DNA from: a virus
IMG/VR virus record: IMGVR_UViG_3300042372_000620
Location: 1 to 59,723 of that record
DNA: 59,723 bases
Strand: one strand, 5' to 3'
Translations under genes and position numbers: made by a program
The notes under the pieces: model-generated
What the model was told of the DNA's origin: nothing
Database searches by the model: none
The model's input: the letters and a program-made list of their open reading frames with translations, nothing else
Part shown: positions 1 through 59,723 of the stretch, piece after piece
Layout: the number at the start of each line of letters is the position of its first letter
Position numbering within the stretch: the stretch's first letter is position 1

Positions 1-395
1 CAGATTGTTATGCTGGAAATTGTGATCCAAGGTTTGCAGTATTTGCATCAGCGGTTGCAGAAACTAGGGCCGAAGGAAGAGCATTAAGAAAATTACTTAG
101 ACTACGCAAAATAATTGCAGCGGAAGAAGCTGGCCTTGTTCCAGCCGAAGAAAACGGGTCTAACGGAAAAATAACAGCTACTCAAATGAGTTTTATCGAA
201 ACTCTGTGTAATAGGAACGATATCAATGTTCCTGTTTATTTGGGTGACTCAAAAAGCTTCAGCTTTAGTGGTAGGTTGGAGGAAGTTCCTTATAGGTCAG
301 CAGTGGCTATCATAGCCCATCTATCTGAGCTTCAGCGTAATAATGCATCGATTAACCCTAAGTATAAGGGTTATAACCCCAATTGGAGAAAGTAA
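1..395 (+). CDS. 3' part of a phage DNA-metabolism-like protein (possible ssDNA-annealing type)
   Basis: Open from the window edge (codons in phase with position 3) to TAA at 393-395, so only the last about 130 residues are visible and the start lies outside. The visible part begins DCYAGNCDPRF and continues with AETRAEGRALRKLL. An E-T-x-A-x-G-R-A-L helix is typical of Erf/Rad52/RecT-like annealing proteins, so a single-strand annealing role is a possible inference. The rest has no motif I recognise. It ends with a short Lys/Tyr/Asn-rich tail. It is on the + strand, opposite to the structural genes, and its stop overlaps the next ATG by one base (TAATG), so the two are probably translationally coupled. 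It may equally be another replication-module protein. Confidence 0.6.
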   Translation, partial: DCYAGNCDPRFAVFASAVAETRAEGRALRKLLRLRKIIAAEEAGLVPAEENGSNGKITATQMSFIETLCNRNDINVPVYLGDSKSFSFSGRLEEVPYRSAVAIIAHLSELQRNNASINPKYKGYNPNWRK

Positions 396-769
396 TGAAG
401 GCTATTGTACCTTTTAAAATTTGCACTGTAGAAATTGAATCTGAGTCTGTAAAAGATCTTTTTAGAGAAATTGCAACTCTTGCTGAAGTGCTCAATGAAG
501 AAAAGTGCGGTGTTTGTGGTGAAGAACACATTGTGCCTAAAACAAGAAATGTAGAAAAAAATAAAAAGTTTTATGAATATTTTGAGATGAGTTGTTCTAA
601 TCCAAAATGTAGGGCAAGGTTAAACTTTGGTCAAAAGCAAGACGGTTCTGGAATTTTTCCAATTCGTAAGCTTGATGCTAATGGCAAGCCAGACCGTGAA
701 AATGGGTCATACGGCTCGCATAATGGTTGGTCTAAGTACAAGGGCGGTAATGTAGATGAAGTGCCTTAA
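395..769 (+). CDS. Small zinc-ribbon protein, function unknown
   Basis: A 124-residue protein starting at ATG 395, which overlaps the previous stop (TAATG). An in-frame TTG lies 12 bases upstream but is less likely. The N-terminal half (KAIVPFKICTVEIE, then an acidic/hydrophobic helix) precedes a four-Cys zinc ribbon: CGVCG near residues 38-42 and CSNPKC near 67-72. The C-terminus is hydrophilic and Gly/Lys-rich. Such short ribbon proteins are common in phage replication modules, but no specific function can be assigned. It is coupled to the upstream gene with the annealing-like motif, which suggests a role alongside it. Confidence 0.75.
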   Translation: MKAIVPFKICTVEIESESVKDLFREIATLAEVLNEEKCGVCGEEHIVPKTRNVEKNKKFYEYFEMSCSNPKCRARLNFGQKQDGSGIFPIRKLDANGKPDRENGSYGSHNGWSKYKGGNVDEVP

Positions 770-923
770 TATCGAATCTATGACAATAGATGATATAAAA
801 GAAGAACTCCTTTGGCTGAAAGGCTTTGATGCCGATTGGTCAAAGGAGCTTTATAATTTGCTTAAAAAAGAACTATCTATTAGAGATATTCAAGCTCAAC
901 CCAAAGAGCATACTGAGTCTTAG
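756..923 (+). CDS. Small hypothetical protein (55 aa)
   Basis: A short reading frame starting at ATG 756, 14 bases inside the previous gene, and ending at TAG 921-923. A GGGCGG stretch 12-17 bases upstream could serve as a weak ribosome site. An internal ATG at 780 would give 47 residues (MTIDDIKEELLWLKGFDADW at the start). The product is charged and mainly helical with no known motif. Its last about 44 bases overlap, tail to tail, the 3' end of the minus-strand gene at 880-1491. The overlap with a gene on each side and the short length leave some doubt that it is expressed. Confidence 0.45.
   Translation: MKCLNIESMTIDDIKEELLWLKGFDADWSKELYNLLKKELSIRDIQAQPKEHTES
807..848 (-). terminator. Possible terminator of the late operon
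   Basis: CTCCTTTG at 807-814 and CAAAGGAG at 841-848 form an 8-bp inverted repeat with a 26-base loop that itself contains a GGC/GCC pairing. Read on the minus strand it lies about 30 bases beyond the last late gene and is followed by a T-rich run (TTCTTCTTTTAT). It sits inside the small + strand gene. The long loop makes it weaker than the other hairpins in this window. Confidence 0.3.
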
Positions 924-1491
924 ATCCAATCGTATCTGGACTAGCAGAAAGTGCTAAGTACCAATCATGTCTACTATCAATAGTGTTAGAACCACTTGGG
1001 CTTAATCCTGATGTACCAGGAGAATCTGTAAGGGTCATATAGCCAGTTCCTGCTGGCGTTGACCAAGTATTGCTTCCAGAGCCAATCAAATCTTCATTTG
1101 AAGCTGGATGAATCAATTCTGCAACTTTGGTAGTAACACCGCTTGCTTCATTAGATATACTTGTCCTGTCATAAATTCTAAGTTTTGTATTTTGAGTTTT
1201 TACCCCAGTGGTATGGGTAAATCTAACATTTAAAGTGGCAAGACCATTTGCTATTGTTCGTAAGTGCCTTGCAGCACTACCGTTAGGATAACCAGATGCA
1301 GTGTTAAAATACTTTATATTTTTGGCTTTACCGCCATTTGTTGCACCTTGACTATCGGTTATATAGGTATCATCCTGATATTGTCCAACAGCAACAGATG
1401 ACCCAAAACCGCTAGACCCATAAAAACCTATACCGCTAGATATAATGTTTTCAAGAGAAGCATCGCCAGCAAAAAAACTAATTGTAGCCAT
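880..1491 (-). CDS. Distal virion structural protein (unknown fold)
   Basis: A 203-residue protein, the last gene of the leftward late operon. ATG 1491 is preceded by AGGAG at good spacing. The sequence is rich in Ser, Gly and Thr with alternating hydrophobics, no Cys and no predicted membrane segment. This composition is usual for beta-rich phage fibre-tip, adhesin or decoration proteins. The middle (LATLNVRFTHTTGVKTQNT) and the end (ALWVELEYL) look like beta strands of a sandwich domain. No family was recognised. Its position after the hub and Cys-rich tail proteins suggests an accessory tail-tip component. A copy of the recurrent GGTGTAT motif lies 27 bases upstream, so it may be expressed from its own signal. 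Confidence 0.75.
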   Translation of the reverse strand: MATISFFAGDASLENIISSGIGFYGSSGFGSSVAVGQYQDDTYITDSQGATNGGKAKNIKYFNTASGYPNGSAARHLRTIANGLATLNVRFTHTTGVKTQNTKLRIYDRTSISNEASGVTTKVAELIHPASNEDLIGSGSNTWSTPAGTGYMTLTDSPGTSGLSPSGSNTIDSRHDWYLALSASPDTIGSKTQYALWVELEYL

Positions 1492-1510
1492 ATTTTTTCT
1501 CCTATGTACA

Positions 1511-1524
1511 TAATATTATACACC
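1511..1524 (-). promoter_or_regulatory. Recurrent GGTGTAT motif, copy upstream of the 880-1491 gene
   Basis: On the minus strand this reads GGTGTATAATATTA. The GGTGTAT core (1518-1524) overlaps the last codons and stop of the upstream gene and lies 27 bases before ATG 1491, just upstream of the AGGAG ribosome site. It matches the other five copies in the window; see the finding on this motif. Confidence 0.5.
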
Positions 1525-2787
1525 AGTTACAACCACAGTTCCAAGTTTATATTCTACAGAAGGATCTTGTGTACCTTTCATTGTTGAGCAATTATAAGAA
1601 AGAGTCCAACTATCAGGATAATTAGTCCAAATACCGTTTAGTATTACTGTTTTTGAGTCTATTAGTTGTCTATTGTAATGATCTTCTTGAAAATAAGCCC
1701 CAGGTGGAAGTGAATGGAAATACGAACAACTAGTTGTTCCATCGGCTTCTTGTGTATATCCACCCCATGTGTTACCGCAACAGGTATAAGGATTCTGGTA
1801 TTGGTCTTGGCAAGGCTCAGGAGGTTGGACACCGCAAAAACCAGGAACCGAAGGAGTAAAAAAACTTAGTCCAAAACCATATTGATAACCACAACTTTGA
1901 TATACAGACAAAAATAGTTTTTCAGATTTATTTATTACGGTGAAACTAGCTATGCCACAATCTACATATTCAACTTTTGTAGTTGTCTCACCTTTACCAT
2001 ATGATTTACAATAATCTAATGGAAATTCTATTACTGATTCAGTTATATAGCTTGCTTGCCCATTTATAATCCAAGTTGATCCATTCGTTGCATCTGCACC
2101 ACATGGATCAGTACAAAAATATCTTAGTTCTACCCCATCTGGACCGTTAAAGTATTTGCTTGGTACATCAACAATAATCATAGGCCCAGTTGGTTCATCC
2201 CATTTTACAGAATGAATTATTTCTGGCTCAGACCAGTCTTGTACATTGTAATAATAGAGTCCATTTTCTTCGTCTTGGAACAAAGTTGCTTTTGTGAATT
2301 TTGCCCATAATTGACATTCTCTTTTAACATTATCTTGTTTTTCTTCAAGGCTAAAAATTGAAAGTACATGTGCTGGATTAACTCCACCTGGAGCACCTAG
2401 CCAAGCTGAACTATCTCCATCCCAATCTTCAACAAGATATCCAGAAAATACTGAACCAGAAAGTCCTGATGTAACTGAACCATATCCTGCTGGTGTACCA
2501 CTTCTACTCTGAGCTTGCCACCCTATATCTCCAGCCCAATAAAGATCTCCATTTTCTTTAAAAGTTGCATTGTCTGCTATGTACTGTGAACCATTTCCTG
2601 GACTAATTAATGGCAACCATGTTAGCGTTGACATTGGTTTTGGGTATTTCCTATGTATCCAAGGAGCAATTTTATAACCCATGTTATATGAAAATGGATA
2701 AGTGTCAAATGATTCAACTTCAGCATTTGGATCATTCTTTGGCACTCTGCATTTACAACCACCTGGTGTGCAACAATTACATGGCAT
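1516..2787 (-). CDS. Cys-rich tail/adhesin protein
   Basis: A 423-residue protein that starts at ATG 2787, one base after the stop of the large hub-like gene. The N-terminus is strikingly Cys-rich (CNCCTPGGCKC within the first 13 residues). It is followed by aromatic and Gly/Ser-rich beta sequence, and more Cys occur around residues 220-345 (for example CGVQPPEPCQ and YTCCGN). No membrane segment is seen. The style (short Cys clusters, many Tyr, Trp and Pro) is shared with the upstream 1599-residue protein and with the mucin-like adhesin at 36424-39696, which suggests a common disulfide- or metal-stabilised surface role. No family was recognised. Probably a tail-tip or receptor-contact protein. 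Confidence 0.75.
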   Translation of the reverse strand: MPCNCCTPGGCKCRVPKNDPNAEVESFDTYPFSYNMGYKIAPWIHRKYPKPMSTLTWLPLISPGNGSQYIADNATFKENGDLYWAGDIGWQAQSRSGTPAGYGSVTSGLSGSVFSGYLVEDWDGDSSAWLGAPGGVNPAHVLSIFSLEEKQDNVKRECQLWAKFTKATLFQDEENGLYYYNVQDWSEPEIIHSVKWDEPTGPMIIVDVPSKYFNGPDGVELRYFCTDPCGADATNGSTWIINGQASYITESVIEFPLDYCKSYGKGETTTKVEYVDCGIASFTVINKSEKLFLSVYQSCGYQYGFGLSFFTPSVPGFCGVQPPEPCQDQYQNPYTCCGNTWGGYTQEADGTTSCSYFHSLPPGAYFQEDHYNRQLIDSKTVILNGIWTNYPDSWTLSYNCSTMKGTQDPSVEYKLGTVVVTGV

Positions 2788-2788
2788 A

Positions 2789-5700
2789 TTAAAACACCTT
2801 TATGTCATTTTTCTCAAGGACATCAACCAATTGAACAAACTTTTTAGTCAAAGCTTTAAGCTCTGCTCTTAGTAGTTTAACTTCCAAATTTGGAAAACTT
2901 GAGCCAAAAACCGCTGGAGGAAGAGGTTGTGTTGAACATTTTGCAACACTAACACTTTTTGTCCATATATCGCCACCACCACTAACATAACCATCACCAG
3001 GACTTTGTGGGGAACATACAACAGCTTCAACAACAGTTACGCATGTTGGGGCAGGAGTAGTTGTTGTAGTACTAGTTGTAGGATCAGGAGTTGTAGTAGT
3101 GGTACTGGTTGTTGTACATATTGGATCACATTGAGCATTTTGTGAATCTGCTTGTTGCATACAATCATCTAAATTTGTATACTCTCCCGATTCACCAGTT
3201 TCACAACTTCTACATGTGTAACAAGTGCTTTGATCACAACCACCAGTAATCTTATAGCAACCTTGACATCTTGGGTCTTCAGAATCAGCTATTGCTCTTG
3301 CAGCTTCGCAACCATTTTCACAAACTCCATCGATTAATGTTCCTGGATATCCTCCAGTGCCATTTGGTGCTGTTGAACAATAATGACAAAATGTCTCTTC
3401 ATTTTGATATAAGTAGTATGTATCACAAGGTGCTGGCGTAGTAGTAGTAGTACATGCTGGTATATTTGCATTTTGCTGATCCCTATCCATATTACAATTT
3501 TCAACTTTATTTGGACCAGTATATTCTCCATTTGCATCATAATAACAACTAAAGCATGGATCATCAAAAACAAGTGTCATTGAGCAACCAGCATTAAGTC
3601 CTGGTAAATATGATTCGCATTCAGCTAGTGGGTATGGTCCTTGTAAAACAAGTTCGGCTCCACAATCTGCACTACAGTTATAACACTGTGTTCCCACTCC
3701 TGTTTCAACAACACAATATCCTGGTGGTGCAGGAGTAGTGGTTGGAGTAGTAGTTGGGGCACTAGTAGTACTAGTAGTATCAGGATCTTCATGCCCCTCA
3801 CATTCTGAACCCTCTTCTGGCAAAATTACTTCTTTTGCAAGACCATGCCAAAACCACAATGTATTTATGATTGGAACTATTGTTCCATCTGGACATGTTG
3901 TTATACCATCAACATATGGCACACCTTCACTCATACCAAATGTTCGTATGACATCTACAGACTTATGTTCTGGACATTCTATTGTTTTGCCATCATCCTG
4001 TCGTATCGGGACTGTGTAAATATCTGTTACATGTTCTGTTACTTCAAAATCTGCATAGTAATTATATGCACTTTTATTCTCTCCCTCTGTTGGGACACCA
4101 CTTGTGATGTTGATTTTACAATTTGCTTCTTTTGGACATAATGCCTCATATATTTTTGCTTGTACTTTTAAATCATTGTATCTAGGTATTGAACCTTCGC
4201 CCTTTATATACCACCTATTGTCAAAAACAGAATAGTGTGCAAGAGTTTGAGTATTTCTTATTTGAGGTTTGCTTGAAAGATTATAGACTTGAACATACTG
4301 ATTACTCAACAGATCATTAGTATACATTTGCATAAATGCATACGAAAGTCTTCCAGATGTATTGCATGTGAAATTGCTTCCTGCAATATTATTCGATGAT
4401 TGCACCCTAACAACATCATGAGAAGTCCACACACCCCTTGCTGAATCCCATACAAGATCAACTGGGCCAGTTAGTTTGTTTTGTGCTGCTTCCCAAGGAG
4501 CATTTGGAACAACATAAGGATCTGGAGTAAACTTGTGTGTTAAACCATAATCATTGATAAATCCTTGATCTGCATTTGGTACAACATAACCTGACCAAAG
4601 ATCAACTCCCCATCCAGAAACCATCAGTGGTCCACGAAGAGCAATAGCATTAACATCTATAGGTTGAGAGCCAGCACCTACAGATCCTGCGGTTGAAAAA
4701 TATTTTGTTGGTTCATTATGATTATCCCAATAGTTTTGATTACAATCTATCAATGTGTCAAAATGACAAAATCTTTTAAAAGGATTGTATGTTATAGATG
4801 TTGGAACTTTACCTTGTCTAATATCAACTAATTTATCGCCTCTTTCATATTGTGGATCTCTATAATTTGTAAATTTTTGAGTAACTAAAACATCTGGTGT
4901 TACTGGCCAGCAATGTGGCAAGTATCCAGATGTTGATTCAAATGCTCCACCACTATTTGCAAAATTATTTCTAAATGGAACATATAATGTATCCATTGAT
5001 GCGACTGCTTTAGAATTTATTTGTACAGAATCAAGCTCTTTATCAGCAAGATCTTTCATTGATTCATTTTGCTTATATGATGCACCAAGAGTTTTTGTTC
5101 TTGAGTACATACCAATACCAAAATATGCACCAGGACCAGCATTAGCTATACCAATACCCATAACCATTAAAGCATGTGGACTCATTCTGTCATGTCTTCG
5201 ACCTAAAAAGTCTAAGAAGAAAGATCTTATCTTACCGCCCATTTCTGAACGATTTGCAGACTGTTGTCGTGCAATTGTGTCCATATAGGCTTTTAAAATA
5301 TTTCTTCTGTCTTCATTTTGTCTTGCTGTTTGTTGCCTCATTCTATTTATTACAATTTCTGATGTTACACCAAATCTTGGCGTAAATGTTCTAAAAGAGT
5401 ATTGGGTTGTTACTCCATTAGGACCATAATTTACACCAACAGATGTTACAATAGCACCGTTTTTAACCAACTCATCTCCAAGACTATGCTCTGGAGCAGA
5501 TACCATTGTCAAGCTTCCAGTTTCAAACTTGTCAATTGGTTGTATGTCTTTTATTTTTTTTGAAAAAACTTCTCCTAAATTTGCACCTGAGCCAAATTCC
5601 CAAGGTGTAAGGCTTGAATCATTTTCAACTTTAGTAAGACCACCTTTACCACTATTCATGTACCAAGGACCATATGCATCATTAGTGGTAGCAACAAGAC

Positions 5701-7588
5701 CTATTGCCATTAATCGTGGAGTGATTGGTATAAATCCAACTTTGAAAAGATCAGACGAACCTATCTGAGTTACCCCATTAAATATCCCAAAAAGAAATCT
5801 TGCTAATGGATCATGCCCAAGTTCTGATCTTTCGTTTTCTGGACCTAGTAAAAGTACAGATTGTGGCAAAGAAACATGAATATGTTCTTTTCCATCAACC
5901 ATGATATATTTATCAGAAACGGTCAATTTTAAATAAATGTAATTTCCTAGCACATAGCAGTCTGCACTTGTGTCATCTATTTGATATGTTCCTGGTGTTG
6001 CTTGTATGACTGCCCAATTTTGCAGTTTTCCTTTGGGGTCTTTAAATTGTCCATCAAATATTGGTGTTGGAATGCTTGCAAATGGACTAGAAACAACTTG
6101 AGTTGGGTCCATCCACCCACTTTGAGATGGAAGAATGTTGTATGTTCCATTTTGTTCATCCGTTAATGAGTCTTGTGGTGATTTTTTTTCTAGTTTATTT
6201 CTTACTGTTAATCCTCCAGTTTTGCTAGTTTCACCATCAGGACCGATGTTATTCGCTCTTCCTTTAAGATTAGAACTACCCCCACCATTTACTTGAACTA
6301 AAAATTGTTTTCCCCAATATGTTTCACAATAACTTTTTAAATATGAATACAATCTTGCTGCTCTTCTTACGCCAATATCATTTTCTTTTTCTGAAAAATA
6401 TCTTCTTAATGTAGTTGTACCAGCACCACCAAAACGGCTCCAATAAAGACGATCAGCATCCCAATCTCTAGCCCCTCTTAAAAAAATATTTGCATATCTT
6501 CCTGGTTCATAAAGTTCAAGATAAAATTCCCAAGATTCTTGAGAACCCATAACACATTGTAATTCTAAAGAATTTGTTAAGTAATAGTTACCGCCTTCTA
6601 TATCTTCAATACCAATAGCTGGAATATTTATGTTTTCCATTACTTCTAAAGTGTAAGCTTGTCCTAGAAGATTATAATATGTTTTAACCTCATAATTAAT
6701 TTTTGTCTGAGGGGTTCCATTTATGTCAACACCCCAATAGTATTTAATAACTGAATTTGGATCAGTATATGTATCAAAACCTCTATCGAACAATATGGTT
6801 TGTTCTTTTGCCCCACCCCACACAACAAAATTACAAGTAACACCATTTGCTGCTTCATTTCCAGCATCCCAAGATATGCACTTTTTATTTTTCGCCATTG
6901 TCTTTATGCTATCTACAACTTTTTGATTGGCTGCATCTTGTGCAAGAGATTGCAATTTTATCCTAAAAGTTTTTCCTTCTAAAACTAATCTCCACATATG
7001 ACCAGTAGCATCACATATTTGTGAAACAACATCTAGCAAGCCAACTTTTGGCCCAGGTATTCTATAGTAATCAGGAAGACCTGTTAATATTGCAGATATA
7101 TCAACGCCATATCGTTCATTGCCACTTCTAACCCCACATATGCCAGACAATGCTCCAACGCCAGCAACAAATGCATTAACACTCATTCCAGATGCATTTG
7201 AATTTGCTAGTCCATAACCACTTTTTTCATAATATCTAAAAACATTAAAATAATTATCAACTAAACAGTCACCATCATCTTTATTTCCGTAAAAATTTCC
7301 AACTACACATTGGACATTTCTTAAGATTTCTTTTCCCTCACTTAATGTAGCTTCATAAGTAATTCCACCGCTACTATGCCTTTCTACAACCCTATCTAAA
7401 AAACCAACAAAGGTAAATTTTCCTTTAAAACTAAAGTCCATAGCTTTACCAATAGTGTAAGACTCTATAGTCTGACCATCTTCGGGAGCCATTTTTACTG
7501 TTAAAGTTGAACCAGCATCATTCCATCCAACACTAGATGAAAAATCTATAACCTTAAGACCAAGAAATGTTTGAACATCAAATGCCAT
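2789..7588 (-). CDS. Large tail hub/tip protein with Thr-rich linkers and Cys modules
   Basis: A 1599-residue protein. The frame is open to 7642, but ATG 7588 (MAFDVQTFLG) is preferred because the longer form would overlap the upstream gene by 28 bases and only adds an atypical leader. The first about 480 residues resemble a tail hub/minor tail protein (beta-rich, with phrases such as GKFTFVGFLDRVV). The middle contains ALRGPLMVSGWGVDLWSG, a pattern I associate with large phage minor tail proteins. From about residue 1265, three Thr/Pro linkers (near 1270-1288, 1377-1387 and 1492-1514) separate Cys-rich modules with repeated C-x2-C pairs. The last about 35 residues form a Leu/Lys heptad-like coiled coil that could trimerise. 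Its place after the tape measure genes supports a tail-tip position. Confidence 0.8.
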   Translation of the reverse strand: MAFDVQTFLGLKVIDFSSSVGWNDAGSTLTVKMAPEDGQTIESYTIGKAMDFSFKGKFTFVGFLDRVVERHSSGGITYEATLSEGKEILRNVQCVVGNFYGNKDDGDCLVDNYFNVFRYYEKSGYGLANSNASGMSVNAFVAGVGALSGICGVRSGNERYGVDISAILTGLPDYYRIPGPKVGLLDVVSQICDATGHMWRLVLEGKTFRIKLQSLAQDAANQKVVDSIKTMAKNKKCISWDAGNEAANGVTCNFVVWGGAKEQTILFDRGFDTYTDPNSVIKYYWGVDINGTPQTKINYEVKTYYNLLGQAYTLEVMENINIPAIGIEDIEGGNYYLTNSLELQCVMGSQESWEFYLELYEPGRYANIFLRGARDWDADRLYWSRFGGAGTTTLRRYFSEKENDIGVRRAARLYSYLKSYCETYWGKQFLVQVNGGGSSNLKGRANNIGPDGETSKTGGLTVRNKLEKKSPQDSLTDEQNGTYNILPSQSGWMDPTQVVSSPFASIPTPIFDGQFKDPKGKLQNWAVIQATPGTYQIDDTSADCYVLGNYIYLKLTVSDKYIMVDGKEHIHVSLPQSVLLLGPENERSELGHDPLARFLFGIFNGVTQIGSSDLFKVGFIPITPRLMAIGLVATTNDAYGPWYMNSGKGGLTKVENDSSLTPWEFGSGANLGEVFSKKIKDIQPIDKFETGSLTMVSAPEHSLGDELVKNGAIVTSVGVNYGPNGVTTQYSFRTFTPRFGVTSEIVINRMRQQTARQNEDRRNILKAYMDTIARQQSANRSEMGGKIRSFFLDFLGRRHDRMSPHALMVMGIGIANAGPGAYFGIGMYSRTKTLGASYKQNESMKDLADKELDSVQINSKAVASMDTLYVPFRNNFANSGGAFESTSGYLPHCWPVTPDVLVTQKFTNYRDPQYERGDKLVDIRQGKVPTSITYNPFKRFCHFDTLIDCNQNYWDNHNEPTKYFSTAGSVGAGSQPIDVNAIALRGPLMVSGWGVDLWSGYVVPNADQGFINDYGLTHKFTPDPYVVPNAPWEAAQNKLTGPVDLVWDSARGVWTSHDVVRVQSSNNIAGSNFTCNTSGRLSYAFMQMYTNDLLSNQYVQVYNLSSKPQIRNTQTLAHYSVFDNRWYIKGEGSIPRYNDLKVQAKIYEALCPKEANCKINITSGVPTEGENKSAYNYYADFEVTEHVTDIYTVPIRQDDGKTIECPEHKSVDVIRTFGMSEGVPYVDGITTCPDGTIVPIINTLWFWHGLAKEVILPEEGSECEGHEDPDTTSTTSAPTTTPTTTPAPPGYCVVETGVGTQCYNCSADCGAELVLQGPYPLAECESYLPGLNAGCSMTLVFDDPCFSCYYDANGEYTGPNKVENCNMDRDQQNANIPACTTTTTPAPCDTYYLYQNEETFCHYCSTAPNGTGGYPGTLIDGVCENGCEAARAIADSEDPRCQGCYKITGGCDQSTCYTCRSCETGESGEYTNLDDCMQQADSQNAQCDPICTTTSTTTTTPDPTTSTTTTTPAPTCVTVVEAVVCSPQSPGDGYVSGGGDIWTKSVSVAKCSTQPLPPAVFGSSFPNLEVKLLRAELKALTKKFVQLVDVLEKNDIKVF

Positions 7589-7614
7589 TTTGTGACCCGC
7601 CAATAAAATTGTTT

Positions 7615-8862
7615 TTAAACAAATTCCCCACCATAAGTCCAAGTAATACTTCTGGTAACTTTTCCAGTTCTTTCATCAAAAGTCATTTCATCTTTATCAA
7701 CAAAATAACTGGTTCCATCTGAAGGCTTATACTTACTAACGGATGGTTCATTATAACCTCCATCCTTATATATTACCGTAATGTTTACAGACAAACTACC
7801 CTGTTTTTTAGTTCCAAATCTTTGTAATATTGGTCCTGACTCTTTTCCAATTGCTGCAATAGAAGCATAAAATTCTGTTGGTACATTATCAGTTATATCT
7901 ACAGTCCTATAAATCTCACCATCCTCTTCAATTCCACCAGAAGCATCCATGTTTACCGTTATGGTTCCACTTATAATGTTCCTTGAAACAGAAATAGATT
8001 TTATTTTATCTGTGTCAGAACCTTCATAGGAATCTCCAATTTCTGGAATTGTCATTGTTGAAAAATATGCGTTTGCGTTTGCGTACTTATCTCCACCTCC
8101 TTCACCAGCAAGTCCTTTTATACTTATTTGTTTTGAGAAAGTTTTATAAATTGAGTCAGAAGATTCTTTTATAGAATATGTTTCTTCAACTAAAGCACTT
8201 GTATTGCATACAGTCCAACTTTCTGTGCATTCAACTGAGTTTTTTTCAGTGTTAACTGTATAGTTAGTCGTTTTATTGTAAGCCGAACCTGTTGTGGCTG
8301 GCAAATAACTTGCACCATCAGTAAAACTAGATGAAGCTGGCAATTTTGCTATAGCTAATTGATAAGTTGCAGTTTCAGAACTATTTAATGTAATACTTCT
8401 AGATCTTGTTACTTTTACAAATCTGTTATACTCATCTGCTGGATCTAAAGACCAATTTTCATCAACATCTTGTGATTCAAATAAAACTTTTTCAAAAACT
8501 ATTGTGTAATCAGCAAAAACATTGCTCGCATCAATTTGATAAGATTTTGATTTTAATTTCACCTTACCAGAAAGAAAAGGGGCACTCATTGTTCCAGTAA
8601 CAAATAGATCATTTACAGAATGAACAACCAATCCTTCTATTAGTGAATGAGCACTATTTATATAACCAAGTCTTCCTTTTTCATCAGCTTGTGCAAGATC
8701 TACAACTACCCCATTTTGTTTTTCAAGAGAAAGTGCTTTTCCCTTTAAGGTTACTGTTAATACGCTCTTTTTTACTTTGCCATTTTCTTTAAATTCATTT
8801 TCTGTTTGTGCTGTTACAAACGGTGTTGGAATTATAGTCGTTCCATTAAGGGTGATTGCCAT
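7615..8862 (-). CDS. Tail protein, paralogue A of a tandem pair
   Basis: A 415-residue beta-rich protein with a GGGAG ribosome site before ATG 8862. It is clearly related to the neighbouring 427-residue protein. Both open with a short N-G-x(3-4)-P stretch then E-F-x3-G-K-x2-K; both have D-Y-T-I-x-[FM]-E, D-E-[NS]-W and R-F-x-K-V about 100-150 residues in; and both end with G-P-x-[LF]-Q-x4-K-K followed by G-K-x-T-R and a terminal Trp. No Pfam family comes to mind. Lying between the tape measure and the large hub protein, it is most likely a distal tail or tail-tip adaptor component. It may form a ring with its paralogue. Confidence 0.75.
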   Translation of the reverse strand: MAITLNGTTIIPTPFVTAQTENEFKENGKVKKSVLTVTLKGKALSLEKQNGVVVDLAQADEKGRLGYINSAHSLIEGLVVHSVNDLFVTGTMSAPFLSGKVKLKSKSYQIDASNVFADYTIVFEKVLFESQDVDENWSLDPADEYNRFVKVTRSRSITLNSSETATYQLAIAKLPASSSFTDGASYLPATTGSAYNKTTNYTVNTEKNSVECTESWTVCNTSALVEETYSIKESSDSIYKTFSKQISIKGLAGEGGGDKYANANAYFSTMTIPEIGDSYEGSDTDKIKSISVSRNIISGTITVNMDASGGIEEDGEIYRTVDITDNVPTEFYASIAAIGKESGPILQRFGTKKQGSLSVNITVIYKDGGYNEPSVSKYKPSDGTSYFVDKDEMTFDERTGKVTRSITWTYGGEFV

Positions 8863-8865
8863 TTA

Positions 8866-10149
8866 TTACTCCCATATAAAAACTGTGGTTCTTGTTTTTT
8901 TACCAGCAGCAATGTTTCTTTGTACATTGTCAGATTCGATTATATAATCAGCATCTGGAGCATATTCTAGCGTATTTAATGTGGGATCAGTAAGAGAAAC
9001 AGCTTCTATTGTTACAGTTTTTGTATGAACTTTTTTTATACTAATATCTTGAAATAGTGGTCCTTTTCCCCCATATATTGTTTGATGTGTTACATATGTA
9101 TCTGGTGGATTAGCTTCTGGACCCATTTGTGTTATATTTACCTTTCTAGTTTTTGATCCATCTGCTGGTTTAGGATAATCTTCTATTTGATAATCGTAAC
9201 TAATTATTCCTTTAATCTGATCATGAGTTTCTGATGTTGATAAAATTGTAACATCTTCATAATCTGCGATTATTCCATCCTTAACAGTTTCCCACAAATC
9301 AGATGCTGGACCATATCTATCATTATCTCCACCGTTTAATCCTGTTATAGTTCCACTGATTGAAGTTGTTCCCCTAAAAGAATTAGAGTCGTTCTTTTCT
9401 GTTATTGTTTGATCATGACTTGCTAATGCAGATTCTCCACTAGCTGGATCATGATATGATAATTCAACATCAGCAGAAACTTCACCAGTTAATACATTTA
9501 ACCTATAAGACAACTTTCTATTGTGTGCATTGCTAAATGTTCCATCAGTAGCACCACTTATATCATTTGGTATTGTATCGGCTATGTTTGCATCGACTTT
9601 TGCTTTGGCTTTTTTCCATCCAGCAGTCCATCCACTAGCATCTTTTATGTCTTTACATTTTGCAGAAATTTTATGAGATACTTTTGTAAACCTTTTATCT
9701 TCATCATTTATTTCTACAGTCCAAGACTCATCAAAATTTAAGTTTATCTCATCTTTTGATGGAACTTTTACCCCATTATATGTAAATGAATCAGCTTCCA
9801 TTTCAATGGTGTAATCTGAATAATCAACCCAAGTTCCTTCATCAAAAGAAACAGATTTTATCCTACCGCTACAAGAAAATGTGCCAGTTCCATTCCTAGA
9901 TGTAAATGAAAAGTCTTTTGTTTCACCATCTGAACTATACGCACACTTTGAATTTATGGTTTGTTGTTGTCCGAGTATCCAAGTGTGTTTTGTAGCATTT
10001 TTTGCACTTTGAGAAGCTACTATTTTTCCTTTTACAGATATGTTAAAAAGATACTTTGATAGCTTTCCACTTGTCAAAAACTCTGTTTGTTGAGATACGC
10101 TTACTGATTGTATTGGGTCTAATTGTAAGCCATTGAAAATTGCTGGCAT
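8866..10149 (-). CDS. Tail protein, paralogue B of a tandem pair
   Basis: A 427-residue protein starting at ATG 10149 after a GAGG ribosome site, with three bases between it and its paralogue. It shares N-terminal, central and C-terminal patterns with the next gene: F-x3-G-K-x2-K-Y-L-F near residue 25, DYTIEMEADSF, DESWTVEI, RFTKVSHKI, and GPLFQDISIKK near the end. It is rich in Asp, Ser and Thr, with no membrane segment. The pair most likely arose by gene duplication and then diverged strongly. The genomic position just after the tape measure and LamG genes points to the distal tail. The exact role is unknown. Confidence 0.75.
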   Translation of the reverse strand: MPAIFNGLQLDPIQSVSVSQQTEFLTSGKLSKYLFNISVKGKIVASQSAKNATKHTWILGQQQTINSKCAYSSDGETKDFSFTSRNGTGTFSCSGRIKSVSFDEGTWVDYSDYTIEMEADSFTYNGVKVPSKDEINLNFDESWTVEINDEDKRFTKVSHKISAKCKDIKDASGWTAGWKKAKAKVDANIADTIPNDISGATDGTFSNAHNRKLSYRLNVLTGEVSADVELSYHDPASGESALASHDQTITEKNDSNSFRGTTSISGTITGLNGGDNDRYGPASDLWETVKDGIIADYEDVTILSTSETHDQIKGIISYDYQIEDYPKPADGSKTRKVNITQMGPEANPPDTYVTHQTIYGGKGPLFQDISIKKVHTKTVTIEAVSLTDPTLNTLEYAPDADYIIESDNVQRNIAAGKKTRTTVFIWE

Positions 10150-10150
10150 T

Positions 10151-12130
10151 TTATACCTCGTCTACTTTTATGTACATGTCCATATCGGCAAAGTGGTTTG
10201 TGTAAAAACTAAGCCCATGTATATATAAATACAGTTTATTGTCTGCTCCTACTACAACATTTGGAATGCTTAAATTAACAGAAGAATTTAAATTGTCGTG
10301 CCCTTTTTGAAATAAGTCCACATAATTATTTAAGGATGCTTTACCTTCTGTAAATAAATTCATAATATTTGCATAATGTTCATTATCTCTAGATACAAAC
10401 AAGTCTATTTGCCCATTATTTGGCAGATAACCCTGAGATGTTCCAGTTCCTTCTATGTAAAGTGTTTTCTCTATGGTTTTTCCCAAAATGTCATTAAACA
10501 ATGTTAGATTTAAATAATTTTCAATATTTTTCTTAATTGTTAAAGATTGTGTATACAAGCTCATACCACTAGAAAGATCACCTATTAATGGAACTTCCAT
10601 ATATAAATTTAGACTTTGCTGTTCAGAGCTTCTAACAAAAAGATTCATTCCTCTATAAAATATTCTTACTGCCTCATCGCCTTGCATATAAAGGTTTGTT
10701 TTGCCATTGAAAGCTATTCTTTTTGGTCCACTAATATAAAGAGGCAACATTTTTTGCGGATCTTGTTTTAAAAACAATTGCATTTTGTCATCAACTATGC
10801 ATTTTACAAACATAGTTAAATTTGATTGCATGTTTGAAATTATAAATAATGGCATTGAATTTTCTGGAAATGATTTAGTGAACAACCTTCTGATTCTTGT
10901 GCTTCTTCCAGCACCTTCTATGAACAATGTTGATGTATTTGAATAAGCACCTCTAACATATAGATTTTTTAAAGAAGTATTTTTAGCATTTGATTTAACA
11001 AACAAACTTAATGCAGAGATAGGGTTTGACTTTAAAAACATCGTCATGGTTTTAATATAATCTTTATTTCCATGAGTAAATAAGCTTACATTATTTTCTT
11101 CTGCGTTTTTAATAAACAATGAAACATTTGGTATTCCAACATTTATTGAGTCCAAAAAATAAATTAGTGAAAAGCTGTCACTTATGGCAGGAGTTATACA
11201 TGGGTTTGTAAACCTTAAAGTAAAATCTCCACCTGGATATATTTTTAAATTTGAAAATGTTGCTATACCATCTACGGCTTGAACCATAGTTGTACCAACA
11301 AATGTTCCTGTTCCAGTATATATTTCTGCTGTAACTCGTAAATTAGAAGAAGTTACTACTTGATTGTAAGCATCTCTAACCTCTATGACTGTAGCACCTA
11401 AAGCAACATTGGTGTAAGTGCCTGTTGGTTGAGTAGTTATGACTAATTGTGTTTCAGTAGTTATCTCATTACAGTAGATAGTTTGTATTTGTGCTATTTC
11501 TGTAGAATCAATTGCTTCGTCATATATTCTTAAATCATCTAATTGATAGCCACTAGAGGTGTTGGTTATAAAAAATAAATTTGTATTATCAACTATTCTC
11601 TCTGTGCTAAACGGTATTGAATAATCTAATGTGTCTGGACTTGGTGTTGTGCCATCAAAAAAAAGATCTTGTTGTGTTCCATTTAAGGCTAAAGATAATG
11701 GTTCAGTTGGGCCTTTATAAACAATTATTATGTTTGTAAACTGTTGATTAAAATCATTAGCACCTAATTTTATTAAAGCTACTCCAGAATCAAAACCATT
11801 ATTAAATCCAACACTTAAACTATTTGTTGATGTTTTTATTGAAATGTAAAATCTTGTATCTCCACCACCGTATATCTGAAATATAATGTCTTCTTCAACA
11901 CTTTTTACCCAAAAAGATATTGTCCAAGGAGCATCTACAGTTGATGGTAATGGGTTTGATTGTGTAAACACACCACTAGTTAATGGGCCATGATAGCCAT
12001 CTTGAAAGTTTAAACATTTTTGAACTAGCCCATCAACAAATGTGACAAGACCTCTAGTATTAGAAAAATCTAAGTTTCCTATACTATCATTCAAGTCGCC
12101 ATTGAATTTCCACTGATGCGTTAATGGCAT
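10151..12130 (-). CDS. LamG-like tail protein with Ig-like domain and LF-repeat solenoid
   Basis: A 659-residue protein with three visible parts. Residues about 1-215 have the pattern of a LamG/concanavalin-A-like sandwich: HQWKFNGDLNDSIGN at the start, PWTISFWVKS, and YQLDDLRIYDEAI near the end. Residues about 225-325 look like an invasin/Big-type Ig-like domain (ITTQPTGTYTNVALG, then EVRDAYNQVV). From about 330 to the end, short units with the core [MLN]-x-L-F-[IVT]-x-[GKS] recur about every 14-25 residues (VSLFIKN, TMFLKSN, LSLFVKS, LNLYMEV, IDLFVSR, MNLFTEG), which suggests a beta solenoid or filament. LamG folds often bind sugars, so a receptor-binding or side-fibre role is likely. ATG 12130 follows GAGGGC and abuts the tape measure gene. 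Confidence 0.8.
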   Translation of the reverse strand: MPLTHQWKFNGDLNDSIGNLDFSNTRGLVTFVDGLVQKCLNFQDGYHGPLTSGVFTQSNPLPSTVDAPWTISFWVKSVEEDIIFQIYGGGDTRFYISIKTSTNSLSVGFNNGFDSGVALIKLGANDFNQQFTNIIIVYKGPTEPLSLALNGTQQDLFFDGTTPSPDTLDYSIPFSTERIVDNTNLFFITNTSSGYQLDDLRIYDEAIDSTEIAQIQTIYCNEITTETQLVITTQPTGTYTNVALGATVIEVRDAYNQVVTSSNLRVTAEIYTGTGTFVGTTMVQAVDGIATFSNLKIYPGGDFTLRFTNPCITPAISDSFSLIYFLDSINVGIPNVSLFIKNAEENNVSLFTHGNKDYIKTMTMFLKSNPISALSLFVKSNAKNTSLKNLYVRGAYSNTSTLFIEGAGRSTRIRRLFTKSFPENSMPLFIISNMQSNLTMFVKCIVDDKMQLFLKQDPQKMLPLYISGPKRIAFNGKTNLYMQGDEAVRIFYRGMNLFVRSSEQQSLNLYMEVPLIGDLSSGMSLYTQSLTIKKNIENYLNLTLFNDILGKTIEKTLYIEGTGTSQGYLPNNGQIDLFVSRDNEHYANIMNLFTEGKASLNNYVDLFQKGHDNLNSSVNLSIPNVVVGADNKLYLYIHGLSFYTNHFADMDMYIKVDEV

Positions 12131-12131
12131 T

Positions 12132-15100
12132 TTATGCCCTCATTTGATCATTATTGTTGTCTTCAATTGCTGAACGAATCATTCCTGCAACATTAGTTGT
12201 TATACCAGACAATGATTGTTGTATTGCTGCTAGTACGCTTGGGGTATTAAAGCTTACATTCAATGATAATGGTGCAATAGCCAAGTTTATTGTTTTTGGT
12301 ACACGATCTAGTGCAGATGCTAGATTGTTGACTGCTCTTTCAAAAGCAAGACTACTAGAGTACATTGCTGATGATGAGCTATTCATTAGTGATCCAACTT
12401 TATCAATTAATGACATTGATGATGTTATTGTACCAGCAGCTTGTCCAAAAGATGTTCCTAATTGTATTACAGCCGAACTCACAAGTCCTGCTACACCTTG
12501 TAAATTTTCGGATGCAGATTGAAGTATTTTAAAATCAACACCTAAAATTGGTCCACTTCCAGAATTAGAACTACCAGTTCCATTTTGATAATAACCAACT
12601 TTTCCACCTTTAGCATAATTGTTTACTCTATCTAAAAATGCAGTTCCAACTCTATCTACTGCTGGTTTACTTACAACAAACTCTCCTGGTGTTAACATAG
12701 CTGGTTGAGTATCAGTGGTTGAGCCACCGTTGGCAAAAAATCTTCTTGGCTGATTATAGTGCGACATTCTTGCATTTTTAATAGTATCTAAAGCTGTAGC
12801 TGCTGCCACATCTGTATTGTTTACCGATAGGTTTCCTAAACCTTTAGTTTGTATTGAAGATATTGCCTGTTGAGCTATGCCCACATTACTTCCTGGAGTA
12901 TCAGCAAGGCTTCCCATTGCTAATGCTTTGTTAGCACTAACGCCTTGGAATGTTTGATTTCCAGCCTTACTAAAACCAAGTTCATTCATATAGTCTTTAA
13001 GACTTACTTTATCAGCGGGTGGTCCACCAATTAATCCAGATATGTATCTGCTTCCAACATCGGACATTTGATAACCACCAATTGGCCCTCTGGAAATTTC
13101 TCTATTGTTAAGAATATCTTCGAAAGCCCAATCTTCGAGTGCGAATTTTGTAACACCAGCCATTTTTGGTGAGCCATATCGAGAATCAGATAACGCATTT
13201 AGTCCACCAAGATAATCAGGAATTGCATTTCTACCGCTAAAAGAAGTAGAACCATAGCCATCACCACCAAATTCTTTTGAGTGTTTTGGTCCATAGAAAC
13301 TATTGTAAGTGTATCTTCCATATCCTGGCTTGTTTAAAAATCCTGATCTATCTGCTGCATAATTAGCCAAATTATTAAGAGTGTTTGCGTTACTTCTAGG
13401 GTTAAAGTTTTTAGAGGCTAAATAACCCTGTGCCCCTATATCAAAGTCTGTCCTTTGTCTTCCACGAGAGTTAATGTATCCTCTGCCTGGAGATTGTCCA
13501 GAAAGCCTAGCATAGTATGGGTTTATAGCTTGAAGATCACCACCACGATATAAGTACTTTACCGCCCCACCACTGTTAAGATTTTGCAAGAGAGGGAGAT
13601 TAGCAGCAGTTGCCCTAGCATTAACTACATACTCACCAGGAGATAGTATTGCTGGTACAGTATCACTGCCCTTTGCGACAAAGAAGGATGGGTCAGGGTT
13701 TGGAGCACTGCTTGGAACAATACCGCCAGAGGCCATAGCTATTGGTTGATCTAAATTATTTTCTTTAGCACCAATCCAATTGTATTTTATACTCTTGTTT
13801 TTTTCAAAATAGTCATATATGTTTTTTGAAACCACTTCTTCTTTCTCTGGAATATTTAAATCTTTTTTTATTTTATCTTTATCATATTTAAAGAAGTCCT
13901 CTTTGGTTTGTACATTTCCATCATTAGAACTATATTGCAATGCATCAAATTTTGTGTTGAATAAATTGTTGTTGAAGAATGGAACTATTGCAGTAAGTTT
14001 TTTACCAAAGTCTTTGCTAAATTGTTCTAATATTAAAGCATTTTCTTTTTGTCTTTTTTCAATTTCAATATTTTGATATTGTGGCAATAGGCCAGCATAT
14101 TTTATTTCTTCCACACCATAATTTCTATCTTTATAATATTTTTTCTGATTTATATTTTTCATTAATTTAACATAATTTAGCAAATCTGTTTTTGTTGCAT
14201 CTTCCTCATAAGACCCATTAAATAATTCGTTTTCAATATTTTTTTGTAAATTTTTTCTTTTTTCCTTATCTGTATCTATTTTTCTTGGTTCTGCTCCCTC
14301 TAATCCGTCAACTGTATAAGTTGGTTCCATTAAATTAGAAACTTCTTTATATGTTTGATTTATATAGTCATCAAGTCTTCTTCTTTGAATTGGTAATACA
14401 TAAAGTCCACCTTTTTGTTTTTTTAGTTTTTCACTTGCACTTAATATTGTTTGACCTTCTAAGTTTTCAAGATTTGCAGTAGTTTTTATATTTTGAGCCA
14501 ACTGTTCTAGCTTTAAATTTTTTCTAAAAACATCATAATTTGTATTTAAATCTTTTATAGAATATTCTTGATCATCTGGCATCTTAACACCAAGTGATTT
14601 TGCTATTTCTACTATTTTTTGTTCATTTTGATCGTCAAACAATATTTTTGGTCCAAGCTCTTCAATATTTAATATGTTTTTATCTTGTTTAAACAATCTT
14701 CCAAATATTGCACTTTTATCATAGTCGTTTATTTTTTCAACATCACCTTTTCCAAGTTTTTTCAAAATGAAATCTGTGGCTGCATTTTTTGATTCATATT
14801 TTTCTCTGATTTTATTAAGTTGTCCTTCACTTGCCCCACTTTTTTGCAAAGGAGTTATTTCTGAGATAAACGACTCTGGCATTCCTCTCTCGCCTTTGCC
14901 TTTGTCATCTTTTAACTTTTCAAAAAGTATTGCATCTTCTATTGATGTATAGGGGTTTTCATTAAGATATCTTTGATTTTTTAAATCTCCATATCTCCTA
15001 TCCGTTACTATTCCATAAGATTCAATTTCATCAGAAAAGTTGTTGAAAAACAAAGATGGGTTTTCTTTGAGTAATTTTGTGTATAATGTATCATCCTTGT

Positions 15101-18100
15101 CATCAAAAAAAGCAGCATTGTCGGAACCCATACCTCTAGCATCAAACCTTGGTTGTAAATACTTTCTTAGTGTTTTAGCCTCATCGTTTTTTCTTAGTTT
15201 TAAATTTCTAGCATATGTATCTCTTAAAAATTTATAAGAAGCAATTAAAAATCCGGCTGCACCACCAAGTAATGTGCCACCAGGAATAGGAATAGCACTT
15301 CCAGCAAGTGCTCCAGCAGCTATTGTTCCAAGATAAGAAGCTCCTTGTCCAGCAAGTGTTGTATCAGCATCGCTTTCTCCAAGTATTAAACTTGAACTTT
15401 CATATTTTTTCTTGTCGTATAGATTTGCAATTTCTGGAAAAACTGTTCCATAATTTTCAACAACAGATTTAATTTGACCTTGATTTTTGTTAGTGGTCAG
15501 AGCCGTTCCTATTTTTTCTAAGTCAGTAGCTGTTTGAGGCAGAAATGCTAATCCTAAAGGTCCAGCAAATGGAGCTACTTTTGGTATTCTTGTAAGACCT
15601 TCAAACAGAGGTATAAGTGCTGCTGAAGTTAATGCTTCTGCACCCAACTTTTTCTTAATTTCACTTGGATCAACACCATTCATATAATCAACAATTGATG
15701 TTTTAACGAGTGGCAATGCTATTTGTGCATAAGTGCCATATTTTTGTATTGTTTTTCCACCATCGATCATATTGAATTTTGAACTATTGCCAATTATAGT
15801 TTTAGAGTTATTGTTTGCTCTAATTAGTTGATTGTTTGTTTCCACAAAACTTGCTTTATTTTTTTCTCTTACTCGTTGGACAGCTTTCATTATTTCATTA
15901 ATTTTTCTACCTTTTGCAATATCTGGAAATTGATTTTGTACTTGAGCCATTTCACTTGGAGTGACACCGTTTTTTTCTAAAATTTGTCTAACAGTTTTTG
16001 GTGCTTCAACAGGTGCATTGTTTTTTGCTGCTGGTTCTGCTTTAGCTGCTTCAGTTGCTTTTGCTGTTTCAGCTTTTGCTGCTGCTTCTGCTGCTATTTG
16101 TTCTGGTGTTGGTGGTAGTGGTCCAACTAATTCTGATGGTGGTACTTTGCTTGGTTGAACACCAGTTCTTCCCTCTGTTGTTGTTGGAACAACTGTTCCT
16201 TTTCCTGCATCATTTAGATTTGGTTTATTGCCTGTTGTTACATCAACTTTTGGTGGTACTTTGCTTGGTTCAGTTTTATTTGTTATATCTGTTTTTACTG
16301 GATCTGGTTTTAAACCATATATCTCTTTTGGAATTTCTTTAGGAATGCCAAGATTTTTTTCGGCTTTTACTTCATCTGGTTTTATATTAAATACATCCCG
16401 AACTTTTTTTTCCACTTTCACTTGAACTTTTCCAGCTTTTACTTCACCATCTGGTTTTATTCCAATTACATTTTTATTTTTTGCTGCGTTTTGTCTTTCT
16501 ATTTCTTTATTAGCATTTTCTATTCTTTTTCTTGCACCTTCTGCTCTTTTAAAACCTTCTACTTCTTGTAAAGCTATATTTTCTAATCTAATGACCTCTC
16601 TTGCTTGAGCAAGCGATATTGCTCTTTGTTGTTCTGCACTTTTTATGTTTCGAAAAATGGCTGCTCTTTTAGCATATTCTATTTTTTTAGCTTGAATTTG
16701 TTCTACTGATAATCCTTCTGTTCTAAAATTAGCAGTGGCAGCATTTTCTCTTGCGTTGTAAATCTGATTTGCTAAAAGATAAGGGTTTCTGGATTGAATT
16801 TCCGCTATTACATTACCAGGAATTGGTGTTTCTCTAGTTAATTTAAGAGGTTTAAGCCCATTTTTAGAAATTAATTTTCTTTCACCATATCTAGCATCCA
16901 ATTCATTTTGTAAAAACTTGTTGGCATCTGCCTTATACTTTTCTTTTGAAAGTTGTAACTCATTAGGTTTACCCTCTGTAGATTTTTGTGAAGCAGTAAC
17001 CATTCTTGTTTTTATGTCATTGGCAATATCCAATGCAATTTTTTTAGTTATTGGTTGTGCAATAGGACTTTCTAAAAATCTTGAGGTTTTTTTAAGTGTG
17101 GCTTTTATTATGTTTTCTGGAACTTTTTTACTCTTTAAAAATTCGTAAATATTATTATTGGTACTATTTTTAATTGGTTTTTCTATTACAACTGGTTTTG
17201 CTTCGTTTGTTTTTGGTTTTGGTATTTCTGAATCTAATGGTGCTGTTAACTGATCTGCCTCATACATAGTTACAAATCTGTTTTGATCAAGCGGACTTAA
17301 TTTTTTAAATTCATTTACAAAATCTTGCTTGTTTGCAGCAATATTATTATTTGTTTTATCGTTTACAATTCTATTAAATCTTTCTGTTTGTGCTTGTTCT
17401 CTATATTTTTTAGGAAGATTTTTATTTTCATATATTTTTTTAAGGTCGCTTAAATTTAAATCTTTTATTTGTTTCATTGAAACATTTTTATTTCGTTCAA
17501 AATTAGAAAGATCATTAATTACTTTTTCAACTTTAATAGGATTATTTGATGTTTCTGAAACAACTGGATTTGTTGAAACTTCTGAAGTTGGTTTTCCTGC
17601 TCTTTCATCCAATATTTTTTGTAAAACAGCCCTCATTTGTGGAGTGGTATCTGGACTTTTTATACTAGCTTCTATTTGATTGGTTGGAATATTTTTACCC
17701 CAATCTACTCCACCAGCTTTATTCATTGGTATTTCGTCTGATTTGCCAATACCAATACTTTTTATAATATTTGACTGAAGCTCACCACTGTTAAAATCGC
17801 CAACAATATTACCAATACCCTTGACAGTATTTACGCCAAACTTACCAATACCTTTACCAAGACGACCAAAAAATCCAGCAAATGGTACATTTCTAGTAAC
17901 TATACCTTTATTAGTTGTGTCTTTTATAAAAGACTCATATGTTTTTACTAAACTTTTTCCTTCTTCGGTATACTTTAAATTTTTAATCATTATCATTCTG
18001 TCGGCTGCACTTCCTTTCCTATATTTTTTTTGAGCATCTACATCATCTGGAAATAAACCAGCTATTTTTTGATTAGTTCTATATCTTGATGCTAAAGCAA

Positions 18101-21100
18101 CAGTACCAACAGCAGCAAAAGGAGAAGCAATATACCCTGCCATAATAGCATTTTCCCAAAACTTTTCATTTGCTTGTATAGCTTTCAAATCGTTATCAGC
18201 TTTTATTTGTTCTTCTGTTGATTCATATCCTGGTATTACAATTGAATCACTATCTTTGGCTTTAATTGCTTCTTGTCCATATGATTTTCCAGTAGAACCA
18301 AATAAAGATGCTGCTGCAACTAATCCTGCACCTATAGATTTTTTAGGATTTAAAAGACCAGCACCAACAAATGCTTTTGCATTAATGTAGGACTTACCAG
18401 CTACTTCACTTATGGATGATGTTTTTTTACCTGCTCTTGTCAAAAATTCTTTAAAAAGTTCTGCCTCTTTACCTTTACCAGCCCCTGATAAAAGACCATC
18501 TATTGGAATCTGACCTTTATTTCCTTGTAAATCTTTAAGGGCTTGTGCATGAAATCCTAATGCATCTTTACCTAAAATTGGGTTAGCACCATAAGCATTG
18601 GCTGCTTTTTGATTAGATAAAAAACTTATCATTCTTTTTAATGAAGCTGCTGGACTTTTTTCTTCAACAATTCTAGCGTGTGTTTCAGCAACTGTTCTTG
18701 TTGGTTTAAACAAGTTCTCAAGCGTGTCTAATCCAAGAGATCCAAATATTGAATTTTTAAGCTTGGCTCCAGGTTTTTCAGCAGCATATGTAAGAGCATG
18801 ACCACCAAATTCATGCCTAGTGGTTTTTCGTGACGATTGGGGCTGGACTGGTCCAGCTTCACCTCGTATTAAAGTTACTGCTGTGTCTCTTTTTATATTG
18901 TAAAACCCTCTTGTGCTCTCAAGTTGTTCTGGATTTTTTTCTAATGTAGGCAGAATATCTTGAAACATCTGCATTTTTTTCATAACTCTTCTATCTGGTC
19001 CAACATCTTCTGCTGGTTTACTTAAAATTCTTGAAAATTGATTAGCTATTCGTTCTCCAAGGTAGTGTCTTGCTCTTTCTAAAAGATATTCAGTGCCCCT
19101 TGTTGCTACGCCAGTTGTGTTAAGTGGGTCCATCCTTTTAATTTTAAGATTACCTGGACCACTATCATTATTCCTAAAAGTTTGTAATATGTTTTGAACA
19201 CCTGGTTTAGATGAATTTCTCATAAACTCATCTGCTTCACTCATACCTCCCAAGCTTAAATAACTAACCTTACCCCCGCCATTCATATGATCTAAAAGAC
19301 CCTTATTCTTTTTAGCTTTATCTGCACCAACAATAAATTCTCCAGATTGAACCATAGCTGGAGTTTTACGACCAGCTTGACCGCCCTTAGAAAAACCTAA
19401 CACTGGAAAATTTTCATCCGCAAGATCAAATCCAAATGTATCACTAAATTTTTTATTTTCTCCAAACTGTACTGGAGCACCATATACTAATAAGCCTTGA
19501 AAAAATGGGTCTAATTTTGCCCTTCTTCTATAATATTCTTTGCTATTTCCTTGTGCATCTTTTGCTGTTACATCAAAAACACTTTGATTAGCATTAATAT
19601 TAGTGTTTTTTTGTTGTTGTGTTAAATCACCACGAATGTACTTGTCTGTAATTCCAGTAATCCACTGATAATGAACTGGTTTAATATTTAATGGCATTCC
19701 AAATATAGCTTTTTTATTTAAAGCTTCTTTTTGTTGCGGATTTAAATTATTTGTTTTTAACCCTGCGGTTGTTATATCTTTAATTGGAGTCCAAGGTTCA
19801 TCAAACGCAGGAGAAACTATTGCACTTGCAATAAACTGTCCACCCTGATAAGGAATATTCGTAAGATTACTATCTCCAGCTTGTATTCTCAAAGAGTTAT
19901 TTAAAGCATTTCTTCTCCAAGAACCTCTAAGGTTTCCAAATTTTTGTAATATAGCAAGATCAACCCTTCTTTGTCTTTCATCATCTATAATTCTTTTTAA
20001 TTCAACTGCATTAACAGCAACACCAGCACCAGCAGGACCACCAACAAAAGCACCGCCAGCCAAATATTTAACAGCACCGCCATCATTCATTGCTTTTGTA
20101 GGTTTAACTGTTCCACCGCCATTTAAGGCTTGTAGCAAAGGAAGATTTTCAGATGTTGCTTTTGCGTTAACCACATATTCGCCATCATTCAACATAGCTG
20201 GTATTGTATCTGGACCTATTGGCTTAAATACTTTTGGATCTGCACCAACTATCGCAGAAGAATGGGTTACCATACCGCCAGTGCTTAATCTCGCTGGTGC
20301 AAATGGTATACCTTGTGGTCTAACAAGATTGTTTTGTGCAACTGGTGGATTTGCCACTTGTGGTGGTGCAATAGCATTTACATTTTGAGCATTTGGTACT
20401 GGAGGTTTTGGTTTTCCTAAAGCTGCTATTTGAATATTTAATGCTGCTATTTGTGTTGTTGCTGCTGTTGTTTGTGCTTCAAGAATACCCATTTGAGCAG
20501 TAAATTGTGTGCCAATAACATTGCCAAGCCTTTTTACATCTTCAGTAGCTTGTGTAAAAGCAGCACCAGTAACATTATTTTTAATTAAATCTGTTACAAA
20601 ACCACCAACACCACCCTTAGTAGGATCTTGATCTTTAGCTATATCTCTATTGCCTTTTTGATCAGTAGTAATTTTAAGACCTAATGATCCAGCTAAATTT
20701 CCTTGAACTTGTTCTTGTTCTGCTCGAAGAGTAGCAAGCCTCTTACCAATAGCAGCAGTTATTATTGATGCTAATTGTGTAGAATCTGTACCACCTTTAT
20801 TAGCAGCTTGTATTTCTTCAGATAGTTTGCCTAAGTCAATATTGGCAGTTTGAACAGCTTTATTTTGAGCAAGTGCCGATGGTAACTTAGCAGCAAGATT
20901 ACCGCCAGCCAAAGCGTTAATTGCTATAGCTGTACTATCTTTTCCAACCCCTGGTTGTAATTCTGCTATCTTTTTTCTTTCTTCTTCAGCAAGCAAGAAA
21001 GAAGTTATGTCTTTGGTTTTTGGCCTTATCTTATTGTTGTAATAAGCTTGACCACCACCAACCTCTTTATTTTGTATAGCAAGTGCATCTAATGGATTAA

Positions 21101-24100
21101 ATAATGCAACAGACTTTTCTGAAGCTTTCATATCTACTAATTTTGCATTGCTTTCTAATTGAATCTGCTGTTGTTGAGCCACTTGTGGCATTAACAATTG
21201 TTGCCCTAGTCTTGTAAAGAAAACTTCATTTTGTGCAGATAGTTTTGTAAAAAATTCTCCCTGCAAAGTTTGCTGATCTTTTATTATATTTATCTGTGCC
21301 TGTTCTCTTACCGCCATTACTGCAAGAAGCTGTTGATTTAATTGTGCTAATTGTGGACCAAACTTATCTTGCATTGCTGTTTCTGGTTTAGAAACAAAAC
21401 CACTTGCTTGTAAAAATTGAGATTTTAATTTTTTGCCTTCATCTCCAGAAAAATCTAAATATTCAAAAATAGCTTTTCTTTGTTCAACATTAAACCTCAA
21501 AAGATTTCCACCAATTGATTTTGCTACATTTGCTAATTGACTTCCAGCTTGAAGCCTTTGCAATTGTTCTGGTGACGATGTTAATAATTTTTCACCTTTG
21601 TTTTCTGTTTCAGATTGTTTTCTTGCATTATCTTGTTCTTCTTTTGCTATTTCTTGTCTTATTTTTCCAACCCTTTGCTCAATCGCAGAAATCTCTTCGG
21701 TTGAATCAGCAAGATTTTTCATAGCTTGGTTAAGAAGAGAAGCCTCTACTTTTAATCTACCTAATTCATTTGTTGCTTCAACATAATCGCCCCTGCCTTC
21801 TGTAGCAGTTAATTTTGAATTGTTTTGTTTTGTTTGTGCCTGTTCTGTTCTGGCTCTATTTTGCTCTATTTTTGCTTGTATTTCATCTGGTGTCAATTGT
21901 TGACCATTTACATTAACGCCAGCTAATCTAGCCTGTTGTTCTCTAAATGCTTGAGTTTGATCTGCCACATTTGTCATATTCAAACCTATTACATTTTCAT
22001 TCACATCAGAAAATGGTCTTGCTTTTTTTTGTCTTTTTACCTCATCTTCAATAGCTATATTTGTCCTAATATTTCTTGTTTGCTGTTGAATTTTTGAAAG
22101 CTTATCAAATTCCTGCACAGTTGTAAGCGTTGCTTGAACTAATTTATTTATTCCAGCAACATATGTGTCTGCTGCTTTTTCTAAGTTAACCGTTATGGTT
22201 TTAAAAGCATTTAAGAATGGATCAGAAACATTTGACATTAATTTTTTTGCAAGTTCATTATAATCGCCACCAGACTCTGAAAGCATTTTTGTAAAGTCTT
22301 CACCCATTTTTCCAACGACTGAATTTACATAGCTTTGTATTTGGGTTTCATCAAGACCACCAACACCTTTTAATTGTTGAGTCAAAGCACTACGCAATGC
22401 TGATTGTGGATCTTTACCACCACCCATATCATTTGGTCTTATATTCGCAAGAATATTGGGGAGTATTGAAGACATTTCTGCCAATACTGTTCCAGAAGAT
22501 TGTAGATTTTCTCCCGATGAACCAAGACCGCCAGTAATATTTTTTAAATTAGTCTTAAACCCAGTTGGGTCTATGGAAGGCAATTGAATTTCATTTGATA
22601 TTTTTTGTTTTTGCGATACTGAAAAATTTGAAGATAGTGAATCAGTTATAGTTTGAAAAGCTGGTGTTAAATTGTTGAGCGTATTAGCAGCATTAGTTGA
22701 AGCATCAGCAATAAGAGAAAATGCTATACTTAATTTTTGTGCCCCCTCAATTGCTTGTGCTTGACTTTTAGCAGCATTTTGTTGTTTCTCAAAATCTTTT
22801 GCAAATGTTTCAAGCTGTTTTTTAATCTTACTTATTGGTTGATCTAAACCAATTGCCAATCTTGCAATCTGACTTATGTTTGCACTATCTTTAAAAAACC
22901 CTTCAATTTCATATGGTTTTCTTTTTCCCTGCTCATCTCTAACAACAGGCGAACTTTTTATATCCTCTTGAAGTTGTTTTGACAAAAGGGCATTTATACC
23001 ACCAGCTTGTGCAGCATATTGATTTCTTCTTTCTACAGCAGTATTTGTTGCTTCTTGACTTGCATAACTTTTTCTACTAAAAAAGGTAGTAGAAGCTGCA
23101 CTTTTTGTTGAAATTTCGTCATCAATTTTTGATTGAAGGGTTGTAATTTCATTAAGATTTTCTTGTGATATTTTTCCAAATGATGCAGCAGCAACTTCAA
23201 AAGCATTTTTCAACTTATTGCCAGCTTCTTCTAATTTTATGCTTGAGATTTGTTTTTTAGCATCAGTTAAACCTGATACTATACCAGTAAATCCACCAAT
23301 CAATGCACCAACAGCCATACCAAAAGGACCAGCAAAACTTCCAATCGCCAATCCAGTAGCAGCACCTGTTAAACCACCAGAAATTCCAGCACCAGCCTTT
23401 ACTATGCTTTCACCTTCTGCTCCACCAGCAACAGCCTTTTTATAATCTTCTGCTTGTGGACCTACTGCTGAAGCTATAAGACCAATACCGCTACTAACAG
23501 CAAAAGAACTATTTTGAAGACCTTCTTTTGAAACAAGACCTTTTCCAAAATCAGTAACTTTTCTGAGTATTTTCTTTTGACCTGTTTCTGTATAACCTTG
23601 TGTTTTTAACCTATTGGCCAAAACTGGATCATAAAATTCGCCCTTAGATGAAACTTCAAACTTTCTTCTTCCAGCAACGGTTTCCCTAGCCATTTGTTGA
23701 GCTTGCTTATTTGCAAACTTTTCATCAAATTCTAAACCTTTTGCTTCAGAAAAAGATTTTATTTGATTAAAATAACCAGCCTTCAATCTTTGAGCAGTAT
23801 TTTCTCTAATTTCTTTACGAGTGCCACCAGTTGCTTCTTCGCCATAAAGTTTTTTATAATTAGAAAGTTCTTTCCTTATTTCTTTTTTATAAGCATCGCC
23901 ATAAGTTGATGTTATTACTTTTCCATCTTTTGTAATATTTCCATCTGGATTATCTTTATATTTGTTCTTTAATGCATTAATTTCTGATCCTGTTTTTTCC
24001 AGATCTTTTTGTGCCTGATCAACGAATGCTTTATTTCTAGCAGCACTTTGATTTACTTGTTTTAAATTGTTTACACTTTGACCAACATTTTTTTGTGCTT

Positions 24101-27086
24101 CTGCTGTTGTTGAAGCAGCAGCATCAATACTTGCTTGCTTATTAGCTGCTAAGTTTTCATAGTTTGTTTTAACTCTTGTTGCAGCTTGTATCTTTTTATC
24201 AATTGCTTTTTCTTCTCTACTTCCAACAGCAACACCTCTTTTTTGAGTTTCAAGACCTCTAATTTCTTGCTCTTTAGCTTTAGCGTTTGATATGTGTCTA
24301 GCTTGAATATCTCTTTCTTCTTGTTCTTTTGCTTTAACATCTTTTAATATTCCCTTTCTTTCTTCCATTGTTTTTAGAATTTCTGCTCTTGCAGCATTTA
24401 TGTTTTCCTCATTTTTTTGACCTTGAGCAACCTTATTAGCTTGCTGTTTATAAATAGGTTCAAGTGCTTTTACTTGTTTAGTTGTATTGGTAACATCTTC
24501 TGCAACAGCTATTGCTTCTTGTCTGTTCTGTCTTTTTTCTGCTTTATTTGTTGGTATCCTAAGTTGTCCTTCAACCTGTTTTGCAATTTTTATTTCTTCT
24601 TTTGTTAAACTGCCATAACCACCCCTAGCAAATTTCTTTCTGCCAGTCGTATTCATATGGTCTAAGTTAGGAACTCCAATTTTCTTTGTTTCATCTGGAG
24701 TATAAATGTATTCTCCTGGCATAACCAACGATGGAATAACCCCACCACTAGCCCTTCCAAGTCGAGATAAGTTTGAAGCACCTATGCTATTAACTGAAGA
24801 TTTTTTAATTACATAAGAACCAATTGGCAAATCTAATGGAACACTATCAGTGTTACCAACGCCTGGAACTAAACCTCCAAGAGCTAATTTTTTTTCAAAT
24901 GATTCGTATACTGATAAATTAGATAAATTAATTGAATCATCTCTTTGATTTTTATAAGAACTTTTTGGATTTATATTAGCAAGTTTTCCCTCATATAATA
25001 ATGCCTTGGCTATAATTTCTATGTCTGGAACTTGATTTTTCGTTACCTTTGTTTCAATTAACTTATCGTCACCTATAAAATCCATTCCTTGTTGATTTGG
25101 AAGTTTTACATAATTAGATGTTTGTGGATTTCTTCTTAATTTTTTAGCAGTATCGGCTTCGCCTAAAGCTCCAGCAATTTGATTGTATTGACTTTGACTA
25201 CCTTCTCCGATTTTAACCTTAAAATAATTTTCCCCAAGTTGACCTAAAAAATTATCTCTTCCACCCACAACCTTTCTTCCAAAAGCTTTTGTAACAGCAG
25301 AATTAGCTTTTTCAACAGCTTTTTGTGGAGTTGATTTAGGATTAGCCATTTCATTTTCATAAACATTTTTTCCAGCGTTTAACATTCTTTCCGAATCTTT
25401 TCTATATTTATCATATTTGCCTAATTTATTTCTTTTTATTTGTCCAATAAATTTATACGCATCTAATTCTGGATCATATAAATCATTTAATGATGTTTTA
25501 CCAGTTTCTTTAATAACATCTAATACTTTTCCACCCATATCAAAACGATTTCTTGGAATAACCAACTCACCAGGTTCTAACAATGCAGGAACCTTATCTC
25601 CCCTACCAACTCCTGGTACAATTCCACCCTTTGCCATTTTAATTATTCCACCAGAAGCTTTTCTTCCCCCAGTTGGCAAAAATGGAGAAAAAGTACTTGG
25701 TTGACTTGCTGGTGCAGGAGCAAAAGCCGTACTAGCAAAACCCTTTGTAAAACTAGTTAAACTTTGAACCGTCTTCACTGCTGCAATAGCAGTTATAACT
25801 GGCAAAATTCCTTTTAAAGAATCAGCAAGTGCAATACCAGCAGAAGCAGCACCAAGAAGTAAATCTATGAGCGATCTAAACGAAGATGTATTGGTAAGAT
25901 TTCTAATAAAATCTGCAAATTCTTCTTTAACCTTTTGTATTTTTACGCCAAAAGCCTCTTGTGCTTGTGCAGCATTTAGAGCAAGAGAAGCACCACCTAT
26001 TTGGGCGATACCTAAAGCTTTCTGTGCGACACCAAATTCTTGAATAAGTGGTATAACCTTGGAGATCTGCCTATATCCACCAAGTTCTTCGATAATGGCA
26101 CTAAACCTTGGATCAGTAGATCTAAGCTCATTAAGAGCACCAGAAAGCCTTTTAACAGCCTCATATGGTCCAACAAATTGATTTGCAAGACCCAAATCGC
26201 CAGCAGCCCTAGCTTCGTCTGCCGTATATCTTAGCTGTACGCCAATATCCTTAAGTGCTTCAACAGTTTCATTACGCTGTACCCTAGTAAATATAGTTCT
26301 AAGGCCAGTACCAATACTTTCTGCACTTTCTCTAGTTGTTTGCCTAATTGATGTGAATAATGCTAAAAATTCATTTAAGTCACCGCCAGCAGATTTAAAA
26401 GCACCACCAGCTTTACGAACACCTTCAATTAAGTCTTGAGCTTCAACAGCAAATTCAGCAGCAACAGCATTGATTGCACCGAGAGCATTACCCAAGTCTT
26501 TTGCACTTATGCCAAACTGATTCATAACCGCAATAGCACCTTCGGTAGTATCTCTCAGGTTGTCAAAGCTTGGGGCTAATGCAGCTTGAGCCAATGCTTC
26601 AAGTGCAACCTTAGTGTCTGCTAAACTTAAGTTAGCTTGTTTTAATGTCACTGCCGTTGTAAGCAGGTCTTTGCTGGAAACGCCATAATTCTTTGACAGT
26701 CTACTTACTTCATTACCTACAGCACCAACTTGTCCAACACTGTCTGTAGAAACCTGAGTCAATCTAACCATTTCACGATCAAACTCTACAGCAGCAGTTA
26801 ATGCTTGCTTTAGAGAAGATGTAAAAGTGATAATAGCTCCAGCAGTAAGTGTAAAAGCAACAAATCTTTTAGCAGCTAAACCTGACTGTCTACCAAACTG
26901 TTCCATAGCAGTACTAGCTTCTGCTGCTTGCACTTTAATATATCTTAAATTATCTGCATCATTTTTTGGTATACCCAAAGATACTGCACCAACATCTTTC
27001 AATTGACTATTGATAGTGTTAGCAGCATTTTTTAAAGATGCCGTATTTAATGCTACACTCAACTGTGCCGTTAAATTAAAAGCCAT
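12132..27086 (-). CDS. Giant tail tape measure protein (4984 aa)
   Basis: The largest gene. The N-terminal about 450 residues match the TP901/PhageMin-type tape measure core: ITFTSSLKQALTAAVEFDRE, then QVSTDSVGQVGAVGNEVSRL and a helical repeat region. Six Gly-Gly turn modules of the kind G-G-x-V-P-G...P-A-x-L-x-P-G-E-[FY]-V-[IV] occur near residues 480, 750-800, 2270-2340, 2565-2600, 4450-4510 and 4780-4820. Long Lys/Glu/Gln coiled coil fills about 830-1130. Gly/Ala-rich hydrophobic stretches near 1230-1272 and 3916-3950 could insert in membrane during DNA entry. A nuclease-like D669...E678-x-K680 pattern and a HEFGGH motif at 2758-2763 are embedded (see findings). At about 1.5 angstroms per residue it would specify a tail near 0.75 micrometres. 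GGGGTGA precedes ATG 27086. Confidence 0.95.
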   Translation of the reverse strand: MAFNLTAQLSVALNTASLKNAANTINSQLKDVGAVSLGIPKNDADNLRYIKVQAAEASTAMEQFGRQSGLAAKRFVAFTLTAGAIITFTSSLKQALTAAVEFDREMVRLTQVSTDSVGQVGAVGNEVSRLSKNYGVSSKDLLTTAVTLKQANLSLADTKVALEALAQAALAPSFDNLRDTTEGAIAVMNQFGISAKDLGNALGAINAVAAEFAVEAQDLIEGVRKAGGAFKSAGGDLNEFLALFTSIRQTTRESAESIGTGLRTIFTRVQRNETVEALKDIGVQLRYTADEARAAGDLGLANQFVGPYEAVKRLSGALNELRSTDPRFSAIIEELGGYRQISKVIPLIQEFGVAQKALGIAQIGGASLALNAAQAQEAFGVKIQKVKEEFADFIRNLTNTSSFRSLIDLLLGAASAGIALADSLKGILPVITAIAAVKTVQSLTSFTKGFASTAFAPAPASQPSTFSPFLPTGGRKASGGIIKMAKGGIVPGVGRGDKVPALLEPGELVIPRNRFDMGGKVLDVIKETGKTSLNDLYDPELDAYKFIGQIKRNKLGKYDKYRKDSERMLNAGKNVYENEMANPKSTPQKAVEKANSAVTKAFGRKVVGGRDNFLGQLGENYFKVKIGEGSQSQYNQIAGALGEADTAKKLRRNPQTSNYVKLPNQQGMDFIGDDKLIETKVTKNQVPDIEIIAKALLYEGKLANINPKSSYKNQRDDSINLSNLSVYESFEKKLALGGLVPGVGNTDSVPLDLPIGSYVIKKSSVNSIGASNLSRLGRASGGVIPSLVMPGEYIYTPDETKKIGVPNLDHMNTTGRKKFARGGYGSLTKEEIKIAKQVEGQLRIPTNKAEKRQNRQEAIAVAEDVTNTTKQVKALEPIYKQQANKVAQGQKNEENINAARAEILKTMEERKGILKDVKAKEQEERDIQARHISNAKAKEQEIRGLETQKRGVAVGSREEKAIDKKIQAATRVKTNYENLAANKQASIDAAASTTAEAQKNVGQSVNNLKQVNQSAARNKAFVDQAQKDLEKTGSEINALKNKYKDNPDGNITKDGKVITSTYGDAYKKEIRKELSNYKKLYGEEATGGTRKEIRENTAQRLKAGYFNQIKSFSEAKGLEFDEKFANKQAQQMARETVAGRRKFEVSSKGEFYDPVLANRLKTQGYTETGQKKILRKVTDFGKGLVSKEGLQNSSFAVSSGIGLIASAVGPQAEDYKKAVAGGAEGESIVKAGAGISGGLTGAATGLAIGSFAGPFGMAVGALIGGFTGIVSGLTDAKKQISSIKLEEAGNKLKNAFEVAAASFGKISQENLNEITTLQSKIDDEISTKSAASTTFFSRKSYASQEATNTAVERRNQYAAQAGGINALLSKQLQEDIKSSPVVRDEQGKRKPYEIEGFFKDSANISQIARLAIGLDQPISKIKKQLETFAKDFEKQQNAAKSQAQAIEGAQKLSIAFSLIADASTNAANTLNNLTPAFQTITDSLSSNFSVSQKQKISNEIQLPSIDPTGFKTNLKNITGGLGSSGENLQSSGTVLAEMSSILPNILANIRPNDMGGGKDPQSALRSALTQQLKGVGGLDETQIQSYVNSVVGKMGEDFTKMLSESGGDYNELAKKLMSNVSDPFLNAFKTITVNLEKAADTYVAGINKLVQATLTTVQEFDKLSKIQQQTRNIRTNIAIEDEVKRQKKARPFSDVNENVIGLNMTNVADQTQAFREQQARLAGVNVNGQQLTPDEIQAKIEQNRARTEQAQTKQNNSKLTATEGRGDYVEATNELGRLKVEASLLNQAMKNLADSTEEISAIEQRVGKIRQEIAKEEQDNARKQSETENKGEKLLTSSPEQLQRLQAGSQLANVAKSIGGNLLRFNVEQRKAIFEYLDFSGDEGKKLKSQFLQASGFVSKPETAMQDKFGPQLAQLNQQLLAVMAVREQAQINIIKDQQTLQGEFFTKLSAQNEVFFTRLGQQLLMPQVAQQQQIQLESNAKLVDMKASEKSVALFNPLDALAIQNKEVGGGQAYYNNKIRPKTKDITSFLLAEEERKKIAELQPGVGKDSTAIAINALAGGNLAAKLPSALAQNKAVQTANIDLGKLSEEIQAANKGGTDSTQLASIITAAIGKRLATLRAEQEQVQGNLAGSLGLKITTDQKGNRDIAKDQDPTKGGVGGFVTDLIKNNVTGAAFTQATEDVKRLGNVIGTQFTAQMGILEAQTTAATTQIAALNIQIAALGKPKPPVPNAQNVNAIAPPQVANPPVAQNNLVRPQGIPFAPARLSTGGMVTHSSAIVGADPKVFKPIGPDTIPAMLNDGEYVVNAKATSENLPLLQALNGGGTVKPTKAMNDGGAVKYLAGGAFVGGPAGAGVAVNAVELKRIIDDERQRRVDLAILQKFGNLRGSWRRNALNNSLRIQAGDSNLTNIPYQGGQFIASAIVSPAFDEPWTPIKDITTAGLKTNNLNPQQKEALNKKAIFGMPLNIKPVHYQWITGITDKYIRGDLTQQQKNTNINANQSVFDVTAKDAQGNSKEYYRRRAKLDPFFQGLLVYGAPVQFGENKKFSDTFGFDLADENFPVLGFSKGGQAGRKTPAMVQSGEFIVGADKAKKNKGLLDHMNGGGKVSYLSLGGMSEADEFMRNSSKPGVQNILQTFRNNDSGPGNLKIKRMDPLNTTGVATRGTEYLLERARHYLGERIANQFSRILSKPAEDVGPDRRVMKKMQMFQDILPTLEKNPEQLESTRGFYNIKRDTAVTLIRGEAGPVQPQSSRKTTRHEFGGHALTYAAEKPGAKLKNSIFGSLGLDTLENLFKPTRTVAETHARIVEEKSPAASLKRMISFLSNQKAANAYGANPILGKDALGFHAQALKDLQGNKGQIPIDGLLSGAGKGKEAELFKEFLTRAGKKTSSISEVAGKSYINAKAFVGAGLLNPKKSIGAGLVAAASLFGSTGKSYGQEAIKAKDSDSIVIPGYESTEEQIKADNDLKAIQANEKFWENAIMAGYIASPFAAVGTVALASRYRTNQKIAGLFPDDVDAQKKYRKGSAADRMIMIKNLKYTEEGKSLVKTYESFIKDTTNKGIVTRNVPFAGFFGRLGKGIGKFGVNTVKGIGNIVGDFNSGELQSNIIKSIGIGKSDEIPMNKAGGVDWGKNIPTNQIEASIKSPDTTPQMRAVLQKILDERAGKPTSEVSTNPVVSETSNNPIKVEKVINDLSNFERNKNVSMKQIKDLNLSDLKKIYENKNLPKKYREQAQTERFNRIVNDKTNNNIAANKQDFVNEFKKLSPLDQNRFVTMYEADQLTAPLDSEIPKPKTNEAKPVVIEKPIKNSTNNNIYEFLKSKKVPENIIKATLKKTSRFLESPIAQPITKKIALDIANDIKTRMVTASQKSTEGKPNELQLSKEKYKADANKFLQNELDARYGERKLISKNGLKPLKLTRETPIPGNVIAEIQSRNPYLLANQIYNARENAATANFRTEGLSVEQIQAKKIEYAKRAAIFRNIKSAEQQRAISLAQAREVIRLENIALQEVEGFKRAEGARKRIENANKEIERQNAAKNKNVIGIKPDGEVKAGKVQVKVEKKVRDVFNIKPDEVKAEKNLGIPKEIPKEIYGLKPDPVKTDITNKTEPSKVPPKVDVTTGNKPNLNDAGKGTVVPTTTEGRTGVQPSKVPPSELVGPLPPTPEQIAAEAAAKAETAKATEAAKAEPAAKNNAPVEAPKTVRQILEKNGVTPSEMAQVQNQFPDIAKGRKINEIMKAVQRVREKNKASFVETNNQLIRANNNSKTIIGNSSKFNMIDGGKTIQKYGTYAQIALPLVKTSIVDYMNGVDPSEIKKKLGAEALTSAALIPLFEGLTRIPKVAPFAGPLGLAFLPQTATDLEKIGTALTTNKNQGQIKSVVENYGTVFPEIANLYDKKKYESSSLILGESDADTTLAGQGASYLGTIAAGALAGSAIPIPGGTLLGGAAGFLIASYKFLRDTYARNLKLRKNDEAKTLRKYLQPRFDARGMGSDNAAFFDDKDDTLYTKLLKENPSLFFNNFSDEIESYGIVTDRRYGDLKNQRYLNENPYTSIEDAILFEKLKDDKGKGERGMPESFISEITPLQKSGASEGQLNKIREKYESKNAATDFILKKLGKGDVEKINDYDKSAIFGRLFKQDKNILNIEELGPKILFDDQNEQKIVEIAKSLGVKMPDDQEYSIKDLNTNYDVFRKNLKLEQLAQNIKTTANLENLEGQTILSASEKLKKQKGGLYVLPIQRRRLDDYINQTYKEVSNLMEPTYTVDGLEGAEPRKIDTDKEKRKNLQKNIENELFNGSYEEDATKTDLLNYVKLMKNINQKKYYKDRNYGVEEIKYAGLLPQYQNIEIEKRQKENALILEQFSKDFGKKLTAIVPFFNNNLFNTKFDALQYSSNDGNVQTKEDFFKYDKDKIKKDLNIPEKEEVVSKNIYDYFEKNKSIKYNWIGAKENNLDQPIAMASGGIVPSSAPNPDPSFFVAKGSDTVPAILSPGEYVVNARATAANLPLLQNLNSGGAVKYLYRGGDLQAINPYYARLSGQSPGRGYINSRGRQRTDFDIGAQGYLASKNFNPRSNANTLNNLANYAADRSGFLNKPGYGRYTYNSFYGPKHSKEFGGDGYGSTSFSGRNAIPDYLGGLNALSDSRYGSPKMAGVTKFALEDWAFEDILNNREISRGPIGGYQMSDVGSRYISGLIGGPPADKVSLKDYMNELGFSKAGNQTFQGVSANKALAMGSLADTPGSNVGIAQQAISSIQTKGLGNLSVNNTDVAAATALDTIKNARMSHYNQPRRFFANGGSTTDTQPAMLTPGEFVVSKPAVDRVGTAFLDRVNNYAKGGKVGYYQNGTGSSNSGSGPILGVDFKILQSASENLQGVAGLVSSAVIQLGTSFGQAAGTITSSMSLIDKVGSLMNSSSSAMYSSSLAFERAVNNLASALDRVPKTINLAIAPLSLNVSFNTPSVLAAIQQSLSGITTNVAGMIRSAIEDNNNDQMRA

Positions 27087-27169
27087 TTTTTCACCCCAAT
27101 AAAAAAGGGCAGGGAATAAGCGTAAATGTACGATTACTCACTACCCATCTTTGAAGATACTGTCCGTTA

Positions 27170-28033
27170 TTACTTACTTTCGATATCTTTCTTTTCAACA
27201 GGTTCAACCGCTTGAACCTTTTCAGCTTTTTCAGCCAAGGGCTTGCCTTCATCATCCAAGAATGGAGTAAATTCAACAATATACTCCCCTTTTTCATCAA
27301 CCAGATTGCCATGAATATCAATTAGTTCATCTTTTTCATTGATATATCTGCCATCTTTGTTGACTAATCTTCCTTCGGAATCAACCCTGTGGCCACTTTT
27401 ATTAACAAAATTCAAGTCTTGATCTACAAACTTGTACTTCTTAAGAAATTCATTCTCTGGAAGCTTTTTTTCGTAGTCTGGATCAAGGTTATACAGCATC
27501 AACGCTAGGTTACTTGCTGCTGGATTAGTTACTGGGTCATCATCCCTATTTAGATAGTCTTCATAACTAGCATAATAAGTTTTACCCGTATCTGAATACA
27601 CCGTACAAGCACTAACCCAGTAATTGAATTGTGCATTATCTGCTTGACCTTCAGCAGTATTTGAATCTAACGAAGAACGCTCAGATGTAAGCGACCTAAG
27701 TTCAGCCCTGTCTTTCTTCATTTGAAGGGCTAAGTCCTTTGCCTCAGACAGTTTAATACCGCCAGACTTGATCTTTCTTTCATTAGAATTAATTTTTTCA
27801 ATTAATTTTTTATACTGAGCTTCCTTATTGTCATCCCACAAGTTCTGCTCTCGCATCACATTGTTTACTTTAGCACGAAGGATAGCACCTGATTCGACTG
27901 CATCCCGAAATGCCTTATTGTATGTCTTTTGCCCTTCTTGTCGTTGTTTGACATTAGGGCGAATTACGCACAATTCCATCTCTTTGCTATCAAGAGTTAC
28001 CTTAAAAACCTTCTTGTTATCGTTGACACTCAT
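27170..28033 (-). CDS. Pre-tape-measure protein, probable tail assembly chaperone (paralogue 1)
   Basis: A 287-residue protein, ATG 28033 after a strong AAAGGAGG, overlapping the preceding gene by 17 bases. The N-terminal domain (KVFKVTLDSKEMELCVIRPN) is followed by a Lys/Glu coiled coil and a conserved-looking block, NTAEGQADNAQFNYWVSACT then YDxYLN-like sequence. The same layout occurs in the 348-residue protein two genes upstream. The C-terminus (about 205-265) is a run of short units of about 8 residues (VDSEGRLVNKDGRYINEK and similar) with D/E-x-G-[RHN]-x-V pattern. Position directly before the tape measure is that of tail assembly chaperones. There is no convincing programmed frameshift. 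The 83 bases between its stop and the tape measure start contain nothing I recognise. Confidence 0.65.
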   Translation of the reverse strand: MSVNDNKKVFKVTLDSKEMELCVIRPNVKQRQEGQKTYNKAFRDAVESGAILRAKVNNVMREQNLWDDNKEAQYKKLIEKINSNERKIKSGGIKLSEAKDLALQMKKDRAELRSLTSERSSLDSNTAEGQADNAQFNYWVSACTVYSDTGKTYYASYEDYLNRDDDPVTNPAASNLALMLYNLDPDYEKKLPENEFLKKYKFVDQDLNFVNKSGHRVDSEGRLVNKDGRYINEKDELIDIHGNLVDEKGEYIVEFTPFLDDEGKPLAEKAEKVQAVEPVEKKDIESK

Positions 28034-28400
28034 CTTTGTCCTCCTTTGTTTTTAGAAAAGTCTGGTGTCTATTCCAAGAAATCGCATACTGGCCCATCTC
28101 ATTTTCTACTGCTCTTATTTGATGATTACCGTTGTTGAGTACTGCCGTTCTACATTCTTCCCATAATTGCTTCCATTCTAACTGTTCATCTGTCAGTTCA
28201 CTTTCTGGCAAGCGATGCCCCCAAAGCTCTCCAAAATTTTGCTCAAAAGAAGATAACGCACCAATAAAGGCAGTCCTAACTTTTGTGCTAGTAATTTTAA
28301 AAAGCCTAGCTCTTGAATCTGATTGATATTTTTTTTTACCCTTTTCATTTTCCTCCTGACTTAATCTTAACGCATCCTGCATTTGTTTTTCAACATCCAT
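28017..28400 (-). CDS. Small protein between the two chaperone-like genes
   Basis: A 127-residue, highly charged protein with ATG 28400 after TTAAGGAGAT. It starts with a Lys/Glu/Gln-rich helix (about 1-35) and continues with amphipathic helices (SSFEQNFGELWGHRLPESEL) and a His/Trp-containing end (SWNRHQTF). No motif or membrane segment. It overlaps the next gene by 17 bases and follows the upstream one by two bases, so the three are probably co-translated and may act together in tail assembly. No family was recognised. Confidence 0.7.
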   Translation of the reverse strand: MDVEKQMQDALRLSQEENEKGKKKYQSDSRARLFKITSTKVRTAFIGALSSFEQNFGELWGHRLPESELTDEQLEWKQLWEECRTAVLNNGNHQIRAVENEMGQYAISWNRHQTFLKTKEDKDECQR

Positions 28401-28402
28401 TT

Positions 28403-29449
28403 TTATCTCCTTAATTTATTAGATTGCATCTGTAAATCAAGTTTTGTATCTGGCATGTCTACTTCGTTTAAAAAACCCTTTTCTTGAATCATTTTCAATC
28501 TTTGTCTTTTTATATTTTTTGCATTATCATCATTCAATGAATCAATTCTTTCTCGATCACTTTTTGATTGCCCTATAACAAAAACTTCTCCGCTATTCTT
28601 AATCTTATCATTAGATATCAGGTCTTCTACTTGTAATTTTGTTTGATTTTTCTGTCTTTCTTTCCTTTGCACAATCATCCATCCATCTATCAAGTCATCA
28701 TCGTCAACTATTTCCTGCTGTGGACAACTTGGGTGTTCATAAATATTATCATACATAGTAGACCAAATCACTAAAGATTTTTGATCTTCTGTTAAATCTA
28801 CGGTTGGAACACCAAAAACTTCTCGTTCACACTTCTTGCAAGACCAAGTAGATCTCCAAGGCTCTGTTCTAGCCATCTCCCTAAAGTCTTCTTCGCTTAT
28901 TCTACTGTCTATAAAAATTGTTGTAACTTCTTCTAGCAAAGGTTCTACATTTTTCCAAAAGTCATCGTTTTCCCAAACCCTAGTGCCATCTTCATTATAT
29001 AGGCTTTTACCAACTAGATAACGAATCCTCATCATTGAGGCTGTTCCAGAACACGATAGGTGATTGTAGTAATTTTTTTGTTGTAGTAACTCAGACATTT
29101 TTTCTTTTGCCATACTTAAAAATTTTCTAAGAACTTTTCTTTCTTCAGATTTGAAAGCTGCTTGAAAAAGTTTTACTTTATAGTCTTCTATATCTTGTTG
29201 AACTTGTTTTAAGTCGTTTTCTTTTTCTTCAGACCAAATTGAGTTTTCGTATAAAAATTCTTTTATTTCTTTGTCGTTATATAAACCATCTAATTCAGCA
29301 TCTCGCAATGCTTCTAAATATATCTCTTGTGCGATATGTCTTGTATGGCGATCTGGTTGTTTTATTAGATAAACTTTTCCGTTTACTTTGCAACGAAAAA
29401 ATCCAGAAATGATTCTACTAATGTAGAGTTCCTTTATTGCCTGTTCCAT
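28403..29449 (-). CDS. Pre-tape-measure protein with zinc site, probable tail assembly chaperone (paralogue 2)
   Basis: A 348-residue protein, ATG 29449 after AGGAAC, just beyond the terminator that follows the tail tube gene. The N-terminus (GFFRCKVNGKVYLIKQPDRHTR) is a small beta domain, then a helical/coiled-coil stretch, then a block (MMRIRYLVGKSLYNEDGTRVW with a following DDFW) that parallels the 287-residue protein downstream (FNYWVSACTVYSDTGK with YEDYL). CKKC near residue 205 and CPQQ near 243 may form part of a zinc site. The C-terminal third is charged and probably disordered. Location before the tape measure suggests tail-tube initiation or chaperoning of the tape measure. Confidence 0.65.
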   Translation of the reverse strand: MEQAIKELYISRIISGFFRCKVNGKVYLIKQPDRHTRHIAQEIYLEALRDAELDGLYNDKEIKEFLYENSIWSEEKENDLKQVQQDIEDYKVKLFQAAFKSEERKVLRKFLSMAKEKMSELLQQKNYYNHLSCSGTASMMRIRYLVGKSLYNEDGTRVWENDDFWKNVEPLLEEVTTIFIDSRISEEDFREMARTEPWRSTWSCKKCEREVFGVPTVDLTEDQKSLVIWSTMYDNIYEHPSCPQQEIVDDDDLIDGWMIVQRKERQKNQTKLQVEDLISNDKIKNSGEVFVIGQSKSDRERIDSLNDDNAKNIKRQRLKMIQEKGFLNEVDMPDTKLDLQMQSNKLRR

Positions 29450-29461
29450 CCAATGTTCCTA

Positions 29462-29496
29462 AAAATTAAAGGAGTCGCAAGGGTTACTTGCGACTC
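29462..29496 (-). terminator. Terminator after the tail tube gene
   Basis: A perfect 10-bp stem: GAGTCGCAAG (29472-29481) pairs with CTTGCGACTC (29487-29496) around a 5-base loop. On the minus strand it follows the tail tube stop by about 20 bases and is followed by TTTAATTTTTA. It fits a factor-independent terminator with likely partial readthrough into the chaperone and tape measure genes. Confidence 0.8.
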
Positions 29497-29517
29497 GTTT
29501 ATTAAATCAATTAACCG

Positions 29518-30609
29518 TTACGAAAAAGAACCAGGATCTTTAGTGTGCGTAACCTTGAAATCATTAAAGGTCTGGAAGCTGTAAGTAACAGTAGCATTGC
29601 CACCGTCAGTTCCACCACCTTGATAATTAGCAGACTGCAACTTGTTCTTGCCACCAAGATCAATAACAGTGCCTTCGGTTAAATACAACTTAATGGTTTC
29701 ATCATTAAGGTTTTTACCGTTACCAAGAACACCATCTTCAGTTGCACCAATTTGATCACCGTTCTTGCTTATAACTGCCAATTCGCAAGTAACTGCTACT
29801 GGAAATTTAACATAACGGAAATATGGTGCTTTGCGACCAAGCTCAAGAATCTGTTCACGACCAAGATTAGCAGAGGTCGAAAAAGATTGGAAAGATGTTT
29901 TATAGCACTTAAGAATACTATCCAAAGTGTTTTTACCTGTTCCATCAATACCAGGAATACATTTTGGAAACAATGATTGAGCCATGTCAACATGTTGCCT
30001 ACGAGCAATACCAGAGGCAATTTGACCAGCAGATGCAGTTGCATCATCATATGGATCAGCATCCCAAGTACTTCCTGGAACAGCACCTGTTCCTGGAACA
30101 TCTACTGGTTGGAAATCAGCAGTCCAAGTAGTGCCAGTTGACCAAGTTTTATTGTTGGCAACCAAAGTTACTGATTCAGTAGCATTTCCATCTACTGCAA
30201 CTTTATAGCTAACTTGGCTAACAAAACAACCAGAGATAAAGCAAGTTGTGTTTGGTGTTCCAGAAGCAGCTTCAAAAGTATCATCAACAATAGAAAGTGC
30301 TAGGCCAGCTTTTGCATTAGATCTACCAACAAGGGTAGCACTAGTGGAACCATCACTGGTAGCAAGATGATAAATCAATGGGAAACCATCAAGAACTTTT
30401 TCAAGAGTTATTTCAACATCTGGAATATTTTCGATGTTTTCATAGATTGAAATCATACCGATTTCAAAAACTTGTTCAAGATTAAAGGTGGTATTAATAC
30501 CAACGCTTTGTAAACCACGAATTTCACGGAAGTTTGCACTATTAAGTTCAACACCGTCACCGCCAATACCTACAGCTTGGCAAGCATAAAAAATTCTTCT
30601 ATTTGACAT
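29518..30609 (-). CDS. Probable major tail tube protein
   Basis: A 363-residue protein. The frame is open to 30657, but ATG 30609 (MSNRRIFYACQAVGIGG) is preceded by TTAGGAGAAAAGA and is the better start. The N-terminal phrase FNLEQVFEIGMISIYENIEN, followed by IPDVEITLEKVLDG, alternates strands and acidic turns as in tail tube subunits. The rest is Gly/Ser/Thr-rich beta sequence with a Lys-rich finish. Three points support the call: the size, the position between the connector genes and the pre-tape-measure genes, and its own strong terminator immediately downstream, as expected for a very abundant protein. The recurrent GGTGTAT motif lies 56 bases before the start. Confidence 0.7.
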   Translation of the reverse strand: MSNRRIFYACQAVGIGGDGVELNSANFREIRGLQSVGINTTFNLEQVFEIGMISIYENIENIPDVEITLEKVLDGFPLIYHLATSDGSTSATLVGRSNAKAGLALSIVDDTFEAASGTPNTTCFISGCFVSQVSYKVAVDGNATESVTLVANNKTWSTGTTWTADFQPVDVPGTGAVPGSTWDADPYDDATASAGQIASGIARRQHVDMAQSLFPKCIPGIDGTGKNTLDSILKCYKTSFQSFSTSANLGREQILELGRKAPYFRYVKFPVAVTCELAVISKNGDQIGATEDGVLGNGKNLNDETIKLYLTEGTVIDLGGKNKLQSANYQGGGTDGGNATVTYSFQTFNDFKVTHTKDPGSFS

Positions 30610-30660
30610 TTCTTTTCTCCTAAGTGTATTGTCTGTCCAAACAAAACTGCCCCTCACCTA

Positions 30661-30671
30661 ACAAATACACC
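30661..30671 (-). promoter_or_regulatory. Recurrent GGTGTAT motif upstream of the tail tube gene
   Basis: Minus-strand GGTGTATTTGT, in the 66-base gap between the 321-residue gene and the tail tube gene. The core is at 30665-30671, 56 bases before ATG 30609. The rest of the gap holds only the ribosome site and AT-rich sequence. Confidence 0.5.
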
Positions 30672-30675
30672 AAAA

Positions 30676-31641
30676 TCATAAAGAATCTATTGAGAAAGTA
30701 ACCCTAATGGTTGCTGCAAACATTGGTGGTGCAGTAATTTGCTCTTGAGATCTAATTTTATCCCAAGAAACAGGCTGCAAACTGTATCCAGTGGTCAACA
30801 TTTGATCATAAGTTATACCAGAAGGTGCTATATTGCCTTCAAAATTAAGAGGGTATTTATTATCTGCCAATAATTTTTTCTTATTTATTAAAGATATCCT
30901 TTTTTGATACTGATTTACAATTATGTCGTGTATTTGTTTTCTATCCCAAGGTGTTTCCGCTATAACATGCATAAAAACATCTTGATAATGAACCCTATTT
31001 ATTGAACCAAGTTCATATGGTTTCATATTTACTGCTGGTAATGACTCTAAAACAACAGCAGGAAGCTGCACCCTATTCATTGCCAAAATATCCCAAGTTC
31101 CAGAACCCTTCTGAGAAAATTGAACATCATCCCCACGAAAACTGTTGAATTGCACAGATTGAAACCAATTGGTGTCTGATGATGCAACCCTAACATTTCT
31201 ATATGAATGAGCACATTTAACAACTGAAGTTGCTGGTAGTGCTGTGTTAAATACTATTTTGCCTTCTGGATAGTTTATTTTAAAACCAGAGGGGCCAGTA
31301 GTAGTATTTTCATAAAAGCTATTGTTTACAAAAACACCACTAATAGATATCGGCTGAGTTGTATAATCAATAGATGATTCCCAAACCCATTCAGACCTGA
31401 TGCCTTCCCAAGCTTTTCCTGATGTATATCTTGGATCTCTTGCCAATCTAAGCTTATAAGGCTCAAAAGAATGTGATCCAACACCAGATGGGTATGTTCC
31501 AGTAGGTATAACAACATTAGTAAAAGCACCAATGTTCAAAAAAGCTGCTTGCATAAACATATAAACAGACGATTCTAATGTGTCTGAAAATAATGGGTCG
31601 CCATAATTAACAACTCCAGCAAATTTTGACAATGTTCCCAT
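30676..31641 (-). CDS. Connector/tail structural protein, unknown
   Basis: A 321-residue protein, ATG 31641 after AGGTGAATA. Beta-rich sequence with many aromatic residues: WEGIRSEWVWESSIDYTTQ near residues 77-95, then a Gly/Pro-rich hairpin (NYPEGKIVFNTALPATSVVK) typical of virion proteins with a PEGKIVF-like turn. A basic helix follows near 235-255 (HDIIVNQYQKRISLINKKKL). No membrane segment or catalytic motif. It sits directly upstream of the tail tube gene, so a tail terminator, tail completion or neck protein is the likeliest role. I cannot assign a named family. Confidence 0.7.
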   Translation of the reverse strand: MGTLSKFAGVVNYGDPLFSDTLESSVYMFMQAAFLNIGAFTNVVIPTGTYPSGVGSHSFEPYKLRLARDPRYTSGKAWEGIRSEWVWESSIDYTTQPISISGVFVNNSFYENTTTGPSGFKINYPEGKIVFNTALPATSVVKCAHSYRNVRVASSDTNWFQSVQFNSFRGDDVQFSQKGSGTWDILAMNRVQLPAVVLESLPAVNMKPYELGSINRVHYQDVFMHVIAETPWDRKQIHDIIVNQYQKRISLINKKKLLADNKYPLNFEGNIAPSGITYDQMLTTGYSLQPVSWDKIRSQEQITAPPMFAATIRVTFSIDSL

Positions 31642-31648
31642 TATTCAC

Positions 31649-32293
31649 CTATATATTTATGTAGTCTTTTATAACTTTTTGAAATAAATTTGATATATTT
31701 CCTTCAACTCTTTTAAGAGATCTTGTTATCCAGTTGTCATTTTCTGTTCCAGCATAATCAGGGTCAATACTGAATCCCTTAGTTTTTGATTTAACCATAA
31801 TAGCCTGTCCAGTCCTTGATGTGTCAAAAAATCCGTACATAACTCTATATCCAGAAATGACTTCCGATGTTCCAGCAGTGAGAAGCCAATCTAACCAATC
31901 AACTTTTCCACCCTTAGATTGATAAGAACCCATTGGCAAAGACAATATTGGTTGTATACCATCTTTTAAAACAGTTAATCCTATTCCACCCAAATCATTT
32001 CTTCTTGCAGGAAGTTTTCTAAGTTCTATTGAGCTTGCCACTAGTTCAACTATTTGTTCTGCCACTTGTCCAGCATTTGCTAAACCAACATCATAATAAA
32101 GAATGCCATCAATATAATTTAAAAGCTCTAAATAAACAATGTCTTGTCTTAAAGCCGTTTTTATTTCTTGCACAAAGAGAGTTCTAGTCTTTCTAATAGC
32201 AAAGCTAATAGATTCACCAACAACTTTTACAATTTCTTTGTTTGCAGCACTATAAAATTCATTTTCATCAATCCTAACTGTATATTTATTCAT
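31649..32293 (-). CDS. Probable head-tail joining/tail completion protein
   Basis: A 214-residue protein whose ATG 32293 abuts the preceding stop (TAAATG). The N-terminal half is helical and charged (FAIRKTRTLFVQEIKTALRQ), then comes a Gly-rich turn region and an ordered C-terminus. The composition and position (between the zinc-containing neck candidate and the tail genes) fit the HK97 gp10-like/neck class of head-tail joining proteins, but sequence resemblance is only general. The phrase WLDWLLTAGTSEVISGYRVM is reminiscent of minor capsid/neck proteins that carry a hydrophobic W-x-x-W-L segment. No membrane helix is likely, since charges interrupt it. Confidence 0.55.
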   Translation of the reverse strand: MNKYTVRIDENEFYSAANKEIVKVVGESISFAIRKTRTLFVQEIKTALRQDIVYLELLNYIDGILYYDVGLANAGQVAEQIVELVASSIELRKLPARRNDLGGIGLTVLKDGIQPILSLPMGSYQSKGGKVDWLDWLLTAGTSEVISGYRVMYGFFDTSRTGQAIMVKSKTKGFSIDPDYAGTENDNWITRSLKRVEGNISNLFQKVIKDYINI

Positions 32294-32815
32294 TTAAGCA
32301 CCCACCCTGCTCCACATTCCTACCCAATACCTGTTTTGAACGATGTTTCCTTGATCAATAGGTTCGCCATAGAGTTCATATGTGAATCTTACCATAGGTT
32401 CTAAGCTTATCTGTACAATTAGCTTCCTTGATTGTAAAACATCTGGTAAATCTGAAATATATCCTTTTGTTTGTATCATTCCCGCTGGAACTTGAAGTCC
32501 AGAAGGCATTTTAACAAACCATTCTGAAGGGCTATTGCCAATAAGAAGCTTTAAAGGTTTTGTCATTTGTTTAAAATGATAGCCAGAACCATTGCAAGAA
32601 GGGCAAATAGAACCATTTGGAAATGGTATAGGTCCACCATTTATCCAGTAGTTTGATGATTTGTTCCCAATTGGGTCCAAAACACAGTTTTCACATATCT
32701 CTGGAAGTGCCGGAAATAAAAGAAGACAATCTTTGCCAAGCTGATCTATTAGATCATCTATAGCATCTTGGGCGATTTTTTTAACATCAGCAGAAAGCGT
32801 AAATAATTTTGCCAT
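32294..32815 (-). CDS. Neck/head-completion-like protein with zinc site
   Basis: A 173-residue protein. The frame extends to 32878, but ATG 32815 (MAKLFTLSADVKKI) has AAGGAG upstream and avoids overlapping the glycosyltransferase gene. After an N-terminal helix, a C-E-N-C pair near residue 41 and a CPSCNGSGY motif near residue 71 form a four-Cys zinc site, with the second half like a DnaJ-type C-x2-C-x-G-x-G turn. The C-terminal half is beta-rich. This two-half zinc arrangement occurs in small phage proteins located between portal/adaptor and tail genes. A recurrent GGTGTAT motif lies 23 bases upstream of the ATG. Confidence 0.65.
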   Translation of the reverse strand: MAKLFTLSADVKKIAQDAIDDLIDQLGKDCLLLFPALPEICENCVLDPIGNKSSNYWINGGPIPFPNGSICPSCNGSGYHFKQMTKPLKLLIGNSPSEWFVKMPSGLQVPAGMIQTKGYISDLPDVLQSRKLIVQISLEPMVRFTYELYGEPIDQGNIVQNRYWVGMWSRVGA

Positions 32816-32833
32816 GATGGTGTACTCCTTACA

Positions 32834-32844
32834 ATAAATACACC
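32834..32844 (-). promoter_or_regulatory. Recurrent GGTGTAT motif upstream of the zinc-site neck gene
   Basis: Minus-strand GGTGTATTTAT, preceded by a T-rich tract ending in ATC. It lies between the glycosyltransferase stop (32854) and ATG 32815, with AAGGAG directly after it. One of the best copies of the repeated signal. Confidence 0.5.
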
Positions 32845-32853
32845 GATAAAAAC

Positions 32854-34641
32854 TTATGACTTTACTGCTATTAAACACTTATCTGAAATAAACTGAGTCT
32901 TGTAGTCTGCAACATCAGAAAAAACTTCTTTAATTTCTTCTTCTGGATGAACAATTATTAAAACATCTCCACTTCTTAAAAACGATGCCTGTTTTTCATA
33001 AGCAAAATCTTTTAAATAATCTGGAATATTTTTGTAATTGATTAATAAAACTCTTTCACCATTTTCTGGAGCTTCTATGTTTTCATCTAAGTCTGCAATA
33101 ATAAAATTAGCATAACCAAATACATCAAGTTCTTTTTTAAGGGTTTCTTTATCTTGATTTTGAAAGTCGTAAACTCTTACGATACCAAGACCTTTTTGGC
33201 ATAATGCTAATGTGGTTTGAAGACATATGGAAGAAATATCTAAACACCATTTGCCTTTTGCTGCCCAAACAATTTCTCTAATGTCACAAAAATCTAAACC
33301 ACCAGATACATTATCTAAATGATTTAAATTTGGGTTTACCCTATATGGAATTTCTTTTTTTGTTAAAACAAATGGCATTACATTATTTATTCTTGCTAAT
33401 TCCGATAATTTTAAATTTTGATTTTTGTTTAATATCAATCTTGCAAAATCTTTACTTATTATTAATGACTTGCTTTGATCTATGTCTACATTATCTGCAA
33501 TTCTATATGAGAAAAATTCATTTTTTCTTTTAAAAGATTTTTTTTCAATTTCATTTAATGAAGCTATTTTTAAAGTTTTTTGTTTAATAACAATCCATTC
33601 ATCGATTTTTTCTATAGTTTTTAAATCAATTACTTCACCAGATTTTACAATTAAACAATAATCCTCATCTCTAGAAACAAAGTCTGTCATAGCTGAAATA
33701 AAAGACTTGTCTTCTAAGGTTATTTTAGGGTACGCCCAATTAAAATTTTTATAGGTTTCACTATTTTCATCGTCTAATATATAAGCAACTTTACTTGTTT
33801 TATAGTCTTTGGCAGGAGAAATTGACATTGGTGTTCCTAAAGCTTTTGAAAACTCATTAAGTATCCCACCTATTTGATTTGTGTTTAAAGACTTCTTAAA
33901 AAACTCCAAAACCTCCTGATAATTCATACCCAACTCAGACCATCCAATTAAATAATTTATAATTCTGTCTTTAAGATCTAATGGGTATGGAACACCTTTT
34001 GGTCTTGCAAATCTATGAATCCATTTTAACCAAGATAAGCATATGGCTTTTCCACCATTTTGCCTTGTTTTTTCTTGAATGTATCCTTCTTCACCACCAA
34101 AACCACGGAAGTTGGAATTAAATTTTGGCCAAGCATCTTTCCTCATGCAAAATAATCCTAGACCCTGCATAGGTATTTCAAACTTTTCTTGAGTTAAATA
34201 CCTAGAATCTGTTTCCCAAGTTCCATACATTTGTCCACGCCACTCAGGTTTAAAGTGAGTCGATATATTTTTTTGATCATCGTAGAGTAATGGGCCTTGA
34301 ATTAAATCCTTAGTATCAATGTTTGCATAAATATATTCTTTAAGTTTTTTAACAGCATCCTTAACTAATAAAACATGGCAGTCAATACACATTACAAATT
34401 TGCCAGTTGCTACTTCAAACACATGATTTCTTGAGGCAGATGTTCCAATTTTATCTGGCCTATGAAAGTATTTTGCACCAAGAGCATTGCAAGTATTTGC
34501 TGTGTCTTTACAAGATTCTTTTTTGGTGTCAACCACAACCAACTCTACATCTTCTAAGTCCTGATATGCTTTTAATGCTTCTAAAGTGAAATAAACCCCA
34601 TCAAAATCATCGTATGTAGCCATGCCAATTGTAAGAATCAT
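32854..34641 (-). CDS. GT-A glycosyltransferase with D-x-H motif, mucin-type GalNAc-transferase-like
   Basis: A 595-residue protein, ATG 34641 after AGGAGG. Residues 1-260 form a GT-A fold: MILTIGMATYDDFDG (strand 1 and nucleotide-binding start), then GTSASRNHVFEVATGKF and the metal site D87-C88-H89. A later block has F-G-G-E-E-G-Y near 185, then QNGGKAICLSWLKWIHRF. The D-x-H metal motif and the G-G-E...G-G...H layout are those of GT27 polypeptide GalNAc-transferases, while ordinary GT2 enzymes usually have D-x-D. The C-terminal about 330 residues are not recognised; the last about 150 look Rossmann-like. It sits among head-tail connector genes, so its substrate may be a virion protein. Host surface modification is an alternative. 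Confidence 0.75.
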   Translation of the reverse strand: MILTIGMATYDDFDGVYFTLEALKAYQDLEDVELVVVDTKKESCKDTANTCNALGAKYFHRPDKIGTSASRNHVFEVATGKFVMCIDCHVLLVKDAVKKLKEYIYANIDTKDLIQGPLLYDDQKNISTHFKPEWRGQMYGTWETDSRYLTQEKFEIPMQGLGLFCMRKDAWPKFNSNFRGFGGEEGYIQEKTRQNGGKAICLSWLKWIHRFARPKGVPYPLDLKDRIINYLIGWSELGMNYQEVLEFFKKSLNTNQIGGILNEFSKALGTPMSISPAKDYKTSKVAYILDDENSETYKNFNWAYPKITLEDKSFISAMTDFVSRDEDYCLIVKSGEVIDLKTIEKIDEWIVIKQKTLKIASLNEIEKKSFKRKNEFFSYRIADNVDIDQSKSLIISKDFARLILNKNQNLKLSELARINNVMPFVLTKKEIPYRVNPNLNHLDNVSGGLDFCDIREIVWAAKGKWCLDISSICLQTTLALCQKGLGIVRVYDFQNQDKETLKKELDVFGYANFIIADLDENIEAPENGERVLLINYKNIPDYLKDFAYEKQASFLRSGDVLIIVHPEEEIKEVFSDVADYKTQFISDKCLIAVKS

Positions 34642-34663
34642 ATTTCCTCCTTCTATTTCCTAA

Positions 34664-34702
34664 AACAAAAAGGCTGCTGTACCTTTATATGATACAACAG
34701 CC
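34664..34702 (-). terminator. Terminator upstream of the glycosyltransferase gene
   Basis: The arms at 34672-34681 and 34693-34702 (GGCTGCTGTA and TACAACAGCC) pair with one mismatch around an 11-base loop. On the minus strand it lies about 25 bases past the stop of the 152-residue gene and is followed by TTTTTGTTTT. It separates the adaptor/decoration pair from the glycosyltransferase. The glycosyltransferase may therefore be made at a lower level by readthrough. Confidence 0.8.
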
Positions 34703-34726
34703 AATATAGATGATCAACACTTTTTA

Positions 34727-35185
34727 TTAAGCTTCTTTTGCAATAAATCGAGCACCACTTGTGGCACAAATAATGTTAACAGTGGAGGCTGGAATAAAAG
34801 CACTATCAAAGACTAAATTGCCACTTGCTGGTATTTTAAAAGAAGAAGTAGTGTTTGCTGGTATTCCAAAATCCACATACATATCGTTGCCTGACTCATT
34901 TTGAAAATATAAATAATGCCTGTCATCGTTAGGAGAAAATATTTGCTGACTTGTATTAGAAGCAAGTATGGTTGAAGAACCATCTGAAAAAACTGCTGGC
35001 CTTGAAATATCAACGATAGGAATAGCAAAACTTCTTTCTATCGCTGGATAATCCAATGTATCTGATGTCGTAGCTCTTCCTTCGCTAACATAATTGATTA
35101 TTTGGCCACTTGGATTTCCTTCAGTGGGATTAATTGTTGAATAACCATTTACTATGCCAGCACCAATAATATGAATTGTTCCCAT
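34727..35185 (-). CDS. Small beta-rich virion protein (head/neck decoration-like)
   Basis: A 152-residue protein. The frame runs up to 35263, but ATG 35185 (MGTIHIIGAGIVNGYST) follows GAGGG and limits overlap with the upstream gene. The C-terminal half, with YLYFQNESGNDMYVDFGIPA then SGNLVFDS and a hydrophobic end, has the pattern of a small phage beta domain (R/Y-x-Y-L-x-x-Q-N-x-S...V-x-F-G) often found on capsid-associated or fibre-base proteins. It is followed at once by a terminator, suggesting high expression. A decoration or neck role is inferred from that and from its place after the adaptor. Confidence 0.6.
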   Translation of the reverse strand: MGTIHIIGAGIVNGYSTINPTEGNPSGQIINYVSEGRATTSDTLDYPAIERSFAIPIVDISRPAVFSDGSSTILASNTSQQIFSPNDDRHYLYFQNESGNDMYVDFGIPANTTSSFKIPASGNLVFDSAFIPASTVNIICATSGARFIAKEA

Positions 35186-35198
35186 GAAAAAACCCTCG

Positions 35199-35729
35199 TT
35201 ATTGAATAAAGTTTCTACCATCTCTACTGTAAGGATAGTACGCCATATCTCTAAAGCCAGCAAAAACTCTGAATGGAGTCATAATGGCTGCACCAGCAAT
35301 TGTTCCATTTCTGTTTGCCTGATATTCTAGCTTAGTGTCATCATATACTGAACACCAGCCCTTTTCAAGCAATCTAAGTCTACCATCCATTGAGCCACGA
35401 AGATCAATAGAAGAACTACCATCTCTAATAGCAATTCCTTGACCAACAGATTTTCTAGTTTCTCCACGATCTATTAAACACGCTGCTTTTATACAAACTA
35501 AATTTATAAAATTTTCATCTCTGGTTGATTCTCTATCTACTGGACTTGGTTCAATAGTTAAAGCTTGAATATCAACCCTAAACTTACTAGGAAAATTTAA
35601 TTCATTTGTAACTAATTGAGCAGCTACTGCCAAAACTTGCGTAAGTCTTTTGTCATTATATGTTTGTGGCGATGAAAGATCGTCTATCAAAACCCTTAAC
35701 AGTGTTATGAATTCTGCTTGCCAGTACAT
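35199..35729 (-). CDS. Probable head-tail adaptor (connector) protein
   Basis: A 176-residue protein, ATG 35729 (MYWQAEFITLLRVLIDDL) after GAGGTGATT. The sequence order is typical of gp6/gp15-type adaptor proteins that bind the portal: an N-terminal helix ending in I-D-D-L-x-x-P, T-Y-x-D-x-R-L followed by a hydrophobic helix (VLAVAAQLVTNEL), then a strand and D-E-N-F-I-N-L-V-C-I-K-A-A. The C-terminus is Arg/Tyr-rich and may contact neighbours. It heads a transcription unit: a recurrent GGTGTAT motif lies 37 bases upstream of the start in a 48-base gap. It is unusual that the whole fibre module lies between this gene and the capsid gene. Confidence 0.7.
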   Translation of the reverse strand: MYWQAEFITLLRVLIDDLSSPQTYNDKRLTQVLAVAAQLVTNELNFPSKFRVDIQALTIEPSPVDRESTRDENFINLVCIKAACLIDRGETRKSVGQGIAIRDGSSSIDLRGSMDGRLRLLEKGWCSVYDDTKLEYQANRNGTIAGAAIMTPFRVFAGFRDMAYYPYSRDGRNFIQ

Positions 35730-35761
35730 AATCACCTCGTTATTTAGTAATAATTACAACT

Positions 35762-35772
35762 AATAATACACC
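35762..35772 (-). promoter_or_regulatory. Recurrent GGTGTAT motif upstream of the adaptor gene
   Basis: Minus-strand GGTGTATTATT in a true intergenic gap, 37 bases before ATG 35729. It is preceded by AATAC and followed by AT-rich sequence. A good example of the repeated signal outside any coding sequence. Confidence 0.55.
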
Positions 35773-35777
35773 GTATT

Positions 35778-36422
35778 CTAATCAGTAAATGGTGGAACGA
35801 TTATAATATTGCCAACTACTAGGGTTATTATGTGACCATTTGACAAAACTGACCTAAATTCATAAGACCATCTACCAGCACCGATCTGCTGAAGTTCTTC
35901 ATTGCTTAACTCAACCCTTAACGATGTTGCATTGAGCAATTCTGCTGCCTTAGTAAATGTTGGCATTGAATCAATTATAAAACTGGTGGAAGAATCAGTT
36001 AGGTCTGGCCAATTTACAGAAGTTATATCTATAGATCTAGACTCTTCTACTAAATAATCATCAGTTAATCTTAATTCTATAGGATCTGCTGGATTAATTG
36101 GTATTGGATTTGTTAGCGTAGGAACCCCAGTTCCAGTAGAACTACACCTTGTGCTAATTTTAACATCTATGTTTTCATATTCTTCTGGATTAATAGCTAA
36201 AGCACCAAGAAATTCAGTCGCACAATAAAATTTGATAGCACCTCTAAAAGATGTTGGTATTGTTGGAGTAAACAAAAAATAACCGTTGGTCAAATTTACA
36301 AATCCAGTTGTATATGGAGTATTGTAATTTGTTCCATCTCCGTTTATTAATTGTGCAGATAAAGTTGTGCAATTTTCATAATTTTTACCAAAAGATAAGC
36401 TTATACCCATTTCAAATGCCAT
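35778..36422 (-). CDS. Structural protein sharing its C-terminal domain with the mucin-like adhesin
   Basis: A 214-residue protein, ATG 36422 (MAFEMGISLSF) after GGAGATTAAC, starting one base after the stop of the adhesin gene. The first about 110 residues are beta-rich. The last about 100 closely resemble the last about 100 of the upstream 1090-residue protein: E-L-R-x-T-D-D-Y near 118, then I-G-A-G-R-W-S-Y-E-x-R, then G-H-I-[IV]-T-L, and I-I-[IT]-P-x-F-x-D at the very end. This points to a shared anchoring or assembly domain. Probably a surface or fibre-base protein. The copy here lacks the Thr tracts and Cys modules. Confidence 0.75.
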   Translation of the reverse strand: MAFEMGISLSFGKNYENCTTLSAQLINGDGTNYNTPYTTGFVNLTNGYFLFTPTIPTSFRGAIKFYCATEFLGALAINPEEYENIDVKISTRCSSTGTGVPTLTNPIPINPADPIELRLTDDYLVEESRSIDITSVNWPDLTDSSTSFIIDSMPTFTKAAELLNATSLRVELSNEELQQIGAGRWSYEFRSVLSNGHIITLVVGNIIIVPPFTD

Positions 36423-36423
36423 G

Positions 36424-39400
36424 TTAATCTCCAAAAGCAGGAGTTATAATTAAATTACCAATAGCCAATGTCACAATATGTCCACTTAGAAAAACTGCTC
36501 TTATTTCGTAAGACCATCTTCCAGCACCAATAGCAGATAATTCAAGATGGTCAAGTTCTAATCTAATTGTGGTTGCATTTATAGCTAAACAAGTTTTTAC
36601 AAAATTTATTTTGCCATCTACAAAAAATAAAATTGTTATGTTATTTAATACTGGATAATCATTAGATATAAAATCTATAGCTCTTCCATCTACATCGTAG
36701 TAATCATCAGTAGCCCTTAATTCTAAGGTTTCTCCAGAATTATATTTTATTGAATTTATATTTGGGGCTAATGTTGTAGTAGTTGTAGTAACTGGTGCAG
36801 AAGTAGTCGTTGTTGGACTTACCGTTGTAGTAGTAGTGGTTGGACTTGTAGTTGTTGTGGTGGTGGTAGTTGGTGCTATTGTCGTTGTGGTTGGACTAGC
36901 GGTTGTAGTCGTTGTAGTCGTTGTGGTTGGACTTGCGGTTGTGCTTGTAGTCGTAGTCGTTGGACTTGCAGTCGTTGTAGTAGTTGGTGCAGCAGTTGTG
37001 GTAGTGGTTGTAGTAGTATTTGGATCTGTAGTTGTTGTAGTTCCTTCAATAACATCAATCGTAAGTGCAAAAGATGAACCATCATTCATGTAAAAATTTA
37101 TTACATATGTTCCAACTGGAGGCGATATGAATTTATAATAAGCAAAATTATCAGATACACATGGATATTCTTGTTCATTTAAAAGATAGAATTTACTTCC
37201 GATTGTACCAGTAGTAACAAACTCCATTAAGGCATATTGATTATTTACCTTTTCATATATGCCATATGTATTTTCTGGCGAAGGCAATGGATACCAAGGC
37301 CACTGAGTAACAGTACTAAAATTTTCACTATTTATATTTACTTGATATATATCCCTAACCCTAAATTTAAGCTCTAATGTTTCTGAAATACCTATAGTAA
37401 AGGATGTTTTAGGTGGAATTTCATCTTGATCAAAGTTGTTTGGATCTACCCAATGAGCTAAAGAATAATCGCATTGTGGATTTGATGTTGTACTAGTTGT
37501 AGTTGTAGTTGTAGTTGTGGTAGTCGTTGTAGTTGTGGTAGTTGTGGTAGTTGTTGAAGCAGTAACGCAAACACCATTTACGCAATCTGGATAAGACTCT
37601 GGAGGACAATTATAACCACATGATCCACAATTATATTTGTCGCTTAGTATATCTATACATATTCCATTGCAACATGCTTCTCCTGCACCACAAACTATTC
37701 CACAATCACCACAATTATTTGTGTCATCTTTAAAATCTATTATTGTTCCATTGCAACATTTTTGAAAACTAGTAACAAGAGATGGATCTGGAAGACATTG
37801 ACCTTGGCAACAAACACTTGGTGAAGCACAATAACTGCCACATGAACCACAGTTAAGTGGATCTGACTCTAAATCTGCACAATAATTTGTAAAAACATCT
37901 CCGTTTTGCGTACAACAATCTTGACCGCTTGGGCAAGCATTTTCACATGAACCACAAGTTGATCCAGATCTACCAGACACTAGTTGTCCATCACAACAAA
38001 TCATTTGATCAACGCCAAATATGTTATAACAATTTCCACCACAACAATCCCAACCTGGTTCAAAACCACAAAAAACCCCATAACATGGATCAGGATTTGT
38101 GGTTGTAGTGGTTGTAGTTGTAGTAGTCGTTGTAGTCGTTGGACTTGCGGTTGTTGTTGTAGTAGTCGGTGCTGAAGTAGTCGTTGTCGTTGGACTAGCG
38201 GTTGTAGTCGTTGTCGTTGGACTAGCGGTTGTAGTCGTTGTAGTCGGTGCTGAAGTAGTCGTAGTAGTCGTTGGACTATCGGTTGTAGTCGTTGTAGTCG
38301 GTGCTGAAGTAGTCGTAGTAGTCGTAGTAGTCGTTGGACTATCGGTTGTAGTCGTTGTAGTCGGTGCTGAAGTAGTCGTAGTAGTCGTAGTAGTCGTTGG
38401 ACTATCGGTTGTAGTCGTTGTAGTCGGTGCTGAAGTAGTCGTAGTAGTCGTTGGACTATCGGTTGTTGTTGTAGTAGTCGTTGTCGTTGGACTAGCGGTT
38501 GTAGTCGTTGTGGTTGGTGCTGAAGTCGTTGTAGTTGGTTCTGAAGTCGTTGTTACAAAAGAATAACAAGGAGATTCAAAAAACTCATAAAACTCAGTTC
38601 CATCATCAGTAGGAGAATCACAAATACATGATGGGTTACAATCACTAAGTTGATACCAATAGCCTCCTGGCCCCAACCATTCCCAAGTACAACCACCAAA
38701 ACATGTTGTTGTTTCAGTACACACACCGTCTTTACATCTATATGGTGCAACACACACATTCCCACATGATCCACAATTATTATCATCAGACGATCCAGGG
38801 TTTCCTAGATTCCAATAGTCAAGAGAAATTGATCCATAAATACCATCATTATTAAGATCGCAACAGACCGTACCTTCTGGCACTGAATCGCCACAAGATG
38901 CACAGTTTTCATTTGTTCCTAATGTAATACAATTTCCATAACAACAAACTTCCCCTTCTGCACAAATTATTCCACAACCACCACAATTATTATTGTTAGA
39001 AAGCAAATCTGTGCATGATAATCCACCACCAGTAAGATTAGGACAACAATCTTCAAAAGGTGCTTCTAAACATGCATCTCCACACCCGCTACAATTATAT
39101 CGATCTTTAGGTCTACAATATCCAGAACAATTCCATTCTCCAGGAGCACAAGGATTTGAAGTAGTTGTAGTTGTAGTAGTGGTATTAGTAGTAGTGGGTT
39201 GTGGTGTGGTTGGATCTGGAGGTTCTGATGTAAGTGGTGTTCCAGTGGTAGAAGAAGTACCAGTGGTAGAAGAAGTACCAGTGGTAGAAGAAGTACCAGT
39301 GGTAGAAGAAGTACTAGTGGTAGAAGAAGTACTAGTTGTTGGTTCTTGAGTTGTAGTTGGGTATATACAAGGATAAGATACGACTTGATTTTCCGTTCCG

Positions 39401-39696
39401 TTAAAACTAGGAAATCCTTCATATGAACAAAGACATGTGCCATCTTGTGGGCACGAAGATGTCTTTCTCCATGATGTAAAGTAGCCTGGTTCTCCGTAGC
39501 CCAAATTCCAGGTCCAACTACAAGAAGATGATGTGCATGTACTAAAATCTCCATAAACCTTTAATTCTTCATTTGTTTCCCAATTTAAACTTCCATCTTT
39601 TTCTATTGCCGTATAAGAACAATCACCAAAAAGAAAAATCTCACCTTCATAAGATGGATTAATGCCCAAACTTAGTGGATCAATACAATTAGGCAT
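36424..39696 (-). CDS. Mucin-like, Cys-module virion adhesin (1090 aa)
   Basis: Low-complexity Thr tracts alternate with folded Cys modules. Order: an N-terminal Cys/Trp domain (1-115), S-T-T-G/T-S-S-T-T repeats (about 116-165), a Thr run, Cys modules (about 180-375) of the form C-x-x-L-x(3-5)-N-C-G-x-C-G-x-x-C, a long Thr tract with SAP and DSP/ASP spacers (about 385-535), more Cys modules (535-710), a Thr run, a beta domain (about 735-885), another Thr/SP tract, and the C-terminal domain ending I-T-P-A-F-G-D that is shared with the next gene. The N-C-G-x-C-G modules resemble those in myxobacterial and Stig1-like surface proteins. No signal peptide is visible, so it is more likely virion-borne than secreted. 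Thr tracts of TTTTSAPTTTT type are classical O-glycosylation sites in mucins. Confidence 0.8.
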   Translation of the reverse strand: MPNCIDPLSLGINPSYEGEIFLFGDCSYTAIEKDGSLNWETNEELKVYGDFSTCTSSSCSWTWNLGYGEPGYFTSWRKTSSCPQDGTCLCSYEGFPSFNGTENQVVSYPCIYPTTTQEPTTSTSSTTSTSSTTGTSSTTGTSSTTGTSSTTGTPLTSEPPDPTTPQPTTTNTTTTTTTTSNPCAPGEWNCSGYCRPKDRYNCSGCGDACLEAPFEDCCPNLTGGGLSCTDLLSNNNNCGGCGIICAEGEVCCYGNCITLGTNENCASCGDSVPEGTVCCDLNNDGIYGSISLDYWNLGNPGSSDDNNCGSCGNVCVAPYRCKDGVCTETTTCFGGCTWEWLGPGGYWYQLSDCNPSCICDSPTDDGTEFYEFFESPCYSFVTTTSEPTTTTSAPTTTTTTASPTTTTTTTTTDSPTTTTTTSAPTTTTTTDSPTTTTTTTTTSAPTTTTTTDSPTTTTTTTTTSAPTTTTTTDSPTTTTTTSAPTTTTTTASPTTTTTTASPTTTTTSAPTTTTTTASPTTTTTTTTTTTTTTNPDPCYGVFCGFEPGWDCCGGNCYNIFGVDQMICCDGQLVSGRSGSTCGSCENACPSGQDCCTQNGDVFTNYCADLESDPLNCGSCGSYCASPSVCCQGQCLPDPSLVTSFQKCCNGTIIDFKDDTNNCGDCGIVCGAGEACCNGICIDILSDKYNCGSCGYNCPPESYPDCVNGVCVTASTTTTTTTTTTTTTTTTTTTTSTTSNPQCDYSLAHWVDPNNFDQDEIPPKTSFTIGISETLELKFRVRDIYQVNINSENFSTVTQWPWYPLPSPENTYGIYEKVNNQYALMEFVTTGTIGSKFYLLNEQEYPCVSDNFAYYKFISPPVGTYVINFYMNDGSSFALTIDVIEGTTTTTDPNTTTTTTTTAAPTTTTTASPTTTTTSTTASPTTTTTTTTTASPTTTTIAPTTTTTTTTSPTTTTTTVSPTTTTSAPVTTTTTTLAPNINSIKYNSGETLELRATDDYYDVDGRAIDFISNDYPVLNNITILFFVDGKINFVKTCLAINATTIRLELDHLELSAIGAGRWSYEIRAVFLSGHIVTLAIGNLIITPAFGD
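36770..37035. repeat. Thr-tract low-complexity repeat, adhesin C-terminal side
   Basis: Imperfect repeats of GTNGTN (plus strand), encoding Thr runs broken by ASP, SAP or APV. Thr codons are mixed (ACT, ACA, ACG, ACC), which limits slippage compared with a single repeated codon. Confidence 0.85.
38098..38545. repeat. Thr-tract tandem repeat with 63-bp units
   Basis: Encodes long Thr runs with alternating SAP and DSP/ASP spacers. Within it, about 38274-38465, a unit of 63 bp (21 residues: DSP, nine Thr, SAP, six Thr) recurs nearly perfectly, about three times. Likely to vary in copy number by recombination. Confidence 0.85.
39238..39345. repeat. 18-bp tandem repeat encoding S-T-T-G-T-S units
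   Basis: About six copies of an 18-bp unit (GTACCAGTGGTAGAAGAA on the + strand, with CCAGT/CTAGT variants) encode the six-residue unit STTGTS or STTSTS of the mucin-like adhesin. It is nearly perfect at the DNA level, indicating recent expansion. Confidence 0.85.
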
Positions 39697-39726
39697 TTTT
39701 AACCCTTAAGAATTGGGTTATTGTTT

Positions 39727-39852
39727 TTAGATTGAAAGAAATTCATTTTGTACAAACCCATTTGTGTATATGTAAGTACACTCGTTGCTATTTAATACAG
39801 TATATTCAACAGCAACAATAGTGTCATTTGTGTAAATAATTTCATTCTGCAT
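39727..39852 (-). CDS. Tiny protein (41 aa) between membrane protein and adhesin
   Basis: A short gene, ATG 39852 to TAA 39727-39729, starting MQNEIIYTNDTIVAVEYTVL. It begins inside the last codons of the membrane-protein gene (11-base overlap), and AAGGA lies at suitable spacing upstream, so translation is likely. The product is beta-like with one Cys and several Tyr and no membrane segment. It contains two similar halves (Q-N-E-I-I-Y-T-N and Q-N-E-F with I-Y-T-N nearby). No family is known to me. It fills what would otherwise be an unexplained gap of about 145 bases. Confidence 0.6.
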   Translation of the reverse strand: MQNEIIYTNDTIVAVEYTVLNSNECTYIYTNGFVQNEFLSI

Positions 39853-40129
39853 TAGTTGTTTCCTTTTTATTCCTTTTAAGTTCATGTAGCTCTCTAGTGT
39901 TCAACAATATCTGATTAAGTATGCCCATAGTATTTTCTTGGCTTTTAACCACACTTTCTAGTCCATTTTCTAATCTATCTATAAATTTAATGTGTCTATC
40001 ATGCAAAGGGAGGATAATCTTTTCGCCTAACCAATTTGCTGCTTTATAGGTTGTCCAAACAAAGAATATTAAGAAACTACAAGAAACACCCAATCGTTCA
40101 ACTAATAGGACAATTTCTTTTTCATCCAT
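39842..40129 (-). CDS. Small single-pass membrane protein (holin-like or virion anchor)
   Basis: A 95-residue protein. ATG 40129 (MDEKEIVLLVERLGVSC) is chosen because GGGGGTTAG lies upstream; the frame itself reaches 40144. One hydrophobic segment (about 11-32, VERLGVSCSFLIFFVWTTYKAA) follows a short acidic N-terminus, then comes a basic/amphipathic helix with heptad-like hydrophobics (FIDRLENGLESVVKSQ) and a Lys-rich tail. One N-terminal membrane helix plus a coiled coil is the layout of BhlA/XhlA-type holin-associated proteins, so a lysis role is possible. No endolysin is seen next to it, so the call is tentative. Confidence 0.6.
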   Translation of the reverse strand: MDEKEIVLLVERLGVSCSFLIFFVWTTYKAANWLGEKIILPLHDRHIKFIDRLENGLESVVKSQENTMGILNQILLNTRELHELKRNKKETTNAE

Positions 40130-40164
40130 TGTTCTAACCCCCAAATAATGTAGTTGTGCCTACA

Positions 40165-40725
40165 TTAAATTACACCTGTGACACCAACTTCTGTGGCATT
40201 CTCTACCACCTTTCTTTTTTCTGCATATATACCAGCTAAAACTGAGCGAGCTTGTCCATATTCTAGTAGAACACCAGTCATTTCTTCTATAGACGAGAAA
40301 ATAACAGGTGTATTATCCATGCTAATTAGGTGTGGAAGTTCTAGGCCCAATGCTGCTGCCTCTTTTGCAAGAGAAAACACGCCCACAAGAAGTGCAACAT
40401 CAGAGGGAGAAATGCCTAAACGATAGCCACGACCAGAATCCCAACCAACTTTTTCTAAAGCTGCCCATTCATTATCTATATTTTGGAATGACCATGCCTT
40501 TGCTTGAGATAGAGCATCTGGAGGTGCAGCAGCTATATAATCCCATGTTTGATCAGATAGTTTAGTTATAAATTTGCCAATTTCTGAGTCAAGTAAAACT
40601 GGCATGGTTATATTTCTTGAAACACCATCTGAATTTGTTTTAATTAGATTAATGTTGTATATGTCCTCTGTTGCTATTCCAGAGTTATCTATCCTATTTG
40701 TCAGTATGATACTTAAGCTTAACAT
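40165..40725 (-). CDS. DUF4376-like tail-fibre-associated protein
   Basis: A 186-residue protein, ATG 40725 after AGGAGC. The N-terminal about 70 residues are a small beta region (DIYNINLIKTNSDGVSRNIT). From about residue 95 the order G-W-D-S-G-R-G-Y-R-L-G-I-S-P-x-D-V, then a hydrophobic helix, L-P-x-L-I-S-M-D-N-T, E-E-M-T-G-V-L-L-E-Y-G and a final R-K-V-V-E-N-A-T matches what I know of the DUF4376 domain, which sits next to tail fibres in many phages and may help fibre assembly. It directly follows the tail-collar genes, consistent with that. The end of the gene overlaps a degenerate version of the GGTGTAT motif. Confidence 0.65.
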   Translation of the reverse strand: MLSLSIILTNRIDNSGIATEDIYNINLIKTNSDGVSRNITMPVLLDSEIGKFITKLSDQTWDYIAAAPPDALSQAKAWSFQNIDNEWAALEKVGWDSGRGYRLGISPSDVALLVGVFSLAKEAAALGLELPHLISMDNTPVIFSSIEEMTGVLLEYGQARSVLAGIYAEKRKVVENATEVGVTGVI

Positions 40726-40733
40726 TTTTGCTC

Positions 40734-41417
40734 CTATGCTTTTATGATGAAATTAACAACTATCGCTGGTGGAATAATCCCGAATGCAGTTCCACCTCCA
40801 GTACTAGAATTAGTAACTGTATGATTATGATTGGAACTTTCAACACCAGTAGTAGTACCATGAATATGACCTTGATGAGCACCTTGCGTATTAGGAGTTC
40901 CGTTAGCACTTCTGTTAGCACCATCCCTTAAACCATATGATCCAGATGAACCAACATTTCTTCCCCAACCATGCGTGTGGTCAACAGATACTGTACCACT
41001 TGTTCCTGAGTGTGTATGATTTGCAGTTTGTGTTCCTACTGTTGTAGCATGAGTATGAGAAGCCATGTTAGCTTCAGATAAAGTAACTGTTTCTGCTCCT
41101 ACATTTGAACCCAAAGTTCTAGTAGTTAAAGAAGTTCCTGTTCCTGCACAAATTGGAATTCTACCTCTCATATCAGGCAAAGTAAAAGTATCGTTAGAAT
41201 TTCCAGAACCATAAGTAGTTCCAATTACTTTAAATAAATCGCCATAAGTCTTTCTGCTAATAGCACTTCCATTGCATAAAAGCCATCCGTTAGGAACTAC
41301 AGATCCAGCAAAAAATCTTATAACACCAATAGGAGTAAAAGATGATTGCAAGCCTTGAAACGAACTTCCTTTTGGGGAGTTGGTTGGTATCATGCTGTAA
41401 GAAAAAGATCCAGCCAA
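40734..41417 (-). CDS. Tail-collar domain protein, copy 1
   Basis: A 227-residue protein with a TTG start at 41417, preceded by TAGGTGAGCAA. Residues about 30-85 are a phage tail collar domain (PF07484): I-R-F-F-A-G-S-V-V-P-N-G-W-L-L-C-N-G, then F-T-L-P-D-M-R-G-R-I-P-I. The second half is a His/Thr/Gly-rich H-T-H repeat region (S-H-T-H-A-T-T, N-H-T-H-S-G-T and similar) like those that form a trimeric, metal-binding needle. It ends with I-I-P-P-A-I-V-V-N-F-I-I-K-A. It is the third to be transcribed of three tandem copies, with 8-base spacers. Probably a short trimeric fibre tip. Confidence 0.9.
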   Translation of the reverse strand: MAGSFSYSMIPTNSPKGSSFQGLQSSFTPIGVIRFFAGSVVPNGWLLCNGSAISRKTYGDLFKVIGTTYGSGNSNDTFTLPDMRGRIPICAGTGTSLTTRTLGSNVGAETVTLSEANMASHTHATTVGTQTANHTHSGTSGTVSVDHTHGWGRNVGSSGSYGLRDGANRSANGTPNTQGAHQGHIHGTTTGVESSNHNHTVTNSSTGGGTAFGIIPPAIVVNFIIKA

Positions 41418-41425
41418 TTGCTCAC

Positions 41426-42109
41426 CTATATTTTAATAATGAAATTAACAACTATTGACGGAGGCATAATTCCAAAAGCTGTTCCACTTCCAGTATTTGA
41501 GTTTGTTACTGAGTGTGTGTGATTAGCACTTTCTGTTCCTGTTGTAGTAGCATGAGTATGATTTTGCTGAATGCCACCAGTACTAGGTTGACCAGAACTA
41601 CTAGCTGTTCCTGAGTCCATTAATCCGTAAGAGCCAGATGTACCCGCAGTATGACTAAAGTTGTGTACATGATTTGCACTTTCACCACCACTTGTTCCTG
41701 TGTGTGTATGCGTAACACTTTCTGTTCCAACCGTAGTTGCATGTGTGTGAGAAGGCAAGTTAGTTTCGGCCAATGTAGCTGTTTCTGCACCAAAAGTTGC
41801 TGCTAATGTCCTTGTGGTTAAACTAGAACCAGAACCAACACCAATAGGTAGTCTTCCTCTCATGTCTGGTAAAGTAAATGTGCTATTAGAATTACCAACG
41901 CCATAAGTAGTGCCTATGACTTTAAACAAATCACTAAAAGCTACCCTACTAACAATACTTCCATCACAAATTAACCATCCGATTGGAGCAACAGAACCAG
42001 CAAACATTTCTATTATACCAGTCGGTATGATTGGTGTTTTTATAGGCTCAAATGAACTTCCCTTTGGAGAGTTAGTAGGCATCGAATTATAAGAAAAAGA
42101 TCCAGCCAA
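41426..42109 (-). CDS. Tail-collar domain protein, copy 2
   Basis: A 227-residue paralogue of copy 1, also starting with TTG (42109) after TAGGTGAAAAA. It has the same collar domain (E-M-F-A-G-S-V-A-P-I-G-W-L-I-C-D-G...F-T-L-P-D-M-R-G-R-L-P-I) and the same His-rich H-T-H spike, but with different variable residues in the spike (H-N-F-S-H-T-A-G-T-S-G-S-Y). The C-terminus is nearly identical (G-I-M-P-P-S-I-V-V-N-F-I-I-K-I). The spacing to both neighbours is 8 bases. The three copies may form homotrimers or a mixed heterotrimer. Confidence 0.9.
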   Translation of the reverse strand: MAGSFSYNSMPTNSPKGSSFEPIKTPIIPTGIIEMFAGSVAPIGWLICDGSIVSRVAFSDLFKVIGTTYGVGNSNSTFTLPDMRGRLPIGVGSGSSLTTRTLAATFGAETATLAETNLPSHTHATTVGTESVTHTHTGTSGGESANHVHNFSHTAGTSGSYGLMDSGTASSSGQPSTGGIQQNHTHATTTGTESANHTHSVTNSNTGSGTAFGIMPPSIVVNFIIKI

Positions 42110-42117
42110 TTTTTCAC

Positions 42118-42804
42118 CTATATTTTAATAATAAAATTAACGGCTATTGATGGTGGCATAATACCAAATGGTGTTCCACTACCTGTGTTTGAATTAGTAA
42201 CACTATGTGTATGTGTAGCACTTTGAGTTCCAAATGTGGTTGAATGAGTGTGACCAACAGAATTCCCACCTGTTTGTGGTGTTCCCGAACTACTAGCAGT
42301 AAGCGAATCTATAATCCCAACTTGTGAACCAGTAGTTCCTATAGGTTTGTTATAACTATGTGTATGATTTACGCTTTGATCACCGCTTGTTCCTGTGTGA
42401 GTATGATTAGCACTTTGTGTTCCAACTGTAGCGGTATGGGTATGTGGTGGAAGATTTGTTTGTGCTAATGTTACTGTCTCTGCACCCAAATTCGCCCCTA
42501 AAGTTCTAGTGGTAAGCGATGTGCCTGTTCCAGCACCGATAGGTAATCGCCCTCTCATATCTGGTAATGTAAATGTAGTATTAGAATTACCAGCCCCATA
42601 TGTAGTTCCTATTACTTTAAATAAGTCGTCATAAGTCCTTCTACTAACAGTACTTCCGTCACATATTAGCCAGCCATTTGGAGCAGTAGAACCAGCAAAC
42701 ATTTGAATGATACCAGATGATATAAAAGTGTCTTGAACTGCTTGAAACGCAGAACCCTTTGGCGAATTACTTGGTATCATGCCATAGTTAAACGCTCCAG
42801 CCAT
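42118..42804 (-). CDS. Tail-collar domain protein, copy 3
   Basis: A 228-residue paralogue. ATG 42804 overlaps the preceding stop by one base (TAATG), and the frame extension to 42828 is ignored. It has collar phrases I-Q-M-F-A-G-S-T-A-P-N-G-W-L-I-C-D-G and F-T-L-P-D-M-R-G-R-L-P-I-G-A, and a His-rich H-T-H region with its own variable insert (YNKPIGTTGSQVG). It is first of the tandem set to be transcribed and, unlike the other two, uses ATG. Collar domains of this type also end the 2769-residue collagen-like protein, so all four may share an assembly partner. Confidence 0.9.
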   Translation of the reverse strand: MAGAFNYGMIPSNSPKGSAFQAVQDTFISSGIIQMFAGSTAPNGWLICDGSTVSRRTYDDLFKVIGTTYGAGNSNTTFTLPDMRGRLPIGAGTGTSLTTRTLGANLGAETVTLAQTNLPPHTHTATVGTQSANHTHTGTSGDQSVNHTHSYNKPIGTTGSQVGIIDSLTASSSGTPQTGGNSVGHTHSTTFGTQSATHTHSVTNSNTGSGTPFGIMPPSIAVNFIIKI

Positions 42805-43250
42805 TAATAGCTTCCCCCCATTACACAAACTTGCAATGCGGTAGTACTAGCAGTAGTAGTAACACTAACAGAGGCAAAAAGCTTAAATGTAGATGGTAAA
42901 ACAAGAGGGTTGGCAAAAGTCAAAGTAGTTGTAAATCCAGCTACAGTAGTGGATGGAGTTACAGCAGTCACAAGTATTTCTGTAAACAAATAAGCTGTAG
43001 TTCCATCCCATACCCATATGCCTACGATATTGCCAGCAGTCGCAGAAGTAAAAGAGGTGGAGCAAGCATTAACTTGAATTGAATCAATTCTTAATCCATT
43101 AGTAGAAGTTGGTACAACCTCTACAATATTTGCTGCTGCAAGACTAGCAGTTGCTGTTGGGCCTCTAGTGGTACAAGCTGTTTGTGCTGCAAGAGTTTTT
43201 GCAACAAAGTATGGTGCTTGAGCAAAGATAGGCGTTGATGTGACTGGCAT
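42804..43250 (-). CDS. Small Ala/Thr/Ser-rich structural protein
   Basis: A 148-residue protein, ATG 43250, sharing one base with the stop of the collagen-like gene (TAATG), with GGAGG just upstream inside that gene. Very rich in Ala, Thr, Val and Ser with four Cys. Alternating strands (for example IVGIWVWDGTTAYLFTEILV) suggest a compact beta sandwich of the kind found as a fibre knob or attachment ring. No family was recognised. Tight coupling to both the collagen-like fibre and the first collar gene suggests they work as one unit, with this protein perhaps capping or joining the fibre. Confidence 0.7.
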   Translation of the reverse strand: MPVTSTPIFAQAPYFVAKTLAAQTACTTRGPTATASLAAANIVEVVPTSTNGLRIDSIQVNACSTSFTSATAGNIVGIWVWDGTTAYLFTEILVTAVTPSTTVAGFTTTLTFANPLVLPSTFKLFASVSVTTTASTTALQVCVMGGSY

Positions 43251-45634
43251 TATAAACCTCCAAAGTTGTTAGCTAAGAAAACATTGCTTGCTGCTGATGG
43301 GGCGGTTGACCAAGACAATACGCCAGCACCACTAGTAATTATTACTCCACCATTAGCACCATCTGTAGTTGGCAAAGTCCATATTACATTACTTGCTATA
43401 TTATCTCCAGCTTTAAATCCTACATAGTTTGTTCCATTAGCTGCTAGTTCATAGAACCTTAATTCGCTTGTATTGCCAGCAGAAGTATTAAAAGGAGTTA
43501 GATTTAAAGACCTTGCTAAATATAGTGAGTAGTTACTATCAACATAAAGTAGCTTAGTTTCACCAAAGTTTTGTATTCTGAATAGATCTCCTGACTGAGA
43601 AGAAGAGCCTCGTATAACTATACCAACGCCAGCATCGGTTCCTGTTAGAACACGAAGTGCATAGGCGTTAGTTAAAGTTAGATTAGTTCCAGCAATAGGA
43701 GCAGAATCAATCTGTATTGTTGCAGCATTTGTAAATGTACTCGCACTTACCGCACTATAAGTTGGGGCAGATATTTTTATTGCTCTTTGAGAACTTAAAA
43801 AACCAGCGGAAAATTGAACGGTTCTATTAAGATTTAGAAAAACATCGCTATATTCTGTAGCTGCTGTCAAAGCAGTATGATTAGGAGCAGTAACTGTAAC
43901 TGAAGAAGGCTGTGTTCCTGTGCCAACAGTAGGACTTATAGCAAGCACTGGAGTAGTTACTGTTGTGCCATTAAAAGTAAAGCTTGAAGATCCAGCAGCA
44001 GCATTGCTTCCGTCTTTGTAGACAACCTGATTTGCTGATCCAGCAACTGGGCCAGTTAAACCTTGTAGTCCTTGGTTTCCTTGAGAACCTTGATCTCCTT
44101 GATTCCCTTGACCTTGATCACCTTGCGAGCCTTGGTAACCTTGATCTCCCTGCCATCCCTGATCTCCCTGATGACCTTGCCAACCTTGATGCCCTTGATC
44201 GCCCTGTTCACCCTGCCAACCTTGATTGCCCTGATGACCTTGGTCGCCCTGTTCTCCTTGGTATCCCTGATAACCTTGCCAGCCATACATACCTTGATCA
44301 CCTTGTGACCCTTGCCATCCTTGCCAGCCATACATACCTTGATCGCCTTGATTTCCTTGATAACCCTGCCATCCATAGTTGCCTTGATCACCTTGATTTC
44401 CTTGTAATCCTTGTTCACCTTGCCATCCATAATTTCCTTGATCACCTTGATTTCCTTGATCACCCTGATTACCATAATTACCTTGATTTCCTTGTTCGCC
44501 TTGTGAACCTTGTTCTCCTTGATTTCCTTGGTTTCCTGTTCCAGTTACACCTTGAAAACCTTGTCTTCCTTGAAAACCTTGGTTACCTTGATTTCCAATA
44601 ATGCCTTGTAACCCCTGATTTCCTTGGAAACCTTGTCTTCCTTGATATCCTTGTTCTCCTTGAAAGCCTTGATTGCCAACAATTCCTTGAAAACCTTGTC
44701 TTCCTTGAAAACCTTGAAATCCTTGAGATCCTTGAGATCCTTGAACTCCTTGTTCTCCTTGAAATCCTTGATTACCTTGATTGCCTTGATAACCTTGATA
44801 GCCCCTAAAGCCTTGATATCCTTGAGATCCTTGAGATCCTTGATATCCTTGAGATCCTTGAAAGCCTTGAAAGCCTTGATTTCCAGTTCCAGTTAAACCT
44901 TGAAAACCTTGTCTACCTTGAGAACCTTGATTGCCTTGATTGCCTGTTAAACCTTGAAAACCCTGTCTGCCTTGAAATCCTTGATTCCCTATTGATCCTT
45001 GAAAACCTTGTCTGCCTTGATTTCCAGTACTTCCAGATAAACCTTGATCGCCTTGATTTCCTGTTGCTCCAACAACTCCTTGATTGCCTTGAAATCCTTG
45101 TGAACCTACATCTCCTTGATCTCCTTGGTTTCCTTGATTTCCTTGATCTCCTTGACTTCCCTGATAACCTTGATTGCCTTGATTGCCTTGATATCCTTGG
45201 TCGCCCTGATTGCCTTGATCTCCATAAAATCCTTGATTACCCTGCGATCCTTGATCTCCTTGTTCTCCTTGGTTACCTTGCGACCCTTGATCACCTTGAT
45301 CGCCTTGATCGCCTTGATCCCCTTGACTTCCTTGATATCCTTGAAAACCTTGAAAACCAGTTAAACCTATTTCTCCTTGAAAACCTTGATTGCCCTGATC
45401 GCCCTGTTGTCCTTGTTCACCTTGAAATCCTTGATCACCTTGATTTCCTTGAAATCCTTGTTCCCCAACAATTCCTTGAAAACCTTGATCACCTTGATTA
45501 CCCTGCAATCCTTGCAATCCTTGTGGTCCAGCAACACCTAGTCCAACCCAACCAGTATCGTTGTAAACCCATGTCTTACCATCGAATGTATAAGTGTCAT
45601 TATTATCGGGATTAATAGGAAAATTTATTGGCAT
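43250..45634 (-). CDS. Collagen-like fibre protein (794 aa)
   Basis: A short N-terminal domain (about 1-35, with a Y-T-F-D-G-K-T-W-V-Y-N-D-T-G-W motif common at phage fibre bases) leads into about 490 residues of near-perfect Gly-x-Gln triplet repeats (G-F-Q-G-N-Q-G-D-Q type). The repeats lack Pro almost entirely; Gln fills the third position, and Phe, Asn, Asp, Tyr, Trp, Leu and Ser the second. The C-terminal about 260 residues form a beta-rich domain (S-G-S-A-N-Q-V-V-Y-K-D-G-like start), ending in LANNFGGL, probably the trimerising head. It resembles the 2769-residue fibre upstream but has only one folded C-terminal domain. Likely a trimeric triple-helical fibre on the virion. Confidence 0.85.
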   Translation of the reverse strand: MPINFPINPDNNDTYTFDGKTWVYNDTGWVGLGVAGPQGLQGLQGNQGDQGFQGIVGEQGFQGNQGDQGFQGEQGQQGDQGNQGFQGEIGLTGFQGFQGYQGSQGDQGDQGDQGDQGSQGNQGEQGDQGSQGNQGFYGDQGNQGDQGYQGNQGNQGYQGSQGDQGNQGNQGDQGDVGSQGFQGNQGVVGATGNQGDQGLSGSTGNQGRQGFQGSIGNQGFQGRQGFQGLTGNQGNQGSQGRQGFQGLTGTGNQGFQGFQGSQGYQGSQGSQGYQGFRGYQGYQGNQGNQGFQGEQGVQGSQGSQGFQGFQGRQGFQGIVGNQGFQGEQGYQGRQGFQGNQGLQGIIGNQGNQGFQGRQGFQGVTGTGNQGNQGEQGSQGEQGNQGNYGNQGDQGNQGDQGNYGWQGEQGLQGNQGDQGNYGWQGYQGNQGDQGMYGWQGWQGSQGDQGMYGWQGYQGYQGEQGDQGHQGNQGWQGEQGDQGHQGWQGHQGDQGWQGDQGYQGSQGDQGQGNQGDQGSQGNQGLQGLTGPVAGSANQVVYKDGSNAAAGSSSFTFNGTTVTTPVLAISPTVGTGTQPSSVTVTAPNHTALTAATEYSDVFLNLNRTVQFSAGFLSSQRAIKISAPTYSAVSASTFTNAATIQIDSAPIAGTNLTLTNAYALRVLTGTDAGVGIVIRGSSSQSGDLFRIQNFGETKLLYVDSNYSLYLARSLNLTPFNTSAGNTSELRFYELAANGTNYVGFKAGDNIASNVIWTLPTTDGANGGVIITSGAGVLSWSTAPSAASNVFLANNFGGL
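44050..45530. repeat. Collagen-like 9-bp periodic repeat region, smaller fibre
   Basis: Runs of CCTTG-spaced units with 9-base period (plus strand CCTTGATCACCTTGATTT and variants). The many near-identical stretches could recombine with each other and with the larger fibre gene. Confidence 0.9.
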
Positions 45635-45646
45635 ATTGCATATATC

Positions 45647-48600
45647 CTAAGTTTTTATTATGTAGTTTAATGCTATGCTTGGTTGCATGTTATCATGCGA
45701 ATAACCACCACCAGTATTGTTGGCATTGCTTATATATGGCGTAAATGTATGGGTATGATCAATGCTAGGACTATCTCCAACCGTACAGTATTGTCCATAC
45801 TCTGAACCACCAGACACTATAAGTCTTCCTTGATAACCACCACCAAGATTAGCAAATCCATAAGCACCTCTTCCTATTTGACCACCTCCAGCAACCCAAA
45901 CCGCAGAGTGTGAATGCACTTGATTAGCAGACATACCACCAGTGCTACCACCATATACAGCATTAGGATGAGTATGTGCTGGTATTTGAGATGAATTTAA
46001 AGTGACTGTTTCTGTACCTATTTTAACAGCCAATCCCCTATTCGTAAGACCAACACCAGTTCCAACACCAATTATTGTTCTGCCTCTTAAGTCTGGTACT
46101 CCAAATGTGCTACCATTTCCTGCACTATATGTTGTTCCAATTACAGTAAATAATGCAGCATAAGTAGTTCTAGAATAAGTATTTGTACCATCACATAATA
46201 ACCATCCAGCAGGAGCAGTAGTACCAGCAAAAGCAATTATTGATCCTGTTGGATTCGAGCTAACTGCTGGCGAGCTAGTCCAAGTAGAGCCATTGCTTGT
46301 AAGAACATTCCCACTTGTTCCAGCAGAAGTAAGCCCAGTTCCACCAGAACCAACAGCAAGAGTAGTCGATAGACCACCAGCAGTAATTGAACTTTGATTT
46401 ATCCAAGATGGAGCAGATGAACCATTTGATTTTAAAACTTGATCACTAGTTCCTGCTGCTAAAATTGCTGTTGAACTTGTTCCAGATTGATATGGAATAC
46501 CACCTATAGAACCACCAGAAATATTTATTGCTGTTGTAGCTACACCAGTAGTATTTTGATTAAGCGTAGGTATATCGGCAGGAACTAAAGATCTAAAAGA
46601 TGGAACACCAGTAGAACCATTTGGGGAAGCAAGTACAGTATTTCCAGATTGATTTACAAATGTAACTGTGAAAGTTCCAGCATTTATAACTGGCGATCCA
46701 GAAACATTGAATATGGCTGGTGCAGATAATGATACAGAAGTCACAGAACCACTAGATTGAAAACCTTGGTTTCCTTGATTGCCTTGATTGCCTTGAAAAC
46801 CTTGATTTCCATTATTTCCAGCCGATCCCTGTGATCCAGTACCACCAGATAAACCCTGATTACCTTGGTAGCCTTGATTACCAAGTATTCCTTGAAATCC
46901 TTGTCTGCCTTGAAAACCTTGATCACCTTGTAAGCCTTGATTTCCTTGAGATCCTATCGTTCCAACAGTTCCTTGAAATCCTTGATTACCTTGATTTCCT
47001 TGAAAACCTTGAGATCCAGTTATACCCTGTCTTCCTTGATTGCCTTGGTTTCCTTGAGGTCCAACAGAACCTTGAATACCTTGATTTCCTTGGTTACCTT
47101 GAGATCCAATAGATCCTTGAACTCCTTGACTTCCTTGACTTCCTTGACTTCCTAAAATACCTTGAAATCCTTGTGGTCCTCTTACAAGACTCACATTCTG
47201 CCAATATACTGGAGATGAACCAGTATAAATCAAACCATCGCCTATAGATGCTGTGCCACCAGTTGGATTAGGACATGCCTGAGTAGCTGTTCCTTGATTT
47301 ACATTTGTGACAATCCACATATCACCTAAAGATGCACCAGCAGTTTCATTGTTAAATATGTTTTCCCATGTTTCTGAACCTTGAATGGTTACGCCAGAAC
47401 CAGATGTTCCTTGATAGCCTTGATAGCCTTGATAGCCTTGATTTCCTTGATCACCTTGCTCTCCTTGGTATCCTTGATTTCCTTGAAAACCTTGGTTTCC
47501 TTGAAAACCTTGATCGCCTTGTTCTCCTTGATCACCTTGATTTCCTTGATCTCCTTGAAATCCTTGATACCCTCTAATTCCTTGATAACCTTGTTCTCCT
47601 TGATTACCTTGTTCGCCTTGTTCTCCTTGTTCTCCTTGATTTCCTTGAAATCCTTGATCACCTTGCAGTCCTTGATTACCTTGTTCGCCTTGAAAACCTT
47701 GATAACCTTGATCGCCTTGATATCCTTGATCCCCTTGATCTCCTTGATAACCTTGATCGCCTTGATAGCCAATTTCTCCTTGATAGCCCTGATCGCCTTG
47801 ATAACCTTGTTCTCCCTGATCTCCTTGAACCCCTTGAGATCCTTGAAGACCCAAATCTCCTTGGTATCCTTGATAACCTTGATTTCCTTGTTCGCCTTGG
47901 TTCCCTTGTTCACCTTGGTATCCTTGTTCTCCTTGGTATCCTTGGAAACCTTGATTTCCTTGAAAACCTTGTTCTCCTTGATTTCCTTGATCTCCTTGAT
48001 TACCCTTTTGAACCAATAAAGTCCATCCGTTGTTTGGAGGTGTCGCTCCCAAAGACCAACTTCCAACATTGGTCAATTGATACAATGATCCTTGATAAGT
48101 AGCAGCATCATTTAAAACATAGGTAGTTAAAGCAGACCATGTGCCAGTATAAGTATAAGGCACATCTCCCTGATAGCCTTGGTATCCTTGATAACCTTGA
48201 TTTCCTTGTTCTCCCTGATAGCCCTGATTTCCTTGAAATCCTTGTTGTCCTTGGTATCCTTGTTCACCCTGATAACCTTGATCTCCCTGCGATCCTATGC
48301 CACCCTGATCTCCCTGTTCTCCTTGAAAACCTTGCAACCCTTGTTCGCCCTGTTCTCCTTGAAAACCTTGAAAACCAGCACCTTGAAAACCTTGTTCTCC
48401 TTGATTTCCTTGTACGCCTTGTGTGCCTTGAGTTCCTTGACTTCCTTGGAAACCAGCACCTTGAAATCCTTGTTCGCCTTTTGCACCTACAAATTGAACC
48501 CACTGTGAACTATCTGTATCTACAACATATATGTAAAAAATACCAGTTGATGTATCTATCCAAAGATCGCCAGCAGTTGGCGATAATGGAGCAGTTGGAC

Positions 48601-51600
48601 TTGCAGTATAGACACCCCTATTTATGCCTTGATAACCCTGTTGCCCCTGTTCTCCCTGATACCCTTGATATCCCTGATAGCCAGTATCACCCTTATCACC
48701 AGTTCTTGCAAAGGTGAGCAATACTTCATCATCATTAGAAAACGAGCCACTTCCAGATAAATAAGAAATTGTAACATCAAAGAAGCTAGGCTCTTGTTCT
48801 GAGGAATTGCTTATAGTGTAAAGTGCAAATACTGTAGAGTCATTTTTCTTAGATAATTTGAAATGACCTTTCATAGTGCTTGTTGAAGCAGAGATTGTGG
48901 CTAAGAATAGAGAAAGATCTATGTTTGCATTATTTGGATTATCATCAATTATAACATGCGTAGCTGATGCAAGAGAAGCATTGTTAAATCTTATGTAGTT
49001 GTCGCCTGGATCATTGATAAAATAATTATTTGTGTCTATTTTATATTCAACTGTTACACCACCAAAGCTACCAGTTGCTCCCTGATATCCTTGGTCGCCT
49101 TGATTTCCATAATTGCCTTGATCGCCTTGTAATCCCTGATCACCTTGTGATCCCTGATCACCTTGATTTCCATGTTCTCCTTGGAATCCTTGATCACCCT
49201 GTGAACCTTGTTCACCCTGCGAACCTTGATTTCCCTGATCTCCTTGAAAACCTTGAAATCCCTGTTCTCCTTGATTTCCTTGGAATCCTTGCTCACCTTG
49301 AAAACCTTGATCTCCTTGATTCCCTTGAAATCCTTGGTCACCCTGATTGCCTTGATGGCCTTGTTGACCTTGTTCCCCTTGAAATCCTTGATCACCTTGA
49401 TCACCTTGATTTCCTTGAAAACCCTGTTCTCCTTGAAATCCTTGTTCGCCCTGTTCTCCTTGATGACCTTGGAAACCCTGTTCGCCCTGATGACCTTGTA
49501 TACCTTGATTTCCTTGATGACCTTGAAATCCTTGTTCGCCTAAAATCCCTTGATAACCTTGATATCCTTGAACGCCCTGATGACCTTGAATGCCTTGGTG
49601 ACCTTGTAATCCTTGATTACCTTGATATCCTTGATCGCCCTTAAGACCTTGTAAACCTTGATGACCTTGTAAACCTTGATTACCTTGTGACCCCTGCAAT
49701 CCCTGCAACCCCTGATTACCTTGTGGACCAACTTGTGTATACATCACTTGCATTACAGTTGCAATTACTGATGGTATAGCTGGTGCTGGAGATGTAGATG
49801 TGTTCCTTAAAAGTTGAATATTAGTATTATCAGTACTCCACATTATTTCTATATATTCATTAGCAGATGTGGTAGTAAAAAGATAATCCCAAGCAGCAAC
49901 ATTAAATGGGTTATTTGAAGTAACATTTACTTTTGTGGCAGAATCAGCAACATCTACGCCATTTAATTTAAACCAAATCTGTACAGTTTGTCCATTACCA
50001 CCACCGCCAGAATAATATAATTGAGCAGAAAACTGTAGATCATAAGTTCCAGGATGAGCAACTTTAATCTGAGAGTTTGATTGTATAGAAACGCCATTAG
50101 CATCTGGCGTATTGTTAAATGTCATCGCATAAGCTGTAGCTGTTGAAGCAGCAGTCTGAGTTAAATCAGAATAGAAAGATCCGTAATAACCTAAAGCACC
50201 ACCAGCACCAGTAACGCCCTGATAACCCTGTGGTCCAATACCACCAACTTGTGTAAAGGTTATATCATCAGTTCCAATACGAATACTTCCATCTACATTA
50301 GAACCAACACTATTTTGCAAAGAAGAAGTATTATTATTTACTGTTCCAGCTACTATAAATAGATAATCGCCATACTCAACTTGAGCAGCGATATGATTAT
50401 CAAAGTCTGTTGCTCTGATGAGTTTGTATAAAGCAGATGGTCCACCAGTGGCATCAACTGTATAAATACCATTCTGTCTTGCATCAGATTGATTTTTAAC
50501 TAATATTCTATCACCAACAGCTACAGCAACACTATCAACAGACAAAGCCCCATTTGTAGTGGCTTGAATATAAGCACCAACGCCAGTACCATTAGATGCA
50601 TCTGCACTTCCAGCAGTGTAAGTTGGGGAATTATTAAGGGCGGTAGTTGTTGCTAAACGAGCAGATGTGTGAGCGTTTTCCGTGTTCTTTGGTCCTTGAA
50701 CACCTTGGTAGCCTTGATCCCCTTGATAGCCTTGCTCGCCTTGATAACCCTGATAACCTTGGTCACCCTGTGATCCCTGATCTCCTTGATTTCCTTGGAA
50801 TCCTTGATCGCCTTGATTACCTTGTTCACCTTGAAATCCTTGTTCACCTTGAAACCCTTGTTCTCCTTGAAAACCTTGATAACCCTGATCTCCTTGAATA
50901 CCTTGTTCACCTTGATAACCTTGGAATCCTTGATGGCCTTGAATCCCTTGTTCTCCCTGTTCTCCTTGAAAACCTTGATGGCCCTGATTACCTTGGAAAC
51001 CTTGTTCACCTTGAAATCCTTGATCGCCCTGTGATCCTTGTAAACCTTGAAATCCTTGGTTGCCTTGTTCGCCTTGAAAACCTTGTAATCCTTGATCTCC
51101 CTGATTACCTTGTTCACCTTGAAAACCTTGTTCTCCTTGAAACCCTTGATAGCCCTGATCGCCTTGTAATCCCTGTTCACCTTGGAATCCTTGATCACCT
51201 TGATTGCCTTGGAAACCCTGATCTCCTTGGAAACCTTGGTCACCCTGATTGCCTTGTAAACCTTGTTGACCTTGGTCACCTTTCTGAGCAATCAATGTCC
51301 AAAAAGTTCCTTCTGAGGGCGTATCCCCAAGATTGCCACCATTAGAATGAATGCGATACCAAGTTTGCCCTAAATAAGTTGCTATATCACCTATAGCATA
51401 CGATGCACCGCCACTGTAAGCACCTGTGAAATTCCATAATGCATCTGATCCTTGATTACCTTGAGAACCTTGTTCACCCTGCCAACCTTGATAACCTTGA
51501 TTTCCTTGAAACCCTTGTTCACCTTGAAAGCCTTGATTGCCTTGATTGCCTTGTTCACCTTGTAATCCCTGATTTCCTTGTGATCCTTGATCACCTTGGA

Positions 51601-53956
51601 AACCCTGTTCACCTTGATCACCTTGAAAACCTTGTTCTCCTTGGCCACCTTGATCTCCCTGATTTCCTTGTGAACCTTGATCGCCTTGCGAACCCTGTTC
51701 TCCTTGATCACCTTGGTCACCTTGGTCACCTTGATTTCCTTGTGATCCTTGTGATCCTTGATTACCCTGTGATCCTTGATAACCTTGTGAGCCTTGGTTC
51801 CCTTGAAAACCCTGATAGCCTTGCGAACCAACAAGACCAATAGACAGAGTAACAAAATCTTCGTTATTTATTACTCCGTATGTACTAACTAGTGTCACAT
51901 TAAATATTACATAACTTCCATCTACAGTATCATTTGTTGCAGTACCATCTACGCAAGAAGTTATTTGATAAGTAACATATGTTGAAGGATTGGCTTGATG
52001 GGTTAAAGTTAAATAACCACTCTGAATACTTAAAAATAAATCATGTAGGGTAGTATTTATTCCGTATGGATTATCATCTACTTTAACCTGAGTAGCCGAA
52101 GTAAAAGGATCAGCATTAAAACTTATATAGTCATTAGTAGGATCAAGATCTGTAAGAGTTGTTGTATTTACCTTGTATGTCCAAGACAATGCAGCAATTC
52201 CACGCTCGCCTTGATCTCCCTGATTTCCTTGCGAGCCTTGTTCGCCTTGCCAACCTTGATAACCTTGTTCCCCTTGTGATCCTTGATTACCCTGTTCTCC
52301 TTGATTACCTTGATCTCCTTGATTTCCCTGTTCACCTTGTTCTCCTTGAAAACCTTGGTCGCCTTGATCTCCTTGATCACCCTGATTTCCTTGTGAGCCT
52401 TGTTGACCTTGTTCTCCTTGAAATCCTTGGTCGCCTTGATTTCCTTGAAATCCTTGTTCACCCTGCAATCCTTGGTCGCCCTGCGATCCTTGGTCGCCTT
52501 GATTTCCCTGTGATCCTTGATCTCCTTGTAAACCTTGTTCACCTTGAAAACCCTGATCACCCTGATCACCCTGTTCTCCTTGAAATCCTTGTGAACCTTG
52601 ATCTCCTTGATCTCCCTGATTACCTTGTTCGCCTTGGAAACCTTGTTCTCCCTGATTACCTTGAAAGCCCTGTTCTCCTTGAAATCCTTGATTGCCTTGT
52701 AAGCCTTGGTCACCTTGAAAACCTTGGTGACCTTGTAAACCTTGATCACCCTGATTTCCTTGAAAACCTTGTTCTCCTTGAAACCCTTGATGTCCTTGGT
52801 TTCCTTGTTGTCCTTGGTAACCTTGATTACCTTGCTCACCAACTTTTCCTGCAAGACAAATTGAAAGAGTGTCGTATGTTTTAAATCCAGGACTTGAAGA
52901 ATGCGTAACAACTGCAACTATATTCCCTGTTGTGGGATTATAGGAAGTTATTCGCATGTACTGTATAACATTATCAGTTGGTGCGTATACAGACAGTGTT
53001 TGTCCAGCACCAAATGATAAACCTGTTGCTATAGGACTTTGATAATAATTTTCACCAACTGTTTGAAAATAATATTCGCCTGTGTTTTGCGTAGTGCAAA
53101 TTAAAGGTGTTGTACCTTGAAAACCCTGATCACCCTGTGATCCTTGGTCACCCTGATTGCCTTGATAACCCTGTTCACCTTGATTTCCTTGTTCCCCTTG
53201 AAAACCTTGTTCGCCTTGGTGTCCTTGTAAGCCTTGTAAGCCTTGTAAGCCTTGTAAGCCTTGTTCACCTTGCAATCCTTGATCGCCTTGATCTCCCTGT
53301 GATCCTTGATTGCCCTGTTCACCTTGAAAACCTTGTCTTCCTTGAAACCCTTGATGACCTTGATCACCCTGTTCTCCCTGATGGCCTTGAAAACCTTGTC
53401 TTCCTTGAAAGCCTTGATGGCCTTGCCAACCTTGATCTCCCTGATGACCTTGAAACCCTTGTCTTCCTTGAAAACCTTGGTTTCCTTGTAAACCTTGTAA
53501 CCCTTGCCTTCCTTGAAATCCTTGTGATCCTTGTGATCCATTTGTTCCTTTTTCAGCAAAAATTGTCCACCAACTATTTTCCGCAGGGGTAACTCCGTCA
53601 ATAGTTGATATGCAAATCCAAGACGAACCACCATATGTAACCACATCATTTACATAATATTGTGAACTAGGGTTATAGGCTCCACGAAAAGTAAGCCCAA
53701 CACCAATAGACCCTTGATTACCTTGGTCACCTTGATCTCCTTGTAGACCTTGTTCACCCATTTGTCCTTGATGTCCTTGAACACCAATCATTCCTTGTAA
53801 GCCTTGGGAACCTTGAAAACCCTGTTGACCTTGCGATCCAAGAAGATCTGATGTGATAAAATTTTCACCATCAAAAAAAACGGCTTGTCCAGAGGCTGGT
53901 ACTCCAGAAAAGTCGTCTTGATCTTGTATTCTTGTTATGTTTCTTTGGAAATGCAT
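45647..53956 (-). CDS. Giant collagen-like fibre protein with embedded binding domains and collar tip (2769 aa)
   Basis: ATG 53956 follows GGAG. Long Gly-x-Gln collagen-like segments (about 40-80, 132-285, 372-590, 709-840 and so on to about 2400) are interrupted by folded domains. CBM5/12-like modules lie near 80-132, 840-889 and 1931-1986 (Y-x(2-3)-D-[VIA]-[VA]-T-Y-x-G-x-x-[WL]). Two beta domains sharing a V-x(2)-D-D-N-P core are near 590-709 and 1627-1756. A D-R-I-L-V-K-N-Q fibre domain spans about 1090-1241, and a C1q/TNF-like jelly roll about 1246-1407. Near 2403-2566 is a beta region, and 2567-2769 is a tail-collar domain with H-T-H-P...H-S-H sites. At about 0.29 nm per residue, the helical parts alone would span several hundred nanometres. 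Likely a long trimeric adhesive fibre. Confidence 0.85.
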   Translation of the reverse strand: MHFQRNITRIQDQDDFSGVPASGQAVFFDGENFITSDLLGSQGQQGFQGSQGLQGMIGVQGHQGQMGEQGLQGDQGDQGNQGSIGVGLTFRGAYNPSSQYYVNDVVTYGGSSWICISTIDGVTPAENSWWTIFAEKGTNGSQGSQGFQGRQGLQGLQGNQGFQGRQGFQGHQGDQGWQGHQGFQGRQGFQGHQGEQGDQGHQGFQGRQGFQGEQGNQGSQGDQGDQGLQGEQGLQGLQGLQGLQGHQGEQGFQGEQGNQGEQGYQGNQGDQGSQGDQGFQGTTPLICTTQNTGEYYFQTVGENYYQSPIATGLSFGAGQTLSVYAPTDNVIQYMRITSYNPTTGNIVAVVTHSSSPGFKTYDTLSICLAGKVGEQGNQGYQGQQGNQGHQGFQGEQGFQGNQGDQGLQGHQGFQGDQGLQGNQGFQGEQGFQGNQGEQGFQGEQGNQGDQGDQGSQGFQGEQGDQGDQGFQGEQGLQGDQGSQGNQGDQGSQGDQGLQGEQGFQGNQGDQGFQGEQGQQGSQGNQGDQGDQGDQGFQGEQGEQGNQGDQGNQGEQGNQGSQGEQGYQGWQGEQGSQGNQGDQGERGIAALSWTYKVNTTTLTDLDPTNDYISFNADPFTSATQVKVDDNPYGINTTLHDLFLSIQSGYLTLTHQANPSTYVTYQITSCVDGTATNDTVDGSYVIFNVTLVSTYGVINNEDFVTLSIGLVGSQGYQGFQGNQGSQGYQGSQGNQGSQGSQGNQGDQGDQGDQGEQGSQGDQGSQGNQGDQGGQGEQGFQGDQGEQGFQGDQGSQGNQGLQGEQGNQGNQGFQGEQGFQGNQGYQGWQGEQGSQGNQGSDALWNFTGAYSGGASYAIGDIATYLGQTWYRIHSNGGNLGDTPSEGTFWTLIAQKGDQGQQGLQGNQGDQGFQGDQGFQGNQGDQGFQGEQGLQGDQGYQGFQGEQGFQGEQGNQGDQGLQGFQGEQGNQGFQGLQGSQGDQGFQGEQGFQGNQGHQGFQGEQGEQGIQGHQGFQGYQGEQGIQGDQGYQGFQGEQGFQGEQGFQGEQGNQGDQGFQGNQGDQGSQGDQGYQGYQGEQGYQGDQGYQGVQGPKNTENAHTSARLATTTALNNSPTYTAGSADASNGTGVGAYIQATTNGALSVDSVAVAVGDRILVKNQSDARQNGIYTVDATGGPSALYKLIRATDFDNHIAAQVEYGDYLFIVAGTVNNNTSSLQNSVGSNVDGSIRIGTDDITFTQVGGIGPQGYQGVTGAGGALGYYGSFYSDLTQTAASTATAYAMTFNNTPDANGVSIQSNSQIKVAHPGTYDLQFSAQLYYSGGGGNGQTVQIWFKLNGVDVADSATKVNVTSNNPFNVAAWDYLFTTTSANEYIEIMWSTDNTNIQLLRNTSTSPAPAIPSVIATVMQVMYTQVGPQGNQGLQGLQGSQGNQGLQGHQGLQGLKGDQGYQGNQGLQGHQGIQGHQGVQGYQGYQGILGEQGFQGHQGNQGIQGHQGEQGFQGHQGEQGEQGFQGEQGFQGNQGDQGDQGFQGEQGQQGHQGNQGDQGFQGNQGDQGFQGEQGFQGNQGEQGFQGFQGDQGNQGSQGEQGSQGDQGFQGEHGNQGDQGSQGDQGLQGDQGNYGNQGDQGYQGATGSFGGVTVEYKIDTNNYFINDPGDNYIRFNNASLASATHVIIDDNPNNANIDLSLFLATISASTSTMKGHFKLSKKNDSTVFALYTISNSSEQEPSFFDVTISYLSGSGSFSNDDEVLLTFARTGDKGDTGYQGYQGYQGEQGQQGYQGINRGVYTASPTAPLSPTAGDLWIDTSTGIFYIYVVDTDSSQWVQFVGAKGEQGFQGAGFQGSQGTQGTQGVQGNQGEQGFQGAGFQGFQGEQGEQGLQGFQGEQGDQGGIGSQGDQGYQGEQGYQGQQGFQGNQGYQGEQGNQGYQGYQGYQGDVPYTYTGTWSALTTYVLNDAATYQGSLYQLTNVGSWSLGATPPNNGWTLLVQKGNQGDQGNQGEQGFQGNQGFQGYQGEQGYQGEQGNQGEQGNQGYQGYQGDLGLQGSQGVQGDQGEQGYQGDQGYQGEIGYQGDQGYQGDQGDQGYQGDQGYQGFQGEQGNQGLQGDQGFQGNQGEQGEQGEQGNQGEQGYQGIRGYQGFQGDQGNQGDQGEQGDQGFQGNQGFQGNQGYQGEQGDQGNQGYQGYQGYQGTSGSGVTIQGSETWENIFNNETAGASLGDMWIVTNVNQGTATQACPNPTGGTASIGDGLIYTGSSPVYWQNVSLVRGPQGFQGILGSQGSQGSQGVQGSIGSQGNQGNQGIQGSVGPQGNQGNQGRQGITGSQGFQGNQGNQGFQGTVGTIGSQGNQGLQGDQGFQGRQGFQGILGNQGYQGNQGLSGGTGSQGSAGNNGNQGFQGNQGNQGNQGFQSSGSVTSVSLSAPAIFNVSGSPVINAGTFTVTFVNQSGNTVLASPNGSTGVPSFRSLVPADIPTLNQNTTGVATTAINISGGSIGGIPYQSGTSSTAILAAGTSDQVLKSNGSSAPSWINQSSITAGGLSTTLAVGSGGTGLTSAGTSGNVLTSNGSTWTSSPAVSSNPTGSIIAFAGTTAPAGWLLCDGTNTYSRTTYAALFTVIGTTYSAGNGSTFGVPDLRGRTIIGVGTGVGLTNRGLAVKIGTETVTLNSSQIPAHTHPNAVYGGSTGGMSANQVHSHSAVWVAGGGQIGRGAYGFANLGGGYQGRLIVSGGSEYGQYCTVGDSPSIDHTHTFTPYISNANNTGGGYSHDNMQPSIALNYIIKT
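46760..53860. repeat. Interrupted collagen-like DNA repeats, giant fibre
   Basis: Imperfect 9-bp periodic repeats (plus-strand forms such as CCTTGATCACCTTGATTT) occupy most of this span between the folded domains listed for the giant fibre. Repeat unit order varies, and stretches are shared with the smaller fibre gene. Confidence 0.9.
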
Positions 53957-53975
53957 ATTTTATTTTCTCCAAAGA

Positions 53976-53986
53976 TAAATACACCA
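53976..53986 (-). promoter_or_regulatory. Recurrent GGTGTAT motif upstream of the giant fibre gene
   Basis: Minus-strand GGTGTATTTAT in the 34-base gap between the zinc-ribbon gene and the giant fibre, 24 bases before ATG 53956 and just upstream of the GGAG site. Confidence 0.5.
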
Positions 53987-53990
53987 TCTT

Positions 53991-54242
53991 TTAAGTAATG
54001 GCTGGCCACTTTTTAATGGGGCAATCTTGAGTAGCCCAACTAGCTTTTATCTTCAAGTTGCACCCACACTTTGTGCATGTCCAATTTGGGCTATCTTTAT
54101 TAACTTCTGGACATGTGTCACAAACATCAAGCCTAATTTTTAATTGCTCGTCTGAAACTTTTGGCATACCAGAAGCAACATGCTTAACAGCAGCCTTTGC
54201 AAAATTGGCAGCTTTTTCAAAAATATTAGGTTCTTTACTCAT
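53991..54242 (-). CDS. Small four-Cys zinc-ribbon protein
   Basis: An 83-residue protein, ATG 54242 after TTAAGGAGAG. The N-terminal helix is Ala/Lys-rich and followed by a ribbon with C-D-T-C-P near residue 41, then C-T-K-C-G-C-N-L-K-I-K-A, then D-C-P-I-K-K-W near the end. This C-x2-C-P...C-x2-C-G-C-x-L-K-x-K-A...C-P-x(2)-K-W pattern is a widespread small phage family (I associate it with DUF6171-type ribbons). Function unknown. It is the first gene after the capsid terminator. Confidence 0.75.
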   Translation of the reverse strand: MSKEPNIFEKAANFAKAAVKHVASGMPKVSDEQLKIRLDVCDTCPEVNKDSPNWTCTKCGCNLKIKASWATQDCPIKKWPAIT

Positions 54243-54280
54243 AGCACTCTCCTTAAGATTTTATCCTGTGCTATTGTATT

Positions 54281-54312
54281 AAAAAAAACGACCCCAGTAA
54301 ATACTGGAGTCG
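54281..54312. terminator. Terminator after the major capsid gene
   Basis: CGACCCCAGT (54289-54298) pairs with ACTGGAGTCG (54303-54312), with one G-T type mismatch, around a 4-base loop. Eight T follow on the minus strand, about 25 bases beyond the capsid stop. A-rich sequence also flanks the other side, so it could work on both strands. Confidence 0.85.
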
Positions 54313-54336
54313 CTATTTTTTTTAAAAAACATGGTC

Positions 54337-55329
54337 TTAGAGTTGACCAATTAGCACCCTACGGTTATCAAGAACAGCGAAGCCGTGTTCTCCGAAACCA
54401 TACATGCCCATTCTACGCTGACGATGGAAAGTTGGGTCTTCAAATACTTCGATATCCTGACGAACAGGCATAACAAAGCTATCTGATTTTTCAAGATCAA
54501 GACCAACAGCAATTTCCAATTTGCCGTCAGAAAAAGTTCCGCTAAGAACATTTTCATAGTAGTCATTGTAAGCTTGACCAACACCGAGTTCATCGATGTC
54601 GTGAAGGTTTACGCCAAAAACTTTGGTCAAACCATAGTCTTGACTTACGAAGATTTCACGCCTTGTGAAATCGTCAGCTTCACCAATATCCCAACTACGA
54701 ACATCTTCCATAGATTCTGGAGAGAGATATAGGTCAGTAAGCTTACCACGATTAATGGAAGTGCTATTACCACCACCATTCCTACGCATAGAGGTTTTCA
54801 TAAGAGCTACAAGCCTCTTGCTGAAAACGCCATCTGTGGCAGCAGCGTCATAAACGCCAATTCCACGACCTACACCAGCAGCGAGGATAGTGTGCCAGCC
54901 ATCGTTGTTCATTTTACGAACAAAGGAGGCTTCAAGAACTTGAAGAGCACGACCAACTAGATCCCAACGAGCATCCCTAGCATATCGCAAGGAGAAATCG
55001 ATAGAAGAACCAACTTCGAAAGTTGGAACCATTACGAAGTCACCTTCAACATGTCGTTCTGGAATCTTGCCCTGAGAAGGAATCGTATAAGCAACGAAAT
55101 CTTTTTCAGAACCAGGAGCAAGGAAATCTAATGGGAATTCAATAGATGTACCTGGCTGGAAATTGATAGGTTCAAAGATGCCACCAATGATGTCACCGTT
55201 GAGAACGCCTTGTCGCAAAGGAAGGGTTAGTGCCTTTGCAAGTTCGGCTTGAGCAGCAGTCGCATGTTCAAATTGATTGCTTCCAGACTGTTTAAGCAAT
55301 TCAATCATTTCGGGTGTTGGCTTTTTCAT
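54337..55329 (-). CDS. Major capsid protein (HK97-like fold)
   Basis: A 330-residue protein, ATG 55329 after AAGGAGAGATAAGAAC. After a short helical N-terminus comes a typical capsid order: P-I-N-F-x-P-G-T-S-I-E-F-P-L-D-F (N-arm/E-loop region), a helix with R-A-L-Q-V-L-E-A-S-F-V-R-K-M-N-N-D-G-W, a Gly-rich stretch (A-A-G-V-G-R-G-I), L-T-D-L-Y-L-S-P-E-S-M-E-D-V (spine helix region), D-Y-G-L-T-K-V-F-G-V-N-L, and an R-R-M-G-M-Y-G-F-G-E-H-G-F-A-V near the C-terminus. It follows the protease-scaffold and decoration genes and has its own terminator, as expected for the most abundant protein. Whether it is cleaved at the N-terminus cannot be seen. Confidence 0.85.
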   Translation of the reverse strand: MKKPTPEMIELLKQSGSNQFEHATAAQAELAKALTLPLRQGVLNGDIIGGIFEPINFQPGTSIEFPLDFLAPGSEKDFVAYTIPSQGKIPERHVEGDFVMVPTFEVGSSIDFSLRYARDARWDLVGRALQVLEASFVRKMNNDGWHTILAAGVGRGIGVYDAAATDGVFSKRLVALMKTSMRRNGGGNSTSINRGKLTDLYLSPESMEDVRSWDIGEADDFTRREIFVSQDYGLTKVFGVNLHDIDELGVGQAYNDYYENVLSGTFSDGKLEIAVGLDLEKSDSFVMPVRQDIEVFEDPTFHRQRRMGMYGFGEHGFAVLDNRRVLIGQL

Positions 55330-55346
55330 GTTCTTATCTCTCCTTA

Positions 55347-55817
55347 TTAGTTTGGAAGTTCAACATAAACTTTAACATAACCGTTTTCGTCTTTTGCACC
55401 AGCAAAAGTTCCAACTCTAGGAGTGGCAACTTCACCACCACTAGCGGAAACAGTTGGGGTTAACAAACCACTAACTGTCAAATAAGCCTTGTCACCAACG
55501 GTAGGGTTACCAGTTACTTTATCAGTAACAACATAACCTTTTCGAAGAAGTGGTGCTTTTTCGCCAATTACTTGTTCATCTTTGTGAAAGTTACGGTGAA
55601 CCCTTGTTTGATCAATGTCAACAAAGTTTGCCAAGCTAAGGCCAGCAACCTTATAGCCCGAAGGACTACCAGATAGATAGCTGCAAAGACCTGGGGTTAC
55701 AATGCCAGCACCAGAAGCAGCAGTTCCATAAATAAGAACTGTGCCTTTTTCGTGGACATCATTACAAACCAACGAAATGTCGGTTTCATTAATCAAGCGG
55801 TCTGGTTTAATTGCCAT
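55347..55817 (-). CDS. Capsid decoration-like protein
   Basis: A 156-residue protein, ATG 55817 after AAGGAGAGAAATCTA. Gly/Ala/Val-rich, with alternating strands in VLIYGTAASGAGIVTPGLCS and a C-terminal strand (VKVYVELPN). The phrase K-G-Y-V-V-T-D-K-V-T-G-N-P-T-V-G-D-K-A-Y-L is the typical middle of small decoration/stabilisation proteins of the DUF2190-like group, which bind capsid hexamers. It lies between scaffold and capsid genes, the usual decoration slot. The exact family is unproven. Confidence 0.7.
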   Translation of the reverse strand: MAIKPDRLINETDISLVCNDVHEKGTVLIYGTAASGAGIVTPGLCSYLSGSPSGYKVAGLSLANFVDIDQTRVHRNFHKDEQVIGEKAPLLRKGYVVTDKVTGNPTVGDKAYLTVSGLLTPTVSASGGEVATPRVGTFAGAKDENGYVKVYVELPN

Positions 55818-55830
55818 TAGATTTCTCTCC

Positions 55831-56475
55831 TTATGCTGTGGCGTGTTTGTCTAAACCAAAATACGAAGCAATTTGCGATGCTACTTGTCTGACTTCACTA
55901 GCCACCTCAGAAGTTGCAAGAGCAGCATCATTCTTAACTTCTGCGGTATCCAAAACGGAAATTGAGGCTTTACTAGCTGCTGGATCTTCTTCCATATTGT
56001 CTTCTTCTTGATTCTTCATATCCTTCTTTTCAGAAGGATCTTTAGTTTCAATTTCGACTTCTACTTCAGAACCAGCTTTTTTATACTCAGACATTTTTTT
56101 GTTCATGTACTCTGACTGATAGCTTACGCTTGAAGCAAAAGCTTCATCAGCAAGAGATTCTAAAGAGTTGACTACATTAATAGCCTCATCTTTATTCATG
56201 CCCATCTTTTCCATTACCATAGAAAGACGGTCATTTGCTTTTTTGTCTTTCTTCATAGTGCCAAGTTCATTGGACACAGCATCATAAGAAGTCTTGAGTT
56301 CTTCAAGCATCTTTTTAGCTTCTGCCAATTGATTGGCCATGTTTTCTTTTTCTTTGTTTAACATGCCAGATTCAGCATGAAAATCTTCAACTTTCTTATT
56401 GGCTTCAGCCAACGAAACATTGAGGTCTTCAAGTTGTTTTTGCATGTCCTCAAATTGATTCTCATTATCTTTCAT
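55831..56475 (-). CDS. Nested scaffold protein (internal start in the protease gene)
   Basis: In the same frame as the protease-scaffold, the codons for S-K-E-I-D-Q-M contain AAGGAG (56485-56490) followed by nine bases and ATG 56475. This gives a 214-residue product starting MKDNENQFEDMQKQLEDLNV, which is exactly the coiled-coil scaffold and C-terminal shell-binding part without the protease. The same trick is known for lambda C/Nu3 and many siphoviruses, where free scaffold is needed in great excess of protease. The ribosome site is stronger than that of the full-length gene. Confidence 0.75.
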   Translation of the reverse strand: MKDNENQFEDMQKQLEDLNVSLAEANKKVEDFHAESGMLNKEKENMANQLAEAKKMLEELKTSYDAVSNELGTMKKDKKANDRLSMVMEKMGMNKDEAINVVNSLESLADEAFASSVSYQSEYMNKKMSEYKKAGSEVEVEIETKDPSEKKDMKNQEEDNMEEDPAASKASISVLDTAEVKNDAALATSEVASEVRQVASQIASYFGLDKHATA

Positions 56476-57267
56476 TTGATCTATCTCCTTTGAAACTATA
56501 GTCTCACCTAAATGATACCCCGAATTTGATTTAAAAGCTTCTGTTTCTTGAAAAATAACACTTTCTGGATTAGCTGGCTTGCGAACAAGACCATTACCAG
56601 AGAATGTAATATTCTTTAACAGCCTACCAATTTTCATATCTTTATATACGCCATTACCGCCATAAGACCTAAGATATTTGGTTAAAAATGCTGTTTCTTC
56701 ATTTCTTGCTACAACTCTAGAATTTGCACCTTCGATTATTGCATAGTCAAAAGCGGTAAATAAAGCTTCCATTGAAACAAACCATTTCCCCTGCGAAATT
56801 TCAGAAAGAATCTCATTCATTCTTTGTTGTTTTTCTGCATCTTCCCAATATTTGTAAAGAACAGCAGATGTTGCAATGTGAAATTTAGAAGGCAGTTCGT
56901 CTATTGTGATACCGTCAGGTATTTTACTGCCATCAACATTAATTGCATTGCAAGATGTTATATGGCCGATTATTTGACTTTGATCATGCTCATAATTGAA
57001 AGGCTTATCTTCTGGACTAGTTCTTGCCACCCAAACTTCTGCACGATCAAAAACATCATCGTTTTTGTTCCAACCAGTTGTAACAAGAATAGATTTTAAA
57101 TAATGTAAATCTACTTGCCCTTTATTTTCAGCAATTGCTTTATAATCTGAAACCTCAAAAGGAATGCAGTCTTCTATTGCTACACAAGACGATATTGTAA
57201 GACTAGAAGAAATCTTGTCTTTTAAACCATCTTCTATTTCGGCTTTGTAAATAGCTATATTATTCAT
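55831..57267 (-). CDS. Prohead protease fused to scaffold
   Basis: A 478-residue protein. TTG 57282 is also in frame, but ATG 57267 with GAGG upstream is preferred. Residues 1-about 260 match the S78/U35-type prohead protease: a strand-rich start, F-N-Y-E-H-D-Q-S-Q-I-I-G-H (likely catalytic His94), and G-K-W-F-V-S-M-E-A (likely catalytic Ser165). Residues about 265-400 are a long Lys/Glu/Gln coiled coil with the layout of a scaffold, and the C-terminus ends in Ala/Ser-rich helices (VRQVASQIASYF) that could bind the capsid shell. The protease matures the head after assembly and removes scaffold. A strong internal start (see next entry) allows the scaffold to be made alone. Confidence 0.85.
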   Translation of the reverse strand: MNNIAIYKAEIEDGLKDKISSSLTISSCVAIEDCIPFEVSDYKAIAENKGQVDLHYLKSILVTTGWNKNDDVFDRAEVWVARTSPEDKPFNYEHDQSQIIGHITSCNAINVDGSKIPDGITIDELPSKFHIATSAVLYKYWEDAEKQQRMNEILSEISQGKWFVSMEALFTAFDYAIIEGANSRVVARNEETAFLTKYLRSYGGNGVYKDMKIGRLLKNITFSGNGLVRKPANPESVIFQETEAFKSNSGYHLGETIVSKEIDQMKDNENQFEDMQKQLEDLNVSLAEANKKVEDFHAESGMLNKEKENMANQLAEAKKMLEELKTSYDAVSNELGTMKKDKKANDRLSMVMEKMGMNKDEAINVVNSLESLADEAFASSVSYQSEYMNKKMSEYKKAGSEVEVEIETKDPSEKKDMKNQEEDNMEEDPAASKASISVLDTAEVKNDAALATSEVASEVRQVASQIASYFGLDKHATA

Positions 57268-57511
57268 TGTTCTGTACCTCAATAGCGTTTAAAAATTTCT
57301 TCAAAAATAAATCAGAATTTTTGTGTGATACTATTTCGCCATTTTTTATAGTTTGTCTTCCATCATCGCTCACAATTTCCATTGTGTATTTATAACTGTT
57401 AGTTATATCCCTATAAATAAATATTGAAAATATGTCTTCTATTTCAGAATTATTAAAATAAAATTCCAATTTAGATTTTTTAGTATCATAATTAACAATT
57501 ATTTTTGCCAT
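57260..57511 (-). CDS. Small hypothetical protein
   Basis: An 83-residue protein, ATG 57511 after TTTTAGGAGATTGTA, overlapping the next gene by 8 bases. Two short beta-like stretches (KIIVNYDTKKSKLEFYF and the SYKYTMEIVSDDGRQTI region) are followed by a charged helix (DLFLKKFLNAIEVQNN). No motif and no membrane segment. Its place between a GT-like gene and the protease suggests a head-assembly accessory, but there is no direct evidence. Its N-terminal codons overlap the end of the upstream gene by 20 bases. Confidence 0.7.
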   Translation of the reverse strand: MAKIIVNYDTKKSKLEFYFNNSEIEDIFSIFIYRDITNSYKYTMEIVSDDGRQTIKNGEIVSHKNSDLFLKKFLNAIEVQNNE

Positions 57512-58238
57512 TACAATCTCCTAAAATAATACACCGAAAAAAATTCAAAACAATTCTGATAAAACTCATACTACCAGAAACATAACAATTAATTGTAGTG
57601 TTTTTTGGAATATATTTTATAGGAAACGGAATCATGTTCTCTGAAATATGATCATGCTCAAAAGCTATTCTGTTATAATTAGACATTGCTGTTAAAAAAT
57701 TATCTATTTTTTTAGAGGCTAAACTTCTTTTCCATATTAATTCTAATATGTTTGGATCATTTTTTTTTACAAAAGGAGGCCAATAATCTTTATTACTACA
57801 TATAGCAAAACAGTTTGTGTGAAATGCATCTGGCGACCAATAAAAAACAACACCGTTTGCACCACGATTCATTTCATTTATCATTAAATCAAAACCATAA
57901 TTAGTTATAATTATATCTGATGCTTGAACTATGCAGAAAGAATTTGGATAAGTCCTAAAGACATTTTCTAAACCAAGTCTTATGTTATTCGCCTCATAAA
58001 AAGTTGTTGCTACCTTTAAATTTTCTCTTGGTAAAACATGTCTTGTTATTAATAATTCTATTATTTTATCTTCAATCAATTCATTCAATAACCAATATCT
58101 ACTTGGTTCTGGATCTGCCCAAACTACAAATATGCTTGGAAAATTATTTGCAAAGATACTTTTAGATTTAATATTTTTTATCGAATTAACAAATTCATAG
58201 TACCTTCTATGCAATGTTATCAGTATCACCGTTTTCAT
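57492..58238 (-). CDS. Putative GT-A-like glycosyltransferase/nucleotide-sugar protein
   Basis: A 248-residue protein from ATG 58238 (MKTVILITLHRRYYEFVNSI). A second ATG at 58250 would add four residues; neither has a strong ribosome site. The opening strand-helix pattern, FPSIFVVWADPEPSRY, and a later F-C-I-V-Q-A-S-D-I-I-I (strand then acidic, at the position of the D-x-D metal site) are GT-A-like, but the metal motif is incomplete (A-S-D). A second Asp/His cluster (H-D-H-I-S-E) lies near residue 200. It overlaps the portal gene by 32 bases and the next by 20, and its C-terminal codons contain a GGTGTAT motif. A degenerate or atypical transferase is the best guess. Confidence 0.5.
   Translation of the reverse strand: MKTVILITLHRRYYEFVNSIKNIKSKSIFANNFPSIFVVWADPEPSRYWLLNELIEDKIIELLITRHVLPRENLKVATTFYEANNIRLGLENVFRTYPNSFCIVQASDIIITNYGFDLMINEMNRGANGVVFYWSPDAFHTNCFAICSNKDYWPPFVKKNDPNILELIWKRSLASKKIDNFLTAMSNYNRIAFEHDHISENMIPFPIKYIPKNTTINCYVSGSMSFIRIVLNFFRCIILGDCNGKNNC
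57525..57535 (-). promoter_or_regulatory. Recurrent GGTGTAT motif upstream of the 57260-57511 gene
   Basis: Minus-strand GGTGTATTATT, preceded by seven T and a C and followed by TTAGGAG. It lies inside the last codons of the GT-like gene (F-R-C-I-I-L), 18 bases before ATG 57511. Confidence 0.5.
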
Positions 58239-59723
58239 ATGGCATCTCATTTACTCTGTAAATCGCTATTGATGATGCCTCAATCTTTCTTCTCATTTCA
58301 GTATTTGGTTGAGTACCTTCTTTTTCTATGTATTTTTTAGTTGCTATACTGACAATAGTTCTTATTTTTAAAGGTATTTCCATATTTGTAGATATTATTC
58401 CTTTAATTAAATCCTTGTCTACTTTTTGGTCTGCTTCAATTTGGCAGAGTATATGGAACTTTGTTTTTTCTAAGCTTTCAAATTCTTGAGATGAAAGCTC
58501 TCTAAGATTTTTTTTGTTTAAAGAAGATAAATAAGCAGCGTTAACATGCTCAGATATATTTTTTTGACAAAGCTCTGCCCATGCCATTGTATCTACTAAT
58601 CTAGCAGCAGTTTTTGGAACAATGACTTTCTTTTTTCTTTTTTCAGAATCTTTAACGCCAACTGGTCTTCCTTGTCCAGAAATTCCTTTTGGACTTTGAG
58701 AATTATCTTCTGTAGTTGGTTTAGGTTGATCAATCACAGGTGCTGGAGTTTGAACATCTATACCAAAATCTTTTGGTGACATTATACCCATTTGAACCCA
58801 CATCTTTTTAAGATCATCTTCAACTTGTGGATTATGCCAAGGTCCAGCTTTCTTAGGTATTTTACCACTTTCTCGTTTACGCATTTCACGCTTTCTTCTG
58901 ACGGTTTCAATCTCAGGAATAAGATCAAACCTTTCTTGAATTGCTTCTTCGCTAATAAGATCACGATCCATAAGATCAATAAGCAATCTTTTTTCAGCAG
59001 CTTCATCAGAAAGTGTATGTTGGTCAAATACAATTTGGGCTGGAACTTTAAATCCCATAGCCTGTTGAACAAGCTTGATTTCTTTATCCCAAAACGCAAT
59101 CATTAAAGAGCGACCATAATCAAGTCTTTCAATCAGCGTTCTTAAGCTGATATAATTATTTGAAAATCCTTGCCCTGCTGGTAAACCAGTTAAAGATGGG
59201 GGTATACCCAATCCAGCAAATATTGCATTTAAAATTGGCTTGTATTTTTCTTCGCCTAAAAAAGCTGCAACATCAGTTGATGTTTCTTTAAAATCTAATT
59301 CTGGACCCCAAATTAAATCTATTGAACCACCACCAACATTGTTCATAAGCATGTCTGCCAAACGACCTATGGCTGTTTCAGTTGGCAAAATCTTGTGTTC
59401 AAGCGAGCCTAATTTCCACACACGAATATGACTAACAGCACCATCTAATGCTGCAAGATCTGCAAGCTTCATCTTCTTAAGCATCATTAAGTCTTCAAGT
59501 ATGCAATATGTCATGGGCCTTGCCCAAACTTGCCAATCATCTCTTTTATAATAAATAGCACTAGTCTTATCTGCTGGAAGAGGTAAAGCTTTACCGCCCT
59601 GAGATACAGATGTTAAACTCTGCAAAGAAATTCCAGCAACCAAATCTTTTTCAATAGTATCTTTTGGATTTTTTATTTTTTTCAGCAAAGATTCTGGAAT
59701 TCTAACGCCATACCTAAATGAAT
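58207..59723 (-). CDS. Portal protein (5' end outside the window)
   Basis: The frame is open to the right edge (the last visible codons give S-F-R-Y-G-V-R-I-P-E-S-L-L-K-K), so the true start is beyond the window; about 504 residues are visible. Portal-type phrases: A-R-P-M-T-Y-C-I-L-E-D-L, then G-I-P-P-S-L-T-G-L-P-A-G, L-R-T-L-I-E-R-L-D-Y-G-R, W-D-K-E-I-K-L-V-Q-Q-A-M-G-F, and L-I-D-L-M-D-R-D-L-I-S-E-E-A. The C-terminal about 180 residues are Lys/Pro/Gln-rich then helical, a common portal tail. It is followed by a GT-like gene, an unusual insertion between portal and protease. The terminase genes are presumably further right, outside this window. Confidence 0.8.
   Translation of the reverse strand, partial: SFRYGVRIPESLLKKIKNPKDTIEKDLVAGISLQSLTSVSQGGKALPLPADKTSAIYYKRDDWQVWARPMTYCILEDLMMLKKMKLADLAALDGAVSHIRVWKLGSLEHKILPTETAIGRLADMLMNNVGGGSIDLIWGPELDFKETSTDVAAFLGEEKYKPILNAIFAGLGIPPSLTGLPAGQGFSNNYISLRTLIERLDYGRSLMIAFWDKEIKLVQQAMGFKVPAQIVFDQHTLSDEAAEKRLLIDLMDRDLISEEAIQERFDLIPEIETVRRKREMRKRESGKIPKKAGPWHNPQVEDDLKKMWVQMGIMSPKDFGIDVQTPAPVIDQPKPTTEDNSQSPKGISGQGRPVGVKDSEKRKKKVIVPKTAARLVDTMAWAELCQKNISEHVNAAYLSSLNKKNLRELSSQEFESLEKTKFHILCQIEADQKVDKDLIKGIISTNMEIPLKIRTIVSIATKKYIEKEGTQPNTEMRRKIEASSIAIYRVNEMPYENGDTDNIA

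Follow-up and report, generated by a model that had tools for sequence, protein, structure and literature searches.

In GALNT1, a polypeptide GalNAc-transferase of family GT27, the DxH motif and His344 matter for the enzyme, the role of His344 being described in passages of PMC4202792. In Mycobacterium phages, the phage's own capsid and tail-tube proteins are glycosylated at their C-termini, according to a passage of PMC12619734 that cites Freeman et al. 2023. Fusions between an RRE and a glycosyltransferase were flagged by RRE-Finder (passages of PMC7470986 and, for PF00535, of PMC12710340). We analyzed a record of 59,723 nucleotides from an uncultivated phage (IMG/VR IMGVR_UViG_3300042372_000620), hereafter the window, which encodes a glycosyltransferase comparable with these systems. 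We propose that it is a putative peptide O-glycosyltransferase acting on tail adhesins, a reading to which we assign a probability of about 0.62. This reading is based on the gene itself, its motifs, the predicted fold, the linkage with Ser/Thr/Pro (S/T/P) tracts, and PqqD fusions.

The transferase gene is an ORF encoding a 595-aa protein (32854–34641 (−); the sign marks minus-strand features throughout). Residues 5–107 match PF00535 (Glycosyl transferase family 2) with an E value of 3.7e-11 and 43.7 bits against a gathering score of 23.3, placing the protein in this family at superfamily level. The sequence carries the metal motif D87-C88-H89 (34375–34383 (−)), the motif G182-G-E-E185 (34087–34098 (−)), the pair G196-G197, and H209 (34015–34017 (−)), the His of HRFxRP and a candidate third metal ligand. 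All elements of the D87-C-H and G-G-E...G-G...H layout that the original prediction attributed to a 595-residue transferase could thus be located, in a real ORF. In the 50-row family alignment, which counts the window among its rows, D87, H89, E184, E185, H209, and R210 are invariant. As in GT27, a DxH motif and a later His would therefore be available as metal ligands, in the right order, and we infer that H209 is the counterpart of GALNT1 His344. The protein also fits the GALNT2 pattern, GGE-x9-Q-x-GG, together with an E-to-H spacing of 25 residues.

Sequence profiles lead elsewhere. The significant matches in the PDB are of GT2 type, namely TarP (5.2e-7) and chondroitin synthase (1.6e-5), and the search returned zero GT27 chains at E ≤ 10. 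In the Pfam scan, PF00535 was the sole match, with neither a ricin-type lectin domain nor a PqqD-like RRE domain in the protein. The unassigned C-terminal half (residues 271–595, 32857–33831 (−)), delimited from match ranges, is poorly modeled and, among the kept loci, has matches confined to the window's own clade. Bacterial relatives have a GT25 domain, and we considered whether residues 272–440 are a degenerate version of it; hhalign gave a probability of 0.2% and no similarity, so we rejected this assignment.

Residues 1–270 (33832–34641 (−)) are predicted to form a GT-A catalytic domain of GT27 fold, as assigned with AlphaFold2, Foldseek, VIA, and the family alignment A2. The accepted AlphaFold2 model, built from the 50-row domain alignment, has a pLDDT of 94.8 and a pTM of 0.92; a first model from alignment A1 (11 rows, low diversity) had a pLDDT of 46.9 and was discarded. 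The 50 chains listed by Foldseek are all ppGalNAc-Ts (best E value 2.9e-14). Among the 50 PDB entries listed by VIA, ranks 1–29 are all GT27, with Z scores from 24.7 to 20.0, the best one matching over 254 residues with an rmsd of 2.7. They are followed by 6p61 (Z 19.0, 179 residues) and chondroitin polymerase (Z 18.7), and TarP is not among the entries listed. The fold search of the N-terminal domain against GT27 and GT2 that had been suggested as a check therefore put GT27, and not a polysaccharide GT2, on top.

Like GALNT1/2 and TgGalNAc-T3, the phage domain would adopt the ppGalNAc-T-type fold over its whole length (Z up to 24.7 for the model). Unlike them, it is only 13–16% identical to its GT27 matches in structural alignments, and it shows neither a ricin-lectin domain nor a detectable sequence-profile match. 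Conversely, TarP and chondroitin polymerase share the GT-A superfold and are nearest by sequence profile, but they have glycan acceptors, and the structural match of chondroitin polymerase ranks below GT27. The assignment to GT27 rather than ordinary GT2 thus stands for the predicted fold and the motif order, and not for the lectin domain or the sequence kinship. Judging from the model, the transferase is a member of a GT27-fold family; its membership of GT27 proper is unproven, because sequence gives GT2-type kinship alone and the lectin domain is absent.

The putative acceptor is a Cys-rich (Stig1-like) protein of 1090 aa with Thr/Ser/Pro tracts (36424–39696 (−)). This ORF matches PF04885 (E value 3.2e-20) and is MXAN_6577-like, with a score under the cut-off of that model. 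It contains 273 Thr and six runs of at least nine Thr, the longest of 20, whereas shuffling its own residues produced any run of at least nine in one of 500 shuffles; the tracts are far beyond chance. The main tract (residues 387–533, 38098–38538 (−)) consists of TTTTSAP/TTTTTTASP-type repeats, and others lie at residues 712–738 (37483–37563 (−)) and 894–958 (36823–37017 (−)). Within the tracts, Thr is encoded by ACT (73), ACA (52), ACG (32), and ACC (25). As all four codons are used, the tracts are not a pure trinucleotide DNA repeat. The original prediction distributed the tracts over two proteins of the operon; in fact TTTTSAPTTTTTT (six occurrences) and STTGTS (three) share this single protein. 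Among minus-strand ORFs of at least 60 aa, TTTTT occurs elsewhere only in a 1617-aa ORF (2789–7642), outside 32854–39696.

A 218-aa protein (35778–36434 (−)) has a 110-aa C-terminal domain in common with the Thr-tract protein (46% identity), and its homologue in L009 bears a (PT)n tract. Two small ORFs between the tract gene and the transferase gene are kept in relatives (34727–35263 (−), with a weak match to PHROG 33692, and 35199–35735 (−)). Upstream, three similar tail-collar-type fiber ORFs (40734–42828 (−)) mark a tail-fiber module; the first of them (40734–41417), the only one scanned, matches PF07484 (E value 3.4e-24) and PHROG tail proteins. The enzyme is thus encoded in a structural module near a candidate acceptor, which fits virion glycosylation. 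A second GT-A-like gene had been claimed near the portal. The 252-aa ORF concerned (57492–58250) has no match in Pfam, PHROG, or NCBIfam and a best E value of 0.1 against PDB sequences, so that its profile searches lend this claim no support, and the ORF beyond it that was taken as the portal (58207–59688) is without a family match.

A tblastn search with the 595-aa protein (E value 1e-5) found no match in 50,697 phage records. In samples that included the seed genome, the enzyme was borne by 1 of 385 genomes at 1e-40 and by 3 of 400, 1 of 396, and 2 of 395 at 1e-50. Among the matches listed by a literature search of titles and abstract openings, with subscription papers and preprints outside its range, none connects a glycosyltransferase of phages, or one linked to an RRE, with Thr tracts. 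We are not aware of mass spectrometry data on these phages.

We analyzed the best 80 of 284 viral relatives and counted, per cluster and in all frames, S/T/P-tract ORFs within 2.5 kb of the transferase gene. For relatives of the catalytic domain, such an ORF is present in 13 of the 36 viral clusters, or 12 if the doubtful L025 is set aside, and missing in 23. The count supersedes one that used greedy gene calling and allowed 3 kb, which had missed Thr-tail ORFs in GC-rich bacteria; the change raised the viral figure from 12 to 13 and the bacterial one from 2 to 7. In L027, the member of cluster L025 that we examined, the tract sits in an ORF overlapping the start of the transferase gene. None of 120 random viral loci, unmatched for tail genes, carries such a tract, and same-locus intervals away from the transferase have one in 267 of 3058 viral and 66 of 792 bacterial cases. 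In L023, L032, L051, L062, and L078, the transferase gene starts 10–18 bp past the tract gene. Beside the same enzyme, sister phages carry (PT)n or (SP)n instead of poly-Thr; therefore, the composition is kept and the sequence is not. In L012, which keeps the enzyme, a tractless protein of 117 aa occupies the tract position, and Thr tracts occur elsewhere in the contig. A control search with the pattern reversed likewise gave matches in 4 of 29 records with the enzyme, indicating that these contigs are repeat-rich in general. On the transferase tree, the tract label requires at least 14 changes against a shuffled mean of 19.3–19.4, with 4 of 500 shuffles equally low. The linkage is therefore clustered, yet was gained or lost many times. 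This tree includes four transferases selected by their tracts (L142, L143, L145, and L212), which bias it toward tracts and are excluded from the rates, and L083 and L085 were called tract-bearing under a weaker rule. Enzyme and Thr tracts co-occur as expected: several phage clades, and bacteria too, show strong adjacency, but the association is not universal.

As the enzyme is not always accompanied by Thr tracts, the main acceptor of a peptide O-glycosyltransferase might be another virion protein, such as tail or capsid subunits, as in the mycobacteriophages (passage of PMC12619734). The window itself offers alternative acceptors, two collagen-like proteins of 794 and 2769 aa whose repeats were read from the sequence (43250–53956 (−)), the former matching PF01391 with an E value of 2.4e-78. 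However, only 4 of the 36 viral clusters from the best 80 of 284 relatives have a Gly-x-y ORF within 10 kb of the transferase, against 12–13 with a tract ORF within 2.5 kb, and tract ORFs are also found beside bacterial copies; we consider this variant unlikely. For the acceptor we prefer, the likeness to mycobacteriophages would be in the use of the phage's own proteins as glycan carriers and the difference in the site, an adhesin Thr/Ser/Pro tract instead of capsid and tail-tube C-termini.

In bacteria, S/T/P-tract ORFs lie within 2.5 kb of the transferase in 7 of 14 clusters. A PqqD domain, a peptide-binding RRE, is fused to the transferase in L083, L093, L094, and L397, is found inside the tract protein in L095 and, just below the Pfam cut-off, in L092, and stands alone as its own gene in L084. 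Near the transferase, short proteins that combine a W[TSV][KS]P motif with an S/T/P-rich tail are encoded in L082 (three), L083, L084, L085, L088, L395, and L397. In L396 (Chloroflexota), a stand-alone transferase comes after a Cys-rich Thr-tract protein of 1114 aa. L089, L090, and L093, of which the first two are short contigs, showed no tract, nor did 9 kb of L398. The PqqD-fused relatives share the PqqD/RRE plus PF00535 architecture of the RRE-Finder fusions and may be part of that set; unlike them, the window protein has no RRE. The RRE-Finder passages name no acceptor, whereas here the neighboring proteins are Tat-like and end in Thr-rich tails. The presence of PqqD fusions and of nearby short proteins with Thr-rich tails in several bacterial copies suggests peptide acceptors, the fusions being an independent pointer.

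The bacterial data bear on a further alternative, that of a GT2-like enzyme acting on a polysaccharide of the host surface or on a lipid-linked glycan, with the Thr tracts as flexible spacers and the linkage reflecting shared tail modules. It would account for the sequence similarity to GT2 polysaccharide and teichoic-acid enzymes and for the many phage contigs that have S/T/P tracts without the enzyme: a transferase lies within the locus piece examined in only 6 of 120 Thr-tract viral loci, and 39 of these records, searched whole, contained three clear and two weak family members. Most sampled Thr-tract phages are without the enzyme. We nevertheless regard a host glycan as distinctly unlikely, given that GT27 is the top fold match by a clear Z gap and that PqqD domains and Thr-tailed neighbors accompany several bacterial relatives.

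Starting from the best 80 of 323 relatives of the gene neighboring the transferase in L077, we searched 27 records of at least 40 kb in a replication-module phage clade; 23 encode the transferase, and only 6 of these 23 have a run of nine Thr. An enzyme that glycosylates nucleic acids (hypermodified bases), for this clade at least, would suit the 17 others and the primase-, kinase-, and nuclease-like genes adjoining the transferase in L029, L030, and L077 (neighborhood read by eye), but it is highly improbable, as the gene sits among structural genes in the window's clade and a DNA acceptor is hard to reconcile with PqqD-fused bacterial relatives.

The predicted fold and the repeated adjacency in phage and bacterial relatives suggest that the enzyme probably sugar-coats proteins with long Thr tracts. 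According to this peptide O-glycosylation model, the gene product would be a GT-A transferase that depends on a metal; its core resembles polypeptide GalNAc-transferases in predicted fold and in the layout of its motifs. It would most likely move a sugar from a nucleotide-sugar onto protein Ser/Thr hydroxyls. The most likely acceptor would be the S/T/P-rich region of the adhesin-like protein whose gene lies upstream, separated by a few small genes. The product could be a mucin-like, stiff, sugar-coated stalk extending from the Cys-rich domains to the shared C-terminal domain, which probably attaches to the virion.

More broadly, the chances seem about even that mucin-type O-glycosylation has a prokaryotic and viral GT27-fold branch, acting in bacteria under PqqD guidance on Tat-exported Thr-tailed proteins and in phages on S/T/P-tract adhesins, with tracts evolving by composition and not by sequence, as in animal mucins. 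If so, some phage adhesins would be built with mucin-like sugar-coated stalks by a dedicated enzyme, which would influence how the phage recognizes hosts, how stable it is, and how antibodies recognize it. This would account for the poly-Thr tracts adjoining the transferase gene and give unassigned bacterial RRE-glycosyltransferase clusters a possible acceptor. With a peptide glycosyltransferase of GT27-like type present in both phages and bacteria, the origin of mucin-type glycosylation would also become testable.

The long ORFs of the 59.7-kb virus record all lie on the minus strand, and family searches recognize structural genes in it: a tail-collar gene, genes for collagen-like fibres, and, as a weak match, a major head protein. 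The 794-aa and 2769-aa collagen-like proteins (43250–53956, minus strand) are composed largely of Gly-x-Gln-type triplets; non-repeat sequence lies between or after the repeats. The region 12132–27086 (minus strand) is taken up by a very long ORF (4984 aa); in the related loci L002 and L009, the start of the gene at this place resembles, by eye, a tail tape-measure protein. The 595-aa candidate glycosyltransferase (32854–34641, minus strand) matches only Glycos_transf_2 in Pfam, and its single sequence retrieved no significant match among solved structures (best E 0.12). With a sequence profile, the nearest solved enzymes belong to GT2 (TarP and chondroitin synthase), and GT27 is absent up to an E value of 10.

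Modeled with a diverse alignment, the catalytic domain (residues 1–270) reached a pLDDT of 94.8. All 50 matches listed by Foldseek for this model are ppGalNAc-transferases. Among the 50 entries listed after VIA re-alignment, ranks 1–29 are all GT27 (Z 24.7–20.0), and the entries below this block begin with 6p61 (Z 19.0 over 179 residues) and chondroitin polymerase (Z 18.7). The GT27-like enzyme of the original prediction thus passed the structural test proposed with it, the best fold match being GT27, and its motifs are at the places claimed: D87-C-H89, GGEE (182–185), GG (196–197), and H209. In a family alignment of 50 sequences, one per 90%-identity cluster and including the window (36 viral and 14 bacterial), D87, H89, E184, E185, H209, R210, and F211 are invariant. 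For GALNT1, a published account singles out Asp209, His211, and His344 as important residues, and it describes GT27 enzymes as typically having a lectin domain (PMC4202792); this domain is absent from the window enzyme. The C-terminal half (residues 271–595) is without family assignment; a GT25 origin of residues 272–440 was tested and is unsupported. The block modeled with the lowest confidence (residues 211–220, mean 75) directly follows H209, at the position of the mobile loop of GT27 enzymes.

The Thr tracts are real in a 1090-aa Cys-rich protein (36424–39696, minus strand), where all four Thr codons are used. Such tracts had been ascribed to two proteins, but both quoted strings sit in this single one. 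Its C-terminal 110 residues, common to a 218-aa neighbor (46% identity), are probably its virion-attachment part. Family searches give no support to the second GT-A-like gene previously proposed near the portal.

A tract was scored where 20 consecutive residues included 8 or more Thr and 15 or more Ser/Thr/Pro, in an ORF of at least 60 aa in any frame, within 2.5 kb of the enzyme. Such ORFs are present in 13 of 36 viral clusters (12 without the doubtful L025) and in 7 of 14 bacterial clusters; tracts are absent from all of 120 random viral loci (0/1780 windows from the 89 loci of sufficient length); 12/36 versus 0/120 gives a Fisher p of 4e-9, with random loci not matched for tail modules. Windows of the same loci away from the enzyme carry a tract in 267/3058 viral and 66/792 bacterial cases. 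The tract gene stops 10–18 bp ahead of the enzyme in five clusters (L023, L032, L051, L062, and L078). Within the clade of the window, poly-Thr tracts are carried by the window, L002–L004, L006–L008, and L010, and (PT)n/(SP)n tracts by L009, L011, and L013–L016; L012 has no tract adjoining the enzyme, and L005 has almost no upstream sequence.

A C-terminal motif, CxxxxCNKLG(Y/F), directly follows the Thr run in L040, L041, L051, L062–L064, L068, and three loci selected by their tracts (L142, L145, and L212). It is found on more than one protein in L041, L062, and L064, and the enzyme gene starts about 11–14 bp past the last gene encoding it. Such a motif might serve as a tag for recognition or anchoring. 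At another tract-selected locus, two proteins (L143:2088–2705 and L143:3053–4108, minus strand) have the ending KSxxxNxxGLP in common; it follows their Thr tracts, and a divergent copy of the enzyme is encoded nearby.

Among the loci kept, full-length matches to the enzyme form one viral-contig clade only (L002–L016), several members of which are truncated by contig ends. The catalytic domain alone is widespread, mostly at about 275–365 aa; 284 viral relatives were found, the best 80 of which were analyzed, together with 14 bacterial ones. In bacteria, it is mostly part of larger proteins. PqqD is fused to the enzyme in L083, L093, L094, and L397, lies inside the Thr-tailed neighbor of L095 and, just below the Pfam cut-off, of L092, and is a separate gene in L084. 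GT25 follows the catalytic domain in L084, L085, L090, L092, and L095 (sub-threshold match in L093), the L085 enzyme carries a fused sulfotransferase, and a Walker-A-containing region is seen, by eye only, in L082, L084, L085, L087, and L395. In L084 (8188–8514, minus strand) and in L082, L085, and L395, a PqqD gene or domain accompanies the enzyme-fused P-loop (Walker A) region and a nucleotidyltransferase-like neighbor, the last two recognized by eye; these clusters look like an uncharacterised peptide-modification system.

Short proteins that combine an N-terminal Arg-rich stretch with a W[TSV][KS]P motif and a Thr/Ser/Pro-rich tail are encoded near the bacterial enzyme in L082 (three), L083, L084, L085, L088, L395, and L397. 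Other Thr-tract neighbors occur in L086, L092, L094, and L095, weaker S/T/P-rich ones in L087 and L091, and none was found at L089, L090, or L093. Four more copies (L395–L398) were obtained by sampling genomes or were second copies. Within the sequence covered, the tract protein is about 60 bp from the enzyme in L395, 180 bp in L396, and 3.8 kb in L397, and none was found in 9 kb of L398. L396, sampled from the same phylum as the Anaerolineae match, encodes a stand-alone enzyme of 302 aa; before it lies the gene for a 1114-aa Cys-rich Thr-tract protein, a plan much like that of the window. Two Tat-like Cys-rich Thr-tract proteins (L396:3171–6515 and L396:9855–11873) flank this enzyme.

A run of nine Thr anywhere in the contig was found in 10 of 29 enzyme-bearing virus records, which were picked for no adjacent tract except L078, L027 (doubtful), and L035 (own tract 5 kb from the enzyme) and not dereplicated, versus 0 of 40 random records; for records of at least 40 kb, the counts are 10/15 and 0/14. 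Each of the ten falls within a long ORF whose frame reads it as Thr. As a reversed control pattern matched 4/29 versus 0/40 records, enzyme-bearing contigs are also generally repeat-rich. In the other direction, we started from viral loci selected for a 12-Thr DNA run (at least 120 exist). The enzyme lies in the piece of contig covered at 6 of the 120, versus 0/120 random loci; the six include L210, which shares its contig with L004, and L168, where the match is partial and sits at the piece edge. By whole-record search, 5/39 of these Thr-tract records match it (three strongly, two weakly) versus 0/14 random records.

In L028–L031, L077, and L400–L479 (relatives of the L077 neighbor gene), the enzyme gene belongs to a replication-type module: its neighbors resemble primase, kinase, and nuclease genes, and in L077 it is followed by a radical-SAM-like gene (all identified by eye). 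In a matched set of this clade, 23 of 27 records have the enzyme, and only 6 of these 23 contain a run of nine Thr. Three of them also belong to the set of 29, and the frame was read for these three. One of the four records without the enzyme has a 9-Thr match, within an ACC repeat. Since most clade records searched are without a 9-Thr run, the acceptor there may differ. Taken in both directions, the record-level tests show the enzyme tending to co-occur with tracts where it lies in tail modules or in bacteria, but not in all clades, and tracts greatly outnumber the enzyme.

In the accessible parts of published papers, glycans are reported on mycobacteriophage capsid and tail tube (PMC12619734), RRE-glycosyltransferase fusions are described with no acceptor named (PMC7470986, PMC12710340), and a low-complexity survey of prokaryotes and phages gives alanine, glycine, and proline, not threonine, as most enriched in phages (PMC6821194). 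Among the titles and abstract starts of the open-access journal papers listed, we found no paper joining Thr tracts to a phage or RRE-linked glycosyltransferase.

The most economical reading is that the enzyme is a metal-dependent peptide O-glycosyltransferase. Its catalysis would be of GT27 type, judging from modeled fold and motifs; in bacteria, the fused PqqD domains point to a peptide as substrate; and adjacency, with tract swaps that keep S/T/P composition while the sequence changes, suggests that the tract is the substrate. The window's acceptor would be the 1090-aa Thr-tract protein. With clear exceptions to the association, the idea of phage O-glycosylation, by a predicted enzyme activity on a putative acceptor, survives structural comparison, and the bacterial relatives add independent support.
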